This document shows, piece by piece, positions 1 through 64,000 of a DNA stretch of 64,000 bases. The translations under genes were made by a program, and so were the position numbers. Each line of letters starts with the position of its first letter. Within the stretch, counting starts at the first letter, position 1. The DNA comes from Bacteroidota bacterium (GTDB taxonomy: Bacteria; Bacteroidota; Bacteroidia; Bacteroidales; ML635J-15), in NCBI GenBank assembly GCA_029558535.1, contig JAKQEK010000197.1, positions 1-64,000 of the forward strand, in the 5' to 3' direction. A model generated the notes under the pieces. It worked only from the letters and a program-made list of their open reading frames with translations, was not told the origin of the DNA and ran no database searches.

Positions 1-1190
1 ATGAAAAGAAAAAAATATTTGGATTAGAGAAAAATGCTTTTTTCACCGGATTAACAAGTTTTTTCACAGACACATCTACCAAAATGGTATATAGTGTGAT
101 GCCACTATTCCTATTGTCGATAGGAGCATCAAAAACAACTATCTCCTTAATTGAAGGGATTGCAGAAAGTACGGCATCATTATTAAAAGCAATTTCGGGG
201 TACTGGAGTGATAAGATTGGTAAAAACAAGCCATTCATGATTATCGGATATGGTATTACAGCCATTATAACACCTTTATATGCATTAGCAAGAATACCAA
301 TTCAGATTTTATTTTTTCGGTTTTTTGAACGCATAGGAAAAGGTTTAAGAGCGGCACCACGAGATAGCCTTATAAGTGGCTCTATTAAAAAAAATGAAGC
401 TGGTAAAACTTTTGGGTTTCAGAAAGCAATGGATAATAGTGGGGCTATTGTTGGTCCTTTGATTGCTTTCTTATTGTTATCTATTTTTCCATTAAATTAT
501 TCTTACATATTTTTATTAGCAACCATTCCAGCAATTCTTGGTGTATTAACGATTATTATTTTCATAAAAGAAGCAAAGGCAGAAAAAAAAGAAACCACCA
601 ATAAGATTTCATTAAAACTTTTACCCAAAAAGTTTTATTTCTTTCTTATTATAATTTTCGTGTTTACTCTTGGTAATTCAGCAGATGCATTATTGCTTGT
701 AAAAACAAGCGAAACAGGTATAGATAAATCATACATTCCTTTTGTATATATGATATTTAATACAGTATCTGTTTTGCTGGCCATACCGATTGGAAAATTA
801 TCGGATAGAATTGGTCGTGAAAAATTGATTATTCTGGGTTTTATAGTATATGCAATTGTTTATTATTTTTTCGGTAGGTTTAATAGTATAAATGTTTTTA
901 TTTTCTTGTTTATGCTGTATGGATTTTACAGTGCATTGACTGATGGTAGCCAGAAAGCAATGATTTCTGATATTGTTAGTAAAGACTTAAAAGGGACGGG
1001 ATTTGGAATTTATCATGCTGTACTTGGAATTACTTTATTACCTGCGAGTTTAATTGCAGGATTATTGTATGATAAGGTTAATTCAAATGCGCCATTTTAT
1101 TTTGGTTCTATAATGGCATTAATTGCTACTATACTAATGATAATATTTACAGTTTTAGACAAGAAAAAAGAAAAAATTAACGTTGCCTAA
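1..1190 (+). CDS. MFS transporter, 5' end outside or frameshifted at the window edge
   Basis: This is a multi-pass membrane transporter of the major facilitator superfamily, probably an exporter of small molecules; the substrate is unknown. The reading frame is open from base 3, and the family-like N-terminal segment (GLEKNAFFTGLTSFFTD) lies upstream of the first in-frame ATG at 84, so 84 is too late a start. About eleven to twelve hydrophobic segments follow, with the loop motif GYWSDKIGKNKP after the first pair and SDRIGREK in the second half. An out-of-frame ATG sits at base 1, and one extra A in the A7 run at 9-15 would join it to the frame. The stop codon TAA (1188-1190) lies inside the R'' core of the first attC, so the gene fills the whole of cassette A. 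Confidence 0.82.
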   Translation, partial: EKKKIFGLEKNAFFTGLTSFFTDTSTKMVYSVMPLFLLSIGASKTTISLIEGIAESTASLLKAISGYWSDKIGKNKPFMIIGYGITAIITPLYALARIPIQILFFRFFERIGKGLRAAPRDSLISGSIKKNEAGKTFGFQKAMDNSGAIVGPLIAFLLLSIFPLNYSYIFLLATIPAILGVLTIIIFIKEAKAEKKETTNKISLKLLPKKFYFFLIIIFVFTLGNSADALLLVKTSETGIDKSYIPFVYMIFNTVSVLLAIPIGKLSDRIGREKLIILGFIVYAIVYYFFGRFNSINVFIFLFMLYGFYSALTDGSQKAMISDIVSKDLKGTGFGIYHAVLGITLLPASLIAGLLYDKVNSNAPFYFGSIMALIATILMIIFTVLDKKKEKINVA

Positions 1191-1315
1191 CACGCGGTCA
1201 TAAAACATTGGGGTTTAAGTGGTATGCCAAGTGCATCGCTCGCTGGCAAGGTTCTTATCGGTTGATAGGTTCGCAGCTCCGAACTCCCCAACGTTTCATA
1301 CCGCCAACGTTAGCA
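1185..1315 (+). other. attC site 1 (end of cassette A)
   Basis: The R'' core GCCTAAC (1185-1191) and R' core GTTAGCA (1309-1315) are 131 bp apart end to end. The inner arms CGGTCATAAAACATTGGGG and CCCCAACGTTTCATACCG are nearly complementary with a one-base bulge, as in folded bottom-strand attC. The preceding MFS stop codon is inside R''. R'' predicts that cassette A begins with GTTAGGC to the left of this window. Confidence 0.85.
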
Positions 1316-1468
1316 ACAAGTGGAAAAGAAATTCTGCCACCAAAATCTTGCTGCTTTTTTTTTAAAGAAAATGATTATTAAAAAATAATCCTCAATTAAA
1401 TTGAATTTATAGAGTAATGTTCTTTATCACCCAAAAATATTAATTTCACCTTTAGAAGACAGAAAACG

Positions 1469-2527
1469 ATGGATATTATTTTAGAAATCTTAGAAAAAAT
1501 TACGCCAATAATAATAGCAATTATTATTGTGTATTTGGGTTACCGAATATGGCTAAAGCAAAAAAACTTTGAAGAAAAAAATAACAAATTGCGAGAAATA
1601 AGGCAATCAGTTTCTAATTTATTATTAATCTGGAAAGAGCTTTCAAAATTTGAAAGAAGTCTAAATCCTAAAGACCCATATAATGTAATTGTATTTAGCA
1701 ACTCAAAGCTACTTCGCAAATTCCTTAAAATTGACAGACCAAAAATTGACAGATTAAAAAAATCATATATTGAAAGCATTGACAATCTTCGGTCATACGA
1801 TATAACTTTGTTTTACGATTTAGAAAGTAGTTTTGAAAATTACACTAATTCTTTCAGTGATTTCCTAGACCCTATCCTAACGGATAAAGCTATGAATATC
1901 AAACATAAATACAAGTTGATTTTCCCACTTTTACAAGAAACAATCGGAGAGTTAGAAGAAATAATTATAAAGACATCTAATTATTTAGACAAAGATGAAA
2001 GTAATTCAATAATAAACATACTTCACTATCACTCCGAGGAAATAAATAAACCTCAAGAATTCGAAGAAATACCTGAATTTATCGTAGATATTGTAAATTC
2101 ATTTTTTCCATTAAAGGATGCCATCACTAAAAATGATTTTCATCTTCTATATCAAAACGAAACTGTTAGATGGCTTATCATAAAGATACTAAGCTCTAAA
2201 TTAATTTCATTTATTTTTGAAGACAAACCTATAGACGGGTTAAAGTTTTTACTCGGTTTCGAAGATGGAGAAATGGAACAACTAAATGAATTTTTTGAAA
2301 ACATTGATAAAGAAACTTTAATAGACTTTTTGACAATATCAGAAGAAGATAGCAACCAATTTTTAAACAACAAAGAATTCTATAATCTGATCATGGGATT
2401 GTTCATTAAAATTGAAGAAAAGGTTCCTTTTGAAATCAAACGGTTTTTTGTAAAATTAAATAATGGTGAAATCAATTTAAAAAGCAAGCTAGATGAAATT
2501 AAGTTGCAAATAACCACCAGTTGCTAA
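1469..2527 (+). CDS. Membrane-anchored protein of unknown function (cassette B)
   Basis: I do not recognise the family of this 352-aa protein. Residues about 10-27 form one strongly hydrophobic segment, followed by a positively charged stretch (YRIWLKQKNFEEKNNK). The rest is charged, mostly helical and cytoplasmic in character, with no visible catalytic motif. A single N-terminal anchor with a large helical cytoplasmic domain is a common layout among defence-associated effectors and sensors, but that is only an analogy. It is the only gene of its 1.34-kb cassette. Its stop codon TAA (2525-2527) is part of the R'' core of attC 2, the tight packing usual in integron cassettes. Confidence 0.75.
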   Translation: MDIILEILEKITPIIIAIIIVYLGYRIWLKQKNFEEKNNKLREIRQSVSNLLLIWKELSKFERSLNPKDPYNVIVFSNSKLLRKFLKIDRPKIDRLKKSYIESIDNLRSYDITLFYDLESSFENYTNSFSDFLDPILTDKAMNIKHKYKLIFPLLQETIGELEEIIIKTSNYLDKDESNSIINILHYHSEEINKPQEFEEIPEFIVDIVNSFFPLKDAITKNDFHLLYQNETVRWLIIKILSSKLISFIFEDKPIDGLKFLLGFEDGEMEQLNEFFENIDKETLIDFLTISEEDSNQFLNNKEFYNLIMGLFIKIEEKVPFEIKRFFVKLNNGEINLKSKLDEIKLQITTSC

Positions 2528-2654
2528 CAGCACCTATATGTCATGCGGGGCAGCGGTTCTAGCATAACGCGCATTACTTTGAATTTAAATCGTGGGAACT
2601 CTGAAAAAGCAATTCATTGAATCCCCGCACAACACATAGCTGCAACCGTTACCA
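2522..2654 (+). other. attC site 2 (end of cassette B)
   Basis: The cores are TGCTAAC (2522-2528) and GTTACCA (2648-2654). Arms include ATGTCATGCGGGG on the left and CCCCGCACAACACATAGCTG on the right. R'' extended to GTTGCTAAC is the exact reverse complement of GTTAGCAAC at the cassette's left end (1309-1317). Its arms closely resemble those of attC 3 and attC 5. Confidence 0.87.
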
Positions 2655-2929
2655 GCAAGCGTAGAGAACGACACGACCACCAAAAAACGACCTTAACTCA
2701 ATAGACAATTTCGCTGTTCTTTGACACAAACCGTCCTGACTTTACCGACACTCAAGCCGACCCAAATGGTTTTAAAAATTTTTTCCCACCGCACTTTTTA
2801 AAAAATAATTTTATGCCTACCCACATTTTGCACATTTGGTTTTGCCCTGACACACAATGCCATCCCTTCAGCAAAACCAAAAGAGCAAAATTTTTCCAAC
2901 GCACTTGTTCAGATTATGAAAATAAATTG
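2655..2929. other. Non-coding leader of cassette C
   Basis: I see no convincing open frame here. The + strand is unusually rich in C and A (many CACA, CCGAC and CCCAC clusters) and contains A/T runs around 2770-2815. The non-coding tail of the same cassette at 9065-9317 has a similar texture. Confidence 0.5.
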
Positions 2930-2950
2930 TAATTTTGACAAAATTGTCAA
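2930..2950 (+). promoter_or_regulatory. Promoter -7 element with overlapping Xre operator
   Basis: TAATTTTG (2930-2937) fits the Bacteroidota -7 consensus TAnnTTTG. Overlapping it, TTGACAA (2935-2941) and TTGTCAA (2944-2950) form a perfect 7-base inverted repeat with a 2-base spacer. This is 19 bp upstream of the Xre start codon. A repressor bound here would cover the -7 element and the expected transcription start, the layout expected for autoregulation by a restriction-modification controller protein. There is no good TTG at the -33 distance (TTC is found). Confidence 0.55.
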
Positions 2951-2968
2951 GGCGAAAATTTCAAGGTA

Positions 2969-3295
2969 ATGAAAGAAACATTTGGAGAATACATTCACAA
3001 TTTACGAGTTGAGCACGGCTTAACTCTAACAAAACTTGCTGCTGCACTTGATATTGACCAATCAACGCTTTCCAAAATTGAAAATCAAAAACGCAATGTT
3101 CCAGAAGAAATACTTCCCAAACTTGCCAAAGTTTTCAAACTGGACATTCAGACACTTGAAAAGGAATTTTTCAGCGAAAAAATCGCTGAAATGATTTATC
3201 GAGTTCCCGACTCAACAGAATTGTTGACACTTGCAGAGGAAAAAGCAAAATACTACAGAGTATCAAAGGTTAAACAAGGAAATTTAAAATTTTAA
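2969..3295 (+). CDS. XRE-family regulator, probable restriction-modification controller
   Basis: This 108-aa cytoplasmic DNA-binding protein has an N-terminal helix-turn-helix of the Cro/C1 (XRE) type at residues about 5-60, with the typical run LTKLAAALDIDQSTLSKIEN. A short charged C-terminal tail follows. It is the first gene of a four-gene unit, ending 3 bp before the methyltransferase start. Small XRE proteins in this position (C proteins) time the expression of methyltransferase and nuclease when a restriction system enters a new host. The inverted repeat TTGACAA-AA-TTGTCAA just upstream is the likely binding site. The controller role is inferred from context. Confidence 0.85.
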   Translation: MKETFGEYIHNLRVEHGLTLTKLAAALDIDQSTLSKIENQKRNVPEEILPKLAKVFKLDIQTLEKEFFSEKIAEMIYRVPDSTELLTLAEEKAKYYRVSKVKQGNLKF

Positions 3296-3298
3296 AAA

Positions 3299-4216
3299 AT
3301 GGCGAAATCAATAGAACAATACTTAAACAAGGTTATTCAAGGCGACTGCTTAGAGGTAATGAAAAATATTCCGAGCAAATCCATTGATATGATTCTTTGT
3401 GATTTACCATACGGAACAACCCAAAACAAGTGGGATTCAGTAATTGACTTAGACCAGCTTTGGGAACATTATGAAAGAATAATCAAAGATGATGGAGCTA
3501 TAGCCTTGACTTCACAAGGACTTTTTACAGCTAAGTTGATTATGAGTAACGAGAAATTATTCAAATACAAAATCGTTTGGATTAAATCAAAATCAACAAA
3601 CTTCCTTAACGCTAAAAAACAACCACTTCGTAAACACGAAGACATTTGCCTTTTTTATAAAAAGCAACCGACATACAACGCTCAAATGACCAATGGCGAA
3701 GCGTATGACAAAGGAATAAGAAAAGACCAATACACAGGAAGTTACGGAGACTTTAAGCCGAGACACGTTAAAAGTAATGGAGAGAGATACCCTAATGATG
3801 TTGTTTGCTACGAAGAACAACCAATAGACGATTTTGTGTATGTGAAAACAGCAGAATCAGAAGGACCAGTTTTACATCCAACACAAAAACCAATTGAATT
3901 AGGAAGATACTTAATAAAGACCTTTACAAAACCTGGGGATGTTGTCCTTGACAATGCCTGTGGAAGCGGTAGCTTTTTACTTTCTGCAATTCTTGAAAAC
4001 AGACAATTCATAGGAATTGAAAAAAACGAAGATGTTTTACTTCATAAAGTAAAGCCAGTTGATTACATTAAAATCTGCACTGATAGGATTCACGAAACAC
4101 TTAAACGCAAGGAAATTGAAGAATCAACTTTAAGATTATTCAATGAGCCAATTGCAAAATATCATACATTAAACTATGAAAAGAAACGAGAGAGATTGGG
4201 CAGGACAACTTATTAG
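3299..4216 (+). CDS. Beta-class DNA N4/N6 amino-methyltransferase
   Basis: This 305-aa enzyme should transfer methyl from S-adenosylmethionine to an exocyclic amine of adenine or cytosine in a specific DNA site. The catalytic motif IV, DLPY (residues 35-38), comes first. A central region holds the likely target-recognition part, then HPTQKP (193-198) and the SAM-binding motif DNACGSGSF (218-226). The order IV - recognition - I is that of the beta class. The last 41 bp overlap the start of the following nuclease-methyltransferase gene in another frame, which implies translational coupling. It probably protects host DNA or supplies one strand specificity. Confidence 0.88.
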   Translation: MAKSIEQYLNKVIQGDCLEVMKNIPSKSIDMILCDLPYGTTQNKWDSVIDLDQLWEHYERIIKDDGAIALTSQGLFTAKLIMSNEKLFKYKIVWIKSKSTNFLNAKKQPLRKHEDICLFYKKQPTYNAQMTNGEAYDKGIRKDQYTGSYGDFKPRHVKSNGERYPNDVVCYEEQPIDDFVYVKTAESEGPVLHPTQKPIELGRYLIKTFTKPGDVVLDNACGSGSFLLSAILENRQFIGIEKNEDVLLHKVKPVDYIKICTDRIHETLKRKEIEESTLRLFNEPIAKYHTLNYEKKRERLGRTTY

Positions 4217-7082
4217 TTGGCTTCAAGAAGCAATTCGAGAAGGGCGAACTATTTTTGAAGATGCCACAAATGATACAGGAATTAAACTTGAATCAGGTAG
4301 AACTAAGTTTCCTGATGTCTTACTTTTTACAGATAAAATTTCTGGTATTGTTTTCAATGGATGGGAATTGAAATTTCCTGACACTAATGTTGATGATAAA
4401 GAAATGCTCAAAAATGCTTTAGAAAAAGCAGAGCGTTTAAAATCTGATTCTTTTGTGACTTGGAATGGAGCAGAAGCAATCATTTGGAAGATTGAAGTTG
4501 AAAACTACTCACTAGAATCCCTTAGTAAAATCAAAGTATATCCGAAAGAAAATAATATTAACAGTCGTGATGACCTAGCAGACCCAATAAAATTCAATCG
4601 TAATGAACCATTATTACGAGCAAGAGCAAATGAAATTCTTTATGACCTTGGACAGCTTTATGAAGTAGGCGAGTTAAAGCAAGCCATTAATATTACGGGA
4701 AATATAATTGAAGCTGTAATTGAAGCATCTGCTATCATTTTACCACAATTTCAACAAGCTATAATTACGGAAAAAGGGAATAATGCTGCTTTTAGGAGAG
4801 AATATAACCAATGGAAAATATATGAAAGTTCAACTTTGAAGATACTTGCTTCTTCATCACGAAGACCCGAAAACGTAATTGAAGAAGAAGTTTTAGCCAA
4901 ATTCACATTTTATAATTTGATTGGGAAAATTTTATTTTACCTCACTTTATCAGAGAATTTAACTGGTGAATTGGAAAGACTTAACATAGAAAATCCCCAA
5001 AATTTAAAAAACACACTTGATGAATATTTTGAGGAAGCTAAGAGAATTGACTACCAAGCTATATTCAAACCTTATTTTACTGATACCTTACCATTTTCTG
5101 ATATAGTAAATCAAACCATTTTTCAGCTAATTCGAAGATTTACTGAATTTGATTTCAGAATATTACCAACAAGTGTTATAGGAACAGTCCTTGAAAATCT
5201 TGTCCCAAAATCTGAAAAACAAAAATTTGGTCAATATTTTACATCAGAAACACTTGCAAACTTTGTTGCATTTCCTGCTATTCAAACAGCCAATGATTAT
5301 GTTTTTGACCCAACATCAGGAACTGGAACATTTCTAAATTCCTTTTACCAAATATTGAAATATCACGGTAAAAACAATCACTCAGAGATATTAAATCAAA
5401 TATGGGGCAATGATATATCACACTTTCCTGCAATTTTATCTGTAATAAATCTTTATAAACAAGATGTTGCAAGAACCGATAACTTTCCAAGAATTACCCG
5501 AGACGATTTTTTCAATCTGAATTCAGGAGATATGATTGTATTCCCTGATTCAAGAGATTACAGAAATCAAATAGAACAGCCAATACCTGAATTTGATGTT
5601 ATTGCAAGTAACTTTCCATTTATACAACAAGAAGATATTCCAAACGAAGTTTTGACAGCTTTTTTTAGAGAAAAATTTGAGGCTCGACAGCAAGCATTCT
5701 TACAGGATAGGTCTTTTAAAATTAACGAACGTTCAGATTATTTTACATACTGTATATACAATTCAATACGATTTCTTAAGAATGGTGGATTCTTATCAGC
5801 AATTACATCAAATGCGTGGTTGGGTAAAGAATATGGAATTCAGTTTAAAAAATTCCTACTTGATAACTTCTATGTAAAATACATTGTCCGAAGTAATGCT
5901 GAACATTGGTTTTCTGATTCCAAGGTTTCAACTATTTTTGTTGTCTTAGAGAAAGATTCAAAAAACGAACCCACAAAATTTATTACACTCAATTTTAAAC
6001 TTGAGGATGAACTAAATCAAGAAAATACACTAACCCAACTCGAGCAAATAGAAACCATTTACTCTGAAATTGACAATTGCAATTTTTTAAGAAATTTAAA
6101 CTGGCGAAAGGATGCCACCTTTGATGATTTATTTCATAAATTAGACGAGAGTATTACTGTATGTATAGTTCCCAAAGATAAACTCTTAGAGTCGCTTCAA
6201 ACACAAGAAAATTGGTCAAAATATTTTATTTCTTCTAATCTTTTCGAAAAGTTTGATAACTATACTACTGAATTATTCCCTTCAAAAATTGATGTTTTTC
6301 GTGGAGAAAGGACAGGTTGGAATCCAATGTTTATTGTTTCAGAGGATGATGTTGTTGACTCTGAAATTGAAGAAAACTTTCTAATTCCATATTTGAAAGA
6401 TTCATCCGAGTTAGATACTATTGATTTCTCTGGAAATTTAAATCATTATTTATTTGTTTGTGATAAACCAATTGATGAATTAAGAAGTGATTTTCAAGGC
6501 GCATATAATTGGATAAGAAGGTTTGAAAATCTACCAAATAAAAATCATACAAAAACTGTTTCTGAAGCAAATGCAAATCATAGACCTTTTTGGTATAGCC
6601 TTCGACCAAAGTCTGCAAATATTGTTACTTCGATTAATCCATATGAGAGGTTCTTTTTTAGTTTTTCAGAAAATAGTTTTATCCCTGACCAAAGGCTAGT
6701 TGTATTAAATGCAGAAAATGAAAATGACCTTCAAATAATTTCTGCTCTCCTAAATTCAGTCATAACTTTTCTATCAATTGAAATGAGGGGGACAGCTCGA
6801 AATTTAGGTGTTCTTGATTTAAATGCAAATGATTTCAAACGATTAAGAGTATTAAACCCCGATTTGCTAAACGAACAACAAACCTTAGAGATTTTAGAAT
6901 CATTTGAACCTTTAAAACAAAGACCCATAAGAACTATTTTTGAAGAAGTTGAAATGGCGGACAGAATAAATTTTGATAAAACAATTCTTCGCTGTTATGG
7001 AATTGAAGAATCTGTTTTGGAAAGCCTTTACCAAACACTTGTGTTAGCCGTAAATGACAGAGTAACAATGAAAGAAAGGTAA
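4176..7082 (+). CDS. Nuclease-methyltransferase fusion, type IIG-like restriction enzyme
   Basis: This is a 968-aa protein. Near the N-terminus, P46-D47 followed by E64-L-K66 has the spacing of a PD-(D/E)xK nuclease. In the middle, DPTSGTGTF (378-386) is SAM-binding motif I and NFPF (479-482) is motif IV, in the order of gamma-class N6-adenine methyltransferases. The remaining ~450 residues probably hold the target-recognition domain. A single chain with nuclease, methylase and specificity regions matches type IIG (Eco57I-like) enzymes. The ATG at 4176 overlaps the previous gene by 41 bp and is preferred because the DWAGQLISWLQEA segment follows at once. The next gene starts 8 bp downstream. 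The target site is unknown. Confidence 0.85.
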   Translation: MKRNERDWAGQLISWLQEAIREGRTIFEDATNDTGIKLESGRTKFPDVLLFTDKISGIVFNGWELKFPDTNVDDKEMLKNALEKAERLKSDSFVTWNGAEAIIWKIEVENYSLESLSKIKVYPKENNINSRDDLADPIKFNRNEPLLRARANEILYDLGQLYEVGELKQAINITGNIIEAVIEASAIILPQFQQAIITEKGNNAAFRREYNQWKIYESSTLKILASSSRRPENVIEEEVLAKFTFYNLIGKILFYLTLSENLTGELERLNIENPQNLKNTLDEYFEEAKRIDYQAIFKPYFTDTLPFSDIVNQTIFQLIRRFTEFDFRILPTSVIGTVLENLVPKSEKQKFGQYFTSETLANFVAFPAIQTANDYVFDPTSGTGTFLNSFYQILKYHGKNNHSEILNQIWGNDISHFPAILSVINLYKQDVARTDNFPRITRDDFFNLNSGDMIVFPDSRDYRNQIEQPIPEFDVIASNFPFIQQEDIPNEVLTAFFREKFEARQQAFLQDRSFKINERSDYFTYCIYNSIRFLKNGGFLSAITSNAWLGKEYGIQFKKFLLDNFYVKYIVRSNAEHWFSDSKVSTIFVVLEKDSKNEPTKFITLNFKLEDELNQENTLTQLEQIETIYSEIDNCNFLRNLNWRKDATFDDLFHKLDESITVCIVPKDKLLESLQTQENWSKYFISSNLFEKFDNYTTELFPSKIDVFRGERTGWNPMFIVSEDDVVDSEIEENFLIPYLKDSSELDTIDFSGNLNHYLFVCDKPIDELRSDFQGAYNWIRRFENLPNKNHTKTVSEANANHRPFWYSLRPKSANIVTSINPYERFFFSFSENSFIPDQRLVVLNAENENDLQIISALLNSVITFLSIEMRGTARNLGVLDLNANDFKRLRVLNPDLLNEQQTLEILESFEPLKQRPIRTIFEEVEMADRINFDKTILRCYGIEESVLESLYQTLVLAVNDRVTMKER

Positions 7083-7090
7083 AATTAACT

Positions 7091-9064
7091 ATGGCAAAAG
7101 AACTAGAAATAAAGGTTGAAAAAGACCACATCGAATCTTTAACAAAAGCTTCTGGAGTTACGGCTATATCAGAACTTATTTGGAATAGTTTAGATGCTGA
7201 TGCAACAAATATCGAGATTGAATATAAAACAAATAACCTGAGTGTTACTCAAATAAAAATAATAGATGATGGACACGGTATGGATTTTCATTCTGCTGAA
7301 ACAGCATTTGAAAGCTTAGGAGGTTCAAATAAGAAAAACAGAACTAGAAGTCCAGGCGACAGGGTGTTACACGGAAAAGAAGGTAAAGGACGATTAAAAG
7401 CATTCGCACTTGGACACTTGATTACTTTTAAAAGCACTATTATTTCAAACGGATCAGGAAAATATTTTGAAATTAAACTTGACCGAAATGAAATTAAAAG
7501 ACCTACTATAAGTGACCTGAAAACTTTAAAGAAAGGTGAAGGGAAAAATGGAGTAGAAGTTTTAATCAACAATGTAGATGATAAAAACGCTAATGCTGTT
7601 TTCAGAGATAATGGAATAAAGGATTTAGAAGAAAAATTTGCTGTTTATTATATGTCTTATCCTGTTTTCAGGATAGCAATTAATGGCAATGATTTAGATT
7701 TTACAAGTTGCATCAAAAATCAATATGAAGAGGATATAACTTTTGAAATTGAACAATCAAATGGTGAAATAGAAAAAATACCTTTCAAGTTTAAAGTAAT
7801 TGAATGGACTCGTCAGTGCGACAAGAAGTTATACTATTGTAGCGAAAAAGGAATTTCATTTTTAGAAGACCAATTAGGAGTTAGAACTGGAAATTATCAA
7901 ATAACTGTTCATATTCTTTCAGACTTTATTGAGCAATTACATCGTAAAAGCGACTTAGTCGTAGGAAACCTAAATGATATAATTAGAGATGCAACAAACC
8001 TAGCAAAAGACATTGCTAGAAAATATATTAGGAACAGAAAGCACGAGGAAGCAAAAAACTTCATTGCGGAATTAAAACGTGAGGGTATTTACCCTTTTCC
8101 AAATACAGCCCCAAAGGATAAAGTAGAAGAAGCGGAACGACAAGTATTTGACATTGTAGCTCTTCAACTAAATGAGCATATGGCGGGCTTTAGCGAACAA
8201 GACAAAAAAGGAAAGCATCTTACTTTGACATTGATTAAAGAAGTGATGCAGAATGATACAAATGGATTGCAAAAAATACTTGAGGAAGTTATAAATCTAC
8301 CATTAAACAAAAGAGAAGAACTTACAGAAATCCTCGAAAAGACCTCCCTTTCAACAATTGTTGATGCAATGAAAGAAATTACTGATAGGTTAAGGACTGT
8401 TTATGAATTACGGCTTCTGCTTTTTGATGAGAACTACAAAGACAAAATCCTTGAAAGAAAACATTTGCACAAGATTGTAAAAAATGAAACTTGGATTTTT
8501 GGTGATGATTACACCTACGGTGCAGACGATATAAATTTAAAGAATGTTCTTAAAGCATATTTGAAACATCTTGAAAGGGAAAATTTTGAAGAAATTGTTG
8601 AAAGTGGAGATAACAGCAATCTAAATGACATTCCTGACATTTGTTTATGGAAGCAATACAGTATGGGACAATCTGGATATTTTCAAAATTTGGTAATTGA
8701 GCTTAAACGTCCGAATAAAAAAGTTGGAACAAAGGAATTAGAACAGGTAAAAGGTTATGCCCGTGCTGTAGCTAAAGACGACAGGTTTCCAAAAGAAAAA
8801 ACCAAATGGATATTTATCTTATTGGTAACCGATATGAATGATGATGCAATCAGCGAATGCAATCAGAAAGACAGAAATTTTGGACATATCGATACGAAAG
8901 ATAATTATGACGTTTATGTTAAAAAATGGGGTGACTTGTTAAATGAAGCGGATGCAAGACATCAATATCTAAAAACCAAACTGAACTACAACATTGAAGA
9001 GAATGAAGAGGGTATTAAAATATTGAAATCAAAACATAGTGAATATTTACCTGAAGAAATATAA
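7091..9064 (+). CDS. MORC/MutL-like GHKL ATPase with C-terminal PD-(D/E)xK nuclease
   Basis: This is a 657-aa protein. All Bergerat-fold ATPase motifs are visible: E28..N32..D35 (ELIWNSLDADA), DDGHGM (59-64) and GKEGKG (95-100) followed by RLKAFALG. Near the C-terminus, D516, then E537-L-K539 in VIELKRP, then ELEQVKGYA, follows the D-ExK-Q pattern of restriction-type nucleases. GHKL ATPases of this kind linked to restriction-modification genes were described by Iyer, Abhiman and Aravind as prokaryotic relatives of eukaryotic MORC. The gene lies 8 bp after the type IIG-like gene, so it is probably a subunit or back-up effector of the same system. Its role as an ATP-gated DNA clamp with nuclease activity is inferred. 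Confidence 0.82.
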   Translation: MAKELEIKVEKDHIESLTKASGVTAISELIWNSLDADATNIEIEYKTNNLSVTQIKIIDDGHGMDFHSAETAFESLGGSNKKNRTRSPGDRVLHGKEGKGRLKAFALGHLITFKSTIISNGSGKYFEIKLDRNEIKRPTISDLKTLKKGEGKNGVEVLINNVDDKNANAVFRDNGIKDLEEKFAVYYMSYPVFRIAINGNDLDFTSCIKNQYEEDITFEIEQSNGEIEKIPFKFKVIEWTRQCDKKLYYCSEKGISFLEDQLGVRTGNYQITVHILSDFIEQLHRKSDLVVGNLNDIIRDATNLAKDIARKYIRNRKHEEAKNFIAELKREGIYPFPNTAPKDKVEEAERQVFDIVALQLNEHMAGFSEQDKKGKHLTLTLIKEVMQNDTNGLQKILEEVINLPLNKREELTEILEKTSLSTIVDAMKEITDRLRTVYELRLLLFDENYKDKILERKHLHKIVKNETWIFGDDYTYGADDINLKNVLKAYLKHLERENFEEIVESGDNSNLNDIPDICLWKQYSMGQSGYFQNLVIELKRPNKKVGTKELEQVKGYARAVAKDDRFPKEKTKWIFILLVTDMNDDAISECNQKDRNFGHIDTKDNYDVYVKKWGDLLNEADARHQYLKTKLNYNIEENEEGIKILKSKHSEYLPEEI

Positions 9065-9317
9065 GAAAACAATGGAGGAAAGTAATCCATCACACAGGTG
9101 TAAGCACATTTACAAACCGCTACAAGCCCACCCGCAGACCAAAGTTTGCAAAAGAGCTTACACCTCTCCCACCCGAAAAAAAATTATTTTTTAAAATTTC
9201 CTTCCCTTCAAAAATTTTTAAAACCGCCACCCACAGCCGACACAAAACCAACCCGACAATGACAGCGAAACCCACAGTAGACAAGGACGACAGCAACTCG
9301 ACAGACAGAACGCCAGC
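9065..9317. other. Non-coding tail of cassette C with an inverted repeat
   Basis: This is a C/A-rich stretch without a credible gene. AGGTGTAAGC (9096-9105) and GCTTACACCT (9156-9165) are perfect inverted copies 50 bases apart. No attC core motif accompanies them, so I treat them as a possible transcript end structure or repeat, not an attC. Confidence 0.45.
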
Positions 9318-9449
9318 TGGTAACAGCACCTATAAGCAATTGGCGGTTCAGAGGTTAAATGAAGTGCAGTTTTTCAATCAAACTTTCGTGCAGGTTGACA
9401 GTTTTGTGCTTCGAAATCGCCAACTTCTTATAGCTGCAAAACGTTATAG
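9318..9449 (+). other. attC site 3 (end of cassette C)
   Basis: The cores are TGGTAAC (9318-9324) and GTTATAG (9443-9449), with arms CACCTATAAGCAATTGGCG and CGCCAACTTCTTATAGCTG. GCTGGTAAC is the exact reverse complement of GTTACCAGC at the left end of the cassette (2648-2656). This shows that the whole 6.8-kb restriction unit moves as one cassette. Confidence 0.87.
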
Positions 9450-9493
9450 CCAACCCTAAAAAAAATCAGTATTTTTATTAAACTTTAGCAAAT

Positions 9494-9632
9494 ATGAAAA
9501 TTAGAGGAATACTCTTATAAAGAAAAATTTAACCTTGACAAACTTATTACTGCTGACAACAAAAACGACAGTATAATACAAATTGATAATTTCATTCGTA
9601 AATTTAACGAAGTCGCTTCAGCCTATTTTTAG
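9494..9632 (+). pseudogene. Short frameshifted coding remnant
   Basis: An ATG at 9494 leads after two codons into an A-run. Removing one A gives an open frame of about 45 codons ending at TAG 9630-9632, with protein-like composition (EKFNLDKLITADNKND, then IDNFIRKFNEVASAYF). As it stands, the ATG frame stops after eight codons. It is either a decayed small gene at the start of cassette D or a fragment of a longer lost gene. I do not recognise it. Confidence 0.3.
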
Positions 9633-9660
9633 AAACTAGAGGCTCTTCTGAATATTTATT

Positions 9661-9690
9661 TTGATATATGAAATAAAATTTTTATATTTG
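9661..9690 (+). promoter_or_regulatory. Consensus Bacteroidota promoter for the PARIS-like pair
   Basis: TTG (9661-9663), a spacer of exactly 19 bp and TATATTTG (9683-9690) give a perfect match to TTG-N19-TAnnTTTG. Transcription from about 9697 would leave a leader of roughly 200 nt before the ATPase gene, including the palindrome at 9813-9838. Confidence 0.65.
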
Positions 9691-9812
9691 ATTTTTCTTA
9701 ACTATATATTTTAAATTAAAAACTAGCATTATCCGATGATAAACGGCAACAAACAATTATGTGTCACGATATCAGCACTTTGGCGAACTTTACAAGTTTT
9801 GTATAAGGCTGA

Positions 9813-9838
9813 ACTAAACGCAACTAGTTGCGTTTAGT
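9813..9838. repeat. Perfect 26-bp palindrome upstream of the ATPase gene
   Basis: ACTAAACGCAACT followed at once by its exact reverse complement forms a palindrome with no loop. It ends 56 bp before the ATG at 9895 and lies within the predicted leader transcript. It could be a dimer operator or an RNA structure. A 13-bp perfect palindrome arm is far beyond chance for this short interval. Confidence 0.7.
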
Positions 9839-9894
9839 GCGCTGTCATGCCTCATGCTAAGAAACAAATCGTAACTTAATTAAACTTTATACAA

Positions 9895-11310
9895 ATGAAA
9901 TTAAACAATTTTACTGCAAAAAAGGTACATGGCTACCTTGACTATGACATTGAGTTTTTTACTGAATTGACATTTTTAATTGGAATTAATGGTTCAGGAA
10001 AAACTAGTGCATTGAAATTAATACTTGGTATTATTTCTCCTTCATTTCAATATTTAAATCAGATTGAATATGAGTATGCTGAACTAGTTTGTTCAACTAA
10101 TGAGCAAGAAAGAGATATCATTATTACTGCCACCCAAAACAAAAAGGAAGGCACATTTTCATTAGCTTTTAAATCACCAAAAATCACAATAGAACCAAAA
10201 ATATTTCCTAGGTATGTAAGACTAGATAATGAAAACTTTGATGGAGAAGAAATTTCTGTTATTGAACAAAACATAAAAGAGCAATTTGAGATACATGAAA
10301 TAACTAGACAAATTAGAGAGCTTGCTACCCCTAAATTTCTTGGATTGGATAGAAAAATTTATGAAGGGATAAATCTAGATATGCGTTTTCGTAATAGAAG
10401 AATATATGGACACCAAAAAACAAAAAAACGTTTTATGGAAGGCTACATTGGTTCATCTGCTATCGATAGTAGTCTTGAAGATGTGCAATATTTGATTTTT
10501 GAATATTTCAGAAAAATAGCTTATGAACAACCAAAAATAAGTGAAGAGTTTAAAAGAAAAATATTTCAGCTTTCTTTTAAGTTTAATGACGACCACAATT
10601 TGGAATCTATTCCGGCCGACAATAAAGGTCTAATAGAGAAAAAAGAAAAAGTTTTAACAGCAATCAGAAATCTAGATATTGATTTTCTTGACTATTCTGC
10701 AAATGCTTTTTTTGATAAAATGTCAACACTTATTACAAAAAGTCATGAAATTGATTTGGCAAAACAAAGCAATAAAAATGACCTAAAAGGAAATAATACT
10801 AATCCCTTAGATCAGGAGGATTTTAAAATATTAATGAAATGGATCAATAACAGTTCTCAAATAAAAAGGATTGATGAAATAATTAATTATAGCCAGACAT
10901 ATCAAGAAAAAATAGTGGAATTAAGATCTCCTATTAAAAGATTAGAAAGTATCACCTCTAAATTTCTTATGGAAGGAGGGAAACAAATCAAAGTTGCAAA
11001 GGATGGAGAAATTAAGGTTAAGTTAAAGAATGGAAATGAGGCGAACGTATTTGAACTATCTTCAGGGGAAAAACAGATTATTATAATGATTGCACATTTG
11101 ATATTTGAAGAAGACCAAAGATCATCAGGAGTATTTATTATTGATGAACCTGAGCTTTCATTACATATTGCATGGCAAGAAATATTTGTTGATTCTATTA
11201 TCGAAGCCAGCCCTAAAACTCAATTCATACTTGCAACACACTCACCTTCAATAATTTCCAAGGTGAAGAGAGAACAATTCTGTCAGGACTTAAATAAATT
11301 AAATTCTTAA
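9895..11310 (+). CDS. AAA/ABC-type ATPase, AriA-like subunit of a PARIS-like system
   Basis: This is a 471-aa ATPase of the SMC/RecF-like type. Walker A is GINGSGKT (30-37), the ABC signature is LSSGE (388-392), and Walker B is VFIIDEP (413-419) followed by ELSLH. The N-terminus (MKLNNFTAKKVHGYLDYDIE) is typical of AAA_15/AAA_21 proteins. The next gene, 5 bp downstream, encodes a DUF4435/TOPRIM-like protein. An AAA_15 ATPase with a DUF4435 partner is the composition of PARIS, in which AriA senses phage anti-restriction proteins and releases AriB. Lengths fit that pair. Another OLD-like two-gene defence system is the main alternative. The gene has its own promoter and palindrome upstream. Confidence 0.75.
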   Translation: MKLNNFTAKKVHGYLDYDIEFFTELTFLIGINGSGKTSALKLILGIISPSFQYLNQIEYEYAELVCSTNEQERDIIITATQNKKEGTFSLAFKSPKITIEPKIFPRYVRLDNENFDGEEISVIEQNIKEQFEIHEITRQIRELATPKFLGLDRKIYEGINLDMRFRNRRIYGHQKTKKRFMEGYIGSSAIDSSLEDVQYLIFEYFRKIAYEQPKISEEFKRKIFQLSFKFNDDHNLESIPADNKGLIEKKEKVLTAIRNLDIDFLDYSANAFFDKMSTLITKSHEIDLAKQSNKNDLKGNNTNPLDQEDFKILMKWINNSSQIKRIDEIINYSQTYQEKIVELRSPIKRLESITSKFLMEGGKQIKVAKDGEIKVKLKNGNEANVFELSSGEKQIIIMIAHLIFEEDQRSSGVFIIDEPELSLHIAWQEIFVDSIIEASPKTQFILATHSPSIISKVKREQFCQDLNKLNS

Positions 11311-11315
11311 ATCAT

Positions 11316-12167
11316 ATGCTAGAATATACTGACGAATCTAAAAGACTTGTGTCAACTTTTCTTGCATACAGAAACGATATTGATATTTATACTGAGGACG
11401 AAGAAAAGGATAAAGAATTTTACAAAGTTTTATTCTCACGTCTTATTAAACCTGAGATAAAAATAAATGATATTACACCATTGGGATGTAAAGATAAGGT
11501 AATAGAAAGATGTAAAAATGAGCCTAAATCTGACCGTAAGAAACTTTTTATTGTTGATGGAGATATTGCCTTTGTCAACGGCAATATTGTTGAGCTTGAA
11601 AACCTTTTTGTACTTGATAGATATTGTATAGAAAACTTTCTTATTGACAAAGAATCGACTTGCAACTTTGTTTATATGAATTGTGGGACAAAATCTAAAG
11701 AACAACTATCTGCGGATATTGAATTTGAAAATTGGCTTAGCAATTATTCCGAATCACTTATTCAACTATTCATTCATTTTGCTATTGTGAACTGCCATGG
11801 TGGGAAATTCACACTTTTTAATGCAAACAAATATCACTCAAATATTGGCGGAAATTATACATTTAATGTAGCTCTAGTAAACCAAGATATTGCTATTCTC
11901 AAGGAAGAAATAATAGAAAAATATGGAGTGACGAGTTATACAGAGAAGTACAATGAACTTAATGCTAAGTGGACAAATAATATAGATAATTTTTTGACGA
12001 TAGTTTCAGGAAAAGATTACCTGATTCCTATTTTACTAATTAAGACACAACATTTTAAAGCATCAAAATCTTTACCCTCCATTGAGGAAGTGAAAATTAA
12101 TTTGGTTCAATATTTTGACACAAATAATCTTAAAAAACTTAAAGAAGTAATAGAATTATCACTTTAA
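11316..12167 (+). CDS. DUF4435/TOPRIM-like protein, AriB-like effector
   Basis: This is a 283-aa soluble protein. The early acidic motif IYTEDEEKDKEFY, with a TOPRIM-type glutamate at about residue 27, and LFIVDGD with D81-x-D83, then ENLFVLDRYCIENF, match the DUF4435 pattern. In PARIS, the DUF4435 protein AriB is the toxic effector, a nuclease reported to act on tRNA. That activity is not proven for this protein. The gene starts 5 bp after the ATPase and ends inside the left end of the degenerate attC 4. It is the last gene of cassette D. Confidence 0.7.
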   Translation: MLEYTDESKRLVSTFLAYRNDIDIYTEDEEKDKEFYKVLFSRLIKPEIKINDITPLGCKDKVIERCKNEPKSDRKKLFIVDGDIAFVNGNIVELENLFVLDRYCIENFLIDKESTCNFVYMNCGTKSKEQLSADIEFENWLSNYSESLIQLFIHFAIVNCHGGKFTLFNANKYHSNIGGNYTFNVALVNQDIAILKEEIIEKYGVTSYTEKYNELNAKWTNNIDNFLTIVSGKDYLIPILLIKTQHFKASKSLPSIEEVKINLVQYFDTNNLKKLKEVIELSL

Positions 12168-12310
12168 AAGCACGAAGGCATATCAAGCGGTGTATTTAAC
12201 TGGCTTTAGTCGTTTTTCATTGAAAGTGAAGTAGGTATATTTAAAATTGTATATTTGTGAAACGGCAGTGGGTAAAAAACGCCAGCAAAACACACCGCCA
12301 CACGTTAGGG
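12162..12310 (+). other. Degenerate (fossil) attC site 4 inside cassette D
   Basis: The right half is a good attC end, with CGCCAGCAAAACACACCGCC then GTTAGGG (12304-12310), pairing with GCGGTGTATTTAACTGGC on the left. The expected left core is lost: the best candidate, CTTTAAA, is not a core. GTTAGGG is not complemented by any downstream R''. The cassette opened at 9444 is instead closed by attC 5, so this site appears to be inactive. Confidence 0.6.
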
Positions 12311-12687
12311 GAAATTAAAATTTCAAATGATGAATGCCTTGATTTACTAATGATAAAATTAGATTGGACTAGTTTTCCATCAATTCCTCAGACCATTTTA
12401 CTCATATAATCATTACTATTATAAAAACTATCAAGGCTAAAAAAACAGTAAATATTTTACAACTCGCTATTGTCTGGATATTTCGGTGATACTGCCTCCC
12501 CTCTTATAAATATTCAAAGAACAATGAACCTGATAAAAAACGGTTGAAAACATCCTAGTCGTTGCAACTGAAGTTTGGGTAAAACTTGATCCAACGTTTT
12601 TTTATTATAATTATAATTTGAACGCTTTAAACATTGATTATATAATAGCAAATAAAGCCGTCTAGTATGATGCATACAAAGGGCAGG
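12311..12687 (+). pseudogene. Possible decayed gene in cassette D
   Basis: No intact gene is present. Several short protein-like frames occur one after another in different frames: 19 codons beginning MIKLDWTSFPSIPQTILL near 12350, and about 42 open codons (TVENILVVATEVWVKLDP onward) ending near 12665. This looks like a coding sequence broken by several frameshifts, but the family is not recognisable. Confidence 0.25.
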
Positions 12688-12819
12688 CTATAACAGCACC
12701 TATATGTCATGCGGGGGTTTGGAGCGACTCTGACCGGAATTACAAAAACGAAAAATCGAGCGAAACTGAAAATTCAAAGCATTTAAAACCCGCACGCCAC
12801 ATAGCTGCAGCCGTTAGCA
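12688..12819 (+). other. attC site 5 (end of cassette D)
   Basis: The cores are CTATAAC (12688-12694) and GTTAGCA (12813-12819), with arms CACCTATATGTCATGCGGG and CCCGCACGCCACATAGCTG. GGCTATAAC is the exact reverse complement of GTTATAGCC at 9443-9451. The cassette therefore runs from attC 3 to here and spans attC 4. Confidence 0.86.
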
Positions 12820-13164
12820 CCCATTTAGCCGGCTATGAAAATTTTTCGTTTCGCATGCTGTTAGGTTCGGTTAAATTTCGTCAAATTGTTCTCCGGGCAT
12901 GTTCCTGAAATACTATTATTACTGTGATTACCATGCTTGTCGCCCGTAATACCGTGGTTTGTCATAAAGTTTGCTTTGACTGTGCCCGAGACTTTCGAAA
13001 GAAATATTTGCCCGACCTAAACCCGGAATGAAGTATTTCCGAAGATCGTGCGTAAAATAAAATTAAAATTATATCAGAAAAAAGAAAAAGGAAAATGTGA
13101 GGCGTGCACATCAGCAAACTTTTCGCCAAACCACTAAAGAATGATAGCCGTCTCGAAAACGGGT
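12820..13164. other. Body of cassette E, no clear gene
   Basis: This cassette interior of about 345 bp has no frame I can defend as a full gene. It has only the short cysteine-rich frames described separately and an AT-rich tail around 13045-13095. It may encode a small protein or RNA, or be decayed. Confidence 0.5.
12933..13031 (+). CDS. Candidate small cysteine-rich peptide (low confidence)
   Basis: A 32-codon frame starting MLVARNTVVCHKVCFD and ending KKYLPDLNPE has a C-x2-H/C-x3-C-type spacing like half of a zinc ribbon. In the neighbouring frame, an ATG at 12899 gives MFLKYYYYCDYHACRP and a stop at 12949. A single frameshift near 12945 would join both into a zinc-ribbon-like protein of about 45 residues. 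It may be a decayed gene. It is the only protein-like signal in cassette E. Confidence 0.25.
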   Translation: MLVARNTVVCHKVCFDCARDFRKKYLPDLNPE

Positions 13165-13295
13165 TGCTAACAAAGGCTTAGCACAATGGCGGGATAAATA
13201 ATTGTAAAAGCATTCGCTTTTTTATTTATCTTTGCATTGGCTCGAATCTGAATCGCGTTGAAATCCGCCACAGTGCCAAGCCTCAGACGTTAGGC
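13165..13295 (+). other. attC site 6 (end of cassette E)
   Basis: The cores are TGCTAAC (13165-13171) and GTTAGGC (13289-13295), with arms AAAGGCTTAGCACAATGGCG and CGCCACAGTGCCAAGCCT. R'' is the reverse complement of GTTAGCA at 12813. The arms are nearly the same as in attC 7, so cassettes E and F share an attC family. Confidence 0.87.
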
Positions 13296-13323
13296 TCAAG
13301 TGGTGCGGCAGCCCTATAAAATA

Positions 13324-13501
13324 CTGAAAACTGAAAGTTTTAACTTCAACACCCTGAAAAAAGAAACCGAATGAAAATTCTCAGGAAATATTTTGAAAAA
13401 ACCGAAGAATTTTAGAAAATCCGATCTAAAAGAATCGGCTGAAAGCCGAATCCTGAAAGAAAATTAACTTGCCTGAAAAAATTGCTGAAAACGAGCTGAA
13501 A
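13324..13501. repeat. Cluster of CTGAAA motifs upstream of the toxin-antitoxin pair
   Basis: The hexamer CTGAAA occurs eight times on the + strand (13324, 13331, 13354, 13439, 13453, 13473, 13485, 13496) at irregular spacing. No gene is visible in the stretch 13296-13654. The meaning is unknown. Confidence 0.5.
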
Positions 13502-13654
13502 AGAAACAAACAAAAACCGAAACCTGACAAGAGGGTTTCAAGTTTCAATTTTAGTAAATGAAGCGGTTCGAAAGAGTCGTTTATAAAGCAATGAAAATGA
13601 AAGAAAAGAAAAATCTATTTTCTAAACAATTCCTGAAGATATTACGTTAATTAA

Positions 13655-13684
13655 TTGACTGAATTGTAATATTTTGTAACTTTG
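13655..13684 (+). promoter_or_regulatory. Consensus Bacteroidota promoter of the toxin-antitoxin pair
   Basis: TTG (13655-13657), a 19-bp spacer and TAACTTTG (13677-13684) match TTG-N19-TAnnTTTG exactly. The ATG at 13700 would lie only about nine bases after the expected transcription start, so the mRNA would be nearly leaderless. Confidence 0.65.
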
Positions 13685-13699
13685 TAAAAAAGTAATGAC

Positions 13700-13921
13700 A
13701 TGGATATACTTGCAAAAAAATATCAACTGATTGAATGGATTACCAACATTAGCGACAGCAATTTACTTGACAAACTAATGAAAATCGCTGAAACTACTGA
13801 CTGGTGGAACGAAATTAGTGAGACTGAGAGAAAGTCAATTGAAAAAGGACTGAAAGACATAGAGGAAAACAGAGTTTTTGACCATTCTGAAGTTAGAAAA
13901 AAGTATGAAAAATATATCTAA
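13700..13921 (+). CDS. Antitoxin of a ParE/RelE-type module
   Basis: This is a 73-aa acidic protein (MDILAKKYQLIEWITNISDS; WWNEISETERKSIEKGL; FDHSEVRKKYEKYI at the end). It has the shape of the addiction-module antitoxins common in Bacteroidota: a short N-terminal part and a C-terminal helix that wraps the toxin. Its last 17 bp overlap the toxin gene, so the two are translationally coupled. No classic DNA-binding motif is obvious. It is expected to neutralise the downstream toxin and to stabilise the cassette. Confidence 0.78.
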   Translation: MDILAKKYQLIEWITNISDSNLLDKLMKIAETTDWWNEISETERKSIEKGLKDIEENRVFDHSEVRKKYEKYI

Positions 13922-14201
13922 AGTTATTTGGTCTGCTGAAGCGGTTGAAAATCTTGAAAAAATAATTGCTTATCTCGAAGCAAACTGGACTGAAAAAGAA
14001 ATTAGGAAATTCGTAAAGAAACTTGAAAAACAAATTACTGTAATAAAAAAACAGCCTCTCTCCTTTCCAAAATCTCAACTTATTGAAGCTAGAAAATCAG
14101 TTTTATCTAAACATACTACAATTTTTTACAAAGTTTGCGAAGACGCTATCTTCATAGTAACAATATTTGACAACAGACAGAATCCTGAAAACTTGAAATA
14201 A
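13905..14201 (+). CDS. ParE/RelE-superfamily toxin
   Basis: This 98-aa protein begins MKNISKVIWSAEAVENLEKI and continues with AYLEANWTEKEIRKFVKKLE, the helical hairpin plus beta-sheet layout of ParE/RelE toxins. I use the ATG at 13905 rather than 13878, because the conserved part starts there and the overlap with the antitoxin is then a usual 17 bp. RelE members cleave mRNA at the ribosome and ParE members poison gyrase; the sequence alone does not tell which. Toxin-antitoxin cassettes are known to stabilise large integrons. The pair fills cassette F. Confidence 0.82.
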   Translation: MKNISKVIWSAEAVENLEKIIAYLEANWTEKEIRKFVKKLEKQITVIKKQPLSFPKSQLIEARKSVLSKHTTIFYKVCEDAIFIVTIFDNRQNPENLK

Positions 14202-14277
14202 AGCTGAAAGAATCGGCAAGTTTATTATCTGAAGGATTTTACGGTGTTTAACGGACTGACGGTCTGAAACCAATAGA

Positions 14278-14408
14278 GCCTAACAAAGGCTTAGCACAAT
14301 AGCGGGTTAAATTTTATAAAAACATTCGTTTTTTTATTTAACTTTGCATTGGTTTGAAACTGAAGCGTCTCGAAATCCGCTACTGTGCCAAGCCGCAAAA
14401 CGTTATGC
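14278..14408 (+). other. attC site 7 (end of cassette F)
   Basis: The cores are GCCTAAC (14278-14284) and GTTATGC (14402-14408), with arms AAAGGCTTAGCACAATAGCG and CGCTACTGTGCCAAGCC. GAGCCTAAC is the exact reverse complement of GTTAGGCTC at 13289-13297, which closes the toxin-antitoxin cassette. Confidence 0.87.
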
Positions 14409-14456
14409 AAATTGACAAACATATTGCAATAATTATTTAATTTTAAACTAACCATT

Positions 14457-14960
14457 ATGAAATTTTCTGAAATAGTTAAAAAAAATTCTTGGTCAAGTAT
14501 AAAAAGTTTGTTTTTACAACTATATCCTGATGAAAAGCCAAATATTGATGAATATGAAAAAGTATTTAATAAAATAAAATTATTAAAACCTCATAAAAGT
14601 GATATGCTAATTTCAATTACCCGAGAAATGGAAGACAATAAATATTATTATGATGTATCGGGATATCTTCCTAAGAAAAAAAGGAAAAATAAACTTGATG
14701 ACTTTATTTCTTATGGGTTGCAACACACCTCCTGGAACGAGTGGCTTGGGATGAATATTTATGATAAGTCAGGTTATGTATGTTCAGAAATAGAAGTAAT
14801 CTGTCATTGTTTGTGGGAAATGACTTATAGTAGTTTTGATCAAAATGAAATTGAAAATATTTCAAAAATAATAGGGGGTAGAATTGAGAAAATTGATAAA
14901 ATAACTGAGAATGAAAAAAGGAAGAAAGATAGAATTGCACGAGAAAAAAATTTAAATTAG
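14457..14960 (+). CDS. Cassette protein of unknown function (DUF6557-like)
   Basis: This is a 167-aa soluble protein. The central motif TSWNEWLGMNIYDKSGY followed by EIEVICHCLWEMTY resembles, from memory, small proteins annotated DUF6557; I cannot confirm that here. The C-terminus is a highly charged helix rich in K, E and R. There is no signal peptide or membrane segment. It is the only gene of cassette G. TTG (14411-14413) is followed after 19 bp by TATTTAAT, only a weak promoter match. Function unknown. Confidence 0.7.
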   Translation: MKFSEIVKKNSWSSIKSLFLQLYPDEKPNIDEYEKVFNKIKLLKPHKSDMLISITREMEDNKYYYDVSGYLPKKKRKNKLDDFISYGLQHTSWNEWLGMNIYDKSGYVCSEIEVICHCLWEMTYSSFDQNEIENISKIIGGRIEKIDKITENEKRKKDRIAREKNLN

Positions 14961-15044
14961 TAAAACAAAAAAAGAAAAACATTGATTTAAGTGACTTAGA
15001 ATAATTTATTACAATAAATACAAAGCATTATTGCACAAACAAAA

Positions 15045-15153
15045 CGCTAACACGGCGCGTAGCGGCATGCCACACGAATTAAAGGCTAGTGCTACGCACA
15101 TCGCCATGATATAGTTGTGTGTGGCACGTCCGCCAGCGCCGAAACCGTTAGCG
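15045..15153 (+). other. attC site 8, last of the array
   Basis: The cores are CGCTAAC (15045-15051) and GTTAGCG (15147-15153). Arms CGGCGCGTAGCGGCATGCCA and GTGTGGCACGTCCGCCAGCG pair well. It is shorter (109 bp) and more GC-rich than the others. Its R'' does not match the left end of cassette G (GTTATGC) but matches its own R', unlike the preceding sites. No further attC is seen to the right. Confidence 0.8.
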
Positions 15154-15556
15154 CCAAGCCTGACCCGTCCTGAAATATGTATACACTAAAAAAAGTTTAT
15201 CTGTATAAAAATTATATAAATAAAAAGTTTGTAGGTTCGCTTTTTGTGAAATGTTGAAAATTCTAAAAAAGGCAATTTCGAAAAACTTGAATAAAAATTC
15301 TAAAAGCAGAACCGACAAAAAAGTATTTGCTGAGCCCAAACCGTGATTTTCCCTACCTCTTTAGAATGATTGACAAGTCTGTCAAATCTAAAATAATCAA
15401 CGATATCCGAATAGCAAACTTAGTCATTGGCTAAATAATTATTTGTATAATATTTTTTTTTTTATTTATTTCGTTTCGATTTAAAACTGATGCATATTGT
15501 AAAATTTGCTTCAGGGAAAAAGCCTCAAAAAGTTAAAAACTATAAAAGTCTAAACT
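15154..15556. other. Right flank of the array, no gene seen
   Basis: This is AT-rich sequence with no credible frame, inverted repeat or attC. It separates the last attC from the first T9SS gene and probably holds the latter's promoter, although no exact TTG-N19-TAnnTTTG is visible. Confidence 0.5.
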
Positions 15557-17578
15557 ATGAAAACAATTTTATTTTCACTTTTGTTTGCAATACTTGTGTT
15601 AACACACTTTAAGTCAAATTCTCAAAATTACGAAACCTATCAAATGATATTTGCAAATGACCCGGCGCTGTTTGATGGCTTTGGTAATAACATTTCGGTA
15701 TATGAAAACACTCTTGTTATCGCAGCTAGTTCTGATGATGATTTAGGAGAAAATTCCGGCTCAGTTTACGTTTTTGAATTTAACGAAGGTAACTGGGAAC
15801 AAAAACAAAAACTTTTGCAACCCGATGGCGCTGCAAACGATTATTTTGGCAATTCTATCTCAATTTTTGGCGATTATCTTTTTATAGGTTCATATTACGA
15901 CGACAATGCAAATGAAGATAACGGCTCTGTTTATGTTTTCCATAATAATAACGGCATATGGGAGTATGTACAAAAATTAGAGTCGGATGAATCAAGTATT
16001 TACGACTATTTTGGCGAAACTGTTTATGCTTACGAAGATTTTGTTTTTATAAGTAGCCCTTATTCTGATTTTGGAGATGTTGACAGAGGAGTTGTTTTTG
16101 TCTTTAAAAGAAATGGTACTATTTGGGAACAGCATCAAAAAATTTGTCCCGGAGATATCAGTAGTAATGAAGAATTCGGCAAATCCATTAGTGTAAATGG
16201 AAATTATATGCTGATCGGAGCTTCAGAAGATAATATTGATGGATACAGTGGCTACAAACATGGCTCGGCATATGTGTATTCTTATGATGGGGAATTTTGG
16301 AATTATAATACTAAATTTACTGATATTACTCCTGAAAGTTATGGCCGTTTTGGGGCTTCTGTTTGTATATCTAATAATTATGGCTTAATTACAAACACGG
16401 GATATAGAACAATCACAGTCATAAAATTTGATGAAGGCACTTGGTCGTTTCACCAGAAATTAGATGCCCCCGAAGGAAACTATGATGATCACTTTGGGCG
16501 TTTTGCAACCAATATTGATGACAATACCATATACATTGGAGCACCATACAGCAATACTTTGGTATCAGGTGGTGGTGCAGTTGCTGTTTATACAAACAAT
16601 CAAGGAACATTTGAACTTACAGGAAATATAGAAAATTCAGATATTTCAGCTGGTGACTATTTCGGAAGTTCCTTTTCAAAACATAACGATAAATTGCTTA
16701 TTGGAGCAGGAGGCCGTTATATTGATGATCCTTATATTGACAATGTCGGAGCTGTTTTTTATATAGGAGAAGCTTTACCTGTTGAAATAAACGCTCACCC
16801 ACAAAATCAGGAAAATGTATGTGTAGGTGTACCAATCAATTTCGAAATAGCCGGCAATAATATAGCAGGATTTCAGTGGCAAGTGACATCAAATGGTACA
16901 GACTGGACTAATGTAACAGATAACGAAGATTATGTAGGTTCGAATACAAACACCTTGACAGTCAATGTAAATCAAAATATGGATCAATACCAATTCCATT
17001 GTATTGTTTCCAATAGTTTAGGAGAACAAACAAGTGATGATGCTGTTTTAACAATAGAAAATATTCCGCCTACAATAACTTGTGCCGAAAATCAGATAAT
17101 TGATCTCGAACAAGGGGAGACATTTTTATATATTGAAGGAACAGGCTTGGACGCTACAGCTGATGACAATTGCCAAATAGCTATTATAACAAACGATTAT
17201 ACAAACACAGAATCTATCGCTGACGCAACTTTTAACCCCGGCACTTATACAATTACTTGGACAGCAATCGATAACGCAGGTAATCAAGCAGAATGTATTA
17301 TTGATATTACCGTTAATGCTTTTGTAGGTATCGAAACATTAGAAAATAACGTAATTAAAATTTATCCTAATCCTACAAACAAAATACTGAACTTGGATTT
17401 TGAAAACCTAGCTATTCAAGAATTAGTAATTTCTGACATTACAGGAAAAAAGATAATCGAAAGAAATGACATTCAACAAAATCAGAAAATCGATTTATCA
17501 AATTTAGAAAATGGAATTTATTTTATTAAAATTCAACATGACAATCAATTATTTACAACAAAAATAATTAAAGAGTAG
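15557..17578 (+). CDS. Secreted T9SS beta-propeller protein with FG-GAP-like repeats
   Basis: This is a 673-aa protein with a signal peptide at residues 1-23 (ends SNSQ). Seven repeats of the type FG-x-S-x5-G-x2-L-x-IGA (for example FGNSISIFGDYLFIGS and FGKSISVNGNYMLIGA) fill residues about 30-410, matching a seven-bladed integrin-like propeller. An Ig-like domain (about 420-515) and a HYR-like domain (about 515-600, with FNPGTYTITWTAIDNAGNQ) follow. The C-terminus has the T9SS type A sorting domain beginning IKIYPNPTNKILNLDF and ending TTKIIKE. It is likely surface-attached or released; the ligand is unknown. It starts just right of the cassette array. Confidence 0.88.
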   Translation: MKTILFSLLFAILVLTHFKSNSQNYETYQMIFANDPALFDGFGNNISVYENTLVIAASSDDDLGENSGSVYVFEFNEGNWEQKQKLLQPDGAANDYFGNSISIFGDYLFIGSYYDDNANEDNGSVYVFHNNNGIWEYVQKLESDESSIYDYFGETVYAYEDFVFISSPYSDFGDVDRGVVFVFKRNGTIWEQHQKICPGDISSNEEFGKSISVNGNYMLIGASEDNIDGYSGYKHGSAYVYSYDGEFWNYNTKFTDITPESYGRFGASVCISNNYGLITNTGYRTITVIKFDEGTWSFHQKLDAPEGNYDDHFGRFATNIDDNTIYIGAPYSNTLVSGGGAVAVYTNNQGTFELTGNIENSDISAGDYFGSSFSKHNDKLLIGAGGRYIDDPYIDNVGAVFYIGEALPVEINAHPQNQENVCVGVPINFEIAGNNIAGFQWQVTSNGTDWTNVTDNEDYVGSNTNTLTVNVNQNMDQYQFHCIVSNSLGEQTSDDAVLTIENIPPTITCAENQIIDLEQGETFLYIEGTGLDATADDNCQIAIITNDYTNTESIADATFNPGTYTITWTAIDNAGNQAECIIDITVNAFVGIETLENNVIKIYPNPTNKILNLDFENLAIQELVISDITGKKIIERNDIQQNQKIDLSNLENGIYFIKIQHDNQLFTTKIIKE

Positions 17579-17634
17579 AAGTCAAAACAGTAGCGATAAA
17601 TACAATAGTTAGCATCCAAAATAAAAACAAAAAC

Positions 17635-18969
17635 ATGAACCCGATCAGAATATCATTTACTTTTATATCTGTTGTATTACTTTCATTATTTGCAATAAAT
17701 GGAAGCAGTCAGGAATATGGATGCACAACATTTTCACTGTCTGAAAACCAAAGAGATATTTTTGGTCGTAACTTGGATACTGAAACTGAATTCGGATATG
17801 TTTTTATTAATAAAAGAGATGTGAGCAAGGTTGCATATTTTGATTCAACGAGTACTGAATCTAGAGCAATTTGGACATCAATTTATGGCAGCATAACTTT
17901 TAATCAAATTAGTTGCGATATACCACATGGCGGTATAAATGAAAAAGGATTGGTTGTCGAACATATGTACTATGGAAGTTCAAATTATCCACCGACAGAT
18001 GGAAGACAATCACTCATTTCGCATCAATGGATACAGTATATTTTAGACAATTGTGAAACTGTTGCAGAGGCAATAAATACAGATGCATTAATTAGAATAT
18101 CAGATGCAGAATATAAGTTCCCTATCCACTTTCATTTGATGGATAGTACTGGAGACAGGGCAATAATTGAATTTATTTCTGATACATATACAGTATACAC
18201 AGGCGCAAATTATACTGCATGTGCATTAGCAAACAGCTCATATAGCTATTCGCTGACTTATCTCTCTAATTTTATCGGTTGGGGGGGAGCAACTCCTATT
18301 CCTGTTAATGTAAGCAGTTCAACTGATAGATTTGTTAAAGCTGCTGATATGGTTAAAAACTATCCCGGTTCAAGTACTATACCGTTGATTAATTATGGAT
18401 TTTCTGTTTTAGATTCTGTATGGGAAAACACCAAATGGCAACTAATTTACGACATAGACAGTCTCAGCATTAATTATAAATTGCTATCAGACCCAACCAT
18501 AAGAACAATATATTTAAGCGATTTTGATTTTGGTTGTAATTCTGGCACAGAAATGTTAGAAATTGGGGATGATCCAAGTAATGGCTCTAATTGGTTAACT
18601 TTTTCAACAGCACTTAATACATATTTGATAAATTCAAGTTGCAGTTTAAGTGGATTTGTAAATACTATACTTGGGACTGAGGCGGATGACATTGCGGTTT
18701 ATCCGGAAACATCATCATGTACTACAACCTCCCAAAATCAATATTATATTATGAAGCAACCTAATTTGTATCCAAATCCAACAACTGGAATAATCAATAT
18801 TGAATTTGATAATATAAAAAAGATTGAAATCATAAACCAACAAGGACAACTTGTTTTAACTAGCAATGATAATAAAAATGTTGATATTAGTGAAAAACCT
18901 AACGGTATATACTTCATAAAAATCACTACAGATGATATGGTAATTTCTTTGAGAATAATTAAACAATAA
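17635..18969 (+). CDS. Choloylglycine-hydrolase-like Ntn hydrolase with T9SS domain
   Basis: This is a 444-aa secreted protein. After a signal peptide (to about residue 25, GSSQ), Cys30 in EYGCTTFSL is the probable N-terminal nucleophile of a linear-amide C-N hydrolase, and IFGRNLDTE follows at the usual distance. HGGINEKGLVVEHMYYG and the tyrosine/asparagine-rich region around 195-215 also fit the CBAH/acid-ceramidase family. The C-terminal ~75 residues (LYPNPTTGIINIEFDN to RIIKQ) are a T9SS sorting domain. The substrate could be bile salts, penicillin V or N-acyl amides; sequence alone does not decide. It lies 56 bp after the propeller gene and may be co-transcribed with it. Confidence 0.82.
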   Translation: MNPIRISFTFISVVLLSLFAINGSSQEYGCTTFSLSENQRDIFGRNLDTETEFGYVFINKRDVSKVAYFDSTSTESRAIWTSIYGSITFNQISCDIPHGGINEKGLVVEHMYYGSSNYPPTDGRQSLISHQWIQYILDNCETVAEAINTDALIRISDAEYKFPIHFHLMDSTGDRAIIEFISDTYTVYTGANYTACALANSSYSYSLTYLSNFIGWGGATPIPVNVSSSTDRFVKAADMVKNYPGSSTIPLINYGFSVLDSVWENTKWQLIYDIDSLSINYKLLSDPTIRTIYLSDFDFGCNSGTEMLEIGDDPSNGSNWLTFSTALNTYLINSSCSLSGFVNTILGTEADDIAVYPETSSCTTTSQNQYYIMKQPNLYPNPTTGIINIEFDNIKKIEIINQQGQLVLTSNDNKNVDISEKPNGIYFIKITTDDMVISLRIIKQ

Positions 18970-19308
18970 CTATAAAGAATAACCAAGGATAAAAGAAGTA
19001 AGCAAATATTACCAATTGGAACAGTTTAGCACCTAAAAATATTTTATCGAAAATTGACTTTGACGAGTTCCGAATGGCGGAGCTCTAATGAAGCTATAGA
19101 TCATAACCAGCCCCGCTTTTTTGTGGGAGCACTTTTTAATAGATAGTGCGAATAACACATGTGAAAAATATTTAATTTGTGAGTAAATGTCAGCTATCTT
19201 TTAGCATCAAACGTAACAGGTATATTTAAGTCCCAACTTTATATGTAAATTATACTAACTTCGCGAGTTATTTCGAATAACGTCAGTTAATCAAAATAAA
19301 ATACTAAA
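18970..19308. other. Intergenic region, 339 bp, nothing identified
   Basis: I see no gene here. There are small hairpins, for example GAGTTCCG-aatgg-CGGAGCTC near 19068 and GTTATTTCGAATAAC near 19266. Neither can be assigned a function. Confidence 0.4.
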
Positions 19309-19668
19309 ATGGATGTAAACACGATAAAAATAATTCAAACAAGTATTCATTACAGCTTACATCTAGTTCTTCCTTTTATCATTGCCTTTGTTTTCTATAG
19401 AAAAAACTGGCGACAAATATTTTCAATACTACTATTGACCATGTTAGTAGATTTAGATCATTTGATTGCAAGCCCAATTTTTGATCCTAACAGATGTAGT
19501 ATAGGTTTTCATCCTTTACACAGCTATTACGCAATTGCATTTTATGCGATATTACTATTTCAAAAAAATAATATAATCAGAATAATTTCATTCGGCTTAT
19601 TATTACACATGGCAACAGACTACCATGATTGCTTTTGGATAAATTACATCAATTCCTATAATCAATAA
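19309..19668 (+). CDS. Small multi-pass membrane protein, DUF6122-like
   Basis: This is a 119-aa protein with about four hydrophobic segments. The block LVDLDHLIASPIFDPNRCSI followed by GFHPLHSYY is a recognisable pattern of small Bacteroidota membrane proteins annotated DUF6122 (from memory). The D-x-DH and H-x2-H residues recall the membrane metal-dependent hydrolases of the YdjM type. LLHMATDYHDCFW near the end supplies further possible metal ligands. Activity is unknown. It stands alone, with no operon partner. Confidence 0.7.
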   Translation: MDVNTIKIIQTSIHYSLHLVLPFIIAFVFYRKNWRQIFSILLLTMLVDLDHLIASPIFDPNRCSIGFHPLHSYYAIAFYAILLFQKNNIIRIISFGLLLHMATDYHDCFWINYINSYNQ

Positions 19669-19792
19669 TTTGATTCTTGAGGTGTTCAAAAATGAAAAAC
19701 AATTTAATTCAAATTATCTGTGCATTTAATCAAAAGCTATTACAAATTTTATATTTTTGAAATTAGATTTAATTTTAACTCAAATTAGCCCT

Positions 19793-20509
19793 ATGAAAAA
19801 AACGATTTACTTACTGTCAGTCTGTGTGTTACTATTTTCATGTAAGGTATCGGAGACGACAAAGAAAGAGAACATTGATCAAAAAGCATTTCAAAAATCT
19901 GATTATGCAAAAGAAACCAATCCAATAGCAAGCTGGCTGATAGATTTTGAGCCTACCGCTACAGTTATTATCGGCCCGGAAAGGGAATATAAGTCGTTAT
20001 TTGAATATTTTAGTCAGAACCCCGAAGTATCTAATGTTTATGTACTAGTAGAAGAGGGAACTTATTATTCGGATAACGATGTGTGGGTTTATGGTAATAA
20101 CATTGTAGTTGAAGGAATTGGGAATGTTCATCATTATTGCAACCAACTTTATGCAAGCGTATTGGATATTTTCGGAACTAATATTATGATTAAGAACCTT
20201 CATTTACAGCACACTCAACCCGGCGACCCAGAGCATCAGAACTGCAGTGGAAGGGTAATAATGTTCGACAATGCACATAATTGTATTATTGACGCTTGTG
20301 ATTTAAACGGATGCGGCCTCGCCGGTTTACATGATAATATGGGAAATTCTGACATTTTAATTAGAAACTGCTACATTCATAATAACTCATTGGGTGCTTA
20401 CACCGATATTGAGGGAGGAGTTTGGCAAGAAGCAATTAAAGATCATCCGGTTTTTCAATTTGAAAACAACAAAATTAAAAACAATGGTCCCGACAGAGTG
20501 CCGGAATAA
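19793..20509 (+). CDS. Lipoprotein with right-handed beta-helix fold
   Basis: The protein is 238 aa when started at 19793. This start gives a clean lipoprotein signal, MKKTIYLLSVCVLLFSC, with Cys17 as the lipidated residue; the ATG 36 bp upstream would add a non-signal extension. The body contains repeated short strands with N-rich turns (DVWVYGNNIVVEG, DIFGTNIMIKNLHL, SDILIRNCYIHNN), typical of parallel beta-helix (pectate-lyase-like) proteins. It is therefore probably an outer-membrane-anchored carbohydrate-binding or -cleaving protein. No catalytic residues can be assigned. Confidence 0.75.
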   Translation: MKKTIYLLSVCVLLFSCKVSETTKKENIDQKAFQKSDYAKETNPIASWLIDFEPTATVIIGPEREYKSLFEYFSQNPEVSNVYVLVEEGTYYSDNDVWVYGNNIVVEGIGNVHHYCNQLYASVLDIFGTNIMIKNLHLQHTQPGDPEHQNCSGRVIMFDNAHNCIIDACDLNGCGLAGLHDNMGNSDILIRNCYIHNNSLGAYTDIEGGVWQEAIKDHPVFQFENNKIKNNGPDRVPE

Positions 20510-20781
20510 TATCTACCCTCCTATTACAGCATTATAATTAAAATGTCAAAAACCTTTAGTTTATTATAAAAAACAAATAATCCGATAGTAGCAAAAATCA
20601 AAAATTGTATTTCTCTTCAAAGAACAAATAATAAGCAGCAAAAAGACATTTTTTATTATAAGTCTAATTTTTGTCAGTAATAATATTTATAATCAAGAGT
20701 TTAAATTTAATACAAATTTTGTTTATTGTGAAAAACTAACTATTTTGAAGTTTTCAAATATTAAGGTAACGAAAAAAACAA

Positions 20782-21585
20782 ATGAACGAAATCACTAAAC
20801 CAAAATCAAGAAAGAAATTAAGGCAAATTCTCGGTAGAGAATATTATATCTTGATAAGGAAATTTATTTGGTTTTTTAAAGATGTATCATGGGCAAAAAA
20901 AGATAGTCTTCCGTTTACTTTTTCAGTTTTCAAGCACAAATCTGTCATACTACGTCAACTAAAAGATGTAGAAATGTATTTACAGGAAAACAAAAGAAAA
21001 AATCTTGAAATAGCTATTCGACATTTAAATAATGTGGTAATTAAACCCGGCGAGACCTTATCATTTTGGAAGTTAGTCGGTCGTCCTACAAAATCCAAAG
21101 GCTATCTTGAAGGACTAGTTCTTAATCAAGGTAAAATTGATAAAGGAATAGGTGGTGGATTATGCCAACTTGGAAATTTACTGTTTTGGATTTTTGCTCA
21201 TAGTCCTCTCACAATAACCGAAAGACACAGACACGGTTTTGATGTTTTTCCCGATGTCAACAGACAGGTTCCATTTGGTGCAGGTGCAACTTTGTCATAC
21301 AATTATATTGATTTTCAGGTTAAAAACGACACGAAAGACAGTTTTCAAATAAAACTATGGACAGACGATACATATCTTAACGGAGAGCTTTTTTCAAACC
21401 AAGAAATTGATGCTCTCTATAGAGTCGAAGAAAGAAATCACATAATAAAACAACAATTTTGGGGTGCATATTCCAGACACAATCAAATATTTAAAATTGA
21501 AACTAGAAATAATAAAGAAGAAACTGAATATTTATTAGCCGAAAACCATGCAATTTTAATGTATAGCCCATTTTTAAAAGAATAA
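20782..21585 (+). CDS. VanW family protein
   Basis: This is a 267-aa protein. The family core is clear: VVIKPGETLSFWKLVGRPT, then GIGGGLCQLGNLLFWIFAHS, ERHRHGFDVFPDVNRQVPFG and AGATLSYNYIDF. VanW proteins accompany some vancomycin-resistance clusters and occur widely in bacteria, but their biochemical role is unknown. No signal peptide or membrane segment is obvious, except a short hydrophobic stretch around residues 22-32. It is monocistronic, with a strong terminator directly downstream. Confidence 0.88.
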   Translation: MNEITKPKSRKKLRQILGREYYILIRKFIWFFKDVSWAKKDSLPFTFSVFKHKSVILRQLKDVEMYLQENKRKNLEIAIRHLNNVVIKPGETLSFWKLVGRPTKSKGYLEGLVLNQGKIDKGIGGGLCQLGNLLFWIFAHSPLTITERHRHGFDVFPDVNRQVPFGAGATLSYNYIDFQVKNDTKDSFQIKLWTDDTYLNGELFSNQEIDALYRVEERNHIIKQQFWGAYSRHNQIFKIETRNNKEETEYLLAENHAILMYSPFLKE

Positions 21586-21622
21586 AACAATATTTCTAAT
21601 ACTTAATGATTATAAATTCGCT

Positions 21623-21652
21623 GCCATTTTAAATATTTAAAATGGCTTTTTT
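21623..21652 (+). terminator. Rho-independent terminator after the vanW-like gene
   Basis: A perfect 24-bp palindrome, GCCATTTTAAAT followed by its reverse complement (21623-21646), is followed by a run of T. It lies 38 bp after the stop codon. Confidence 0.8.
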
Positions 21653-21715
21653 TCATATATAGAATAAAAGATATTTTCTAAGTCAGGTATGGTTTATAAA
21701 AAAATCTTAAGCATT

Positions 21716-21745
21716 TTGTTTATATCAAATAAAATCGTATATTGC
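21716..21745 (+). promoter_or_regulatory. Probable promoter of the large beta-helix gene
   Basis: TTG (21716-21718), a 19-bp spacer and TATATTGC (21738-21745) match TTG-N19-TAnnTTTG except at the last two positions. It is 37 bp upstream of the ATG. Confidence 0.45.
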
Positions 21746-21782
21746 ATAATAGAATTAGAGAAAAATTATTGCATATTTACAA

Positions 21783-24700
21783 ATGAATCCTGATACTAAC
21801 AAATGTGTTATTGTATTAAAATGTATTACGATTTTCGTTTGTTTGTTTATTAGTACCAATTCATTCGCACAACTTACTGGAATTAAAACTATTGGAGGTT
21901 CTTCTCCGGACTATTCAAACTTTTCTGATGCTGTAACTGCTCTGAATGCCGTTGGGGTTGGAGTCGGTGGCGTAACATTTTTAATCCGTGATTTAAACGA
22001 AACACTTGGTTCGATGCAAACAATTTCGGCTATTGGAACCGAAACTAATCAGATTGTTTTTAAGTCAGAAAATGAAGATGCAGACCTTGTTGTTATAAAG
22101 AGAGCAGGGACTCCGATAACTTTAACGTGTAAATATGTAACATTTCAACACATAACAATACAAAATACAAGTGCAAGCGGATCTGCCTTAATCCTGGGTA
22201 CAAATGCCGATAATAATACTATTGACAATTGTTTTTTAATTGGATGTACAAGTTCCGGGACTACATTTGCTAATGCCACTATTTATTCAAGCCAAACAAC
22301 AAATGGCAATGGAGTTGACAATTTTACACTGAAAAATTCTATTCTGACAAACGGGAATCATGGAATATACATGACTATGAATTCTACCGAGAGGCCTGGA
22401 GGTTTGATTATTGAAAACAATGTTTTTGAAAACTTCAAAAATGGTAGAGGAATATATTTACTACAGTTCACTGCTCCAATAATAAATGGAAATACAGTCA
22501 GAACAAATGGAACAGGAACAAGCATATATGGCATTTCAATAGAAGGCTGTCAGGGAAAAACAAAAATAACAAATAACTATATTTACACTACAGAATCAGG
22601 ATATCTTAGGTCAGGAATAGCACTATCATCAAATAATGCAGGTTCGTCCGGGAATAATGCTTTAATGGCTAACAACTCTATCCAGGTAATAAACGGATCT
22701 TCTGCAGCTTATGCAATTGAAATTGCTTTTACAGGTAACAATTACTGGGATATTTACAATAATACGATCTATATTTCAGGAGGTACAAGTGCTTCAAACA
22801 GAGTTTTCAGTCAAGGGACTACAGGCTCTATAGATATGAATATCATTAATAATATTTTTGTTAATGCATCAACCAGTTCAAGTTCATATTCTGTTTATTT
22901 TGCCAATAATCCGGGATTTAATAATTATGATAATAATGTTTACTGGTGGACAGAAGGAGCCAATTTTTCAAGAAGCTATGTAAAAGGAGGGAATCGTACG
23001 ACATTTGCAGATCATATAGCCCAATCTGGTGAAACAAATTCATATAATATCGATCCGGAAATGCAATTTGTTGATGGTGTTGGATGGAAAGCAACTGCCA
23101 TAGAGCTGATAGGACGTGGACAGTATTTTGCATCTGTTCCGAATGATATTGACGAAGTAGAAAGACTTGATCCTACAACAATTGGTGCACATGAGCTTGC
23201 AACAGGTTTGGCCGATGATGCAGGAATACTATCAATAGATGAGCCTGATAAACCTTTCCCTCCCGGAGAAAATGATATTTATGTCACTCTGAGAAATTAC
23301 GGCACAGACAATCTTACATCTGTAACAATAGAATGGGAAGTAAACGAAGCCACTCAAACCAACTTTGACTGGACAGGAAATCTTGCTACCGAAGAAACCG
23401 AATCAGTTAATATCGGTTCGTTCAATTTCAGTTCAGGTATAGTATATGAAATAAAAGTAAGAACAGTTTCTCCGAATAGTCATGAGGATGTGAACACAGA
23501 TAATGATGAGGCAATAAAATCGGATTTAATGCCCGGACTAGCAGGAACTTATACGATTGGAAGTACCGGAAATTTTATTAGTTTTAATGATGCCACCGAC
23601 GCTATGGCTAATTACGGACTTTCTGGTGCAGTAATCTTTGACGTACAATCCGACACATACAGCGAACAGGTTTCTATTCCCGTAATCCCCGGAAATTCAT
23701 CTGACAACACAATAACATTCAAATCCGAAAGCGGCGACAGACAGGATGTGCTAATCTCCCATCCCAGCAGCACAGGAATTGCAGATAATTATACTCTACA
23801 AATAAATGGAGTAAATTATCTAACTATACAAGACATGAGCATTGAACGTACAGGAACTTCAAATTATGCTGTTGTTATTGATATAACGGGCGATTCGAAA
23901 AACATTATCATTGACAATAATATTATCATCGGCAGAGCAGGTGGTTCAGGCAGTGATCAAGCCGCAATATTCAGCGGGAGCTCTTTCACAGGAGAAGAAA
24001 ATATTACTGTTTCAAATAATCATATTTTAAACGGATACAATGGAATATACTTCGAAGGCAAATCAAACTCTTTTAAAAAAAATATCAAAATCGAAGACAA
24101 TATTCTTGAAAATTACAGATACGGAATATACCTCCAATATATTGAGAATGCAGACCTTTATCGTAATAAAATAATAAATGCAACAACATATAACGGACCC
24201 GCTACAACCGGGATATATCTCTTCGGGGTGAATGAAATCCTTCTTATTCGTAAAAATGAGATCATTAAAACTGGTGCAACAAACAATTATGGGATTGAAT
24301 TATTAGCTTGTGTTACAGAATACAGCGGACCCAACGATCCGGGCGAAATATCCAATAACATGATTACAGTTGGAGGTACCGGAACCTCGACCGGAATATA
24401 TACTAATGCTACCAAAAACAAAAACTTCTATTACAACAGTATATTAACTACCGGCACAAACTCGACCAGTTCAAAAGCTATGTATGTGAACGGACCTTAT
24501 AGTGCTGACCCAGCAAATAATGCAAATTTTGTTTTTATAAACAATATATTGATGGCAGACTATGGAATTCCTATGTATAACAGTGTCGGAGGTATTATTT
24601 CATGTAATAATAACAATTATTTTTCTGTTAACAATGCAACAATTGCACACTGGGATGCTGCTGGTGATGTAGAAACTATTGCAGAGCTGCAAGCTGCAAA

Positions 24701-25469
24701 TTCTGATGATACAAACTCCATTTCTGATGATCCTTTATTCGTTTCAGATACAGACCCGTTTGATTTGCACATAACTGAAAGTTCCCCATGCATTGATAAC
24801 GCAATTACAATTGACGGAATAACAGATGATATTGACGATGATCTGCGAAATCCAGACATTGGTGCTGATGAATATGATGGTACCACTCCAGTAGGACTTC
24901 TAAAATTTAATGGCAATTTTAATAAGCCTGACCTAGTAATGCTTCACTGGACTACTGCGAGTGAAACAAACAATGATTATTTTACAATTGAAAGAAGTTA
25001 TGAATCGCCGACAGATATAAATAACATAAATTGGAATACGGTAGTAACAGTTAAGGGAGCAGGAACCTCTAATCATCAAATCAGTTATTCGTATACCGAC
25101 AACCCCATTCTTAATAATTCTGATGCAACTATATACTACCGATTAAAACAAACCGATTTTGATGGGACGTTTAAATATTGCTCTGTTATTGCAGTGCAAA
25201 TCATTCATAATGATGAGAATAATAGCATTAATGTTTATCCAAATCCATTTGATGGTAAATATCTAAATATATACTCAGATTTAAAACTTGAAAACCCCGA
25301 AATAGAAATATATAACCTAGATGGAAAAAAAATATATAATAGTTCTTTACAAAATCCTGATGAAATTGAAAATATCTATTTCAACAAAGAATTAAATCCC
25401 GGATTATATATTCTTAAAATATATTCAAACAATATTATTGTTAAAGAAATTAAAGTGATTATTAAATGA
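21783..25469 (+). CDS. Large T9SS surface protein with two beta-helix regions
   Basis: This is a 1228-aa protein with a signal peptide at 1-29 (ends NSFAQ). Two parallel beta-helix regions (about 40-440 and 590-1000), rich in NNTI/NNII turns and YGI strands, are separated by a CARDB-like beta domain (about 475-585, FPPGENDIYVTLRNYGTDNL). Each helix region is introduced by a phrase such as TIGGSSPDYSNFSDAVTALN or TIGSTGNFISFNDATDAM, which shows internal duplication. The T9SS sorting domain (INVYPNPFDGKYLNIYSD to VKVIIK) ends the protein. It is probably a polysaccharide-active or adhesive surface protein; no catalytic site is visible. Confidence 0.85.
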   Translation: MNPDTNKCVIVLKCITIFVCLFISTNSFAQLTGIKTIGGSSPDYSNFSDAVTALNAVGVGVGGVTFLIRDLNETLGSMQTISAIGTETNQIVFKSENEDADLVVIKRAGTPITLTCKYVTFQHITIQNTSASGSALILGTNADNNTIDNCFLIGCTSSGTTFANATIYSSQTTNGNGVDNFTLKNSILTNGNHGIYMTMNSTERPGGLIIENNVFENFKNGRGIYLLQFTAPIINGNTVRTNGTGTSIYGISIEGCQGKTKITNNYIYTTESGYLRSGIALSSNNAGSSGNNALMANNSIQVINGSSAAYAIEIAFTGNNYWDIYNNTIYISGGTSASNRVFSQGTTGSIDMNIINNIFVNASTSSSSYSVYFANNPGFNNYDNNVYWWTEGANFSRSYVKGGNRTTFADHIAQSGETNSYNIDPEMQFVDGVGWKATAIELIGRGQYFASVPNDIDEVERLDPTTIGAHELATGLADDAGILSIDEPDKPFPPGENDIYVTLRNYGTDNLTSVTIEWEVNEATQTNFDWTGNLATEETESVNIGSFNFSSGIVYEIKVRTVSPNSHEDVNTDNDEAIKSDLMPGLAGTYTIGSTGNFISFNDATDAMANYGLSGAVIFDVQSDTYSEQVSIPVIPGNSSDNTITFKSESGDRQDVLISHPSSTGIADNYTLQINGVNYLTIQDMSIERTGTSNYAVVIDITGDSKNIIIDNNIIIGRAGGSGSDQAAIFSGSSFTGEENITVSNNHILNGYNGIYFEGKSNSFKKNIKIEDNILENYRYGIYLQYIENADLYRNKIINATTYNGPATTGIYLFGVNEILLIRKNEIIKTGATNNYGIELLACVTEYSGPNDPGEISNNMITVGGTGTSTGIYTNATKNKNFYYNSILTTGTNSTSSKAMYVNGPYSADPANNANFVFINNILMADYGIPMYNSVGGIISCNNNNYFSVNNATIAHWDAAGDVETIAELQAANSDDTNSISDDPLFVSDTDPFDLHITESSPCIDNAITIDGITDDIDDDLRNPDIGADEYDGTTPVGLLKFNGNFNKPDLVMLHWTTASETNNDYFTIERSYESPTDINNINWNTVVTVKGAGTSNHQISYSYTDNPILNNSDATIYYRLKQTDFDGTFKYCSVIAVQIIHNDENNSINVYPNPFDGKYLNIYSDLKLENPEIEIYNLDGKKIYNSSLQNPDEIENIYFNKELNPGLYILKIYSNNIIVKEIKVIIK

Positions 25470-25537
25470 ATATTATTCTTCAACTATAAAAACATTATTT
25501 CCCACCACGAAATAATTCTATTGTGATTTTTTCTAAA

Positions 25538-25557
25538 TTTGTCAGCTAATTGACAAA
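25538..25557. promoter_or_regulatory. Inverted repeat overlapping a -7 element before the cupin gene
   Basis: TTTGTCA (25538-25544) and TGACAAA (25551-25557) are perfect inverted copies with a 6-bp spacer. The first arm overlaps TAAATTTG, a -7 type element at 25534-25541. It may be an operator 21 bp upstream of the start codon. No matching -33 TTG is present. Confidence 0.35.
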
Positions 25558-25578
25558 CTGAGAGAGAATATTTAAATT

Positions 25579-25941
25579 ATGAAAAAACAAGAATTTAAAA
25601 GAATAATTGATACTAACAATTCAGATCACTATATTTGGGGAAAAGATTGCCATGGCTGGCATTTTGTTAAAACAGAAAATTTGTCTGTCATTAAAGAGAC
25701 GATGCCACCTGGGACTCAGGAAAAACAACATTATCACGAAAAATCGCAACAATTTTTTTATATTCTATCAGGTGAAGCCTGCTTCGAAATTGAAGGTGCA
25801 GTTTATACACTAAAACAAAAACAAGGCATTTCTATTATGCCGTGTGAGAAACATAAGATTACAAACATAACAGACTCAAACCTAGAGTTCATAGTAATTT
25901 CAAATCCAATTTCTCATGGTGATAGGATAAATCTGGAGTAG
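25579..25941 (+). CDS. Cupin-domain protein
   Basis: This 120-aa small beta-barrel protein has a metal-binding cupin motif: KQHYHEKSQQFFYILSGEA contains the two histidines and a Gln/Glu position, and PCEKHKI supplies the later histidine. Single-domain cupins of this size include sugar-phosphate isomerase-like and regulatory proteins; the substrate cannot be read from sequence. It is monocistronic, and its stop is 40 bp from the convergent CHAT gene. Confidence 0.85.
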   Translation: MKKQEFKRIIDTNNSDHYIWGKDCHGWHFVKTENLSVIKETMPPGTQEKQHYHEKSQQFFYILSGEACFEIEGAVYTLKQKQGISIMPCEKHKITNITDSNLEFIVISNPISHGDRINLE

Positions 25942-25980
25942 GCAAAAGAATCAAAAATATTTTCTCAATATCAAGTACTA

Positions 25981-28959
25981 CTACTCGACCAAAACAAAAG
26001 CTGCCCAATAGAAATCTTCATACTTAACTCTCATTTCATTTTGAGCTTTTCTGAATGCATCACTAATTTTACAGTTCTGCAAACAATAGTTGTAAAATAA
26101 TTGCATAAACTCCGCAGTTTCTTTATCAGGAACTTGCCATAAACTCATAATAATATAATCGGCACCTGCAATTTTAAAAGCTCTTTGCAAGCCATACACA
26201 CCCTCACTGTCAGAAATCTCCCCTAGTCCCGTTTCACAAGCAGAAAGAATTACAAGTTTAGTCTTATTAAGATTCAAGTTCGACACTTCATATGCAGTGA
26301 GAATACCATCTTCGACATTGAATGGGACCTTCCCTCCTCTCCACAAATAATTAGCTCCGGCAAATAATAAGCCCGATCTTAATAAAGGATTTGATGCCTG
26401 TCTAAAAAGATATTGTCCATCATTAAAATTATCATTATATGTTTCCGGTTCAGCTTTCTGAAAAAAGAAACCATGTGTTGCAATATGTATAATTTGAGGT
26501 GAATTTCCTGAATATGACTTAAATAATTCCTCAGTTGCGTTTTCTCCGTATGTTAAATCCGATTTAATATTATTAATCTTAAGTATGCTATCAATATAAT
26601 TAGCCTCAGTCATTGTTCCTTCAAGATAATTCCAATAACCATCCTGAAATCTGCTATCAATATTTATTTTATTACCAACTAAATCAATATTGATTAATGA
26701 ACTACTTTTATTAAAATCTATACCACCTACTATCAAAGCTCTGTCATCGGTATTAATATATTGTGATTTGTTTGCACTTGTTACTAATTCTGCTGAGCTT
26801 ACCAAATGAATTAATTCAAATCTCTCAGACAAATATTTTCTTTCCAAATCTTTTATTGCAACAAAAGAAATTTTATGTAAAAGCCCCGAGGGTGATAAAT
26901 ATACTTTTTTTACATCTTTTAGCATTACTTCTAATGGTAGCCAAATTATTTTGTAGATTTCATCATATAATAAATTGTTCTGTTTATTTCTCATAAGAAT
27001 TACACCCCTGTCATTATGTTTCGAAGATGTTGAATCAATATTACCAAAATAACCAGGATTCATTATTCTTTCAATGTCTGTCTGATTACAGAGATAAATC
27101 ATCTTTGGAAATTCAAAATCCTTTCTCAATATAATAGCTGCATAGATGTTATCATCCGACAGTTTTGTACCATCATAATCAGGAAATGAAACAAATTCAA
27201 TACATACCTCATCATCAGCCAATTTTGACTGAACATCTTTCCATCCTACATTAAACATACTCATGCTTTTAACAAAATCGTGCGTTCCACGAACAAGTTT
27301 TTTCTCAAGTGAATTTATTTCATCTTCTATTTGTGCTAAATTCTTATTACGCTTATCGGGATGTAATAGGTATTGTCCTGTCAATTCACTTCTCAAATCA
27401 ATCCATCTGTCATATATATTTATTAAAAGTGAGTCATTACTATCAATAATACTTTGTCTCATTTGTATTCCTGAGTTCAGCAGCATTGCTTTCAAATTTA
27501 GTTCAATATCATAAATTGCTACTACGAGTTCCGGATTTTCCTCTTTGTTCTTAAGACAAAAATTCCTAATATAATTATATTTAAAAAGGTTTCGTTTTAA
27601 ATAATTGTTCATTTCATTTTCAGACAAAAATCCAATTTGATTCTTCAATTGTTGATTTAAATCGGGAACTATATTAAATAATTCTGTGGCAGCTTCCGAA
27701 ATTCTTCCAGTGGCATATAATACTAGTAACATATCTATTCTCGTGTTTATGTATTCAGGTGAGATACCACCCACTACACTACGTTGTATTTCAATTGCCT
27801 CATGAAAATATTTTTCTGATAGCTCATAATTACCCATAACTCGATATACATCACCCAAATTTGTCAAAGAGATTGCATATTTTTCCGGATTATCAAGTCT
27901 GGTATTTTTAAAAATTCTATAAGTTTCGAGATAGTATTTTTCCGCAGTTTCAGTATCACCTTTTTTAGAGTATAGAATGGCAAAACTATTTAATGTCTCT
28001 GCATAAGAATTATGACTATCACCATAAATTTGTAAACGAATTTTTGCTGATTTTTCAAGTAATTCTATGGCCTCTTCAAATTTTTCATTCATTATATATA
28101 TACTTGCCAGATTATTTAATGACTGTGAATAAATCGGATCGGTTTCCACTACAGTTGATAAAATTATTTTATGAGCCTGTTCAAGAAGGTTTTCTGCACG
28201 TTCTAATTGACCTATTTCGAGATATAACTGAGCAGTATTGTTAAGTATTGTAGCATAATACATATGATTACTACCATACAGTTCTTCTATTATTTCAGAA
28301 GCTTCCAACAATAATGGCTCTGCCTTTGAAAAATCCCCACTTTTACGATAAGTTCCTGCTAGGTTACTAATTATTATTGCATAATTTATATCTTTCTTAC
28401 CATACAATTCCTGTGCAATTGAAACGCATTGCTTATAATAAAATTCAGCTAGTCTATAGTTGCCAATTGATCTGTTCACATATCCTAAATCATTCAAGGT
28501 ATTAAGATAATTGATTGATTTTTTTTCAAATAGTTCTTCATAAAGACTTAGCAATTCGAGTAATATGGGTTCACATTTAATATATTCTTGCGTTTCATTA
28601 TAAATAAGAACCAAATTTGCCAAACTTTGAGTATAACTTTCATTATTGCAATCAAATAGTTTTCTTCTTATAGCAATATCTCTAAAACATAATATCTCTG
28701 CTTCACTATATTTTTCCTGACTAATTAAAATTTCGGTGTATTTATATAGCAAATCTGCAAACTCAATATTAATAGTATCATGAGCTAATGAATATTTTTC
28801 TATACTTAATCCTGCATATCTCTCAGCACTTTCAAAGTCTTTCATATCAATTGAAACCTGTCGCAGTGAATCATAATATTGCCAGTCCTGAGAAAATGAT
28901 TCAAAAGAGCTGAAAAGTATTGCAACAATAAGATTAAATTGAATAAAATAAAAGTTCAT
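25981..28959 (-). CDS. Secreted TPR-CHAT protease-like protein
   Basis: This is a 992-aa protein from the ATG at 28959, which gives a signal peptide MNFYFIQFNLIVAILFSS; an in-frame ATG at 29028 would add 23 residues. Residues about 40-450 are tandem tetratricopeptide repeats (many SLNNLASIY, TLNNTAQLY and SLTNLGDVY units). The C-terminal ~300 residues are a CHAT (caspase-HetF-associated with TPR) domain, with the catalytic dyad His829 (HIATHG) and Cys908 (LSACETG), and GADYIIMSLWQVPD after it. CHAT proteins are cysteine proteases in several prokaryotic signalling and immunity systems. Export suggests a periplasmic or surface function here. No partner gene is adjacent. Confidence 0.85.
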   Translation of the reverse strand: MNFYFIQFNLIVAILFSSFESFSQDWQYYDSLRQVSIDMKDFESAERYAGLSIEKYSLAHDTINIEFADLLYKYTEILISQEKYSEAEILCFRDIAIRRKLFDCNNESYTQSLANLVLIYNETQEYIKCEPILLELLSLYEELFEKKSINYLNTLNDLGYVNRSIGNYRLAEFYYKQCVSIAQELYGKKDINYAIIISNLAGTYRKSGDFSKAEPLLLEASEIIEELYGSNHMYYATILNNTAQLYLEIGQLERAENLLEQAHKIILSTVVETDPIYSQSLNNLASIYIMNEKFEEAIELLEKSAKIRLQIYGDSHNSYAETLNSFAILYSKKGDTETAEKYYLETYRIFKNTRLDNPEKYAISLTNLGDVYRVMGNYELSEKYFHEAIEIQRSVVGGISPEYINTRIDMLLVLYATGRISEAATELFNIVPDLNQQLKNQIGFLSENEMNNYLKRNLFKYNYIRNFCLKNKEENPELVVAIYDIELNLKAMLLNSGIQMRQSIIDSNDSLLINIYDRWIDLRSELTGQYLLHPDKRNKNLAQIEDEINSLEKKLVRGTHDFVKSMSMFNVGWKDVQSKLADDEVCIEFVSFPDYDGTKLSDDNIYAAIILRKDFEFPKMIYLCNQTDIERIMNPGYFGNIDSTSSKHNDRGVILMRNKQNNLLYDEIYKIIWLPLEVMLKDVKKVYLSPSGLLHKISFVAIKDLERKYLSERFELIHLVSSAELVTSANKSQYINTDDRALIVGGIDFNKSSSLINIDLVGNKINIDSRFQDGYWNYLEGTMTEANYIDSILKINNIKSDLTYGENATEELFKSYSGNSPQIIHIATHGFFFQKAEPETYNDNFNDGQYLFRQASNPLLRSGLLFAGANYLWRGGKVPFNVEDGILTAYEVSNLNLNKTKLVILSACETGLGEISDSEGVYGLQRAFKIAGADYIIMSLWQVPDKETAEFMQLFYNYCLQNCKISDAFRKAQNEMRVKYEDFYWAAFVLVE

Positions 28960-29128
28960 TTCTCTGGAAGCCTTTATTTTAATATACATTCTACTAATTA
29001 TCTTAAAAAAAGCTTTCGGACTTTTCATATCATGGTTGATATTATTTCTTTTTGTTAATTACAATAATATTGTTGCAAAATAAATAAAATAAATGAATCC
29101 TTTTTTTTTATTTTGAATTTACAATAAA

Positions 29129-29166
29129 AATAAGGATTGCCCCTGCAATCAGCGACAATCCTTATT
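29129..29166 (-). terminator. Terminator of the methyltransferase gene
   Basis: ATAAGGATTG (29130-29139) and CAATCCTTAT (29156-29165) form a 10-bp stem. On the minus strand it is followed by a T-rich run, 11 bp after the stop codon of the methyltransferase gene. Confidence 0.75.
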
Positions 29167-29176
29167 AAATTCTAGT

Positions 29177-29950
29177 TTAGAGTTTCTTTCCGATATAAAA
29201 GACATAGCCATAATACTCTTTGTACTTTGAGTAAAGTTTTGATTCCAGTCTTTGGCTTGCCACTAGTTCTTGGGCAGTTCTATTATCTTTATATTTCTTC
29301 AGGAAAATCTCTTGTGCTTTAATCTGTGGAATATAAAAATTCCCAGTCCAGCAATTTTCAGGAAGAATAAAGCTGGCAACCGGAATATATCCGGCTTTCT
29401 GCATCTGAGATATCTTAACAGGAATTGTGTCTATTTCAGCATAAGCATCCTGCCAAAAGCTATTAATCTCCTCAGGTCTTTTTTCGGTAAACCATGATGC
29501 TTCTGTTACTGCAATGTAACCACCCTTCTTCAAAAACCTTTTCCATTCAGTCAGACCTCGCTTATAACCAATATTATAGATCGCACCCTCTGACCAAATA
29601 AGATCCAGTTCTTCGTCTTTAAAATGCAGATTGTCCATTGAACCTACAACTCCCTTTACCCTGTCCTGAAAATTCAGTTTGGTGGCATTAGTATTAAACA
29701 AATCTACAAATCTTGGAAAAAGATCAATTCCTGTAATTGTTGCTTGTGTGTTTTTTGCCAAGACCATAGTTTGACCTCCTGTTCCACAACCAATATCAGC
29801 AATATGTGATTTTTCGCTTAAATTATCAATATAACTTAAAGCTTTTATTGTTGCTTCAGGACTACCGGGACCTTGTCTTTCAATACTTGAGAAATATTCA
29901 CAAATTAGATCGAAATCAAATTCGTGAATTGATTTATTTTCGTTACTCAT
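29177..29950 (-). CDS. Class I SAM-dependent methyltransferase
   Basis: The protein is 257 aa from the ATG at 29950 ([20 protein letters not shown]); nine more codons are possible upstream. Motif [13 protein letters not shown], follows a short helix, then GIDLFPRF and [13 protein letters not shown], a standard class I Rossmann-fold methyltransferase. The small-molecule substrate is unknown. The fold and length resemble ubiquinone/sterol-type methyltransferases of the Methyltransf_11/25 group. It is monocistronic with its own terminator. Confidence 0.82.
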
Positions 29951-30204
29951 GATTTTCATTTTTTTTATTGAGGTCAAACTTTAAAATTATTATTTAGATT
30001 GCCTAACCTCATATTTTAATAATAATATAATTATATAATAACTCCGACAAGAATTTGCCCGAGTGTACGAGTAGAATAATCCGGGACAAATGTCCAAGAT
30101 TATTTATTTTACCAGATCCAAATTAAATTTTAACATCCAAAATTTTTAGACATGACAAAAATACAAATAATTTAGGAAATGCAATGTTAGAAAATACTTA
30201 AATA

Positions 30205-30384
30205 TTATTCAGCATTATTATTATCAATTTTCTTCTTAGGGAAACGCTTACTTTTCTTTAGAGCTTCACTCAAAAGCCACTCTATTTGTCCGTTTATACT
30301 TCGAAAATCGTCTGCAGCCCATTTTTCCAAAGCTTTAAGCATTTCCTCATCTACTCGTAACACAAATGGTTTTTTCTGAGACAT
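30205..30384 (-). CDS. Arc-type ribbon-helix-helix protein
   Basis: This is a 59-aa protein from the ATG at 30384 (MSQKKPFVLRVDEEMLKALE). The N-terminal strand KKPFVLRVD and the helices after it match Arc/MetJ ribbon-helix-helix DNA-binding proteins, and the C-terminus is lysine-rich. It follows the SPFH gene in the same direction (92 bp), a pairing I recall from other Bacteroidota genomes. It could be a transcriptional regulator; its target is unknown. Confidence 0.75.
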   Translation of the reverse strand: MSQKKPFVLRVDEEMLKALEKWAADDFRSINGQIEWLLSEALKKSKRFPKKKIDNNNAE

Positions 30385-30476
30385 AAAAACATTAAAATTA
30401 AATTCCAAATATCAATTGTCAAGCTCCAATAATCTCGAATTTTCAATTCGAGATTATTAAAGCTTATGTTTTATTA

Positions 30477-31403
30477 CTAATATAATGTGCCGGTATTAAT
30501 AACAGGGCTTGCAGCCTCGTCAGCACATAATACCACTAATAAATTACTAACCATTGTAGCCTTCTTCTCATCATCAAGATTTACAACATTTTTTTCTTGC
30601 AATTTATTCAGAGCTAATTCGACCATCGAAACGGCTCCTTCAACAATCTTTTCACGAGCAGCAATTATAGCTTCTGCTTGCTGACGCCTCAACATCACAC
30701 TTGCAATTTCGGCAGCATAGGCTAAATAATTAATGCGAGCCTCCCCTACCTGTATTCCTGCAATTGCAAGACGTTCTGTCAATTCTTCTTCAAGCTTATC
30801 GTTTATTTCTTCACCGCCCGAACGAAGAGTTATTTCTTCATTTGTCTGATCTGTATGATCATAGGCGTACATTCCGGCAACTTTACGCAATGCCGCATCA
30901 CTCTGAACCTTTACAAAATGCTCATAGCTTTTCAAACTTACATTCCCCATGCCTGGGCTGTTTGTCGAATCTATTTCGAAACAGGCTTTGTACGTATCCC
31001 TGATTTTCCAAACCAAAACTAAACCAATCATAATCGGATTTCCATTCTTATCGTTTACCTTTATCGGCTCAACGTCCATATTTAAAGCCCTTAACGATAG
31101 TTTCTTCTTACCATAAAAAGGATTTATCCAGAAAAAACCGTTTTGCTTAATTGTTCCGGAATAAACTCCAAACCAAGTTAGAACAATAGACATATTTGGT
31201 TGAATCATTACAAATCCTATTATGTGTAAAACCCAAACCATTGTTAAAACACAAAAACCAATAATTGACAGTACCATTAGGTCAGGATATGAAAACCCGA
31301 TTGCCGACAGAACTATCATCACAATAATTAATAAGTCAATAAATAAATGCAGGAAGCCATTTGATAGTCCTGCCATAGTCTTAGTAAATTCTTTTGTTTC
31401 CAT
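30477..31403 (-). CDS. SPFH/band 7 membrane protein
   Basis: This 308-aa protein has two hydrophobic segments near residues 12-65, then a band 7 domain (PNMSIVLTWFGVYSGTIKQN; then GNPIMIGLVLVWKI) and a long amphipathic helix (ITERLAIAGIQVGEARINYL-type region, then AAEIASVMLRRQQAEAI). SPFH proteins scaffold membrane microdomains and often regulate membrane proteases. It has a good promoter upstream and an Arc-type gene downstream. Confidence 0.87.
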   Translation of the reverse strand: METKEFTKTMAGLSNGFLHLFIDLLIIVMIVLSAIGFSYPDLMVLSIIGFCVLTMVWVLHIIGFVMIQPNMSIVLTWFGVYSGTIKQNGFFWINPFYGKKKLSLRALNMDVEPIKVNDKNGNPIMIGLVLVWKIRDTYKACFEIDSTNSPGMGNVSLKSYEHFVKVQSDAALRKVAGMYAYDHTDQTNEEITLRSGGEEINDKLEEELTERLAIAGIQVGEARINYLAYAAEIASVMLRRQQAEAIIAAREKIVEGAVSMVELALNKLQEKNVVNLDDEKKATMVSNLLVVLCADEAASPVINTGTLY

Positions 31404-31443
31404 TTTTTTAATTTTTTGATATTATTTTGATATTATTTTAATA

Positions 31444-31472
31444 CAAATATAAACTGTTTTTTTATAAAACAA
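31444..31472 (-). promoter_or_regulatory. Promoter of the SPFH gene
   Basis: On the minus strand, TTG (31472-31470) is followed after 18 bp by TATATTTG (31451-31444), close to the Bacteroidota consensus. The start codon is about 40 bp downstream. Confidence 0.55.
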
Positions 31473-31707
31473 AAAAAAATTGTACTTTTTTGTAAAAAAA
31501 TTTATAGTAATTAAATAATGAGGTTAAATATTAATCATAGCGATTGGTTTCAATTCATTGATATCCAATAAATACAATGTATTGAATTATATTTCAGAGA
31601 GGAATCTAAAAGAATTTGTCAGACAATAATTATTTTAACTTTTTTATTATTTTTGTCAGATTACAAAACTATGAGAAAGTAAAAAATGTTAATTTAAATT
31701 TAATGCT

Positions 31708-32265
31708 ATGAAAAATTTAATAATCCTAATTTTATCAGTTTGTCCTTTACTGGTTGTTGCACAAGGGTCATACGAACCAACAAATCCCTGCGAAAACCTT
31801 ACAAAAATTATAAGTATGTTTGAAAACAATACTCTTAGTGATTTAGTAAAACCGGGAACAGAAGCTGAAAGCAGCTATTCAAAGTTCAGTATAGAATCAG
31901 AGTCAAAATTTTTACCCCAACACTTTACATCCGGAACAATTTCACATCAAACTGTTTTTGATCTGTGGAACTTACATTTTTATGCAAAAGAACTAGAAAT
32001 TAGCAAAGCTTCTGAATATTACAATGACATTAAAAACTGCTTTAGTGGCTGGACAAAAACTGAAAAAGTAGAAGAATTTGAAGAAGATTTAGGATTTGAT
32101 TTCGGAGATGACGGCACAGTTTATTATTATGGATATACTGAAGCTTATACATTATATCTTTACGAATATATAAACAAAGCCAACACTATTAAAACCAGAA
32201 TTGAAGTATCAGTTTATGAAGACTACAGCCAAATTTATATGGGCATTTCAAAAATAATTGAATAA
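31708..32265 (+). CDS. Exported protein of unknown function
   Basis: This is a 185-aa protein with a signal peptide (MKNLIILILSVCPLLVVAQ, cleavage after residue 19). The mature part is acidic and aromatic-rich (DDGTVYYYGYTEAYTLYLYE) with two cysteines (NPCENL and NCFSG). There is no recognisable domain or T9SS signal. The family is unknown to me. Confidence 0.75.
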   Translation: MKNLIILILSVCPLLVVAQGSYEPTNPCENLTKIISMFENNTLSDLVKPGTEAESSYSKFSIESESKFLPQHFTSGTISHQTVFDLWNLHFYAKELEISKASEYYNDIKNCFSGWTKTEKVEEFEEDLGFDFGDDGTVYYYGYTEAYTLYLYEYINKANTIKTRIEVSVYEDYSQIYMGISKIIE

Positions 32266-32478
32266 TAAAATAAAGAATAATAATCTCCCAAATTGTAAGA
32301 TAGATACTACATAATATTTGATTGTTTGTGACTATTCATTAAATTTACAATATCTCATAATCATTTTTATAAAGATATTTTTAAAGTTGTTATAATCTTT
32401 TTTGAACTTTTATAGTAGTTGATAAACTATTTCTGCATTTATTTGTTATTATGAAATTAAAACAAAAAAACAAAAAAT

Positions 32479-34965
32479 ATGAAAATACTAATAATTGGCG
32501 GTGTCGCCGGAGGAGCTTCAACAGCAGCAAGATTAAGAAGAATTGACGAAAAATCAGAGATAATTATGTTTGAAAGAGGCAAGTACATTTCTTATGCAAA
32601 TTGTGGCTTACCTTATTATATAGGAGGGATTATTGAAAATCGTGACAATTTATTTGTTCAAACGCCTGAATCATTTGGGACAAGATTTAATCTTGAAGTC
32701 AGGGTAATGAGTGAAGTCACCAAGATAAATAAAGATAAAAAACATATAGAAGTAAAAAATCTTGAAACAGGTGACATTTATACTGAAAGTTACGACAAAC
32801 TTGTGCTAGCTCCGGGGGCAGAACCTGTAAGACCTGCTATTCCAGGCATAAACGAACAAGGTATATTTACTTTACGCAACGTTCATGATACAGATATAAT
32901 AAAATCATATCTTACCGAGCATAAAGTTTCTAAAGCAATAGTTGTGGGAGCCGGTTTTATTGGTCTCGAAATGGCTGAGAATCTTCACCATTTGGGAGTT
33001 AAAGTTTCAATAGTTGAGATGGCCGAACAAGTTATGACACCTTTGGATTTTAGTATGGCTTCGTTAGTTCATCAGCATCTTAAAACCAAAGATGTTGAGT
33101 TTTATTTAAAAGATGCTGTAAACGGATTTGTAAGAAAAGACAACCATCTTAAAGTTTCACTTAGCAGTGGAAGAGTTCTCGAAGCAGACATGGTCGTATT
33201 GAGTATAGGCGTTCGTCCTGAAAACAAACTCGCTGTTGAGGCCGGACTTGAAATTGGTATTACAAAGGGAATAGTTGTAAACGAATTTTTGCAGACAAAT
33301 GACCCTGATATTTATGCACTTGGAGACGCAATAGAATTTGAAAACCCAATCATACATAAGAAAATGATAACTTATCTTGCCGGTCCCGCAAACAAGCAGG
33401 GTAGAATTGTTGCAGATAATATTGTTGAAGGCAATCACAGGAAATATACAGGTTCAATAAATACGGCCATTGCAAAAGTATTTGACTTGACTGTTGCTTC
33501 AACAGGTGTCTCTGGAAGAACATTAAAACAGCATAATATTAATTACGCATCGTCAGTAACCCATTTATCATCACATGCCGGATATTATCCTGATGCAATG
33601 CCAATGTCTATAAAGATAGTGTTCGAACCTGAAACCGGTAAATTATTCGGAGCACAAATTGTAGGTTATGACGGCGTTGATAAAAGAATTGATTTATTCG
33701 CAACAGTAATAAAAAACAATGGAGATATTTATGACCTCCAGGAAATAGAGCATGCCTATGCCCCACCCTTTTCATCTGCTAAAGACCCTGTTAATATTGC
33801 AGGATTTGTTGCCGAGAATATGATAAAAGGAAAAGTAAAAATGATTACCTGGCGTGAATTAATGAGACTAGATCAAAACGATGTTTTTATTCTTGATATC
33901 AGGACAAAAGAAGAATACGAACTTGGTTCAATTGAAAATGCTCACCATATTGACCTTAACACTTTGCGTCAAAATTTAGATAAAATTCCTAAAGATAAAA
34001 AAATTGTTGTATTCTGTGCCGTTGGACAACGTGGATACTTAAGTTCAATGATTTTATCACACAATGGCTTTACCGAAGTATATAACCTCAGCGGTGGTTA
34101 CAAGACCTATGAAATCGCAAACGAAAAACAGAGCAACGAAGACATATTTGACAATATAACAATAAAAAAAGACGATCACTTATATCAATACGACCAAAAA
34201 GCCTCAACAGAGCCGGTTCCCTCACTTTCATCCGGAAAAATATTAAATGTTAATGCCTGTGGATTGCAATGTCCGGGACCAATTTTGGAATTAAAAAAGA
34301 AAATGGACTCAATTCAGGCAGGTGATATGATTGAAATAAGTGCTTCGGATCCGGGATTTGCAAAAGATGTAAACGCCTGGGCAAATATAACCGGAAATAA
34401 GCTCATATCATTAGAAACAAAAGGAGCCAAAATAACTGCTGTTTTAGAGAAAAAATTACCTGTAGTTGACATGCAGGCAAATAAATCTACAGGCATAAGC
34501 GATAAAACTATAATTTTATTTAGCGAAGACCTTGACAAAGCTTTAGCAACATTTGTACTGGCAAACGGAGCTGCCGCTACAGGTGCAAAAGTTACAATTT
34601 TTGCAACATTTTGGGGACTTAGCGTACTGAAACGAAAAAACAAGCCTAGCGTCAACAAAACTTTTATGGAAAAAATGTTCGGACTTATGTTACCCAAAAA
34701 CTCTTCTGCATTAAAACTCTCCAAACTTCACATGATGGGAATCGGACGAAGCTTAATAAAGAAGACAATGAAATCCAAAAATATTGCTTCTTTAGAAGAA
34801 ATGATAAAATCAGCGACAGAATCTGGAGTTAAAATAATAGCTTGTCAAATGAGCATGGACCTTATGGGAATAAAAAAAGAAGAACTGATTGACGGAGTAG
34901 AAATAGGTGGTGTTGCAACATATATGGAAAAAGCTGAACAAGCAGGAGTAAATTTGTTTATCTAA
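32479..34965 (+). CDS. CoA-disulfide reductase-rhodanese-TusA-DsrE fusion
   Basis: This 828-aa cytoplasmic flavoprotein has four modules. Residues 1-445 are an FAD/NAD disulfide oxidoreductase (IIGGVAGGASTAARLR; redox Cys42 in YANCGLPYYIGG; second Rossmann motif VVGAGFIGLEMAE). Residues about 455-545 are a rhodanese with active Cys in VVFCAVGQRGY. Residues about 590-660 are TusA-like, with Cys594 and Cys598 in ACGLQCPGPI. Residues about 670-828 are DsrE/F-like. NADH-dependent persulfide/polysulfide reductases have the first two modules; TusA and DsrE are persulfide carriers. It probably reduces and relays sulfane sulfur within one chain. A hairpin terminator follows. Confidence 0.88.
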   Translation: MKILIIGGVAGGASTAARLRRIDEKSEIIMFERGKYISYANCGLPYYIGGIIENRDNLFVQTPESFGTRFNLEVRVMSEVTKINKDKKHIEVKNLETGDIYTESYDKLVLAPGAEPVRPAIPGINEQGIFTLRNVHDTDIIKSYLTEHKVSKAIVVGAGFIGLEMAENLHHLGVKVSIVEMAEQVMTPLDFSMASLVHQHLKTKDVEFYLKDAVNGFVRKDNHLKVSLSSGRVLEADMVVLSIGVRPENKLAVEAGLEIGITKGIVVNEFLQTNDPDIYALGDAIEFENPIIHKKMITYLAGPANKQGRIVADNIVEGNHRKYTGSINTAIAKVFDLTVASTGVSGRTLKQHNINYASSVTHLSSHAGYYPDAMPMSIKIVFEPETGKLFGAQIVGYDGVDKRIDLFATVIKNNGDIYDLQEIEHAYAPPFSSAKDPVNIAGFVAENMIKGKVKMITWRELMRLDQNDVFILDIRTKEEYELGSIENAHHIDLNTLRQNLDKIPKDKKIVVFCAVGQRGYLSSMILSHNGFTEVYNLSGGYKTYEIANEKQSNEDIFDNITIKKDDHLYQYDQKASTEPVPSLSSGKILNVNACGLQCPGPILELKKKMDSIQAGDMIEISASDPGFAKDVNAWANITGNKLISLETKGAKITAVLEKKLPVVDMQANKSTGISDKTIILFSEDLDKALATFVLANGAAATGAKVTIFATFWGLSVLKRKNKPSVNKTFMEKMFGLMLPKNSSALKLSKLHMMGIGRSLIKKTMKSKNIASLEEMIKSATESGVKIIACQMSMDLMGIKKEELIDGVEIGGVATYMEKAEQAGVNLFI

Positions 34966-34988
34966 TACAATTAAATTATATTTTGTTT

Positions 34989-35025
34989 ATCCGATATTAG
35001 GAATTAAAATTCCTTAGTATCGGAT
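34989..35025 (+). terminator. Terminator after the sulfur-relay fusion gene
   Basis: ATCCGATA (34989-34996) pairs with TATCGGAT (35018-35025), with inner pairing of AGGAATT and AATTCCT. A T-rich stretch follows. It lies 24 bp after the stop codon. Confidence 0.7.
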
Positions 35026-35131
35026 ATTCTTATTATTTGATATTTTATTTAAAACATTCCAATATAAATTTGCTATTTTTACAGAAAATATAACACATAA
35101 AAAATTTCATAATTTAAACAGATGAAGTTTT

Positions 35132-35908
35132 ATGATAGTTGAATTTAGTAAATATCAGGGTGCAGGTAACGATTTTATTATTATTGACTGCAGAAACAAT
35201 GAAATAAAACTGACAGAAGAACAGATTAAATTACTCTGCGACAGGCGTTTTGGAATTGGAGCAGATGGTATGATGACAATATATGATTCTTTACTTGCTG
35301 ATTTTGCAATGAAATATTATAATTCGAACGGTAAAGAAGCAAGTATGTGTGGCAACGGAGGGAGATGTATTGCAAAATACGCTGTAGATAACAACATTGC
35401 GAAGACAAGGATGGTATTTTCGGCATTTGATGGGTTACATTCTGCTTTTGTTTCAGATGAGAAAATTCAGCTTTCTATGGCTGATGTAAAAGATATACAT
35501 ACATTTGAAGACGGGTTCTTTTTAAATACAGGTTCGCCTCATTTTGTAAAAATTGTAGATGATATTAATAAAGTCAATGTTCGCACAGAAGGTCTTAAAT
35601 TGGCAAATGACAAAAGATTTGCACCCGAAAGAACTAATGTAAATTTTATTGATATAGAAAATAACACCATACGAATTGCAACATACGAAAGAGGGGTAGA
35701 AGACGAGACCCTTGCTTGTGGCACCGGAGCTGTAGCTGCAGCAATCGTAGCAATCAAGCATAAATATACCAATATTACACCTGTTAAACTACTGGCAAAA
35801 GGAGGTACTTTGTTTGTAAACTTTATCAAGCTTGATGATACTTTTACTAATATAGTATTAATAGGTCCGGCAGAGTTTGTTTTTAGCGGCAAATTTGATT
35901 TACAATAA
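35132..35908 (+). CDS. dapF: Diaminopimelate epimerase
   Basis: This 258-aa enzyme converts LL- to meso-diaminopimelate in the lysine and peptidoglycan pathways. Both catalytic cysteines are present: Cys73 in SMCGNGGRC and Cys196 in ETLACGTGA. The N-terminal KYQGAGNDFIIID and ERTNVNFID blocks are also canonical, and the length is normal. A compact stem-loop terminator lies directly after the stop. Confidence 0.95.
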   Translation: MIVEFSKYQGAGNDFIIIDCRNNEIKLTEEQIKLLCDRRFGIGADGMMTIYDSLLADFAMKYYNSNGKEASMCGNGGRCIAKYAVDNNIAKTRMVFSAFDGLHSAFVSDEKIQLSMADVKDIHTFEDGFFLNTGSPHFVKIVDDINKVNVRTEGLKLANDKRFAPERTNVNFIDIENNTIRIATYERGVEDETLACGTGAVAAAIVAIKHKYTNITPVKLLAKGGTLFVNFIKLDDTFTNIVLIGPAEFVFSGKFDLQ

Positions 35909-35910
35909 AA

Positions 35911-35931
35911 AAGCCGGCACTTAACCGGCTT
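35911..35931 (+). terminator. Stem-loop terminator between dapF and a convergent lipoprotein gene
   Basis: AAGCCGG (35911-35917) pairs with CCGGCTT (35925-35931). It is flanked by an A-run on the left and TATATTT on the right, so it could serve both converging genes. Confidence 0.7.
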
Positions 35932-35955
35932 ATATTTAGTTTAAGACAATCATTT

Positions 35956-36849
35956 TTAATAAGGAGTATAAACTTCAGTAACTCTGTCAACCAAACCATT
36001 TTTGGTAACATTTAGTTCGAGAACAATCCTTTTAACAGTTTTCGAACCGAACAAATACTCAATACGAGATAGTGGTAAATGTGTTACCTGATCTTCGACA
36101 CCTGAAATATAAACCTGATGTGAAGCTCCTCCAACGGAATCCTGATAGTATTGAGCATCTATTCTCAGATAAGTAAAACACAGAATTGAATCTATACCTT
36201 GCTCATAACTCATTGCTGAGAAAAATGGTCTTTCTTTATCATCTGCAGTACCCATATAACCAATACTTTCAGATTTAATTTGTGACAAACCCGGATGAAA
36301 CAAATCTGCATTAATTTTAAAATAACTTTTCTCTCCGTCCCAATAATGTGCATATACTTTAGGGAATTTCAATCTTCCGGGAACTCTAGTATCTGCAACG
36401 ACATTTGAATTATAGGTAGAGTCATTATTCAAATTAAAAGTTGTTCTTGTTGTAACATAAGTATTTGTAAAAGCATTAGCTATGTTCGCAATTGTAATAT
36501 TCCTAGCTCTTGTCGAAACATTTAATTCATCATCTGTTGCAGTATATATAAGGTCAACAGACAATACTTTTTTAAGATAACCTGCTGAAGTAGTATCTAA
36601 AACAGTTGTACGATTACTTGTAACAATAATATTTGCAGTTTGAGTTGCATTATCTTCTACCAAAACTCCCGGGTCAACAAATTTTGTATAAAGCAAAACA
36701 GTAGTATCAGTTTCATAATCCTTTAATATAACTCCTTCAAGTCCTAATAAATAAATTTTTGGACCCGTTTCATCTTTTGGACCACAAGATGTAAATATTA
36801 CAGTAGCAGCTACAAAAACCACTATAACAATGCTTAATATTCTTTTCAT
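35956..36849 (-). CDS. Lipoprotein with Ig-like (DUF5011-like) domain, copy 1
   Basis: This is a 297-aa protein. The lipoprotein signal ends TVIFTSC, with Cys22 lipidated. The N-terminal half has the Ig-like pattern FVDPGVLVEDN ... LIYTATDDELNVSTRA, typical of DUF5011-type domains. The second half (RVPGRLKFPKVYAHYWDGEK and onwards) is shared with the next gene but is otherwise unfamiliar. It is a tandem paralog of the gene at 36995-37885 and lies downstream of a T9SS subtilase. It is likely an outer-membrane or surface lipoprotein; function unknown. Confidence 0.78.
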   Translation of the reverse strand: MKRILSIVIVVFVAATVIFTSCGPKDETGPKIYLLGLEGVILKDYETDTTVLLYTKFVDPGVLVEDNATQTANIIVTSNRTTVLDTTSAGYLKKVLSVDLIYTATDDELNVSTRARNITIANIANAFTNTYVTTRTTFNLNNDSTYNSNVVADTRVPGRLKFPKVYAHYWDGEKSYFKINADLFHPGLSQIKSESIGYMGTADDKERPFFSAMSYEQGIDSILCFTYLRIDAQYYQDSVGGASHQVYISGVEDQVTHLPLSRIEYLFGSKTVKRIVLELNVTKNGLVDRVTEVYTPY

Positions 36850-36994
36850 AAACTAGTATTTAAAATAAAATTATCGTAAAATTATTAAAATATTTTTATA
36901 AAGCAAATATAATATCTTTTATTGAAACAATGCAATATTGAATTTATTGTTTTACGCTATTTATAAAATTAAAGCTTCCACTAATTAAATTTTA

Positions 36995-37885
36995 TTATAA
37001 AGGAGTATATATTTCTGTAACTCTGTCAGTATATTCCCCATCTTTTGTAACATTTAATTCCAGAACAATCCTTTTTATAGTGTTGGAACCATCAAGATAC
37101 TCAATACGGGAATAAGGTAAATCGTTATTCGTCGGATCAGCTACTCCCGATATTGTATATTGATTACCTAGATTATCAGTAAATGGTTGAGCAGAAATCA
37201 TCAAATACTCAAAATCCAACGCCGAATTTATTCCTTCTTCGTAACACATGTCTAAAAAATATGGTGTTTCTTTGTCGCTTGCTGTACCCATATATGCAAT
37301 TGCAGCAGAATAATTAGTAGAAAGGTCCGGACTATATAAATCTGCAACAATCCTGAAATAAACACTTTGACTACTCTCCTCGTGATTATATACCTTTGGA
37401 AAACTTATTCTTCCCGGAATACGACCATCAACAGATACAATTGAATTATAATTGGCTACAGCAGGCAAGTACATACTCGTCCTGTTTGTAATATATGTCC
37501 CTGCAAAAGGTTGAGAAATATTCCTGATTGAAATTTGTTTTTCGATTGTTGACACATTTAAAGCCTCATCTTTTGCAGTATAAGTAATCTTAACATCTTC
37601 TACCTTTTTCAAATAGCCATCAGTGGTAACGCTAAGTACATCTTCGCTATCATCAGTTACAATTATATTCTCAAGGTCACTCACATTATCCTCAACAATT
37701 ACTCCAGGATCTACATATTTAGTATATAATAACAAAATTGTATCTGTCTGATTTGCTTCTAAAATCTGATTATTAACACCCAGAAGATAAATAATGGGAC
37801 CAGTTTCATCAGGTTTTTTACATGATGATAAAATAACTAAACATAAAATAAAAAATACAGCAAAAATTGTTAAGAATGTTTTCAT
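36995..37885 (-). CDS. Lipoprotein with Ig-like (DUF5011-like) domain, copy 2
   Basis: This is a 296-aa protein with lipobox VILSSC (Cys21). It aligns along its whole length with the neighbour at 35956-36849 (shared DETGP-IYLLG, VDPGV-VEDN, GYLKKV, LNVST, GR-FPKVY, YMGTA-DKE, ALE-RIVLELNVTK), so the two arose by tandem duplication. 145 bp separate them. The subtilase gene lies 69 bp upstream on the same strand, and the three may form one unit. Function unknown. Confidence 0.78.
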   Translation of the reverse strand: MKTFLTIFAVFFILCLVILSSCKKPDETGPIIYLLGVNNQILEANQTDTILLLYTKYVDPGVIVEDNVSDLENIIVTDDSEDVLSVTTDGYLKKVEDVKITYTAKDEALNVSTIEKQISIRNISQPFAGTYITNRTSMYLPAVANYNSIVSVDGRIPGRISFPKVYNHEESSQSVYFRIVADLYSPDLSTNYSAAIAYMGTASDKETPYFLDMCYEEGINSALDFEYLMISAQPFTDNLGNQYTISGVADPTNNDLPYSRIEYLDGSNTIKRIVLELNVTKDGEYTDRVTEIYTPL

Positions 37886-37954
37886 AGTAGTAAATTATTA
37901 ATTCATCAACAAATATAACATTTTTTTTACTGCTTAAGAATTCTAAAACTATCT

Positions 37955-40567
37955 TTATTTACAAATAACAATTTTTGAGTTATACAAAGAATTTTTATAT
38001 TTTACGAAATACATCCCATGCAAATAATCTGACAGTGGAATGTGGTTTTTCCCGAGTTTCAGATCTATTATAAGAACTATTTTACCGCTAATATCACATA
38101 ACTGCATTTGTTCGTCTTCATACTCACAATCAATAACAATAAAACCTTGTGCAGGATTAGGATATATTAACGGTTTTTTAAAATCAAACAAAAATTCATC
38201 TTCAATATTGTTGACAGACAAATCCAGCACTTCAATCTGATCAATATAAACGACAGAACCGCGATCATTTTTTGTTTTAAATCTTATAACCACATCCTGA
38301 CCTCGGTAATTTTCCAAAGAAATATAGGCAGTATCAAACTCCGAAACATCTAGCGGTTTATAAATTGAAGACATGGCATCTCCCGAAACTGTAGCTAGAG
38401 TTTGTCCTCCATCTCTGTATAAAACCTCATTATAGTTTAATCCACAATCGGTACTTATCTCTACAACTAAACTATCATTATAAATATGAACCAATCTGTT
38501 CTTATAAGCATAAGTAAATACAAGAAAGATACTATCATCGTTTGGAATATTCATTTGTGGCAGAGTTGCAAAATCTTCTTCCCATGCACGTGACCCGTAT
38601 GTATTAAAGTTAACTCCCATTGCTTTAAACTGATCTTCGTTTCCCCAGGCCAAATTCGTCCAGGTGCTTTTATAATCAGGATTTAAAATGAACAAATCAG
38701 AGTTTGATAAATCTTCATTAATCAATTCGAAATTTTCAGAAAATGGAAATTCAGTTTCTCCCAAAACATAAATTTTTCTGTTCACTCCATTATTGAATTT
38801 ATCATATTCAACATAATTATGATAAGGTTTAGCGATAGCATGTATATAATTTCTACCTGTTGCAAGATTGTAAGATTCTGAATTGAATAAATAATTTTCT
38901 CCCGGTTGAAGTATTATTTCAATTATACTGTCACAAACAAGCAATTCATTAATATAAATCTTGACAGTAAAAGTATCAATCAGATTCTGACCAATGTTAT
39001 CAACCAATATTTGTACTGAAGGATTACTATTAACGGGGCATAAAAAATTATCATCAGGATTTAACAAACTGATTTGAAGGTCATATTCGTTTGTAACAGG
39101 TGGTACAGGAGTATAAGTCAGAGATAGATATTCGTATGCAGCCAAGACATCTATAAGTCCTCGTCCATAAACATTATCCTCGCCAACTTCACCCAAATCA
39201 ATTGCTGTATAATACAAAGCATATTTCAGCTCAAATGCAGAAACCATAGGAAATGCTTCGGCTAAAAGCAATAATGCTCCCGACACATGTGGACAAGCCA
39301 TTGATGTTCCTTGCAAATATGAATATGAATCAATACCAGAACAAGAACGAATATTTACTCCGGGAGCAGAAACTTCGGGTTTTATTTGTAATGGACCTTC
39401 TTCATCAACACAAGGTGTTGGCCCTCTGCTCGAAAAGGAAGCAATAGTATTTGAAGCTGTCAGGGCACCTACAGCCATAGGATTAACTTCATTAAAAACC
39501 CTCATAGCCGGAAATCCTGTAGTGGATGCTCCGGGGCCATCATTTCCAGCCGAAAAAGGAGAACAGATTCCGGCAGTTTCCATAACAACAAATATTTCTG
39601 CCTCTGCCATGTCGCAGGCACCAAATTCCATGGCTAGAGTATAGTCATATCCCCACGAATTATTTATTACCTTTGGAACATCATCAGAAGTTTCAGGATT
39701 TCCATCAGGATCCAAAACCCATTGAAAAACATTCATAAATGCTGCAGGATCAAGCAAATCGTCATTTGAACTTGCTACAGGATCACTTGCTATCCACATT
39801 GCATTAAATGCTACACCAATAGTATCATTATGGGCCGGGTCCAAGCCTAAAGTCGTACCGGTTGTGTGAGTGCCATGACTAGACGAAGCATGATCGGCAG
39901 GCTCTTCGCTTCTGACTCCAAACCAACATTGACTCATCGGCAAATAATTACCGGCAAAATTATCCCGTATCGCAGGATGCTCAGGAAACACTCCCGTATC
40001 CATACTTAAAAAAAGAATATTTCTACCTGTATAGCCCAATTCCCATAATTTGTGTGCATTTATCGTTTTCAAACCGGGTTCAGCACCATTGACGATTTTT
40101 TCAACATTTACAATAGGTTCAAACTCACCCAAAAGACGGTATCTGGGTGTATTAAGATCAATGTATTTAACATCCTTTAATTCGGCTAATTGATAAACTA
40201 AATCCTTCTTAATATTTAAGTTCATCATATTCACTGCCCAAAAAATCTTAATATCAGTTACTGCATTTTTATCAGATTTCAAGAAGGTTTCCAATATTGG
40301 GATAAAAGCTTCTTGAGATATCTCAGAGTTAGTTTTTAACAAATTAATCACTTCAAAATTCCTTTCATTAAATGAAGCATTTCTTTTGTCCAACTCTTTA
40401 GCAAGATTAAAAATATCATAATACGATGAAAAATACACATTGATATTTATATAGATTTCCTCTTTACTATCTTCACTCAGTTTTGCATTCAGAAGAGGAC
40501 TTATAATGTATTGAGAATACAAAAAGCTACTGAAACACAATAAAATTAAGGATAACAATGTTTTCAT
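37955..40567 (-). CDS. Secreted subtilisin-like serine protease with T9SS domain
   Basis: The protein is 870 aa from the ATG at 40567, which opens the signal peptide MKTLLSLILLCFSSFLYSQ; the frame is open 12 codons further. An N-terminal propeptide-like region (to about 165) precedes an S8 peptidase domain with the full triad: Asp in FLSMDTGV, His in SSHGTHTTGT, Ser in GTSMACPHVSG. A CARDB-like domain and a jelly-roll-like region follow, then the T9SS sorting domain (LIYPNPAQGFIVIDC to SKIVICK). It is expected to digest extracellular protein. Confidence 0.9.
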   Translation of the reverse strand: MKTLLSLILLCFSSFLYSQYIISPLLNAKLSEDSKEEIYININVYFSSYYDIFNLAKELDKRNASFNERNFEVINLLKTNSEISQEAFIPILETFLKSDKNAVTDIKIFWAVNMMNLNIKKDLVYQLAELKDVKYIDLNTPRYRLLGEFEPIVNVEKIVNGAEPGLKTINAHKLWELGYTGRNILFLSMDTGVFPEHPAIRDNFAGNYLPMSQCWFGVRSEEPADHASSSHGTHTTGTTLGLDPAHNDTIGVAFNAMWIASDPVASSNDDLLDPAAFMNVFQWVLDPDGNPETSDDVPKVINNSWGYDYTLAMEFGACDMAEAEIFVVMETAGICSPFSAGNDGPGASTTGFPAMRVFNEVNPMAVGALTASNTIASFSSRGPTPCVDEEGPLQIKPEVSAPGVNIRSCSGIDSYSYLQGTSMACPHVSGALLLLAEAFPMVSAFELKYALYYTAIDLGEVGEDNVYGRGLIDVLAAYEYLSLTYTPVPPVTNEYDLQISLLNPDDNFLCPVNSNPSVQILVDNIGQNLIDTFTVKIYINELLVCDSIIEIILQPGENYLFNSESYNLATGRNYIHAIAKPYHNYVEYDKFNNGVNRKIYVLGETEFPFSENFELINEDLSNSDLFILNPDYKSTWTNLAWGNEDQFKAMGVNFNTYGSRAWEEDFATLPQMNIPNDDSIFLVFTYAYKNRLVHIYNDSLVVEISTDCGLNYNEVLYRDGGQTLATVSGDAMSSIYKPLDVSEFDTAYISLENYRGQDVVIRFKTKNDRGSVVYIDQIEVLDLSVNNIEDEFLFDFKKPLIYPNPAQGFIVIDCEYEDEQMQLCDISGKIVLIIDLKLGKNHIPLSDYLHGMYFVKYKNSLYNSKIVICK

Positions 40568-40691
40568 AATTGACAATTTATTGCCAAATATATTTATTTT
40601 CAATGAATGGAATAAAATTGTTTCAATTTATTTTAAACTAAATTTAAATTCGTATTTTTACAGTAATTTCTAATTTGTATAAAACAGGCAA

Positions 40692-41264
40692 ATGAAAAAA
40701 CTTATTATTATTATCTTTTTGATTACGGGATCATTGTTTGCATCAGCCCAGGTTGGCGACTTTGATGACAATGCTGACGGTGGTGGGTTTGGATCTATTA
40801 TGGTCAGTTTTAGAACACTGGATGAAAGATTTGCCCTGTATTCCGGTGGTGGTGGTGGTTTTATTGTTAAGGATTTTAGAATTGGCGTTTTCTTTAATGG
40901 ACTTACAAATTCATTTAGCAAAAATGACACTTTGAATATTAGCTATAAATTAGGTTGTAGTTATGGTGGGATTTGGTTAGGATATCCATTTTTTAAAAAT
41001 AAAGATTTGCATGGATTAGCAGAAATGAAATTTAGTATAGGCAATACAAGATTGATAAATACAAACTGGATACAGATAGATAATGGAATGTTTTACGGTT
41101 TCACACCATCTTTGGCAGTGGAATACAACGTAACTGACGTTTTCAGAATAAGTACCGGTTTAGAATATCATTATAGTTTATTTCCAAAACCTCCTGTATA
41201 CTATACAGCTTCATCTTTCTGTTCACCGGGTGTTTTTATTTCACTTAAACTCGGCACTTTTTAA
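40692..41264 (+). CDS. Exported protein, probably a small outer-membrane barrel
   Basis: This is a 190-aa protein with a signal peptide (MKKLIIIIFLITGSLFASAQ). The mature part is rich in alternating aromatic and polar strands and glycine, and ends in KLGTF with a terminal Phe, as outer-membrane beta-barrels often do. There is no recognised family. Its stop codon TAA (41262-41264) overlaps the stop codon of the convergent trmN6 gene (41261-41263) by two bases. Confidence 0.72.
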   Translation: MKKLIIIIFLITGSLFASAQVGDFDDNADGGGFGSIMVSFRTLDERFALYSGGGGGFIVKDFRIGVFFNGLTNSFSKNDTLNISYKLGCSYGGIWLGYPFFKNKDLHGLAEMKFSIGNTRLINTNWIQIDNGMFYGFTPSLAVEYNVTDVFRISTGLEYHYSLFPKPPVYYTASSFCSPGVFISLKLGTF

Positions 41265-41968
41265 AAATTCAGATAAAAATCACGTGTAAGGTTTTTGTAT
41301 TCATCTGTATAATCATGTCTTTGATCATTTTCAATAATTAAAGCAGTGGTTTTAATTTCAGTCTTCAATTTTGACATTTCGATTATAACCCGAACCGGCC
41401 TCATTCCCATTTTTGGAATTATAATTAACTTTGATTTGAGATAAAGTCCTTTATTTTGGCATTCTGTTAAAAACGCCTCAGATTGTTCTACAGGTAAAAT
41501 AACTTGAATTCTTCCTTGTTCAGAAAGTAATCTTAAAGAATGTAAAACCAAATCTTTAATATTTAAATCAATGTTGTGCCTTGCTCTTGCCCTGTTTTTA
41601 TCAGGAGCTAATACTCCTGCCGAAAAATACGGAGGATTTGATACAATTAAATCAAATTTAACATCGGTACAAAAATTTTGCAAAGATGAATTTATAACCA
41701 CTATTCTATCAGCATATTCTGAATTTGTAACATTAAACTTCGCTATTGATGCTGATTCTTCATTGATATCAATAGCATAGATAAAAGCTTGAGATTTCTG
41801 GGCCATCATCAAAGCAATCAAACCTGTACCAGTTCCAATATCAAGTATGTTTTTCACATTATCGCAGTCTGTTGCTGCTCCCAATAAAACAGCATCTGTA
41901 CCAATCTTAAAAACTTTATCAGATTGTAAAATATTAAATTTCTTGAATTTGAAAAGCTTCTCCCCCAT
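41261..41968 (-). CDS. trmN6: tRNA1(Val) adenine-N6 methyltransferase
   Basis: This is a 235-aa protein from the ATG at 41968 (MGEKLFKFKKFNILQSDKVF); the frame extends 15 codons upstream into the previous gene, which I consider read-through. Motif I (ILDIGTGTGLIALMMAQ) and the N6-methylase motif VSNPPYF are both clear, and KIGTDAVLLGAA is typical of YfiC/TrmN6, which methylates A37 of tRNA1Val. It follows the TIGR02757 gene with one base between stop and start, so the two are coupled. Confidence 0.86.
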   Translation of the reverse strand: MGEKLFKFKKFNILQSDKVFKIGTDAVLLGAATDCDNVKNILDIGTGTGLIALMMAQKSQAFIYAIDINEESASIAKFNVTNSEYADRIVVINSSLQNFCTDVKFDLIVSNPPYFSAGVLAPDKNRARARHNIDLNIKDLVLHSLRLLSEQGRIQVILPVEQSEAFLTECQNKGLYLKSKLIIIPKMGMRPVRVIIEMSKLKTEIKTTALIIENDQRHDYTDEYKNLTRDFYLNF

Positions 41969-41969
41969 A

Positions 41970-42737
41970 TTAAAAATCCTCATTAACACCAACGCCAAAT
42001 AAAGCAAAGTCATATTTTATCGGATCGTGCGGATCAAACTTTCTTAATACTTCTGTAAGTTCGCAAACTGCTTTCCAATCGTTCTGATTTCTTTCTAATA
42101 TTCCCAACAAACGTGCAATTCGGCCACTATGTACATCAAGCGGGATATAAAGTTCCGCAGGTGAAATGCTCTTCCATAATCCAAAGTCAATACCTCTTTT
42201 ATCATCTCTAACCATCCACCTTAAAAACATATTCAAACGTTTAGCTGCTGAACCTGTTTCAACATTTGCCACGTGTCTCCGAGTATTGGGATTGCATGGT
42301 AGTAAAAAAAACATTCGATAGAAATTTACCAATCCTTCGTACAGGCAATCCTTAGATGTAAAAACATTTTCAAGACCATTGTGATTTAAATAAATATTTT
42401 TTAGCGACCTTATAAAATATTTCAAATCCTGAGAATTAAAAGTTCTGTGTACTGATTTGTTAAATCTGTTAAGATCCTTTTCATTATGATTAATAACAAA
42501 TTCATAAGGTGAATCGTCCATTAAACTCATAAAACTACTAGCATTCTTAATAATAGTTTTTCGTTGTCCCCAAGCAATTGTAGCACTTATAATAGCACTG
42601 ATTTCAATATCTTCTTTTAAGCTAAACAAATGAGGTATTTGAATAGGATCGGTTTCAATAAATTCAGGATTGGCAAATTTATTGTATTTACTATCGAGAT
42701 AATCTTTTATTTCGGCAAGGTCGTTTTTTTTGACCAT
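41970..42737 (-). CDS. TIGR02757/DUF2400 family protein
   Basis: This is a 255-aa protein. Features of the family are visible: FANPEFIETDPIQIPHLFSL, DIEISAIISATIAWGQRKTI, FLRWMVRDDKRGIDFGLW and YIPLDVHSGRIARLLG. The function is unknown; the fold resembles helix-hairpin-helix glycosylase-like proteins, which suggests nucleic-acid repair, but this is not shown. It is the first gene of a two-gene unit with trmN6. Confidence 0.86.
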   Translation of the reverse strand: MVKKNDLAEIKDYLDSKYNKFANPEFIETDPIQIPHLFSLKEDIEISAIISATIAWGQRKTIIKNASSFMSLMDDSPYEFVINHNEKDLNRFNKSVHRTFNSQDLKYFIRSLKNIYLNHNGLENVFTSKDCLYEGLVNFYRMFFLLPCNPNTRRHVANVETGSAAKRLNMFLRWMVRDDKRGIDFGLWKSISPAELYIPLDVHSGRIARLLGILERNQNDWKAVCELTEVLRKFDPHDPIKYDFALFGVGVNEDF

Positions 42738-42807
42738 TAATGTAAAAATTTAAGAGTCGAAGTTAAAACATTATTTAAAATTAAAAACAATTTATTTTCT
42801 TTGTATT

Positions 42808-43440
42808 ATGTTTTTTAACTATTTATGGAAAGGTATTGTTGTTGGCTTATCGGCTTCTATCCCGTTAGGTCCGATTGGAGTTTTGTGTATTCAACGAACT
42901 TTAAATAAAGGAAAAACTTCAGGTTTTATTAGCGGTTTAGGGGCGGCAGCGGCAGATGGATTTTACGCTATTGTAGCAGGGTTCAGCATATCAATAATCA
43001 TTGACTCTCTTGTCGAATATCAACTTTATTTAAGAATTTTAGGTGGTCTTGTTCTACTATTCTTAGGATATAAACTAATGACAACTAACCCGGGAGTACA
43101 ATTAAGAAAGCAACTACGAAAAAAACGAACAGGATTATTCGGAGATTTCATATCAATTTTTGCTCTTACAGTATCAAATCCTATAACGGTTTTTGTTTTT
43201 GCGGCAGTATTTGCCGGTTTCGGAATTGTAGATAAAGAATCGAATGTTCTGTCTGTGTTAATATTAATATTAGGTGTATTACTCGGAGCTACAGCATGGT
43301 GGTTTACCCTGTCATCAGTTGTTAGCATTTTCAGACAAAAATTCAAATTGCGACGCATGTTGATTATTAATCGCATTGCAGGTATTTTAGTGATAATTTT
43401 TGGCCTGTTTATTTTCGGAACTTTGTTTTTTGGAAAGTAA
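42808..43440 (+). CDS. LysE-family amino-acid exporter
   Basis: This 210-aa protein has six hydrophobic segments and the LysE signature SIPLGPIGVLCIQRTLNKGK near the N-terminus, then GLGAAAADGFYA. It is expected to export amino acids or similar compounds; the specific substrate is unclear. It is divergent from the TIGR02757 gene. A heptamer tandem repeat begins 14 bp after its stop. Confidence 0.87.
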   Translation: MFFNYLWKGIVVGLSASIPLGPIGVLCIQRTLNKGKTSGFISGLGAAAADGFYAIVAGFSISIIIDSLVEYQLYLRILGGLVLLFLGYKLMTTNPGVQLRKQLRKKRTGLFGDFISIFALTVSNPITVFVFAAVFAGFGIVDKESNVLSVLILILGVLLGATAWWFTLSSVVSIFRQKFKLRRMLIINRIAGILVIIFGLFIFGTLFFGK

Positions 43441-43453
43441 AATGATAACAAAA

Positions 43454-43512
43454 CCCGAAATCCGAAATCCGAAACCCGAAACCCGAAATCCGAAACCCGA
43501 AATCCGAAATCC
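43454..43512. repeat. Heptamer tandem repeat (C/T)CCGAAA, about 8.4 copies
   Basis: Eight consecutive units of seven bases, each CCCGAAA or TCCGAAA, fill the 3' junction between the LysE and kdsD genes, plus TCC of a ninth. The two variants alternate irregularly. Copy number is expected to vary by slippage. It is not a CRISPR, since there are no spacers. Confidence 0.9.
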
Positions 43513-43521
43513 TAATCAGAT

Positions 43522-44499
43522 TTAGACAATACCCTCCCTCATCAAATCGTGTAAATGAACTATTCCTAGATATTTGCGATTTTCGGTAACGACAACCTGA
43601 GTAATATTATTTTTTCGTATTAATGACAAAGCATTAACAGCCAATTCATCTTTTTGTACAGTTTTGGGACTTACATTCATAATATCTTTTGCTGTTACAT
43701 CAAAGAAGTCAGACGAAAAATTTTCAAGCATTCTTCTTAAATCACCATCTGTAATTATCCCTAACAAATTACCATCCTTATCAACAACAGCAGTGGCTCC
43801 CAATCTTTTGCCTGTAATTTCAGAAATTATTTTTTTAATATCCGCTTCAGGATGTACTGAAGGAGATTCGTTTAATATATAAATATCCTCAACTTTAAGG
43901 TACAACTTTTTGCCAATAGACCCACCCGGATGAAATTTCGCAAAATCTTCCTTTGTAAATCCTTTAGCTTCCAGTAAAGCGACCATTAAAGCGTCTCCAA
44001 TAACTAATTGAGCTGTCGTGCTTGACGTTGGCACAAGATTATTAGAACATGCTTCGTTTGGGACTGTTGCCCTTAAAACGAAATCCGCAGATTTAGCAAG
44101 AAAAGAATCCATATCAGAAACAATAGCCACCAATAAATTGCCATTATTTTTAATCAAAGGAATAAGTACCTTTATCTCCGGTGTGTTGCCACTTTTAGAT
44201 ATACATATTACAATATCATCTTTTTGCACAATACCTAAGTCCCCATGGATTGCATCTGCAGCATGCATAAAAATAGCGGGAGTTCCTGTTGAGTTTAGGC
44301 TGGCAACTATTTTCATCCCAATATTTGCACTTTTTCCTATTCCTGTCAATATTACTCTTCCTGTAGATTCTGCAATTTTTTGAACAACATTGGCAAAACT
44401 ATCATCAACATATTCTATCAAGCCACTGATAGCATCGGATTCAGCTTTAACAGCAGCTTTTCCGCTTTTTATAATATTTTCTTTATTAAAAATTTGCAT
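43522..44499 (-). CDS. kdsD: Arabinose-5-phosphate isomerase (KpsF/GutQ family)
   Basis: The protein is 325 aa from the ATG at 44499 (MQIFNKENIIKSGKAAVKAE); 12 further codons upstream are unlikely to be used. An N-terminal SIS domain (GRVILTGIGKSANIGMK, then SKSGNTPEIKVLIP) is followed by two CBS domains (around 205-320). It makes arabinose 5-phosphate from ribulose 5-phosphate, the first step to Kdo for lipopolysaccharide. It is divergent from recQ. Confidence 0.9.
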   Translation of the reverse strand: MQIFNKENIIKSGKAAVKAESDAISGLIEYVDDSFANVVQKIAESTGRVILTGIGKSANIGMKIVASLNSTGTPAIFMHAADAIHGDLGIVQKDDIVICISKSGNTPEIKVLIPLIKNNGNLLVAIVSDMDSFLAKSADFVLRATVPNEACSNNLVPTSSTTAQLVIGDALMVALLEAKGFTKEDFAKFHPGGSIGKKLYLKVEDIYILNESPSVHPEADIKKIISEITGKRLGATAVVDKDGNLLGIITDGDLRRMLENFSSDFFDVTAKDIMNVSPKTVQKDELAVNALSLIRKNNITQVVVTENRKYLGIVHLHDLMREGIV

Positions 44500-44644
44500 C
44501 TTAAAAATTTTTGCTAATTTAGTATATAATTTCAAATGAACTTATTTTTCAAAAGTTTAAAGTTCATTTTAATAAAAATAATTAATCATTTCTTTATTTG
44601 AAAAATTATTTTAACTTTGAATTATATGGAATATATATTTTAAG

Positions 44645-46831
44645 ATGAGTGACAAAGAACAAAAAATAGGAGAATTATTAAAGAAATACTTTGGCTTTGA
44701 TACTTTTAAAGGTTTACAAAAAGAAGTTATATTAAGCCTTTTAGAAGGAAATGACACTTTCGTATTGATGCCAACAGGTGGAGGCAAATCTCTTTGTTAT
44801 CAACTACCTGCACTAATATTGGAAGGTACGGCAATTATCATATCTCCCCTGATTGCACTTATGAAAAATCAGGTTGATTCGATGAGAGGATTTAGCATGG
44901 AAGATGGAATTGCTCATTTTTTAAATTCATCACTGAACAAAACCGAGATTAATCAGGTAAAAGAAGATATTTTAAGCGGTAAAACCAAATTGCTGTATGT
45001 TGCTCCGGAATCCTTAACAAAGGAAGAAAATGTCGAATTTATGAAAAAATTTAAAATTTCTTTTTTTGCTATTGATGAAGCACATTGTATTAGTGAATGG
45101 GGACATGATTTCAGACCGGAATACAGGAGAATACGTCCAATTGTAAATGAATTAGGAGAAAGAGTTCCGATCATGGCATTAACAGCCACAGCTACACCTA
45201 AAGTACAGCATGACATTCAGAAAAATCTTGACATGGTTGATGCTGATGTATTTAAATCATCATTCCGAAGACATAATTTATATTACGAAGTAAGACCAAA
45301 AATAAAAGCTTCTAAGGAAATTATCAGATATATTAAAAACAACCCTGGCAAATCGGGTATAATATATTGTCTTAGTCGCAAAAAGGTTGAAGAACTTGCA
45401 GAAATGCTTGTCGTAAATGACATAAAAGCATTGGCATATCATGCGGGAATGGATTCGGCAACTCGTTCAAGAAATCAGGATATGTTTCTCAATGAAGATG
45501 TTGATGTTATTGTTGCAACAATTGCTTTTGGAATGGGTATTGATAAACCTGACGTAAGGTTTGTCATACATTACAACATTCCCAAAAGCCTTGAAGGTTA
45601 TTATCAGGAAACAGGACGTGCTGGAAGAGATGGCGGAGAAGGTAAGTGCATAACTTTTTACAGCTATGACGATATCCAGAAGCTCGAAAAATTTATGCAA
45701 AATAAACCTGTAAACGAACAGGAAATCGGAAAACAATTATTGTTCGAAACAGTTTCTTATGCAGAATCAAGCGTTTGCAGAGTAAGACAATTATTAAACT
45801 ATTTCGGCGAAGAAATGCTCGAAGATTGCGGGAATTGTGATAATTGCCTTAATCCTAAACCTAAATTTGAAGGCAAAGAAGACATTCTTACGGTACTCGA
45901 AACAATAATTACTGTTAAAGAAAGATTCAAATCAGAGCATATTGTTAATATTCTTACCGGTAAAAAAACGGCAGAAGTTTCAACATACAAACATCAGGAA
46001 CTACAGATTTTTGGAACCGGTGGTGAAGAAAATGCAAGACATTGGAAAGCTGTTATCAGACAAATGCTTATTGCTCAATTTATTGAAAAAGAAATTGTTA
46101 ATTACGGTTTATTAAAAGTAACACCCAGAGGTAGAGAATTTCTTGAAAATCCGCATTCTTTTATGTTGACAAAAGACCATAATTACGAAGATGGGGACAA
46201 TGACAATGAAGGTAATTTTAGTGGAGGTTCTGCAACAGATATGGAATTATTTGCAATGTTAAAGGACCTAAGAAAAGATATAGCTAAAAAGCACAATCTT
46301 CCTCCATTTGTAATTTTTGGTGATCCATCCTTGCAAGACATGGCTATACAATATCCGATTACTATGGAAGAATTAACAATGGTATCGGGTGTAGGACAAG
46401 GTAAGGCACAAAAATACGGGAAAGAATTCGTTGAACTTATAAAAAAACATGTCGAAGAAAATGAAATTGAAAGACCACAGGATTTTGTCATAAAATCTGT
46501 TGTAAATAAATCTACAAACAAGGTTTTTATTATTAAAAATATTGATAAAAAAATGCCTCTTAATGAAATTTGCAATGCTACTGGTCTTGAAATGATTGAA
46601 CTTATCGAAGAAATTGAAGCAATTGTCTATTCAGGAACCAGAATTAATATAGGCTATTATATCAGCTCTGTCCTCGACGAAGATGCTATTGATGATATTT
46701 ACTCTTACTTTAAGGAAGATGCAGAATCTGATTCTATCGAAGAAGCTATGGCAGAATTATCTGATACAGGCTACAGCGAAGAAGAGGTAAGACTCGTTAG
46801 GATAAAATTTATTTCTGAAATAGGTAACTGA
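44645..46831 (+). CDS. recQ: ATP-dependent DNA helicase RecQ
   Basis: This is a 728-aa helicase. Walker A is MPTGGGKS (Lys48), the DEAH box is AIDEAHCISEWGHDFRPEY, and the late motif is QETGRAGRDG. The RQC zinc site is visible (CRVRQLLNYF ... CGNCDNC), a winged-helix follows, and an HRDC domain lies near residues 535-610. About 100 further residues form a C-terminal extension seen in many Bacteroidota RecQ proteins. It unwinds recombination and stalled-fork intermediates. TAACTTTG at 44612-44619 is a likely -7 element. Its stop is 2 bp from the end of the convergent glycosyltransferase gene. Confidence 0.94.
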   Translation: MSDKEQKIGELLKKYFGFDTFKGLQKEVILSLLEGNDTFVLMPTGGGKSLCYQLPALILEGTAIIISPLIALMKNQVDSMRGFSMEDGIAHFLNSSLNKTEINQVKEDILSGKTKLLYVAPESLTKEENVEFMKKFKISFFAIDEAHCISEWGHDFRPEYRRIRPIVNELGERVPIMALTATATPKVQHDIQKNLDMVDADVFKSSFRRHNLYYEVRPKIKASKEIIRYIKNNPGKSGIIYCLSRKKVEELAEMLVVNDIKALAYHAGMDSATRSRNQDMFLNEDVDVIVATIAFGMGIDKPDVRFVIHYNIPKSLEGYYQETGRAGRDGGEGKCITFYSYDDIQKLEKFMQNKPVNEQEIGKQLLFETVSYAESSVCRVRQLLNYFGEEMLEDCGNCDNCLNPKPKFEGKEDILTVLETIITVKERFKSEHIVNILTGKKTAEVSTYKHQELQIFGTGGEENARHWKAVIRQMLIAQFIEKEIVNYGLLKVTPRGREFLENPHSFMLTKDHNYEDGDNDNEGNFSGGSATDMELFAMLKDLRKDIAKKHNLPPFVIFGDPSLQDMAIQYPITMEELTMVSGVGQGKAQKYGKEFVELIKKHVEENEIERPQDFVIKSVVNKSTNKVFIIKNIDKKMPLNEICNATGLEMIELIEEIEAIVYSGTRINIGYYISSVLDEDAIDDIYSYFKEDAESDSIEEAMAELSDTGYSEEEVRLVRIKFISEIGN

Positions 46832-46833
46832 TT

Positions 46834-47943
46834 TTAGGATATTTTTCTCCCCTTCCACTTTGGTTTGAAAAACAGCGATAAAAAAGCGGTTAAGACAATA
46901 TAAACCGGATGAAATACAGATAAAGGCACTAAACCAAAAATCAGATTTTGTTTTTTATAAAAATTACAAACCGGAATCATAAAGACTAATTCTGCAATAA
47001 ATTTTGTAATAATGATAATTGCGAATATTTTTAAAAAGTGTGCATTAAAAATTGATACAGCACTGCTGACCAGAACTGTTAATGAGGCTAAAAAAGTAAT
47101 AACAGCAACAAATATTGCAAAACTGTTTCGATAACCTGAAGTTTTTGATGCCCAGCGTACTCTTTGACTAATGAAATCTGAAAGTGATTGAGGTGCCTTG
47201 GTTTTAACATTTGCTTCCAAATATTTTACAAATCCTACTTTTTGCTTCATAGATAAATAATGCAATAAAAACACATCATCCCCTGAAGAATACTTATCGT
47301 TTACATGCTCCAATGCTTCTATCATAGATTCTCTATAAACAGCATAATTAGCTCCGTTACACATAAAAGCTTTGTTTATAAAAAACCCTGCCGCACCACT
47401 TCCTGTCAGACTCAAAAACTCAAGCTGAAACAAAGAAGAAAATACAGATTGACTTTTTAAGAACTCGACCGGGCCACAAATCATTTGATAGTCTCCGGAC
47501 TCCATCTCTGATATCATTATCCTCAACCAGCTCTCATTTACTTTGCAATCTGCATCAGTAAAAACAAGTATTTCTCCTTTAGCCTTTGACACTGCATAAC
47601 GTATTGCACTTTTCTTTCCCTGCAACGAATCAGGCAAATCAAACAAATAAATTCGTTTATCTGAAAATTTCGAAATTTCATTATAAAAATTGTCTTCACT
47701 GTGATCATTTACCAAAATTATTTCAAAATCTCCTTTAAAATTTTGATTAAAAACTCCTTCGATAAGCGAAGCAAGATTAGATTCCTCGTTGCGGAAAGCA
47801 ACAATAATACTAACAAATTTTTCAGAATTCCCATTTACCTCTTTCACAGTTTTCCTCATAATAAAAGCAATAGCAAAAACAATAATAAGTATCGAATAAA
47901 TACTTACTATCACTAAGGAAACTATTGTAAGAGTCAAACTCAT
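46834..47943 (-). CDS. Family 2 glycosyltransferase, membrane-bound
   Basis: This is a 369-aa protein with one N-terminal membrane helix and three near the C-terminus. The GT-A core carries VSIIVAFRNEESNLASLIEG, the metal-binding FTDADC and the acceptor motif QRVRWASK, typical of processive or lipid-linked GT2 enzymes. It probably acts on a cell-envelope glycan; donor and acceptor are unknown. It is a single gene between recQ and the DUF1015 gene. Confidence 0.86.
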   Translation of the reverse strand: MSLTLTIVSLVIVSIYSILIIVFAIAFIMRKTVKEVNGNSEKFVSIIVAFRNEESNLASLIEGVFNQNFKGDFEIILVNDHSEDNFYNEISKFSDKRIYLFDLPDSLQGKKSAIRYAVSKAKGEILVFTDADCKVNESWLRIMISEMESGDYQMICGPVEFLKSQSVFSSLFQLEFLSLTGSGAAGFFINKAFMCNGANYAVYRESMIEALEHVNDKYSSGDDVFLLHYLSMKQKVGFVKYLEANVKTKAPQSLSDFISQRVRWASKTSGYRNSFAIFVAVITFLASLTVLVSSAVSIFNAHFLKIFAIIIITKFIAELVFMIPVCNFYKKQNLIFGLVPLSVFHPVYIVLTAFLSLFFKPKWKGRKIS

Positions 47944-47971
47944 TGTAAACTTATTTCCACAAAAATAAAAA

Positions 47972-48001
47972 AGCCTGAAAATTTCGGAGAACTTTCAGGC
48001 T
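47972..48001 (-). terminator. Terminator of the DUF1015 gene
   Basis: GCCTGAAA (47973-47980) and TTTCAGGC (47993-48000) form an 8-bp stem. On the minus strand it is followed by a run of T, 20 bp after the DUF1015 stop codon. Confidence 0.8.
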
Positions 48002-48020
48002 AAATTATTTAATTTACTTA

Positions 48021-49271
48021 CTAATCCAATTTATGAATTACCAAACCCGATCTGAGTTTAGGCTCAAACCATGTTGTTTTTGGAGGCATAATATTTCCTG
48101 AATCTGCAATATTTATAAGCTGATCCATTGAAACAGGATATAAAGCAAAAGCTGCTTTCATCTCACCACTATCAACTCTCTTTTTAAGTTCTCCCAAACC
48201 ACGAATACCACCTACAAAATCAATTCTTGTACTTCTTCTTAAATCTGCAATTCCTAAAATATCATTGAGAATATATTTAGAAAGCACATTTACATCAAGA
48301 ATATCAATCGGGTCATTATCATTATAGGTATTCGGTTTTGCATTAAGCTTATACCAATGACCATCAATATACATACTGAATTCGTGCAAAGAGGCTGGTT
48401 TATAAATTTCTGTTCCCATATCCTGCATATAGAAATTTTCTATAATCTTATTCATAAATTCTTCCTTGCTCAATCCGTTCAAATCTTTAATAACACGGTT
48501 ATAATCAATAATTTTCAATTGATTATCAGGGAATATTACTGCCATAAAATAACAATATTCCTCGTCTCCTGTTGCATTAGGATTATTTTCCGATCTCTCT
48601 TTTCCTATCCTACTTGCTGCAGCAGTTCTATGATGTCCATCTGCAACATACATAAAAGGAATTTGTGTTGCAAATATTTCTTCAATTCTATTATTGACAG
48701 CAGCATCGTAAATTGGCCAAAAATGATGACCAAAACCATCTTCTGCAACAAAGTCATACTCGGCAGGTTGGTTCTTTACTATAGATTCGACCATTCTGTC
48801 AATCTCAGGAACAGCTTTATACGAAAAGAAAACCGGTTCAATGTTAGCATTTGTATATTTTGTCAGAATCATTCTATCTTCTTCCTTATCGGGACGAGTT
48901 AATTCATGTTTTTTGATTTTTCCTTCAAAATAATCTTTATACCATGCACAACCGACTATACCGTATTGCGTACGACCATCCATAGTTTGAGCATAAATAT
49001 AATATTTTGCTTCTTCATCCTCAATAAGCCAGCCTTGAGCCTGCATATTTTTAAAATTCTCAACAGCTTTCTCATAAACTATATTACTATGCACATCTGT
49101 ACCTGCAGGCAAATCTATTTCTGCTTTTGTTACATGCAATAAAGATTCCTTTTTACCGGCTGCCATCTGAGCAGCTTCTTCACTGTTCATAACATCATAA
49201 GGTAAACATGTTACCTTCTCTACTAATTCTTTTGGAGGACGTAATCCTCTGAAAGGTCTAACTACTACCAT
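48021..49271 (-). CDS. DUF1015 family protein
   Basis: This is a 416-aa cytoplasmic protein. The family start is clear (VVRPFRGLRPPKELVEKV, then LPYDVMNSEEA), and the block PFMYVADGHHRTAAASRIG is the most conserved part. In many Bacteroidota and Firmicutes this family sits beside serine-biosynthesis genes; here it is alone. The biochemical function is not established, although the ADGHHR motif suggests a nucleotide- or metal-dependent enzyme. Confidence 0.88.
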   Translation of the reverse strand: MVVVRPFRGLRPPKELVEKVTCLPYDVMNSEEAAQMAAGKKESLLHVTKAEIDLPAGTDVHSNIVYEKAVENFKNMQAQGWLIEDEEAKYYIYAQTMDGRTQYGIVGCAWYKDYFEGKIKKHELTRPDKEEDRMILTKYTNANIEPVFFSYKAVPEIDRMVESIVKNQPAEYDFVAEDGFGHHFWPIYDAAVNNRIEEIFATQIPFMYVADGHHRTAAASRIGKERSENNPNATGDEEYCYFMAVIFPDNQLKIIDYNRVIKDLNGLSKEEFMNKIIENFYMQDMGTEIYKPASLHEFSMYIDGHWYKLNAKPNTYNDNDPIDILDVNVLSKYILNDILGIADLRRSTRIDFVGGIRGLGELKKRVDSGEMKAAFALYPVSMDQLINIADSGNIMPPKTTWFEPKLRSGLVIHKLD

Positions 49272-49404
49272 TTTGAGAATATTTTAATTATTTATTTTCC
49301 GACAAATATATAAGATTTAATATAAATTACAAATGAGAAAGTTGTTTCTATCAATAATTTTAGACAAGCATACAAAGTTGTAATATTATTGTCAAAAAAA
49401 ACAA

Positions 49405-51561
49405 TTAATCTAGCAATACAAAACGGGTTGAATAAGCTTTTTCATTTATTTTCAACGAAATAAAATATATACCGGTATCGGCAGATATCAAAATTTTCGA
49501 AATCGGTATTGAATTCTGTCCTGACACTAACTCACATGACTTGGTTGAAACCATTTCGCCTAAAATATTATAGACAATAATTTCACAGGTACAGTTCGTC
49601 TCCTGGTTGATAATAATATTTGAATTTATATAGCCCGGATTTGGAAAAATCATCAAGTCATCAGCAAGTTTAACATCTTGACTTTCGCTTAATAAAGAGG
49701 TATAATTAATTCTCCATCCGCTTCCCAAACTACTTGTTGATGATGAAAAGAATTGAACAATTGCAGTATCTGCTTCAACAGTCAAAGCTTGTTCCGGGAT
49801 ATTATTTAAATCGTACAATTCAATTAGATTTGCTGAATTTATGGAATTCTTATAGACTCTTACAAAATCAATTTGCCCTCCCAAATCAAAATAATCAAAA
49901 TTTATTTCAATTCTGTTTACATCAGGGGGTTGAATATGCCATGAGCATAGTGTAGATTTACTGTAATCACAATCTTTGCTGCCATCATCAAAACTACCGG
50001 CAGGTTGGGTTAAATAACTGTTTGACTGACAAGTTCTGGTTCTATAATTAACTGCCCATCCATCAGAAGTATTTGCTGCATCTGTTGTAAAGCTTAAGGT
50101 CATTTTACCCGATAATGCTACACATTCTTCATCCTGAGGGGGATTATCAGCATCAAAACTTGCCACAAGAATATTATCCATAATATCTCCATCCCAAACA
50201 TTTATAACATCCCCACTAGCCAAATTGAATTTAGTAAATTTCAGAAAAACAATCTGTCTGCATTCGGGTTCAATTATGTAGGTACAATTTGAATTATTCT
50301 GATAATTGTAAAATGAACTCCCGTCATCAAAATAGCCTTCGTTTCCATCAATATTTAATTCAGTATTACAATATACTGGATATGATCCTGCTGGAAAAAT
50401 ATTAATTAATGCATGTTGCCAATAGCAATAATTACCCTCTCCACTACCCGGAGTTGCCTGTGTTCCCAAGGCATCTAAAGTATAAAACCCATTTCCATAA
50501 CCTCCCCAACCCCAATTCATGTGAAAATGATCTTCTCCCTGATATCCGTCACAATTCCATGCATGACCTGCTTCGTCAGAATAGCCTACATAAAATATTG
50601 GTTTTTTCGCATCAATCTGAGCTCTCAACAATTCTTTCCATTCTTCTTCATAATAATCATCTTTTTCAACGAGGTCAATGCTATTCTGATATTTAAAATA
50701 ATTAACAAGAGCATAAGCAACATCCTCTGGTCCGGCTGCAGAGCCTTCGGGACTCCACCACATTCTGATAGCAACTCCGGCATGAAAACACATTTTTGCA
50801 AGTTCTTCATTATACTGCTGTCCTTCAGCAGGCATAGAGTACCAATTATAAGTATTTTGTCCGAAATTTACTGTAAAATCGCCAAAGCCTCCGTTTTCGT
50901 CCGAAGTATGAGTATATGATCCTACTCCTGCAGACGGCCAGTTATAATATTTCATTATTTGTAGCATTGCAATTGCTGAACAACCGACAGGACATCGTCC
51001 ACCATAACCTGTGTATGTACCGGAGGCTTCAGGACACATTGCATTATACGGATAACTCTGATTCCAAATAATAGGATCCAACAATCCTTCCACAGTTGTT
51101 CTGTTTTTAAAACCATTTTCCGGTTTAAACTCTGCAAGTTCTAACCATTCATTTCGTATATCTTCTTTGATTATCAATCTATCTTCAATTGCAGCCTTAT
51201 TCATTTCTGAATAATAATCAAGCAAAGATTGTTGTGAGGGAGAAACATTCCCAATATTAAAACCTGATTGCATCGAATAAGCTAAAATAGGTTTGATATT
51301 ATCATCGGCAGAAACAATTATGAATCCCTCATCTTCATTTACATTAAAAATATAATAAAATTCTTGTTTAATATTTGAAGGTTCGTAAATACAAGTCAGT
51401 TTAATGTCATCATACTTAACCATTACCTGATAATCAAGACTATTTACACATTGAAAATAGTGATTTAAAGCAATTTTTTCTGCAAGCTCCTTAGGAACTC
51501 TTGAACCATAAAGGAAATTGACAACAAACAGTGTAATTATTATCGCAAAAAATTTTCTCAT
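49405..51561 (-). CDS. Secreted C10-family (streptopain-like) cysteine protease with CUB and T9SS domains
   Basis: This 718-aa protein has a signal peptide (MRKFFAIIITLFVVNFLYGS), a Spi/inhibitor-like propeptide (to about 150), and a C10 peptidase domain with Cys in GCSAIAMLQIMKYYNWP (about 195) and His in GHAWNCDGY (about 332), followed by NWGWGGYGNGFY. Two CUB-like domains (about 400-640, with GYFDDGSSFYNYQNNSNCTY and GSFDDGSKDCDYSKST) come next. A T9SS sorting domain (IFPNPGYINSNIIIN to TRFVLLD) ends it. Relatives include streptopain and prtT/interpain-type proteases. It is expected to be an exported, propeptide-activated protease. Confidence 0.9.
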   Translation of the reverse strand: MRKFFAIIITLFVVNFLYGSRVPKELAEKIALNHYFQCVNSLDYQVMVKYDDIKLTCIYEPSNIKQEFYYIFNVNEDEGFIIVSADDNIKPILAYSMQSGFNIGNVSPSQQSLLDYYSEMNKAAIEDRLIIKEDIRNEWLELAEFKPENGFKNRTTVEGLLDPIIWNQSYPYNAMCPEASGTYTGYGGRCPVGCSAIAMLQIMKYYNWPSAGVGSYTHTSDENGGFGDFTVNFGQNTYNWYSMPAEGQQYNEELAKMCFHAGVAIRMWWSPEGSAAGPEDVAYALVNYFKYQNSIDLVEKDDYYEEEWKELLRAQIDAKKPIFYVGYSDEAGHAWNCDGYQGEDHFHMNWGWGGYGNGFYTLDALGTQATPGSGEGNYCYWQHALINIFPAGSYPVYCNTELNIDGNEGYFDDGSSFYNYQNNSNCTYIIEPECRQIVFLKFTKFNLASGDVINVWDGDIMDNILVASFDADNPPQDEECVALSGKMTLSFTTDAANTSDGWAVNYRTRTCQSNSYLTQPAGSFDDGSKDCDYSKSTLCSWHIQPPDVNRIEINFDYFDLGGQIDFVRVYKNSINSANLIELYDLNNIPEQALTVEADTAIVQFFSSSTSSLGSGWRINYTSLLSESQDVKLADDLMIFPNPGYINSNIIINQETNCTCEIIVYNILGEMVSTKSCELVSGQNSIPISKILISADTGIYFISLKINEKAYSTRFVLLD

Positions 51562-52397
51562 AAAAACATTTTTACATCAAAGACAAAGATAATCAATTAA
51601 CAGTTGTATGCAGTTTATAATTTAAAAAATTGTCTTATTTAACCGACATCTATTAATCGCTTTTGTCATAGTATTTGTGCCCTACCCATACTCCCACAAT
51701 TTAACAAATACATATTCCAAAAGCTACTATTCCAGTTTGTGAACCCCCGACTTAAAAGTCGGGGTTACAGATATTGAGCCCTACGGGCTCAGAGTATTGA
51801 ACCAGGTAAATAATTACCGAAAATTTTTGAAACAAAAAAGGCTGTTTTATGCAGCCTTTTATATTAATAGAGTTTTTACCTGCTTTTGCACTCCAGCGCG
51901 AGTTACTCGCGTTGGAGTATTCGATCATCCATGACTGGCACTGAAGCGAGGGGCACTCAGATTGCAGTGTTGGACAAATATCAAATCTAGTTAAGCCCGT
52001 TGGGTTCAAAAATTTAAACCAGCTAAATAATTACAAAAAACACTTTCACAGCCAATGTTTAGGTACGGACTTTGACGAAGGAAACGTAAACAAACAATAG
52101 TGTGTATTTATAAAGGATTTCTCACTACGTTCGAAATGACTGGTGCGTATAGGTGTAAGAGTCGGTGACAAGAACAAAGCAGGAATAAAACCGAAATTTC
52201 AGTCGCCGACTGTTATTACTATCTAAAAAAGTCATTTCGATGCCTGACGTAGTATGGCTGAGAAATCTTTAGCCTTCAATAATTAACATCATCGCTTACT
52301 CAGATTTTGCTCCTCCGGGCTCAGAGTATTGAACCAACTAAAAAAATACAAAAAGGCCACATAAAGCAGCCTTTTGTAGTGTATTACATTAGTTTTA
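51562..52397. repeat. Hairpin-rich duplicated intergenic region, no gene
   Basis: This 836-bp stretch has no credible gene. It contains CCCCGACTT-aa-AAGTCGGGG (51745-51764), GAGCCC-tac-GGGCTC (51776-51790), a CTCCAGCGCGAG/CTCGCGTTGGAG hairpin near 51892-51918, a direct repeat GGGCTCAGAGTATTGAACCA at 51785-51804 and 52317-52336, and a long inverted pair (52112-52140 and 52231-52270) whose ends read AAAGGATTTCTCACTACG and CTGAGAAATCTTT. An AAAAAGGC...GCAGCCTTTT terminator-like hairpin occurs near both direct repeats. This looks like accumulated REP/MITE-like elements. Confidence 0.75.
52351..52375 (-). terminator. Probable terminator of the aminotransferase gene
   Basis: AAAAGGC (52351-52357) pairs with GCCTTTT (52369-52375). 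On the minus strand it lies 22 bp after the stop codon and is followed by T-rich sequence. A near copy lies at about 51834-51858 within the duplicated region. Confidence 0.65.
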
Positions 52398-53420
52398 TTA
52401 AAAATCAAAAACGGTAACCCAGCCAAACGGGTCTTCTACATCACCAAATTGCATTCCAACAAGGGTCTCATACAATTTAACAGATACCGGTCCCGGTTTG
52501 CCATCCGGACAATATTTATAAATTTTACCTGTATCAAGATCGTTAATTTCTCCAATTGGTGAAATAATTGCTGCTGTTCCGCAAGCCCCGACTTCTTCGA
52601 AGCCCGGCAATTCTGTAAATTCGACAGGTCTTCTTTCTACTTTATAGCCTAAAAACTCAGCAAGTTCTTCAAGACTCTTGTTAGTTATTGACGGTAAAAT
52701 TGATGATGATTCTGGAGTAATGTATGTATTGTTCTTAATTGCGAAAAAATTAGCAGCACCAATTTCGTCAATATATTTTTTCTCTCTGCAGTCGAGATAC
52801 ATTGGAGCTCCGTATCCGGCATCATGTGCTTTAATAACGCCTCTTAAACTTGCAGCATAATTACCTCCGACTTTAAATGTACCAGTTCCCAAAGGAGCAG
52901 CTCTATCAGAATCTCTAACAACAGCAATTTTTATTGGTTTGAAACCTTCTTTAAAATATGGACCAACGGGAGTAACAAAAATCATAAAAGTATATTCGTC
53001 AGCAGGTTGAACACCAACTTTTGGTCCCGATCCAAACAAAAATGGTCTTATATAAAGCGTTGCTCCAGAGCCATAAGGAGGAACAAAATCTTTATTTATC
53101 TCAACAACTTTACTTACCATTTTGTAAAAAAGATCATCATCTACCTGAGCCATGTATATCCCCTCGCAGGAATGTCTCATTCTCTTTGCGTTTTCTTTCC
53201 ACCTGAACAGACGAATTTTACCGTCTTTGCCACGATAAGCTTTCATCCCTTCAAAACAAGCCTGTCCATAGTGCAAAACAGTTGCTGCCATGTGAATATT
53301 TACACATTCATTATCCGTTACCTCAATTTCTCCCCATTTTCCATCCTTATATACACTACGTACATTGTAATAGGTTTTTACATAACCAAAAGGGAGTTTC
53401 GACCAATTTAAATCTTGCAT
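52398..53420 (-). CDS. ilvE: Branched-chain amino-acid aminotransferase
   Basis: This is a 340-aa protein from the ATG at 53420 (MQDLNWSKLPFGYVKTYYNV); the longer frame adds only eight residues. It is a fold-type IV PLP enzyme of the eukaryote-like BCAT group, with the catalytic lysine in GTFKVGGNYAASLRG, plus YGQACFEGMKAYRG and EVGACGTAAIISPIG. It interconverts leucine, isoleucine and valine with their 2-oxo acids, using glutamate. It is a single gene. Confidence 0.93.
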   Translation of the reverse strand: MQDLNWSKLPFGYVKTYYNVRSVYKDGKWGEIEVTDNECVNIHMAATVLHYGQACFEGMKAYRGKDGKIRLFRWKENAKRMRHSCEGIYMAQVDDDLFYKMVSKVVEINKDFVPPYGSGATLYIRPFLFGSGPKVGVQPADEYTFMIFVTPVGPYFKEGFKPIKIAVVRDSDRAAPLGTGTFKVGGNYAASLRGVIKAHDAGYGAPMYLDCREKKYIDEIGAANFFAIKNNTYITPESSSILPSITNKSLEELAEFLGYKVERRPVEFTELPGFEEVGACGTAAIISPIGEINDLDTGKIYKYCPDGKPGPVSVKLYETLVGMQFGDVEDPFGWVTVFDF

Positions 53421-53604
53421 AATAATAAATTTTTGTTCGTTCAAAATTATAAATTTGAAAATAAATATCCTAAAAAAAAACTATGTTGTTAAATATATTG
53501 ATTAATATTATTGGGAATTATGTTTGAATAATCTTTTTACAACCCTACGGAATTGCCGTTGTTTTAACATTGTGATTTTGGGATTTGGTTTCTTGGAATT
53601 TCCC

Positions 53605-55050
53605 CTACCATTTCATTATTTCATCGAGAATGGACTTAAAGTTGGTATTATCCATATCTTCATTAAAGTAAACCGAGTGTAGGCCTGAAGTGTAAACGGG
53701 TACCATTGCATCTGTATGATCCCATGTTGTAAATGCTACCCCTGCTCTATCGGAGAGTATTTTCGAAAAAACCACAGCTAATGGATTCAAACCACCGTAT
53801 TTAATCTCAATCTCATCATTTGATAATGTTGATTTATTATAAAAATACAGGTCATAAGCTTCGACAATTGCTTGATTTTCATTATCTGTAAACACTAAAG
53901 GATGACTGTAAAAGTGCAAATTTGCCAGATATATTACATCCGGCAATGAATAAATTTTATTCGAATTTTTATACTCCGATAAAACATCAGAAAAATAATC
54001 AACTGAAGAAATCTGGAGATTTAAATATCCTTTGTTGTTCAGACTGTCAATATTTTGTTCGGTAAAGTAAATCCCTCCTGTTTCGTGATCTGCCGTTACA
54101 ATAATGAGAGTTTCGTTAGGATGATATGAAAAAAATGAAAATGCTTCTAAAATCGCATTGTTAAAATCAATTACTTCTTGTGCAATTGCAGCAGCGTCAT
54201 TATTATGAGAAGCCCAATCTATTTTTCCTCCTTCAACCATAATAAAAAACCCTTTTTCATTAAATAAATAGCCAATAGCCTCCCTTACAATATCTTTTAG
54301 CTCATACCCACCATGTTCTTCTCTGTCAATACCATAAGGCATTTCTCCTTTTTCAAGTAATACGGGATTTACAAACATAACTCCTTTGGCAGTAGTGTCT
54401 ATCGAACTAATTTCAAATATATCGTTAGTTATAACATAGCCATAATCTTTTACTCGTTGATATAAATCTTCTTTATCAATATTTTTCCCTTTTGGGTATT
54501 TAAATCCTCCCCCTCCGAAAAATTCAAAACCTGAAGTGGGAAGCTGATACCCTATTTCATAATAATTATCTCTGCTCTCGCTAACAGCATAAAAAGCTGC
54601 AGGTGTGGCATGATCAATACTTACGCTGGTTATAATCCCAACTTTATACCCTATTTCATGGGCTTTTTTTGCCATTGACACAGGCATAGATGCTTTTGGA
54701 TATTCGGGATAATATGAAATTACCCCATTATTTGCTTTTACTCCACAAGCAATTGCCGAACCGGCAGCCCCCGAATCAGTAATTATATTATCATTACTTC
54801 CTGTAGTACATTCAGCATAGGCATGAAATCCAGTAAAAGTGAGTTTACCCTTTCTGATTTTACCTTTAGCCGAAGAAATGTATGCGTGAGTTAAATCAAC
54901 ATGATTTTTACCCATTCCGTCACCAATAAATAAAAAAACATATTTTGGTCTTAAAGCTTCCCTTATCTGTTGACCCTGAGCCAGGCAGGTAAATGAGAAT
55001 AATATTATACACCCAACCAGCAAAAAACCATATCTAAATTTTTGTATCAT
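53605..55050 (-). CDS. Alkaline phosphatase
   Basis: This is a 481-aa exported protein with a signal peptide (MIQKFRYGFLLVGCIILFSF to about residue 26). Metal-binding FLFIGDGMGKNH, the nucleophile serine in TDSGAAGSAIACG and the late metal motif TADHETGG are all present, as in the PhoA superfamily. It releases phosphate from monoesters outside the cytoplasm. It is divergently oriented to cysS. No pho box was recognised. Confidence 0.92.
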   Translation of the reverse strand: MIQKFRYGFLLVGCIILFSFTCLAQGQQIREALRPKYVFLFIGDGMGKNHVDLTHAYISSAKGKIRKGKLTFTGFHAYAECTTGSNDNIITDSGAAGSAIACGVKANNGVISYYPEYPKASMPVSMAKKAHEIGYKVGIITSVSIDHATPAAFYAVSESRDNYYEIGYQLPTSGFEFFGGGGFKYPKGKNIDKEDLYQRVKDYGYVITNDIFEISSIDTTAKGVMFVNPVLLEKGEMPYGIDREEHGGYELKDIVREAIGYLFNEKGFFIMVEGGKIDWASHNNDAAAIAQEVIDFNNAILEAFSFFSYHPNETLIIVTADHETGGIYFTEQNIDSLNNKGYLNLQISSVDYFSDVLSEYKNSNKIYSLPDVIYLANLHFYSHPLVFTDNENQAIVEAYDLYFYNKSTLSNDEIEIKYGGLNPLAVVFSKILSDRAGVAFTTWDHTDAMVPVYTSGLHSVYFNEDMDNTNFKSILDEIMKW

Positions 55051-55151
55051 ACTTCCAATAATAATTTCAAACTACAATTTTATTAAATTATTTCTTATTT
55101 CTGATTAAGAGTAGTATTTTTGATGCAAATTTTAATAAAAAATATTTATTT

Positions 55152-56618
55152 ATGCAAAATAAATTGTTTTTATACAACTCATTAAGCAGAAAAAAAGAAG
55201 AGTTTATTCCTCTTAATTTTCCTTTTGTCGGAATGTATGTTTGTGGTCCTACAGTATATGGTGACGCTCATTTAGGACATGCAAGACCGGCTATAACTTT
55301 TGATTTACTTTTCAGATATTTTAAACATCTTAATTATAAAGTCAGATATGTTCGCAACATAACTGATGTAGGGCATTTGGAAAACGACGCCGATCAGGGT
55401 GAGGATAAAATCGGTAAAAAAGCACGTCTCGAAAAACTGGAGCCAATGGAAGTTGTTCAGTATTTTTCGGATCGCTATCATGTAGAAATGAATAAGCTTA
55501 ATGTTCTCACTCCCAGCATTGAACCACGTGCGTCAGGTCATATTATCGAACAGATAGAAATGACTAAAAAAATTCTTGAAGCTGGATATGCTTATGAAAT
55601 TAACGGTTCTGTATATTTTGATGTAGAAAAATATAATAAAAAATATAATTATGGCAAATTATCAGGACGTGTTCTTGAAGATTTGATTGCCAACACCAGA
55701 GAACTGGACGGACAATCGGAAAAAAGGAGCAGCTTTGATTTTGCATTATGGAAAAAAGCTAGTCCTGAGCATATAATGAAATGGCCATCGCCCTGGAGTT
55801 TGGGATTTCCGGGCTGGCATCTCGAATGTTCTGCGATGGGACATAAATATCTGGGCGAAAAATTTGATATTCACGGGGGTGGAATGGATCTCTTATTTCC
55901 ACACCACGAATGTGAAATTGCACAAAATACAGTTGCTGTTGGCGAAAATTCTGTTAAATACTGGATACACAATAACATGATTACCATTAATGGGCAGAAG
56001 ATGGGAAAATCACTCGGCAATTTTATTACTCTGGATGATTTATTTAATGGCACTAACAAAGTCCTTGAAAAAGACTATACACCAATGACAATAAGGTTTT
56101 TCATTCTTCAGGCTCATTATAGGAGTACACTTGATTTTTCGAACGAAGCACTGCAGGCTGCCGAAAAAGGTCTTACAAGACTTATGAAAGGAGTTAGTAC
56201 TCTTAATAAAATTAAACCATCAGCCAATGGAACTTTCAACCCCGCAGAGCTGAAAAAGAATTGTTATGATGCAATGAATGACGATATGAATTCGCCAATA
56301 GTCATCGCACATTTATTTGATGCTCTTAAAACAATAAATGCTATTGATGCAGGAACAGAAAACATTGACGAAAAGAATCTCGAAATATTAAAGGATATTT
56401 ATAATACCTTTTTGTTCGACATACTTGGACTTAAAAATGATAATCAGGTTACCGGAAACAACGAAATATTAAAAGATGTAGTAGATATGGTGCTTAATTT
56501 AAGATTGCAGGCAAAAGCAAATAAAGATTATGCTACTTCTGATTATATTCGTAACGAACTGACTAAAATCGGGATTACTGTTAAAGATAAAAAAGACGGC
56601 TTTGAATGGGAGTTGTAG
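55152..56618 (+). CDS. cysS: Cysteinyl-tRNA synthetase
   Basis: This 488-aa class I synthetase has the HIGH-type motif ([12 protein letters not shown]), the zinc/cysteine site ([10 protein letters not shown] and [13 protein letters not shown]) and the KMSKS-type motif ([11 protein letters not shown]). The length is normal. TATTTTTG at 55115-55122 is a possible -7 element. The last ~36 bp of the gene are repeated 645 bp downstream at 57228, together with the 3' flank. Confidence 0.95.
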
Positions 56619-56655
56619 TTTTTAATTTGATATTAAAATTTTAGCAAAGCTTCTA
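56583..56655 (+). repeat. Duplicated cysS 3' junction, copy 1
   Basis: A 41-bp stretch (56583-56623), covering the cysS end and stop, recurs exactly at 57228-57268. Similarity continues imperfectly for about 30 bp more. On the minus strand the extra part reads ELEALLKF-stop, matching the ELKALLKF end of the LytTR regulator at 57280, so the copied unit was the cysS/LytTR convergent junction. Confidence 0.8.
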
Positions 56656-57227
56656 ACTCCTGACTTGCGATTTGAACCCTATTGCGATTATAAGTGCTTA
56701 GATATCAGCACCATTTGGTTTTTTATCGCAATAAAACAGTTATATAGAAATTTTTCAAAGTGATTATTTTTTTCAATAAAATTGGATAATCATTATTTTT
56801 CTTCCTTAAATTCAAACTTTTTTCCTTGATGAAAAAAGTTACAAAAAAATCAAGGCAACCTTTAGCTCACGAGCTTGCGAGTAAAACGATGCTACCCAAC
56901 GCCCCTCGAGACGAAACAATAGAATTGTATGTCGACCTTTGCCTAAAACAAATGCCATACACCTTTTGCCACTTCAAAAAAAATTGTTTTAGGAAACGAC
57001 ACCGATTGTAAATTTGTAAAAGTCTAATCTTCGCAATTATATTGCTCGATTATACTTAACAAATTTATCATCGGCACTTTACATGTCGGCTCGACACAAT
57101 TCTAATTGTTTCGCTCTCACCGCTTGAGCTGCCCGCCGTTTTGCCAGGCCATCCCGCGGAGCATTGAATACTGTTTTGTCGCTTCACAATACTATTTTAT
57201 AAAACGTAATAATTTGGATAAGTCAAG
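56656..57227. repeat. Inserted repeat-like segment between the junction copies
   Basis: This is about 570 bp with no credible gene. CCTTGAT and ATCAAGG flank an A-rich loop at about 56825-56855. GAGACGAAACAATAGAATTG (from 56908) is inverted at 57090-57118 (CTCGACACAATTCTAATTG, then TTTCGCTCTC). It is more GC-rich around 57120-57165. Together with the flanking duplication, this suggests a MITE-like or palindromic repeat insertion. Confidence 0.55.
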
Positions 57228-57300
57228 AAAGATAAAAAAGACGGCTTTGAATGGGAGTTGTAGTTTTTGATTTGAAATACTAAAATTTTAATAAAGCTTT
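57228..57300 (+). repeat. Duplicated cysS 3' junction, copy 2
   Basis: 57228-57268 is identical to the cysS 3' end at 56583-56623. The remainder overlaps the last codons of the LytTR gene on the minus strand. Confidence 0.8.
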
Positions 57301-58020
57301 TAACTCAGAGCTACCCTGACGGCTTGTTTTAAGCGATTTACCGTTTTTCATTATGACAGAGTGAGTTTCTTTATTATATGGTTGTATTTCTTTAATGAAA
57401 TTTATGTTAATAATACTTGATCTGTGTATCCTCACAAATACATCTGCCGGAAGCTTATCTGCATAATATTTCATAGTGGAATTCTTTACATATTCTTTAC
57501 CTGATGTATTAATTACGACATAATCATCAGCAGCTTCTATAAAATAAATTTCACTTACAGGAATAATAAATATTTTGCCCGACTCCTTTACAACAACTCT
57601 ATCAAGAACTTCTTTTGAGCTCTGAATGTTTTCAATCAGGGGTAAATAATTTACAGAACTTTTTTTATCCTCGTTTTGTTTTAACACTTTCAGAATTGCC
57701 TGATCAAATCTGGCTTTCGAAAACGGTTTTAATAAATAATCAACAGCATTTTTCTCAAATGCTTTTAATGCAAATTCCTCGTAAGCAGTCGTAAAAATAA
57801 TAAAAGGTGGATTTTCGATCAACTCAAGCATCTCAAATCCGGTTAATTTTGGCATCTGAATATCAAGAAATATTAAGTCAGGTTTAATCTCATTTATTGC
57901 TTTAATTGCATCAAAACCATTATTGTATTCTCCAATAATTTCTATTTCATTAAAAGTAGCCACAAATTCTTTAATAATTTGTACTGCCAGAGGTTCATCG
58001 TCAATTATCAGTGCTTTCAT
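57280..58020 (-). CDS. LytTR-family response regulator
   Basis: This 246-aa protein has a receiver domain (MKALIIDDEPLAVQIIKEFV; phosphoacceptor Asp in DLIFLDIQMPKLTG; Lys in VDYLLKPF) followed by a LytTR DNA-binding domain (FVRIHRSSIININFIKEIQ). It is expected to be phosphorylated by the histidine kinase encoded 14 bp upstream. A duplicated remnant of its last codons lies beyond the cysS gene. Confidence 0.92.
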   Translation of the reverse strand: MKALIIDDEPLAVQIIKEFVATFNEIEIIGEYNNGFDAIKAINEIKPDLIFLDIQMPKLTGFEMLELIENPPFIIFTTAYEEFALKAFEKNAVDYLLKPFSKARFDQAILKVLKQNEDKKSSVNYLPLIENIQSSKEVLDRVVVKESGKIFIIPVSEIYFIEAADDYVVINTSGKEYVKNSTMKYYADKLPADVFVRIHRSSIININFIKEIQPYNKETHSVIMKNGKSLKTSRQGSSELKALLKF

Positions 58021-58034
58021 ACAATCTTTATTTA

Positions 58035-59078
58035 TTAAAAATCAACCGGTATTTTTATTATTAATTTAAACAACTCATCCTTTTTTGAATACTCAATAAG
58101 GTCTTTTCTTTCATATATTATCGCTAATCTTTCTGAAGTTGTTGACAGCCCAATGCCTGTTCCCTTTTTTGGAATTCCATCTTTGTCATAATTATTTATC
58201 AGTTCTACATTTAGTAAGCCATCAATAATATTTGCCTTAAAAATAACATTAATTGTAACAAGACTTTCAGCAACTGCATGTTTAATAATATTCTCAAACA
58301 AAGGCTGGAGTATCATAACAGGTACCTGAACTATTTTACAATCCTCACAAATATCATCCTTAAAAATAATTTTTTCGCCAAATCGCTGCTGTTCAATTTT
58401 AAAATAAGTTAAGGTATAATGTATTTCTTCTTCAAAACTAACAAACTGTATGTCTTTTTGCTTAAGGCTATATCTAAAATAATCGGACAAATTAATAAGC
58501 ATTTCTCTTGCTTTTTCTTGGTCAGAACTTATTAAAGCATTTACCGAATTTAGACTGTTAAACAAAAAATGTGGATTTATATATGCTTTAAGAGCATTTA
58601 GTCTTGTTTCAGTAACAAGTTTTTGGAGTACCTCCTCAGATTTTGCTTTTTCTCCATATTTATGAAATAAAATCAAAAGTCTGAAAATCAGTACCATTAT
58701 TATGTATAAAAATACACCAATAACAAACTGATACAATGGATGATTAACAAACGATATACTTCCTATACTCAATTTAAAGATAAGGTTTTGAATTATAAAA
58801 TTAAACCCCATCCATAATCCTATCACAATTATCCCAGAGATTAGGAAAACTGTAATTGTTTGCACAATATTATTATTCCCTAAATTGTATTTAACGACAA
58901 ACCATATCCCTAAACCCAAAATTGCAAACGAAATATTAGAAAGAAGCGACTGAATAATTGCGGTTAAAACATTAGCATTAGTAAAAAGGCTCAATACAGC
59001 AATTTGTGAGATAATAAATACAACCCAAACAATTGCATAGCTTATCGAGAATTTTCTATTAAGAAACGGGTTTTTCAC
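58035..59078 (-). CDS. LytS/YpdA-type sensor histidine kinase
   Basis: This 347-aa membrane protein has four hydrophobic segments in residues 12-150, then a His_kinase domain with the phospho-accepting His in NPHFLFNSLNSVNALIS and an HATPase region (FENIIKHAV and GTGIGLSTT). It contains no extracellular sensor domain. It forms an operon with the LytTR regulator (14 bp) and the LiaF-like gene (41 bp). Confidence 0.92.
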   Translation of the reverse strand: MKNPFLNRKFSISYAIVWVVFIISQIAVLSLFTNANVLTAIIQSLLSNISFAILGLGIWFVVKYNLGNNNIVQTITVFLISGIIVIGLWMGFNFIIQNLIFKLSIGSISFVNHPLYQFVIGVFLYIIMVLIFRLLILFHKYGEKAKSEEVLQKLVTETRLNALKAYINPHFLFNSLNSVNALISSDQEKAREMLINLSDYFRYSLKQKDIQFVSFEEEIHYTLTYFKIEQQRFGEKIIFKDDICEDCKIVQVPVMILQPLFENIIKHAVAESLVTINVIFKANIIDGLLNVELINNYDKDGIPKKGTGIGLSTTSERLAIIYERKDLIEYSKKDELFKLIIKIPVDF

Positions 59079-59119
59079 CTTCGGGAATACTTATTTAAAT
59101 TTTCACTTATAAACACAGT

Positions 59120-59896
59120 TTAATTTGAAATTTCGCCACCACCAAAAACGGCTTCACCTTTTATAACCAGCCTTCTTGATTTATCTATATTTTCAATATT
59201 CAAATGACGTCTTTCATCACTAAAACCTCCAAAAATTCCAGTTGTTTCCAAACTCACATCCCATGTGTCAGGGACAAATATTTTTACCCCGCCAAATATA
59301 CATTCAAGTTTAAGAATATTTGTACCTTCTGACAATTGTGCATTTCTAAAATCAATTTCACCCCCACCAAATATAAAACTTGCATTGCCACCTTTAAAAT
59401 TTTGTGATTTAACAACTGTGTGTGCTCCCGAAAACACTTTGGAAATATCAAAATAGTCTTCGCTATTAGTTTCTTCAGATAAACCTCCTCTAAAACCATC
59501 TTGAGGAATATTCCAATGCGATTTCTTTGGAAGAAATATTTTTACCATTACTGCAATACCGACAATCACTAAAATTGCAGGCCAAATCATATTAGCAATG
59601 CCTGTTTTAAAAGTATATATTTCGTCAAGCAAAAACAATGTACCTATAGTTATCAGCACCAACGCTCCAAACCAATGTTTACGAATTCCACCTGACAGAA
59701 AAATGACACCTAAGGCAATTAGCAGGGACTGCCAAGAAAAAATATATTTAAATAATGTCTTATCTATTACTCCGGCATTTCCTAATAACAATAAAGTTCC
59801 TGCTGCCAGTAAAAAAAATCCGAAAACAAAACCACGCACTTTCGAATGAGGATGTTTCGAACATTTAATTTCCGCATGATGATGAATATGTCTCAT
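59120..59896 (-). CDS. LiaF-like membrane protein
   Basis: This 258-aa protein has a histidine-rich N-terminus (MRHIHHHAEIKCSKHPHSK), four membrane segments (about 22-120, LiaI/DUF5668-like) and a C-terminal beta-helical 'toast-rack' domain (DYFDISKVFSGAHTVVKS; then SFIFGGGEIDFRNA). LiaF proteins modulate LiaRS-type envelope-stress systems. Its place as the first gene of an operon with a LytS-type kinase and LytTR regulator suggests that it controls that pair. Confidence 0.86.
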   Translation of the reverse strand: MRHIHHHAEIKCSKHPHSKVRGFVFGFFLLAAGTLLLLGNAGVIDKTLFKYIFSWQSLLIALGVIFLSGGIRKHWFGALVLITIGTLFLLDEIYTFKTGIANMIWPAILVIVGIAVMVKIFLPKKSHWNIPQDGFRGGLSEETNSEDYFDISKVFSGAHTVVKSQNFKGGNASFIFGGGEIDFRNAQLSEGTNILKLECIFGGVKIFVPDTWDVSLETTGIFGGFSDERRHLNIENIDKSRRLVIKGEAVFGGGEISN

Positions 59897-60011
59897 AAGT
59901 TTAGTTTTTAATTACGAAACAAAATTATGATATGTAAATGACCTAATAAAGCTTTTTTCGGTGAAACGGTGAATTTAAAGGGTAAATAGACAAAAACTGT
60001 CTAAGATTTTG

Positions 60012-60095
60012 TGCCCGGAACAGGGATCGAACCTGCACATCCTTGCGAATACTGGTCCCTGAAACCAGCGCGTCTACCAATTCCGCCATCCGGGC
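60012..60095 (-). tRNA. tRNA-Leu, anticodon CAG
   Basis: Read on the minus strand, it starts GCCCGGATGGCGGAATTGG, with the D-loop GGTAGACGCG, the anticodon arm CTGGT-TTCAGGG-ACCAG (anticodon CAG), a long class II variable arm, GGTTCGATCCC, and an acceptor closing TCCGGGC plus A. CCA is not encoded. The long variable arm and sequence identify leucine. Confidence 0.96.
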
Positions 60096-60230
60096 ATTAT
60101 ATTTTTAAGAACTTCTACTTTTTTACTTTGCTCGATGGCGTCTCCTCGCAAAACTTCTAAAATCCGCTTTTTCGGATTTTCGGTTTTGCGGGACAATTCC
60201 GCCATCCGGGCAATATATTTAAGAACTTAA
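60078..60230. repeat. Partial tandem duplication of the tRNA-Leu 5' part, with a hairpin between
   Basis: The 19 bases CAATTCCGCCATCCGGGCA (60078-60096, the tRNA 5' end and flank) recur at 60194-60212. The flank (TATATTTTTAAGAACTT against TATATTTAAGAACTT) is repeated too, giving a unit of about 116 bp. Between the copies, CGCAAAAC (60147-60154) and AAAATCCG (60159-60166) pair with CGGATTTT (60173-60180) and GTTTTGCG (60183-60190). Confidence 0.8.
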
Positions 60231-60361
60231 TTTCAAAGATATTAAACAATCTTCAATGCTTAAATAAGTTTGAGTTTGCAAAAATATAAAATCAACTAAT
60301 ATAAGTTGTACTTTATTGAAAAATATTTTAAAAATCGAATATACGCCTCTATTTCGGGGTA

Positions 60362-61897
60362 TTACATAATATTAACTTTCTTCACAATTCGCTTTCCAGA
60401 AGATTCCACAACAATAAGATATAAACCTTTGGCTAAAAATTTAACATTATAAATAGTATCCGAAGTTTGTACTTTATTAACAAGTTTACCGTCAGAAGAA
60501 ATTACCGTAATAATTTTCTGCGTCTCACCAATATCTGACATATCAATATTAACAATTCCAGTTGAAGGATTTGGATAGCAATACACATCAACACTTTCGG
60601 ACAAATAATTCTGAATTGCTGAGGGATCATATCCACAAGTGAAACCTGTATTGTCGTAAAATCCTACCAAGGCTTCTGCTTTTTCTCTCAATAATGCCAG
60701 AGATGTCAAATTATTTCCCGCGAAATCTCTTGCATAAGGAAATGCAACATCCACACATATTTCTTCATTTTTATTTAAAGAATAAGGCCCGGCTGAAATC
60801 AATGCTCTTGTATAACCAGCATAACTTATCCAACCCGTTCCATTTTCAGGATAACCTGAAGCATAATAATTTGTAATAATTTCATTAATTACCATAGGTT
60901 GTCCATTAAACCATAATCCCTTTAAATAATTATATACAACAGTGTCTATATTTTCAAAACAACAATCGACTACAACAGAAGCATATACTTCCTTATTTAA
61001 CATAACAACCCCCTGTACCGGAGGAGTACTACCATAAATACCTTCAAACGGAATAGTATCAAGATTGCCATCATAATTATCAGCATTATAAACATACATC
61101 ATTTGATTTATTGAATCTGAACCAAATAAGTCATCATCAGAATAACCTAGTTCAAAATCTGTCCACATGCCTGCATACAAATCGTGATAATTATGAGAAG
61201 ACCTATTTATCAATCTGTAATTGACAAATACTGTTTGTGGAAGTACCGACCCTAGAGATGGATTGTAACAATAAGCCATACCATGTATTTCGAGTCCGGT
61301 TTTCGACTCATTTGCTCTTCCGTCATTATAAATAAAATATATCGCCTGGTCTCCTCTTATAAGCGGAAAATCACCATTGTCAGGATCATAATTCCCATTA
61401 TTATTAAAATCGTAATATGGCGCAAGATTTTCAGCTTCACCATTACTTATATCTCCTTTTGCAGGCCAGTTCATAAAAGATTCGGGCATTTCATAATCCG
61501 GATTTTCAAAATTTTCAATATGGTATTGAATTTCGCTTAAATTCACTTTCCAAACCCTATTGTATCTATTTTTATATGCTGATGAAGAGTAATCATCAGC
61601 TATTGGACCAAAATAATAATCCTGCAAATAACTGTAAGTTCTTGCTGAAAATCTAAGTTTTCCGATATCATCCAAACCAGCAATCCATAATTTTGCGGAA
61701 TAAATCGAATTTATTCCTAAACCTTTAGGTACTTCAAAACAAGGACTTTGATTACCATTTTCAGATGTGTTAAAAAGTGTTCCATCGGAACTTATCATTG
61801 CTTTTATTTGATTCCTGTCTAGATAATCGTAAGTTTGACAAAATGTATAACCGAAAAAACTCAATACCATTAATATTAAAACTGCTAACTTTTTCAT
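60362..61897 (-). CDS. Secreted T9SS protein of unknown function
   Basis: This is a 511-aa protein with a signal peptide (MKKLAVLILMVLSFFGYTFC, cleavage near 21). The body carries NQIKAMISSDGTLFN, AKLWIAGLDDIGKL and a DFNNNGNYDPDNGDFP calcium-loop-like segment, resembling a group of large Bacteroidota secreted proteins without assigned function. The C-terminus is a T9SS sorting domain (CYPNPSTGIVNIDMSDIG to KKVNIM). Substrate or partner unknown. Confidence 0.85.
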   Translation of the reverse strand: MKKLAVLILMVLSFFGYTFCQTYDYLDRNQIKAMISSDGTLFNTSENGNQSPCFEVPKGLGINSIYSAKLWIAGLDDIGKLRFSARTYSYLQDYYFGPIADDYSSSAYKNRYNRVWKVNLSEIQYHIENFENPDYEMPESFMNWPAKGDISNGEAENLAPYYDFNNNGNYDPDNGDFPLIRGDQAIYFIYNDGRANESKTGLEIHGMAYCYNPSLGSVLPQTVFVNYRLINRSSHNYHDLYAGMWTDFELGYSDDDLFGSDSINQMMYVYNADNYDGNLDTIPFEGIYGSTPPVQGVVMLNKEVYASVVVDCCFENIDTVVYNYLKGLWFNGQPMVINEIITNYYASGYPENGTGWISYAGYTRALISAGPYSLNKNEEICVDVAFPYARDFAGNNLTSLALLREKAEALVGFYDNTGFTCGYDPSAIQNYLSESVDVYCYPNPSTGIVNIDMSDIGETQKIITVISSDGKLVNKVQTSDTIYNVKFLAKGLYLIVVESSGKRIVKKVNIM

Positions 61898-62046
61898 ATT
61901 CTTTTGTATTACTGTACGTATTTATTTACAACAACCTTGTAAATATACAAAATTTTTCAAATCAATTTTTTTTTATCCTTTTTTTCTTAAACTTTTCTAT
62001 TTTTACAAAAAATATTTAGTAGTTATCTAAAACTTATAGCATAATT

Positions 62047-63738
62047 ATGAAAAAAAATCTTGCAATTTTAATCATTCCGGTTATTATCCTTGCTGCTTGC
62101 AAAAATAAACCGGTACAAAAAGAAGAAAATATGGAAAAACAATTTGTCGAATTCGTACAAAAGCATGAGACTGCAGTAAAACCGATTTACCGGGACATGT
62201 GCGACTCATATTTCAAAGCTTCCATTTCGGGGGCTGAAGAAGATTATAAAAAATCTGCCGAACTAGAACTGCAACTTACAAAAATATATACTAATAAAGA
62301 AGATTTTGAATTTCTCAAAAAAGTCAAAGAATCAGGACAGATAAAAGACGAAATACTAGCAAGAGAGCTGGACATACTTTATAATTCATTTTTATCAAAT
62401 CAGGCAGATCCTGCAATGCTTGAGGAAATGATTAATATGTCAAGCGAAATTGACAGGCAATTTTCAACATACAGGGCTACTGTAAAAGGTAAGCAAGTGT
62501 CCGACAATGACATAGAAGTCATTCTTTCATCATCTACAAGTTCTGCCGAAGTCGAAGAAGCCTGGGTTGAAGTTAAGAAACTCGGACCTATCGTTTCAGA
62601 CGATATAATTGCTTTGGTAAAAAAACGTAATGAATTGGCAAAATCGCTTGGGTTTAACAATTATCACGAAATGAGTCTTAAATTGAGCGACCAGGATCCG
62701 GAAGAAATAAGTAAAATTTTCGATGAACTTGATGAATTGACAAAACAATCTTTTATTGAACTGAAAAGTGAAATAGATGACTATCTGGCAAAAAAATTCA
62801 ACGTAAAAAAAGAAGATTTGAGACCATGGCATTATCAGAACAGATTTTTCCAGGAAGCTCCGAAAATGTATGAAATAGACCTTGATGCCTATTATAAAGA
62901 TAAGGATATAGAAAAGATTACTGTAGATTACTATAAATCTATCGGATTGGATATTACAGATATGATAAGCAATAGCGATCTTTACGAAAAAGAAGGTAAA
63001 AATCAACATGCATATTGTATTAACATTGACAAGGCAGGCGACATAAGAGTCTTATGCAATATAAAACCGAATTATAATTGGATGAATACAATGTTGCATG
63101 AATTTGGACATGCAGTTTACGATAAATATATTGACCGTGAACTACCATTTGCACTAATTGACCCTGCTCATACTTTCACTACCGAAGCTATTGCTATGTT
63201 GTTCGGACGTTTAGGCTCAAATGCTCAATGGATGCAGGATATGCTTGGAATCAGCGATAAAGAAAAAGAAAAAATAAGAGATTTGGGTTTCAAATCTTTA
63301 AGACTTGAACAACTTGTTTTCAGTCGCTGGGCGCAGGTAATGTACAGATTTGAAAAGTCAATGTACGAAAATCCTGATCAGGATCTTAATAAACTGTGGT
63401 GGGATCTGGTCGAAGAATATCAGATGCTAAAACGTCCAGAAGGACGAAATATGCCTGACTGGGCAACAAAAACTCATATTGCAACTTCACCTTGTTATTA
63501 TCACAACTATTTATTGGGTGAATTACTAGCTTCACAACTCAATTATTATATTTCGACAAATATTTGCAAATCCAATGACTTTAACAATCAAAGCTATTAT
63601 AATAACAAAGAAGTCGGCGAATTTCTGATTGAGAAAATTTTCAAACCCGGAGCAAAATGGCACTGGAATGACATGATAAAAAATGCAACAGGTGAGGAAC
63701 TTACGGCAAAATATTATGCTTTGCAATTTGTTGATTAA
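62047..63738 (+). CDS. Zinc dipeptidase/oligopeptidase lipoprotein (M2/M3-like)
   Basis: This 563-aa protein has lipoprotein signal MKKNLAILIIPVIILAAC (Cys18). The gluzincin site HEFGH (351-355) and the third zinc ligand Glu380 in TTEAIAML are present. The helical body (EEAWVEVKKLGP and KRNELAKSLGFNNYHEMSL) fits the M2 (angiotensin-converting-enzyme-like) and M3 (oligopeptidase) peptidases. It is expected to trim peptides at the cell envelope. It is followed after 59 bp by a PLD-like gene. Confidence 0.87.
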   Translation: MKKNLAILIIPVIILAACKNKPVQKEENMEKQFVEFVQKHETAVKPIYRDMCDSYFKASISGAEEDYKKSAELELQLTKIYTNKEDFEFLKKVKESGQIKDEILARELDILYNSFLSNQADPAMLEEMINMSSEIDRQFSTYRATVKGKQVSDNDIEVILSSSTSSAEVEEAWVEVKKLGPIVSDDIIALVKKRNELAKSLGFNNYHEMSLKLSDQDPEEISKIFDELDELTKQSFIELKSEIDDYLAKKFNVKKEDLRPWHYQNRFFQEAPKMYEIDLDAYYKDKDIEKITVDYYKSIGLDITDMISNSDLYEKEGKNQHAYCINIDKAGDIRVLCNIKPNYNWMNTMLHEFGHAVYDKYIDRELPFALIDPAHTFTTEAIAMLFGRLGSNAQWMQDMLGISDKEKEKIRDLGFKSLRLEQLVFSRWAQVMYRFEKSMYENPDQDLNKLWWDLVEEYQMLKRPEGRNMPDWATKTHIATSPCYYHNYLLGELLASQLNYYISTNICKSNDFNNQSYYNNKEVGEFLIEKIFKPGAKWHWNDMIKNATGEELTAKYYALQFVD

Positions 63739-63797
63739 CAAAATATTTTCCGAATATCTAACAAATGTTTAATTAAAGATACATTGCGTTAGAATAA

Positions 63798-64000
63798 ATG
63801 CAGAGCTTTACTAAATATATAAAAAACGAAGAGCATTACACTGAAGTATTAGGCTTAATTTCTGGCGTTGAAAAAAGCATCTGGATTGGAACTGCAGATA
63901 TTAAAGATTTATATTACAAACAGGGAAATCAGGTTATCCCGCTTCTGGCTGTTATTGCAAAACAAATTGAACGGGGCATTTCAGTAAGGCTTATTCATGC
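63798..64000 (+). CDS. Phospholipase D-like protein, 3' end outside window
   Basis: Only the first 67 codons are visible. They read MQSFTKYIKNEEHYTEVLGL and then SVEKS-type helix, IWIGTADIKDLY, and a helix ending RGISVRLIHA. This strand-helix-strand beginning (WIGTADIKDL ... RGISVRLIHA) is typical of PLD-superfamily nucleases/phospholipases of Bacteroidota. The HxK motifs would lie beyond the window. Confidence in the family is moderate. Confidence 0.65.
   Translation, partial: MQSFTKYIKNEEHYTEVLGLISGVEKSIWIGTADIKDLYYKQGNQVIPLLAVIAKQIERGISVRLIH

Follow-up and report, generated by a model that had tools for sequence, protein, structure and literature searches.

A perfect 26-bp palindrome in front of an AriA/AriB-like defence gene pair is very probably the integrase-binding part of an attI-type integron site, one that received the gene pair as a cassette. 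It lies at 9813-9838 of the window (the whole stretch of DNA analysed, 64,000 nucleotides from a Bacteroidota bacterium), near the end of the predicted leader of the ATPase gene. A sequence-only reading of the same DNA had offered three options for the palindrome: an operator for a dimeric repressor, an RNA hairpin that gates translation, or a recombination remnant. The last of these is supported here, and can be specified as an integron attI-type site by a core shared with attI sites in other genomes and by a 10-nt spacing from that core to the cassette junction. We call the site attI-type, and an orphan, because no integrase adjoins it.

Results

The palindrome and its rarity

The sequence ACTAAACGCAACTAGTTGCGTTTAGT at 9813-9838 is a perfect palindrome of 26 bp, loopless and without strand, exactly as the sequence-only reading had described it. 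It consists of one arm present twice, head to head (ACTAAACGCAA / TTGCGTTTAGT), and is read here as a putative attI-type integron site. Its length is beyond chance: in 200 dinucleotide shuffles of the window, 26 bp was never reached, 24 bp was reached in two, and the median longest palindrome was 18 bp. It occurs once in the window with up to three mismatches allowed, and its central 20-mer occurs once, with up to two mismatches, in the host's own genome (a fragmented assembly of 513 contigs, 88% complete). The 16-bp core of the palindrome (9818-9833) is the part held in common with the attI sites at four other loci (L002, L119, L120 and L121, described below). A spacer, GCGCT (9839-9843, forward strand), leads from the palindrome to the cassette junction, with 10 nt from the end of the core to that junction. 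The window contains a second perfect palindrome, of 24 bp, GCCATTTTAAATATTTAAAATGGC, between open reading frames at 21623-21646.

An integron cassette array

An integron cassette opens with bases complementary to the left box of its own attC. A simple attC finder (a hairpin whose left box ends in AAC and whose right junction is GTT) marked seven attC-like sites in window 1-15150. The junctions at their ends are 1309, 2648, 9443, 12813, 13289, 14402 and 15147; matches elsewhere in the window that scored the same or lower were left out. All seven are on the forward strand. They are 1183-1308 (cassette with an MFS gene), 2520-2647 (cassette 1309-2647), 9316-9442 (cassette 2648-9442, with a type IIG restriction-modification set and other genes), 12686-12812 (cassette X, by box pairing as well as by the finder), 13163-13288 (cassette 12813-13288), 14276-14401 (cassette 13289-14401, with a ParE-like toxin) and 15043-15146, the last found in the array. 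Complementarity of cassette start to own box is 9/9 for the starts at 1309, 2648, 9443 and 13289 and 8/9 for 12813; the start at 14402 fails, at 4/9. Thus five of the six testable cassettes match at 8 or 9 of 9 positions, while among all pairings of a box with a GTT start in window 1-16000 only 10 of 1631 reach 8/9, true ones included. Because the starts are complementary to their own attC boxes, the array is, on this sequence criterion, an integron cassette array. Its cargo comprises the MFS gene, the type IIG restriction-modification set, the AriA/AriB pair, the ParE-like toxin and a DUF6557 gene.

No integrase was found in the window. The array resembles a CALIN (at least two attC sites with no nearby integrase) in its seven attC-like sites and the absence of an integrase from the window, a classification limited by the array running off the contig at position 1, so that a platform may lie further out. 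It differs from a CALIN in holding an attI-type site and in being open at the contig end.

A probable cassette inside a cassette

Cassette X (9443-12812, forward strand) starts with GTTATAGCC, complementary at 9/9 positions to its own box GGCTATAAC (12686-12694), which lies past the AriA/AriB-like genes. Within X sits a predicted inner cassette carrying those genes (9844-12303, forward strand). This unit has a degenerate attC-like hairpin of its own (12176-12303, forward strand; arms 12187-12207 and 12278-12298), followed by the next junction, GTTAGGGG, at 12304. The attC finder missed this hairpin because its left box, AGGCATATC, ends ATC and not AAC. The cassette start is GTCATGCCT, and the start expected from its attC is GATATGCCT, a match at 7/9. 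Within 9443-9895, the best partner of the box is position 9844 at 7/9, the next best reaching 6; lengthening the box to 11 nt leaves three positions equal at 7, and at 13 nt another place scores 8 against 7 at 9844. Position 9844 was predicted separately by the 10-nt spacing taken from the attI comparison. Because the box partner and this independent prediction point to the same position, the most likely reading of AriA/AriB (9844-12303) is that of a cassette which entered cassette X immediately after the palindrome. The left junction is GTC instead of GTT, which together with the weakened attC suggests a cassette that is partly frozen. A search for a gene running across the empty cassette X found only open frames of 42-57 residues, and no credible integrase remnant was found upstream of the palindrome.

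The genes of this inner unit encode an AriA-like AAA ATPase of the PARIS type (9895-11310, forward strand; Pfam AAA_21, 3.8e-23; PADLOC AriA, 3.3e-28) and an AriB-like DUF4435 protein (11316-12167, forward strand; Pfam DUF4435, 9.4e-20; PADLOC AriB, 2.8e-19). Named by these Pfam and PADLOC matches, the pair is AriA/AriB-like and of PARIS type, with the AriA ATPase and AriB both present; locus L042 has a pair of like kind. The ATPase finds a match in 2 of 395 phylum genomes and 5 of 385 class genomes, the host's own included each time, and the AriA proteins at four other homologous loci are 81, 47, 46 and 31% identical to it. A plasmid search gave two Lactococcus relatives of AriA, at 29%. L042, which has the 47% AriA homologue together with AriB, adjoins a transposase pair that, judged by eye on its reading frames, is IS3-like; given these neighbours, the AriA/AriB pair may travel by other means too.

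The same core at integrase-adjoining attI sites

An exact search of a GTDB contig collection with the 20-mer of the palindrome returned one stretch, L002, on a contig of a Bacteroidota MAG. It has two palindromes with this core, placed between a tyrosine recombinase gene and the first gene cassette, and the junction of that cassette, GTTATGCG, matches the box of the attC that follows. The 16-bp core is absent from the 394 other genomes of the phylum sample and present in 3 of the 384 other genomes of the class sample (G691, G532 and G584); a reversed control pattern matched 1 of 385 genomes. A search across the family, with two mismatches allowed, had no match in 30 other genomes. A phage link was considered and rejected: the 20-mer has no match in viral contigs, and the 16-mer core occurs once, by chance, inside a phage gene (L004).

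In L002, in G584 (L120) and in G532 (L121), the core follows immediately on the 3' side of an integron-type integrase gene. G584 and G532 belong to the same genus; they have the junction GTTACCTGC, which matches GCAGGTAAC, the box of the attC that comes next. The integrase of G532 (L121:4083-4984) is split into two frames, and its near relative in G584 is one longer frame. Behind the core of G691 (L119) stand the 10 nt also seen in L002, then GTTAGCACC and one gene cassette for an 808-aa protein, with a box GGTGCTAAC just after the gene (site and cassette together, L119:9202-11870); the protein has no Pfam or PADLOC match. Directly upstream of this core lies an aminopeptidase gene, not an integrase, and no relative of the tested integrases occurs in the 14.6 kb of L119. 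Elsewhere in G691, contigs C171 (L123) and C174 (L122) carry pieces of an L002-like integrase, 49 and 75% identical, and no core palindrome follows the C-terminal piece.

The distance from core to junction is exactly 10 nt in the window, L002, L119, L120 and L121. Outside the window, the junctions after the core are GTT, and each of them is complementary to the left box of the attC that follows it. The length of the palindrome around the core varies: 26 bp in the window, 30 and 20 bp in L002, 20 bp in L119, and 18 bp in L120 and L121.

Inverted repeats at attI sites across Bacteroidota

A search with the L002 integrase found a relative at 1e-40 in 116 of 395 phylum genomes (the host's own included), relatives at this threshold including Xer-type recombinases without cassettes. 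The 93 integrase loci examined gave 79 readable enzymes (14 were missed by the pattern), 72 of them with at least 300 nt downstream (7 were dropped). At 33 of these 72 loci the junction is verified by a match of its first bases to the following attC box, 30 at 8/8 and 3 at 7/8. These 33 entered the inverted-repeat test, with L060, L076 and L077 left out (junction more than 235 nt from the stop codon) and L108-L110 included. Twelve of the 33, many of which are mutually related, have an inverted repeat scoring at least 6 centred 15-20 nt before the GTT, against a mean of 0.73 and a maximum of 3 in 60 shuffles; the neighbouring bin (-26 to -21) holds 7 inverted repeats and all remaining bins 0-2. 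An earlier, stricter score gave 6/33 at 5 or more in bin -19 to -14, against 0-3 in other bins. Because the repeat sequences differ between integrons, what is kept, in this comparison of sequences, is the position of the inverted repeat and not its sequence. A like layout, without a verified junction, is seen for example at C113 of the host's own genome, L007, L009, L021 and L034; in longer stretches, the L009 junction was confirmed at 7/8 only (L104), and the junctions of L007, L014, L021 and L034 (L103, L105-L107) were not. These Bacteroidota relatives (L002, L005, L120 and the verified loci) have an integrase without the IntI-specific insertion; attI sits at the 3' end of its gene and faces in the cassette direction.

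The integrases

The host's own genome encodes one integron-type integrase with an attI layout, on another contig (C113); in the catalytic part it shares 48% identity with the L002 enzyme. Its attI reads TATAACCTTACC-AAA-GGTAAGGTTATA, then 5 nt, then GTTATGG (junction unverified), a palindrome different from that of the window. The L002 enzyme matches IntI4 in PDB on either side of a gap, and the distance between the GLRxSE and LRHS motifs is 93-98 residues in all 33 junction-verified enzymes, against 136 in IntI4 (2A3V). The insertion in the catalytic domain that marks the classical IntI is absent from 33/33 verified enzymes, and all four enzymes tested against TIGR02249 score below its cut-off (208-220, against 265). 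Passages of PMC7790495 state that IntI enzymes gained single-strand recombination via the I2 helix and that deletion of I2 inactivates IntI1.

Discussion

How the site would work

A tyrosine recombinase binds a pair of arms with a short spacer between them. Under the attI reading, two copies of one arm would stand head to head just upstream of the crossover point, and the core site would comprise the second arm, the G^TT junction and a short spacer. In that arrangement the palindrome's right half would take the left arm position of the core site, and its left half would be a second copy facing it. An integrase of the L002 or G584 kind would bind this site and recombine it with the attC of a circular cassette; in this way the AriA/AriB-like cassette (9844-12303) would have been inserted into an empty site of the form palindrome-GCGCT-GTTAGGGG. 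As to the source of the site, we infer: it looks foreign to the host, or its platform has been lost, because the attI of the host's own integrase has a different repeat. Today the site would mainly be a passive stretch of the AriA leader, and the palindrome may have a secondary regulatory use alongside its attI role.

This reading, comparative in all its evidence, draws on the fixed 10-nt distance from core to junction at all five loci, on the core sequence common to integrase-adjoining attI sites (L002, L120 and L121), on GTCATGCCT at that distance past the core being the best partner (7/9) of the AriA/AriB attC box within 9443-9895, on the box matches of five of the six testable array cassettes, and on inverted repeats occurring at this place in 12/33 verified integrons while the AriA/AriB homologues are without the palindrome (0/4). 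Against it stand the missing integrase next to the site in the window, the different palindrome at the attI of the host's one integron-type integrase, the left junction GTC where GTT is expected, and the weakened attC box, whose match at 9844 is neither unique nor best at box lengths of 11 and 13 nt. The window site also lacks the TATAAA-like stretch that is frequent among the 33 attI sites (L120 and L121 are likewise without it) and the second, upstream palindrome of L002. A strong inverted repeat is found in only 12 of the 33 verified sites, and the core is found once by chance in L004.

Alternative explanations

One alternative is an operator, at which a dimeric repressor binds the palindrome and silences the defence pair. 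Its classic look is what is seen here, a perfect palindrome of even length with a possible promoter on one side and an ATG on the other, and a helix-turn-helix gene is present at 2969-3295. The palindrome is, however, not kept with the pair. No perfect palindrome of at least 14 bp occurs at any of the four homologous loci (0/4, about 1.5 kb searched on each side), and the window resembles the 81% homologue at the DNA level from 9880 to 12159 only, a stretch beginning 15 nt before the ATG and ending just before the end of the second gene. The sequence-only reading had named absence of the palindrome from close homologues as grounds for dropping its idea, and for an operator of the pair this absence is what was found; its suggestion that the genes are held silent drew no support from the analysis. 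The helix-turn-helix gene, moreover, is part of the preceding cassette, 6.5 kb off, and the same core stands at integron junctions before unrelated genes, which makes the operator quite improbable. Another alternative is an RNA hairpin gating translation or stability of the ariA message. The Bacteroidota promoter form is TTG-N19-TAnnTTTG, and a candidate of this form lies at 9661-9690 on the forward strand (TTG at 9661-9663, a 19-nt gap, then TATATTTG at 9683-9690), with a sigma-70-type match of 10/12 at 9661-9688 in a promoter scan. The consensus promoter claimed earlier was thus located, but matches of this kind are not clearly commoner than in shuffles (28 promoter-like sites in 5 kb, against 20.2, sd 4.6), and because of this the promoter and the leader of about 200 nt remain a guess, with the transcription start unproven. 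Folding of the palindrome strand does give a stem of 11 bp closed by a 4-nt loop, 56 nt ahead of the ATG, and the folded region has a z-score of -3.1, so the hairpin is physically possible; but every perfect palindrome folds so, no Rfam family matches in 9000-15600, and the hairpin is not present in homologous leaders, nor tied in any way to the pair. We regard it as highly improbable. Because the homologue test and the Rfam search were negative, operator and RNA switch are both rejected as the main reading.

The palindrome might instead be the stem of an unusual short attC, belonging to a cassette 9443-9843, and not an attI at all. By eye, GGCTGAAC just before the palindrome resembles the GGCTATAAC expected for the 9443 start; it pairs with GTCATGCC, however, at 5/8 positions only (again by eye), the perfect partner of that start (9/9) sits at 12686-12694, and no such box is found at L002, L119, L120 or L121, three of which follow an integrase gene. 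This explanation is quite improbable. That the palindrome arose by chance, or is functionless debris of a mobile element, could appeal to the core in one phage gene and to the single match of the reversed control in 385 genomes. Such an origin is hardly credible when L002 and all three other class-sample genomes have the core at a cassette junction with equal spacing and when no shuffle reached 26 bp.

Relation to known systems

The attI of class 1 and other integrons lies at the platform end of the array, with a G^TT crossover, integrase arms upstream and the first cassette directly after; part of this picture is set out in passages of PMC9668308. The window site would have the same arms upstream and a cassette directly behind, with GTC at its left junction and GTTAGGGG at the junction of the empty site; unlike a class 1-type attI, it is a perfect head-to-head palindrome, has no adjoining integrase and lies inside another cassette. 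Bacteroidota are listed among the phyla with integrons in parts of PMC9668308 and PMC8618304, and attI sites are described in a section of PMC9024848 as poorly known outside class 1, with few integrons reported in Bacteroidetes. A search by title and abstract, with most subscription papers and preprints outside its range, found no description of a palindromic or orphan attI in Bacteroidota.

The nearest precedent for a piece of attI inside an array is the Delta-attI cassettes, reported as functional in class 1 and 2 integrons in the portions of PMC12901181 that treat them. In both cases a piece of attI lies within the array, away from the integrase. Theirs still recombines and replaces the attC at the cassette end, whereas the window site is internal to cassette X, which keeps its attC (12686-12812), and is of a type different from the attI of the host's own integrase.

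Sites of cassette insertion outside integrons (attG) have little sequence beyond the crossover. The window site resembles them in that a cassette has been inserted away from the platform, but it has a 16-bp core and a spacing in common with attI sites. PARIS, for its part, has mostly been discussed on phage satellites and other elements; the cargo here is the same, an AAA ATPase plus a DUF4435 protein, while the carrier is best read as an integron cassette with a degenerate attC.

Putative stand-alone sites are seen in two cases, the window (with AriA/AriB) and G691 (with the aminopeptidase gene upstream and the 808-aa cassette). It is conceivable, if on balance doubtful, that Bacteroidota hold stand-alone attI sites as landing pads for cassettes in trans, served by an enzyme without the IntI-specific insertion, which is regarded as necessary for recombining attC sites in their folded single-strand form.

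Implications

The palindrome leads to a readable rule for attI in Bacteroidota: look for an inverted repeat whose centre lies 15-20 nt ahead of the cassette junction. The attI sites of this phylum are hardly described, and the rule helps to find them. A PARIS-type defence pair is very probably carried here as an integron cassette. The relatives' integrases stand at well-formed arrays without the insertion that defines IntI, which makes their handling of attC hairpins a directly testable question. The orphan site itself suggests that attI sites can move, or stay behind, without their integrase.
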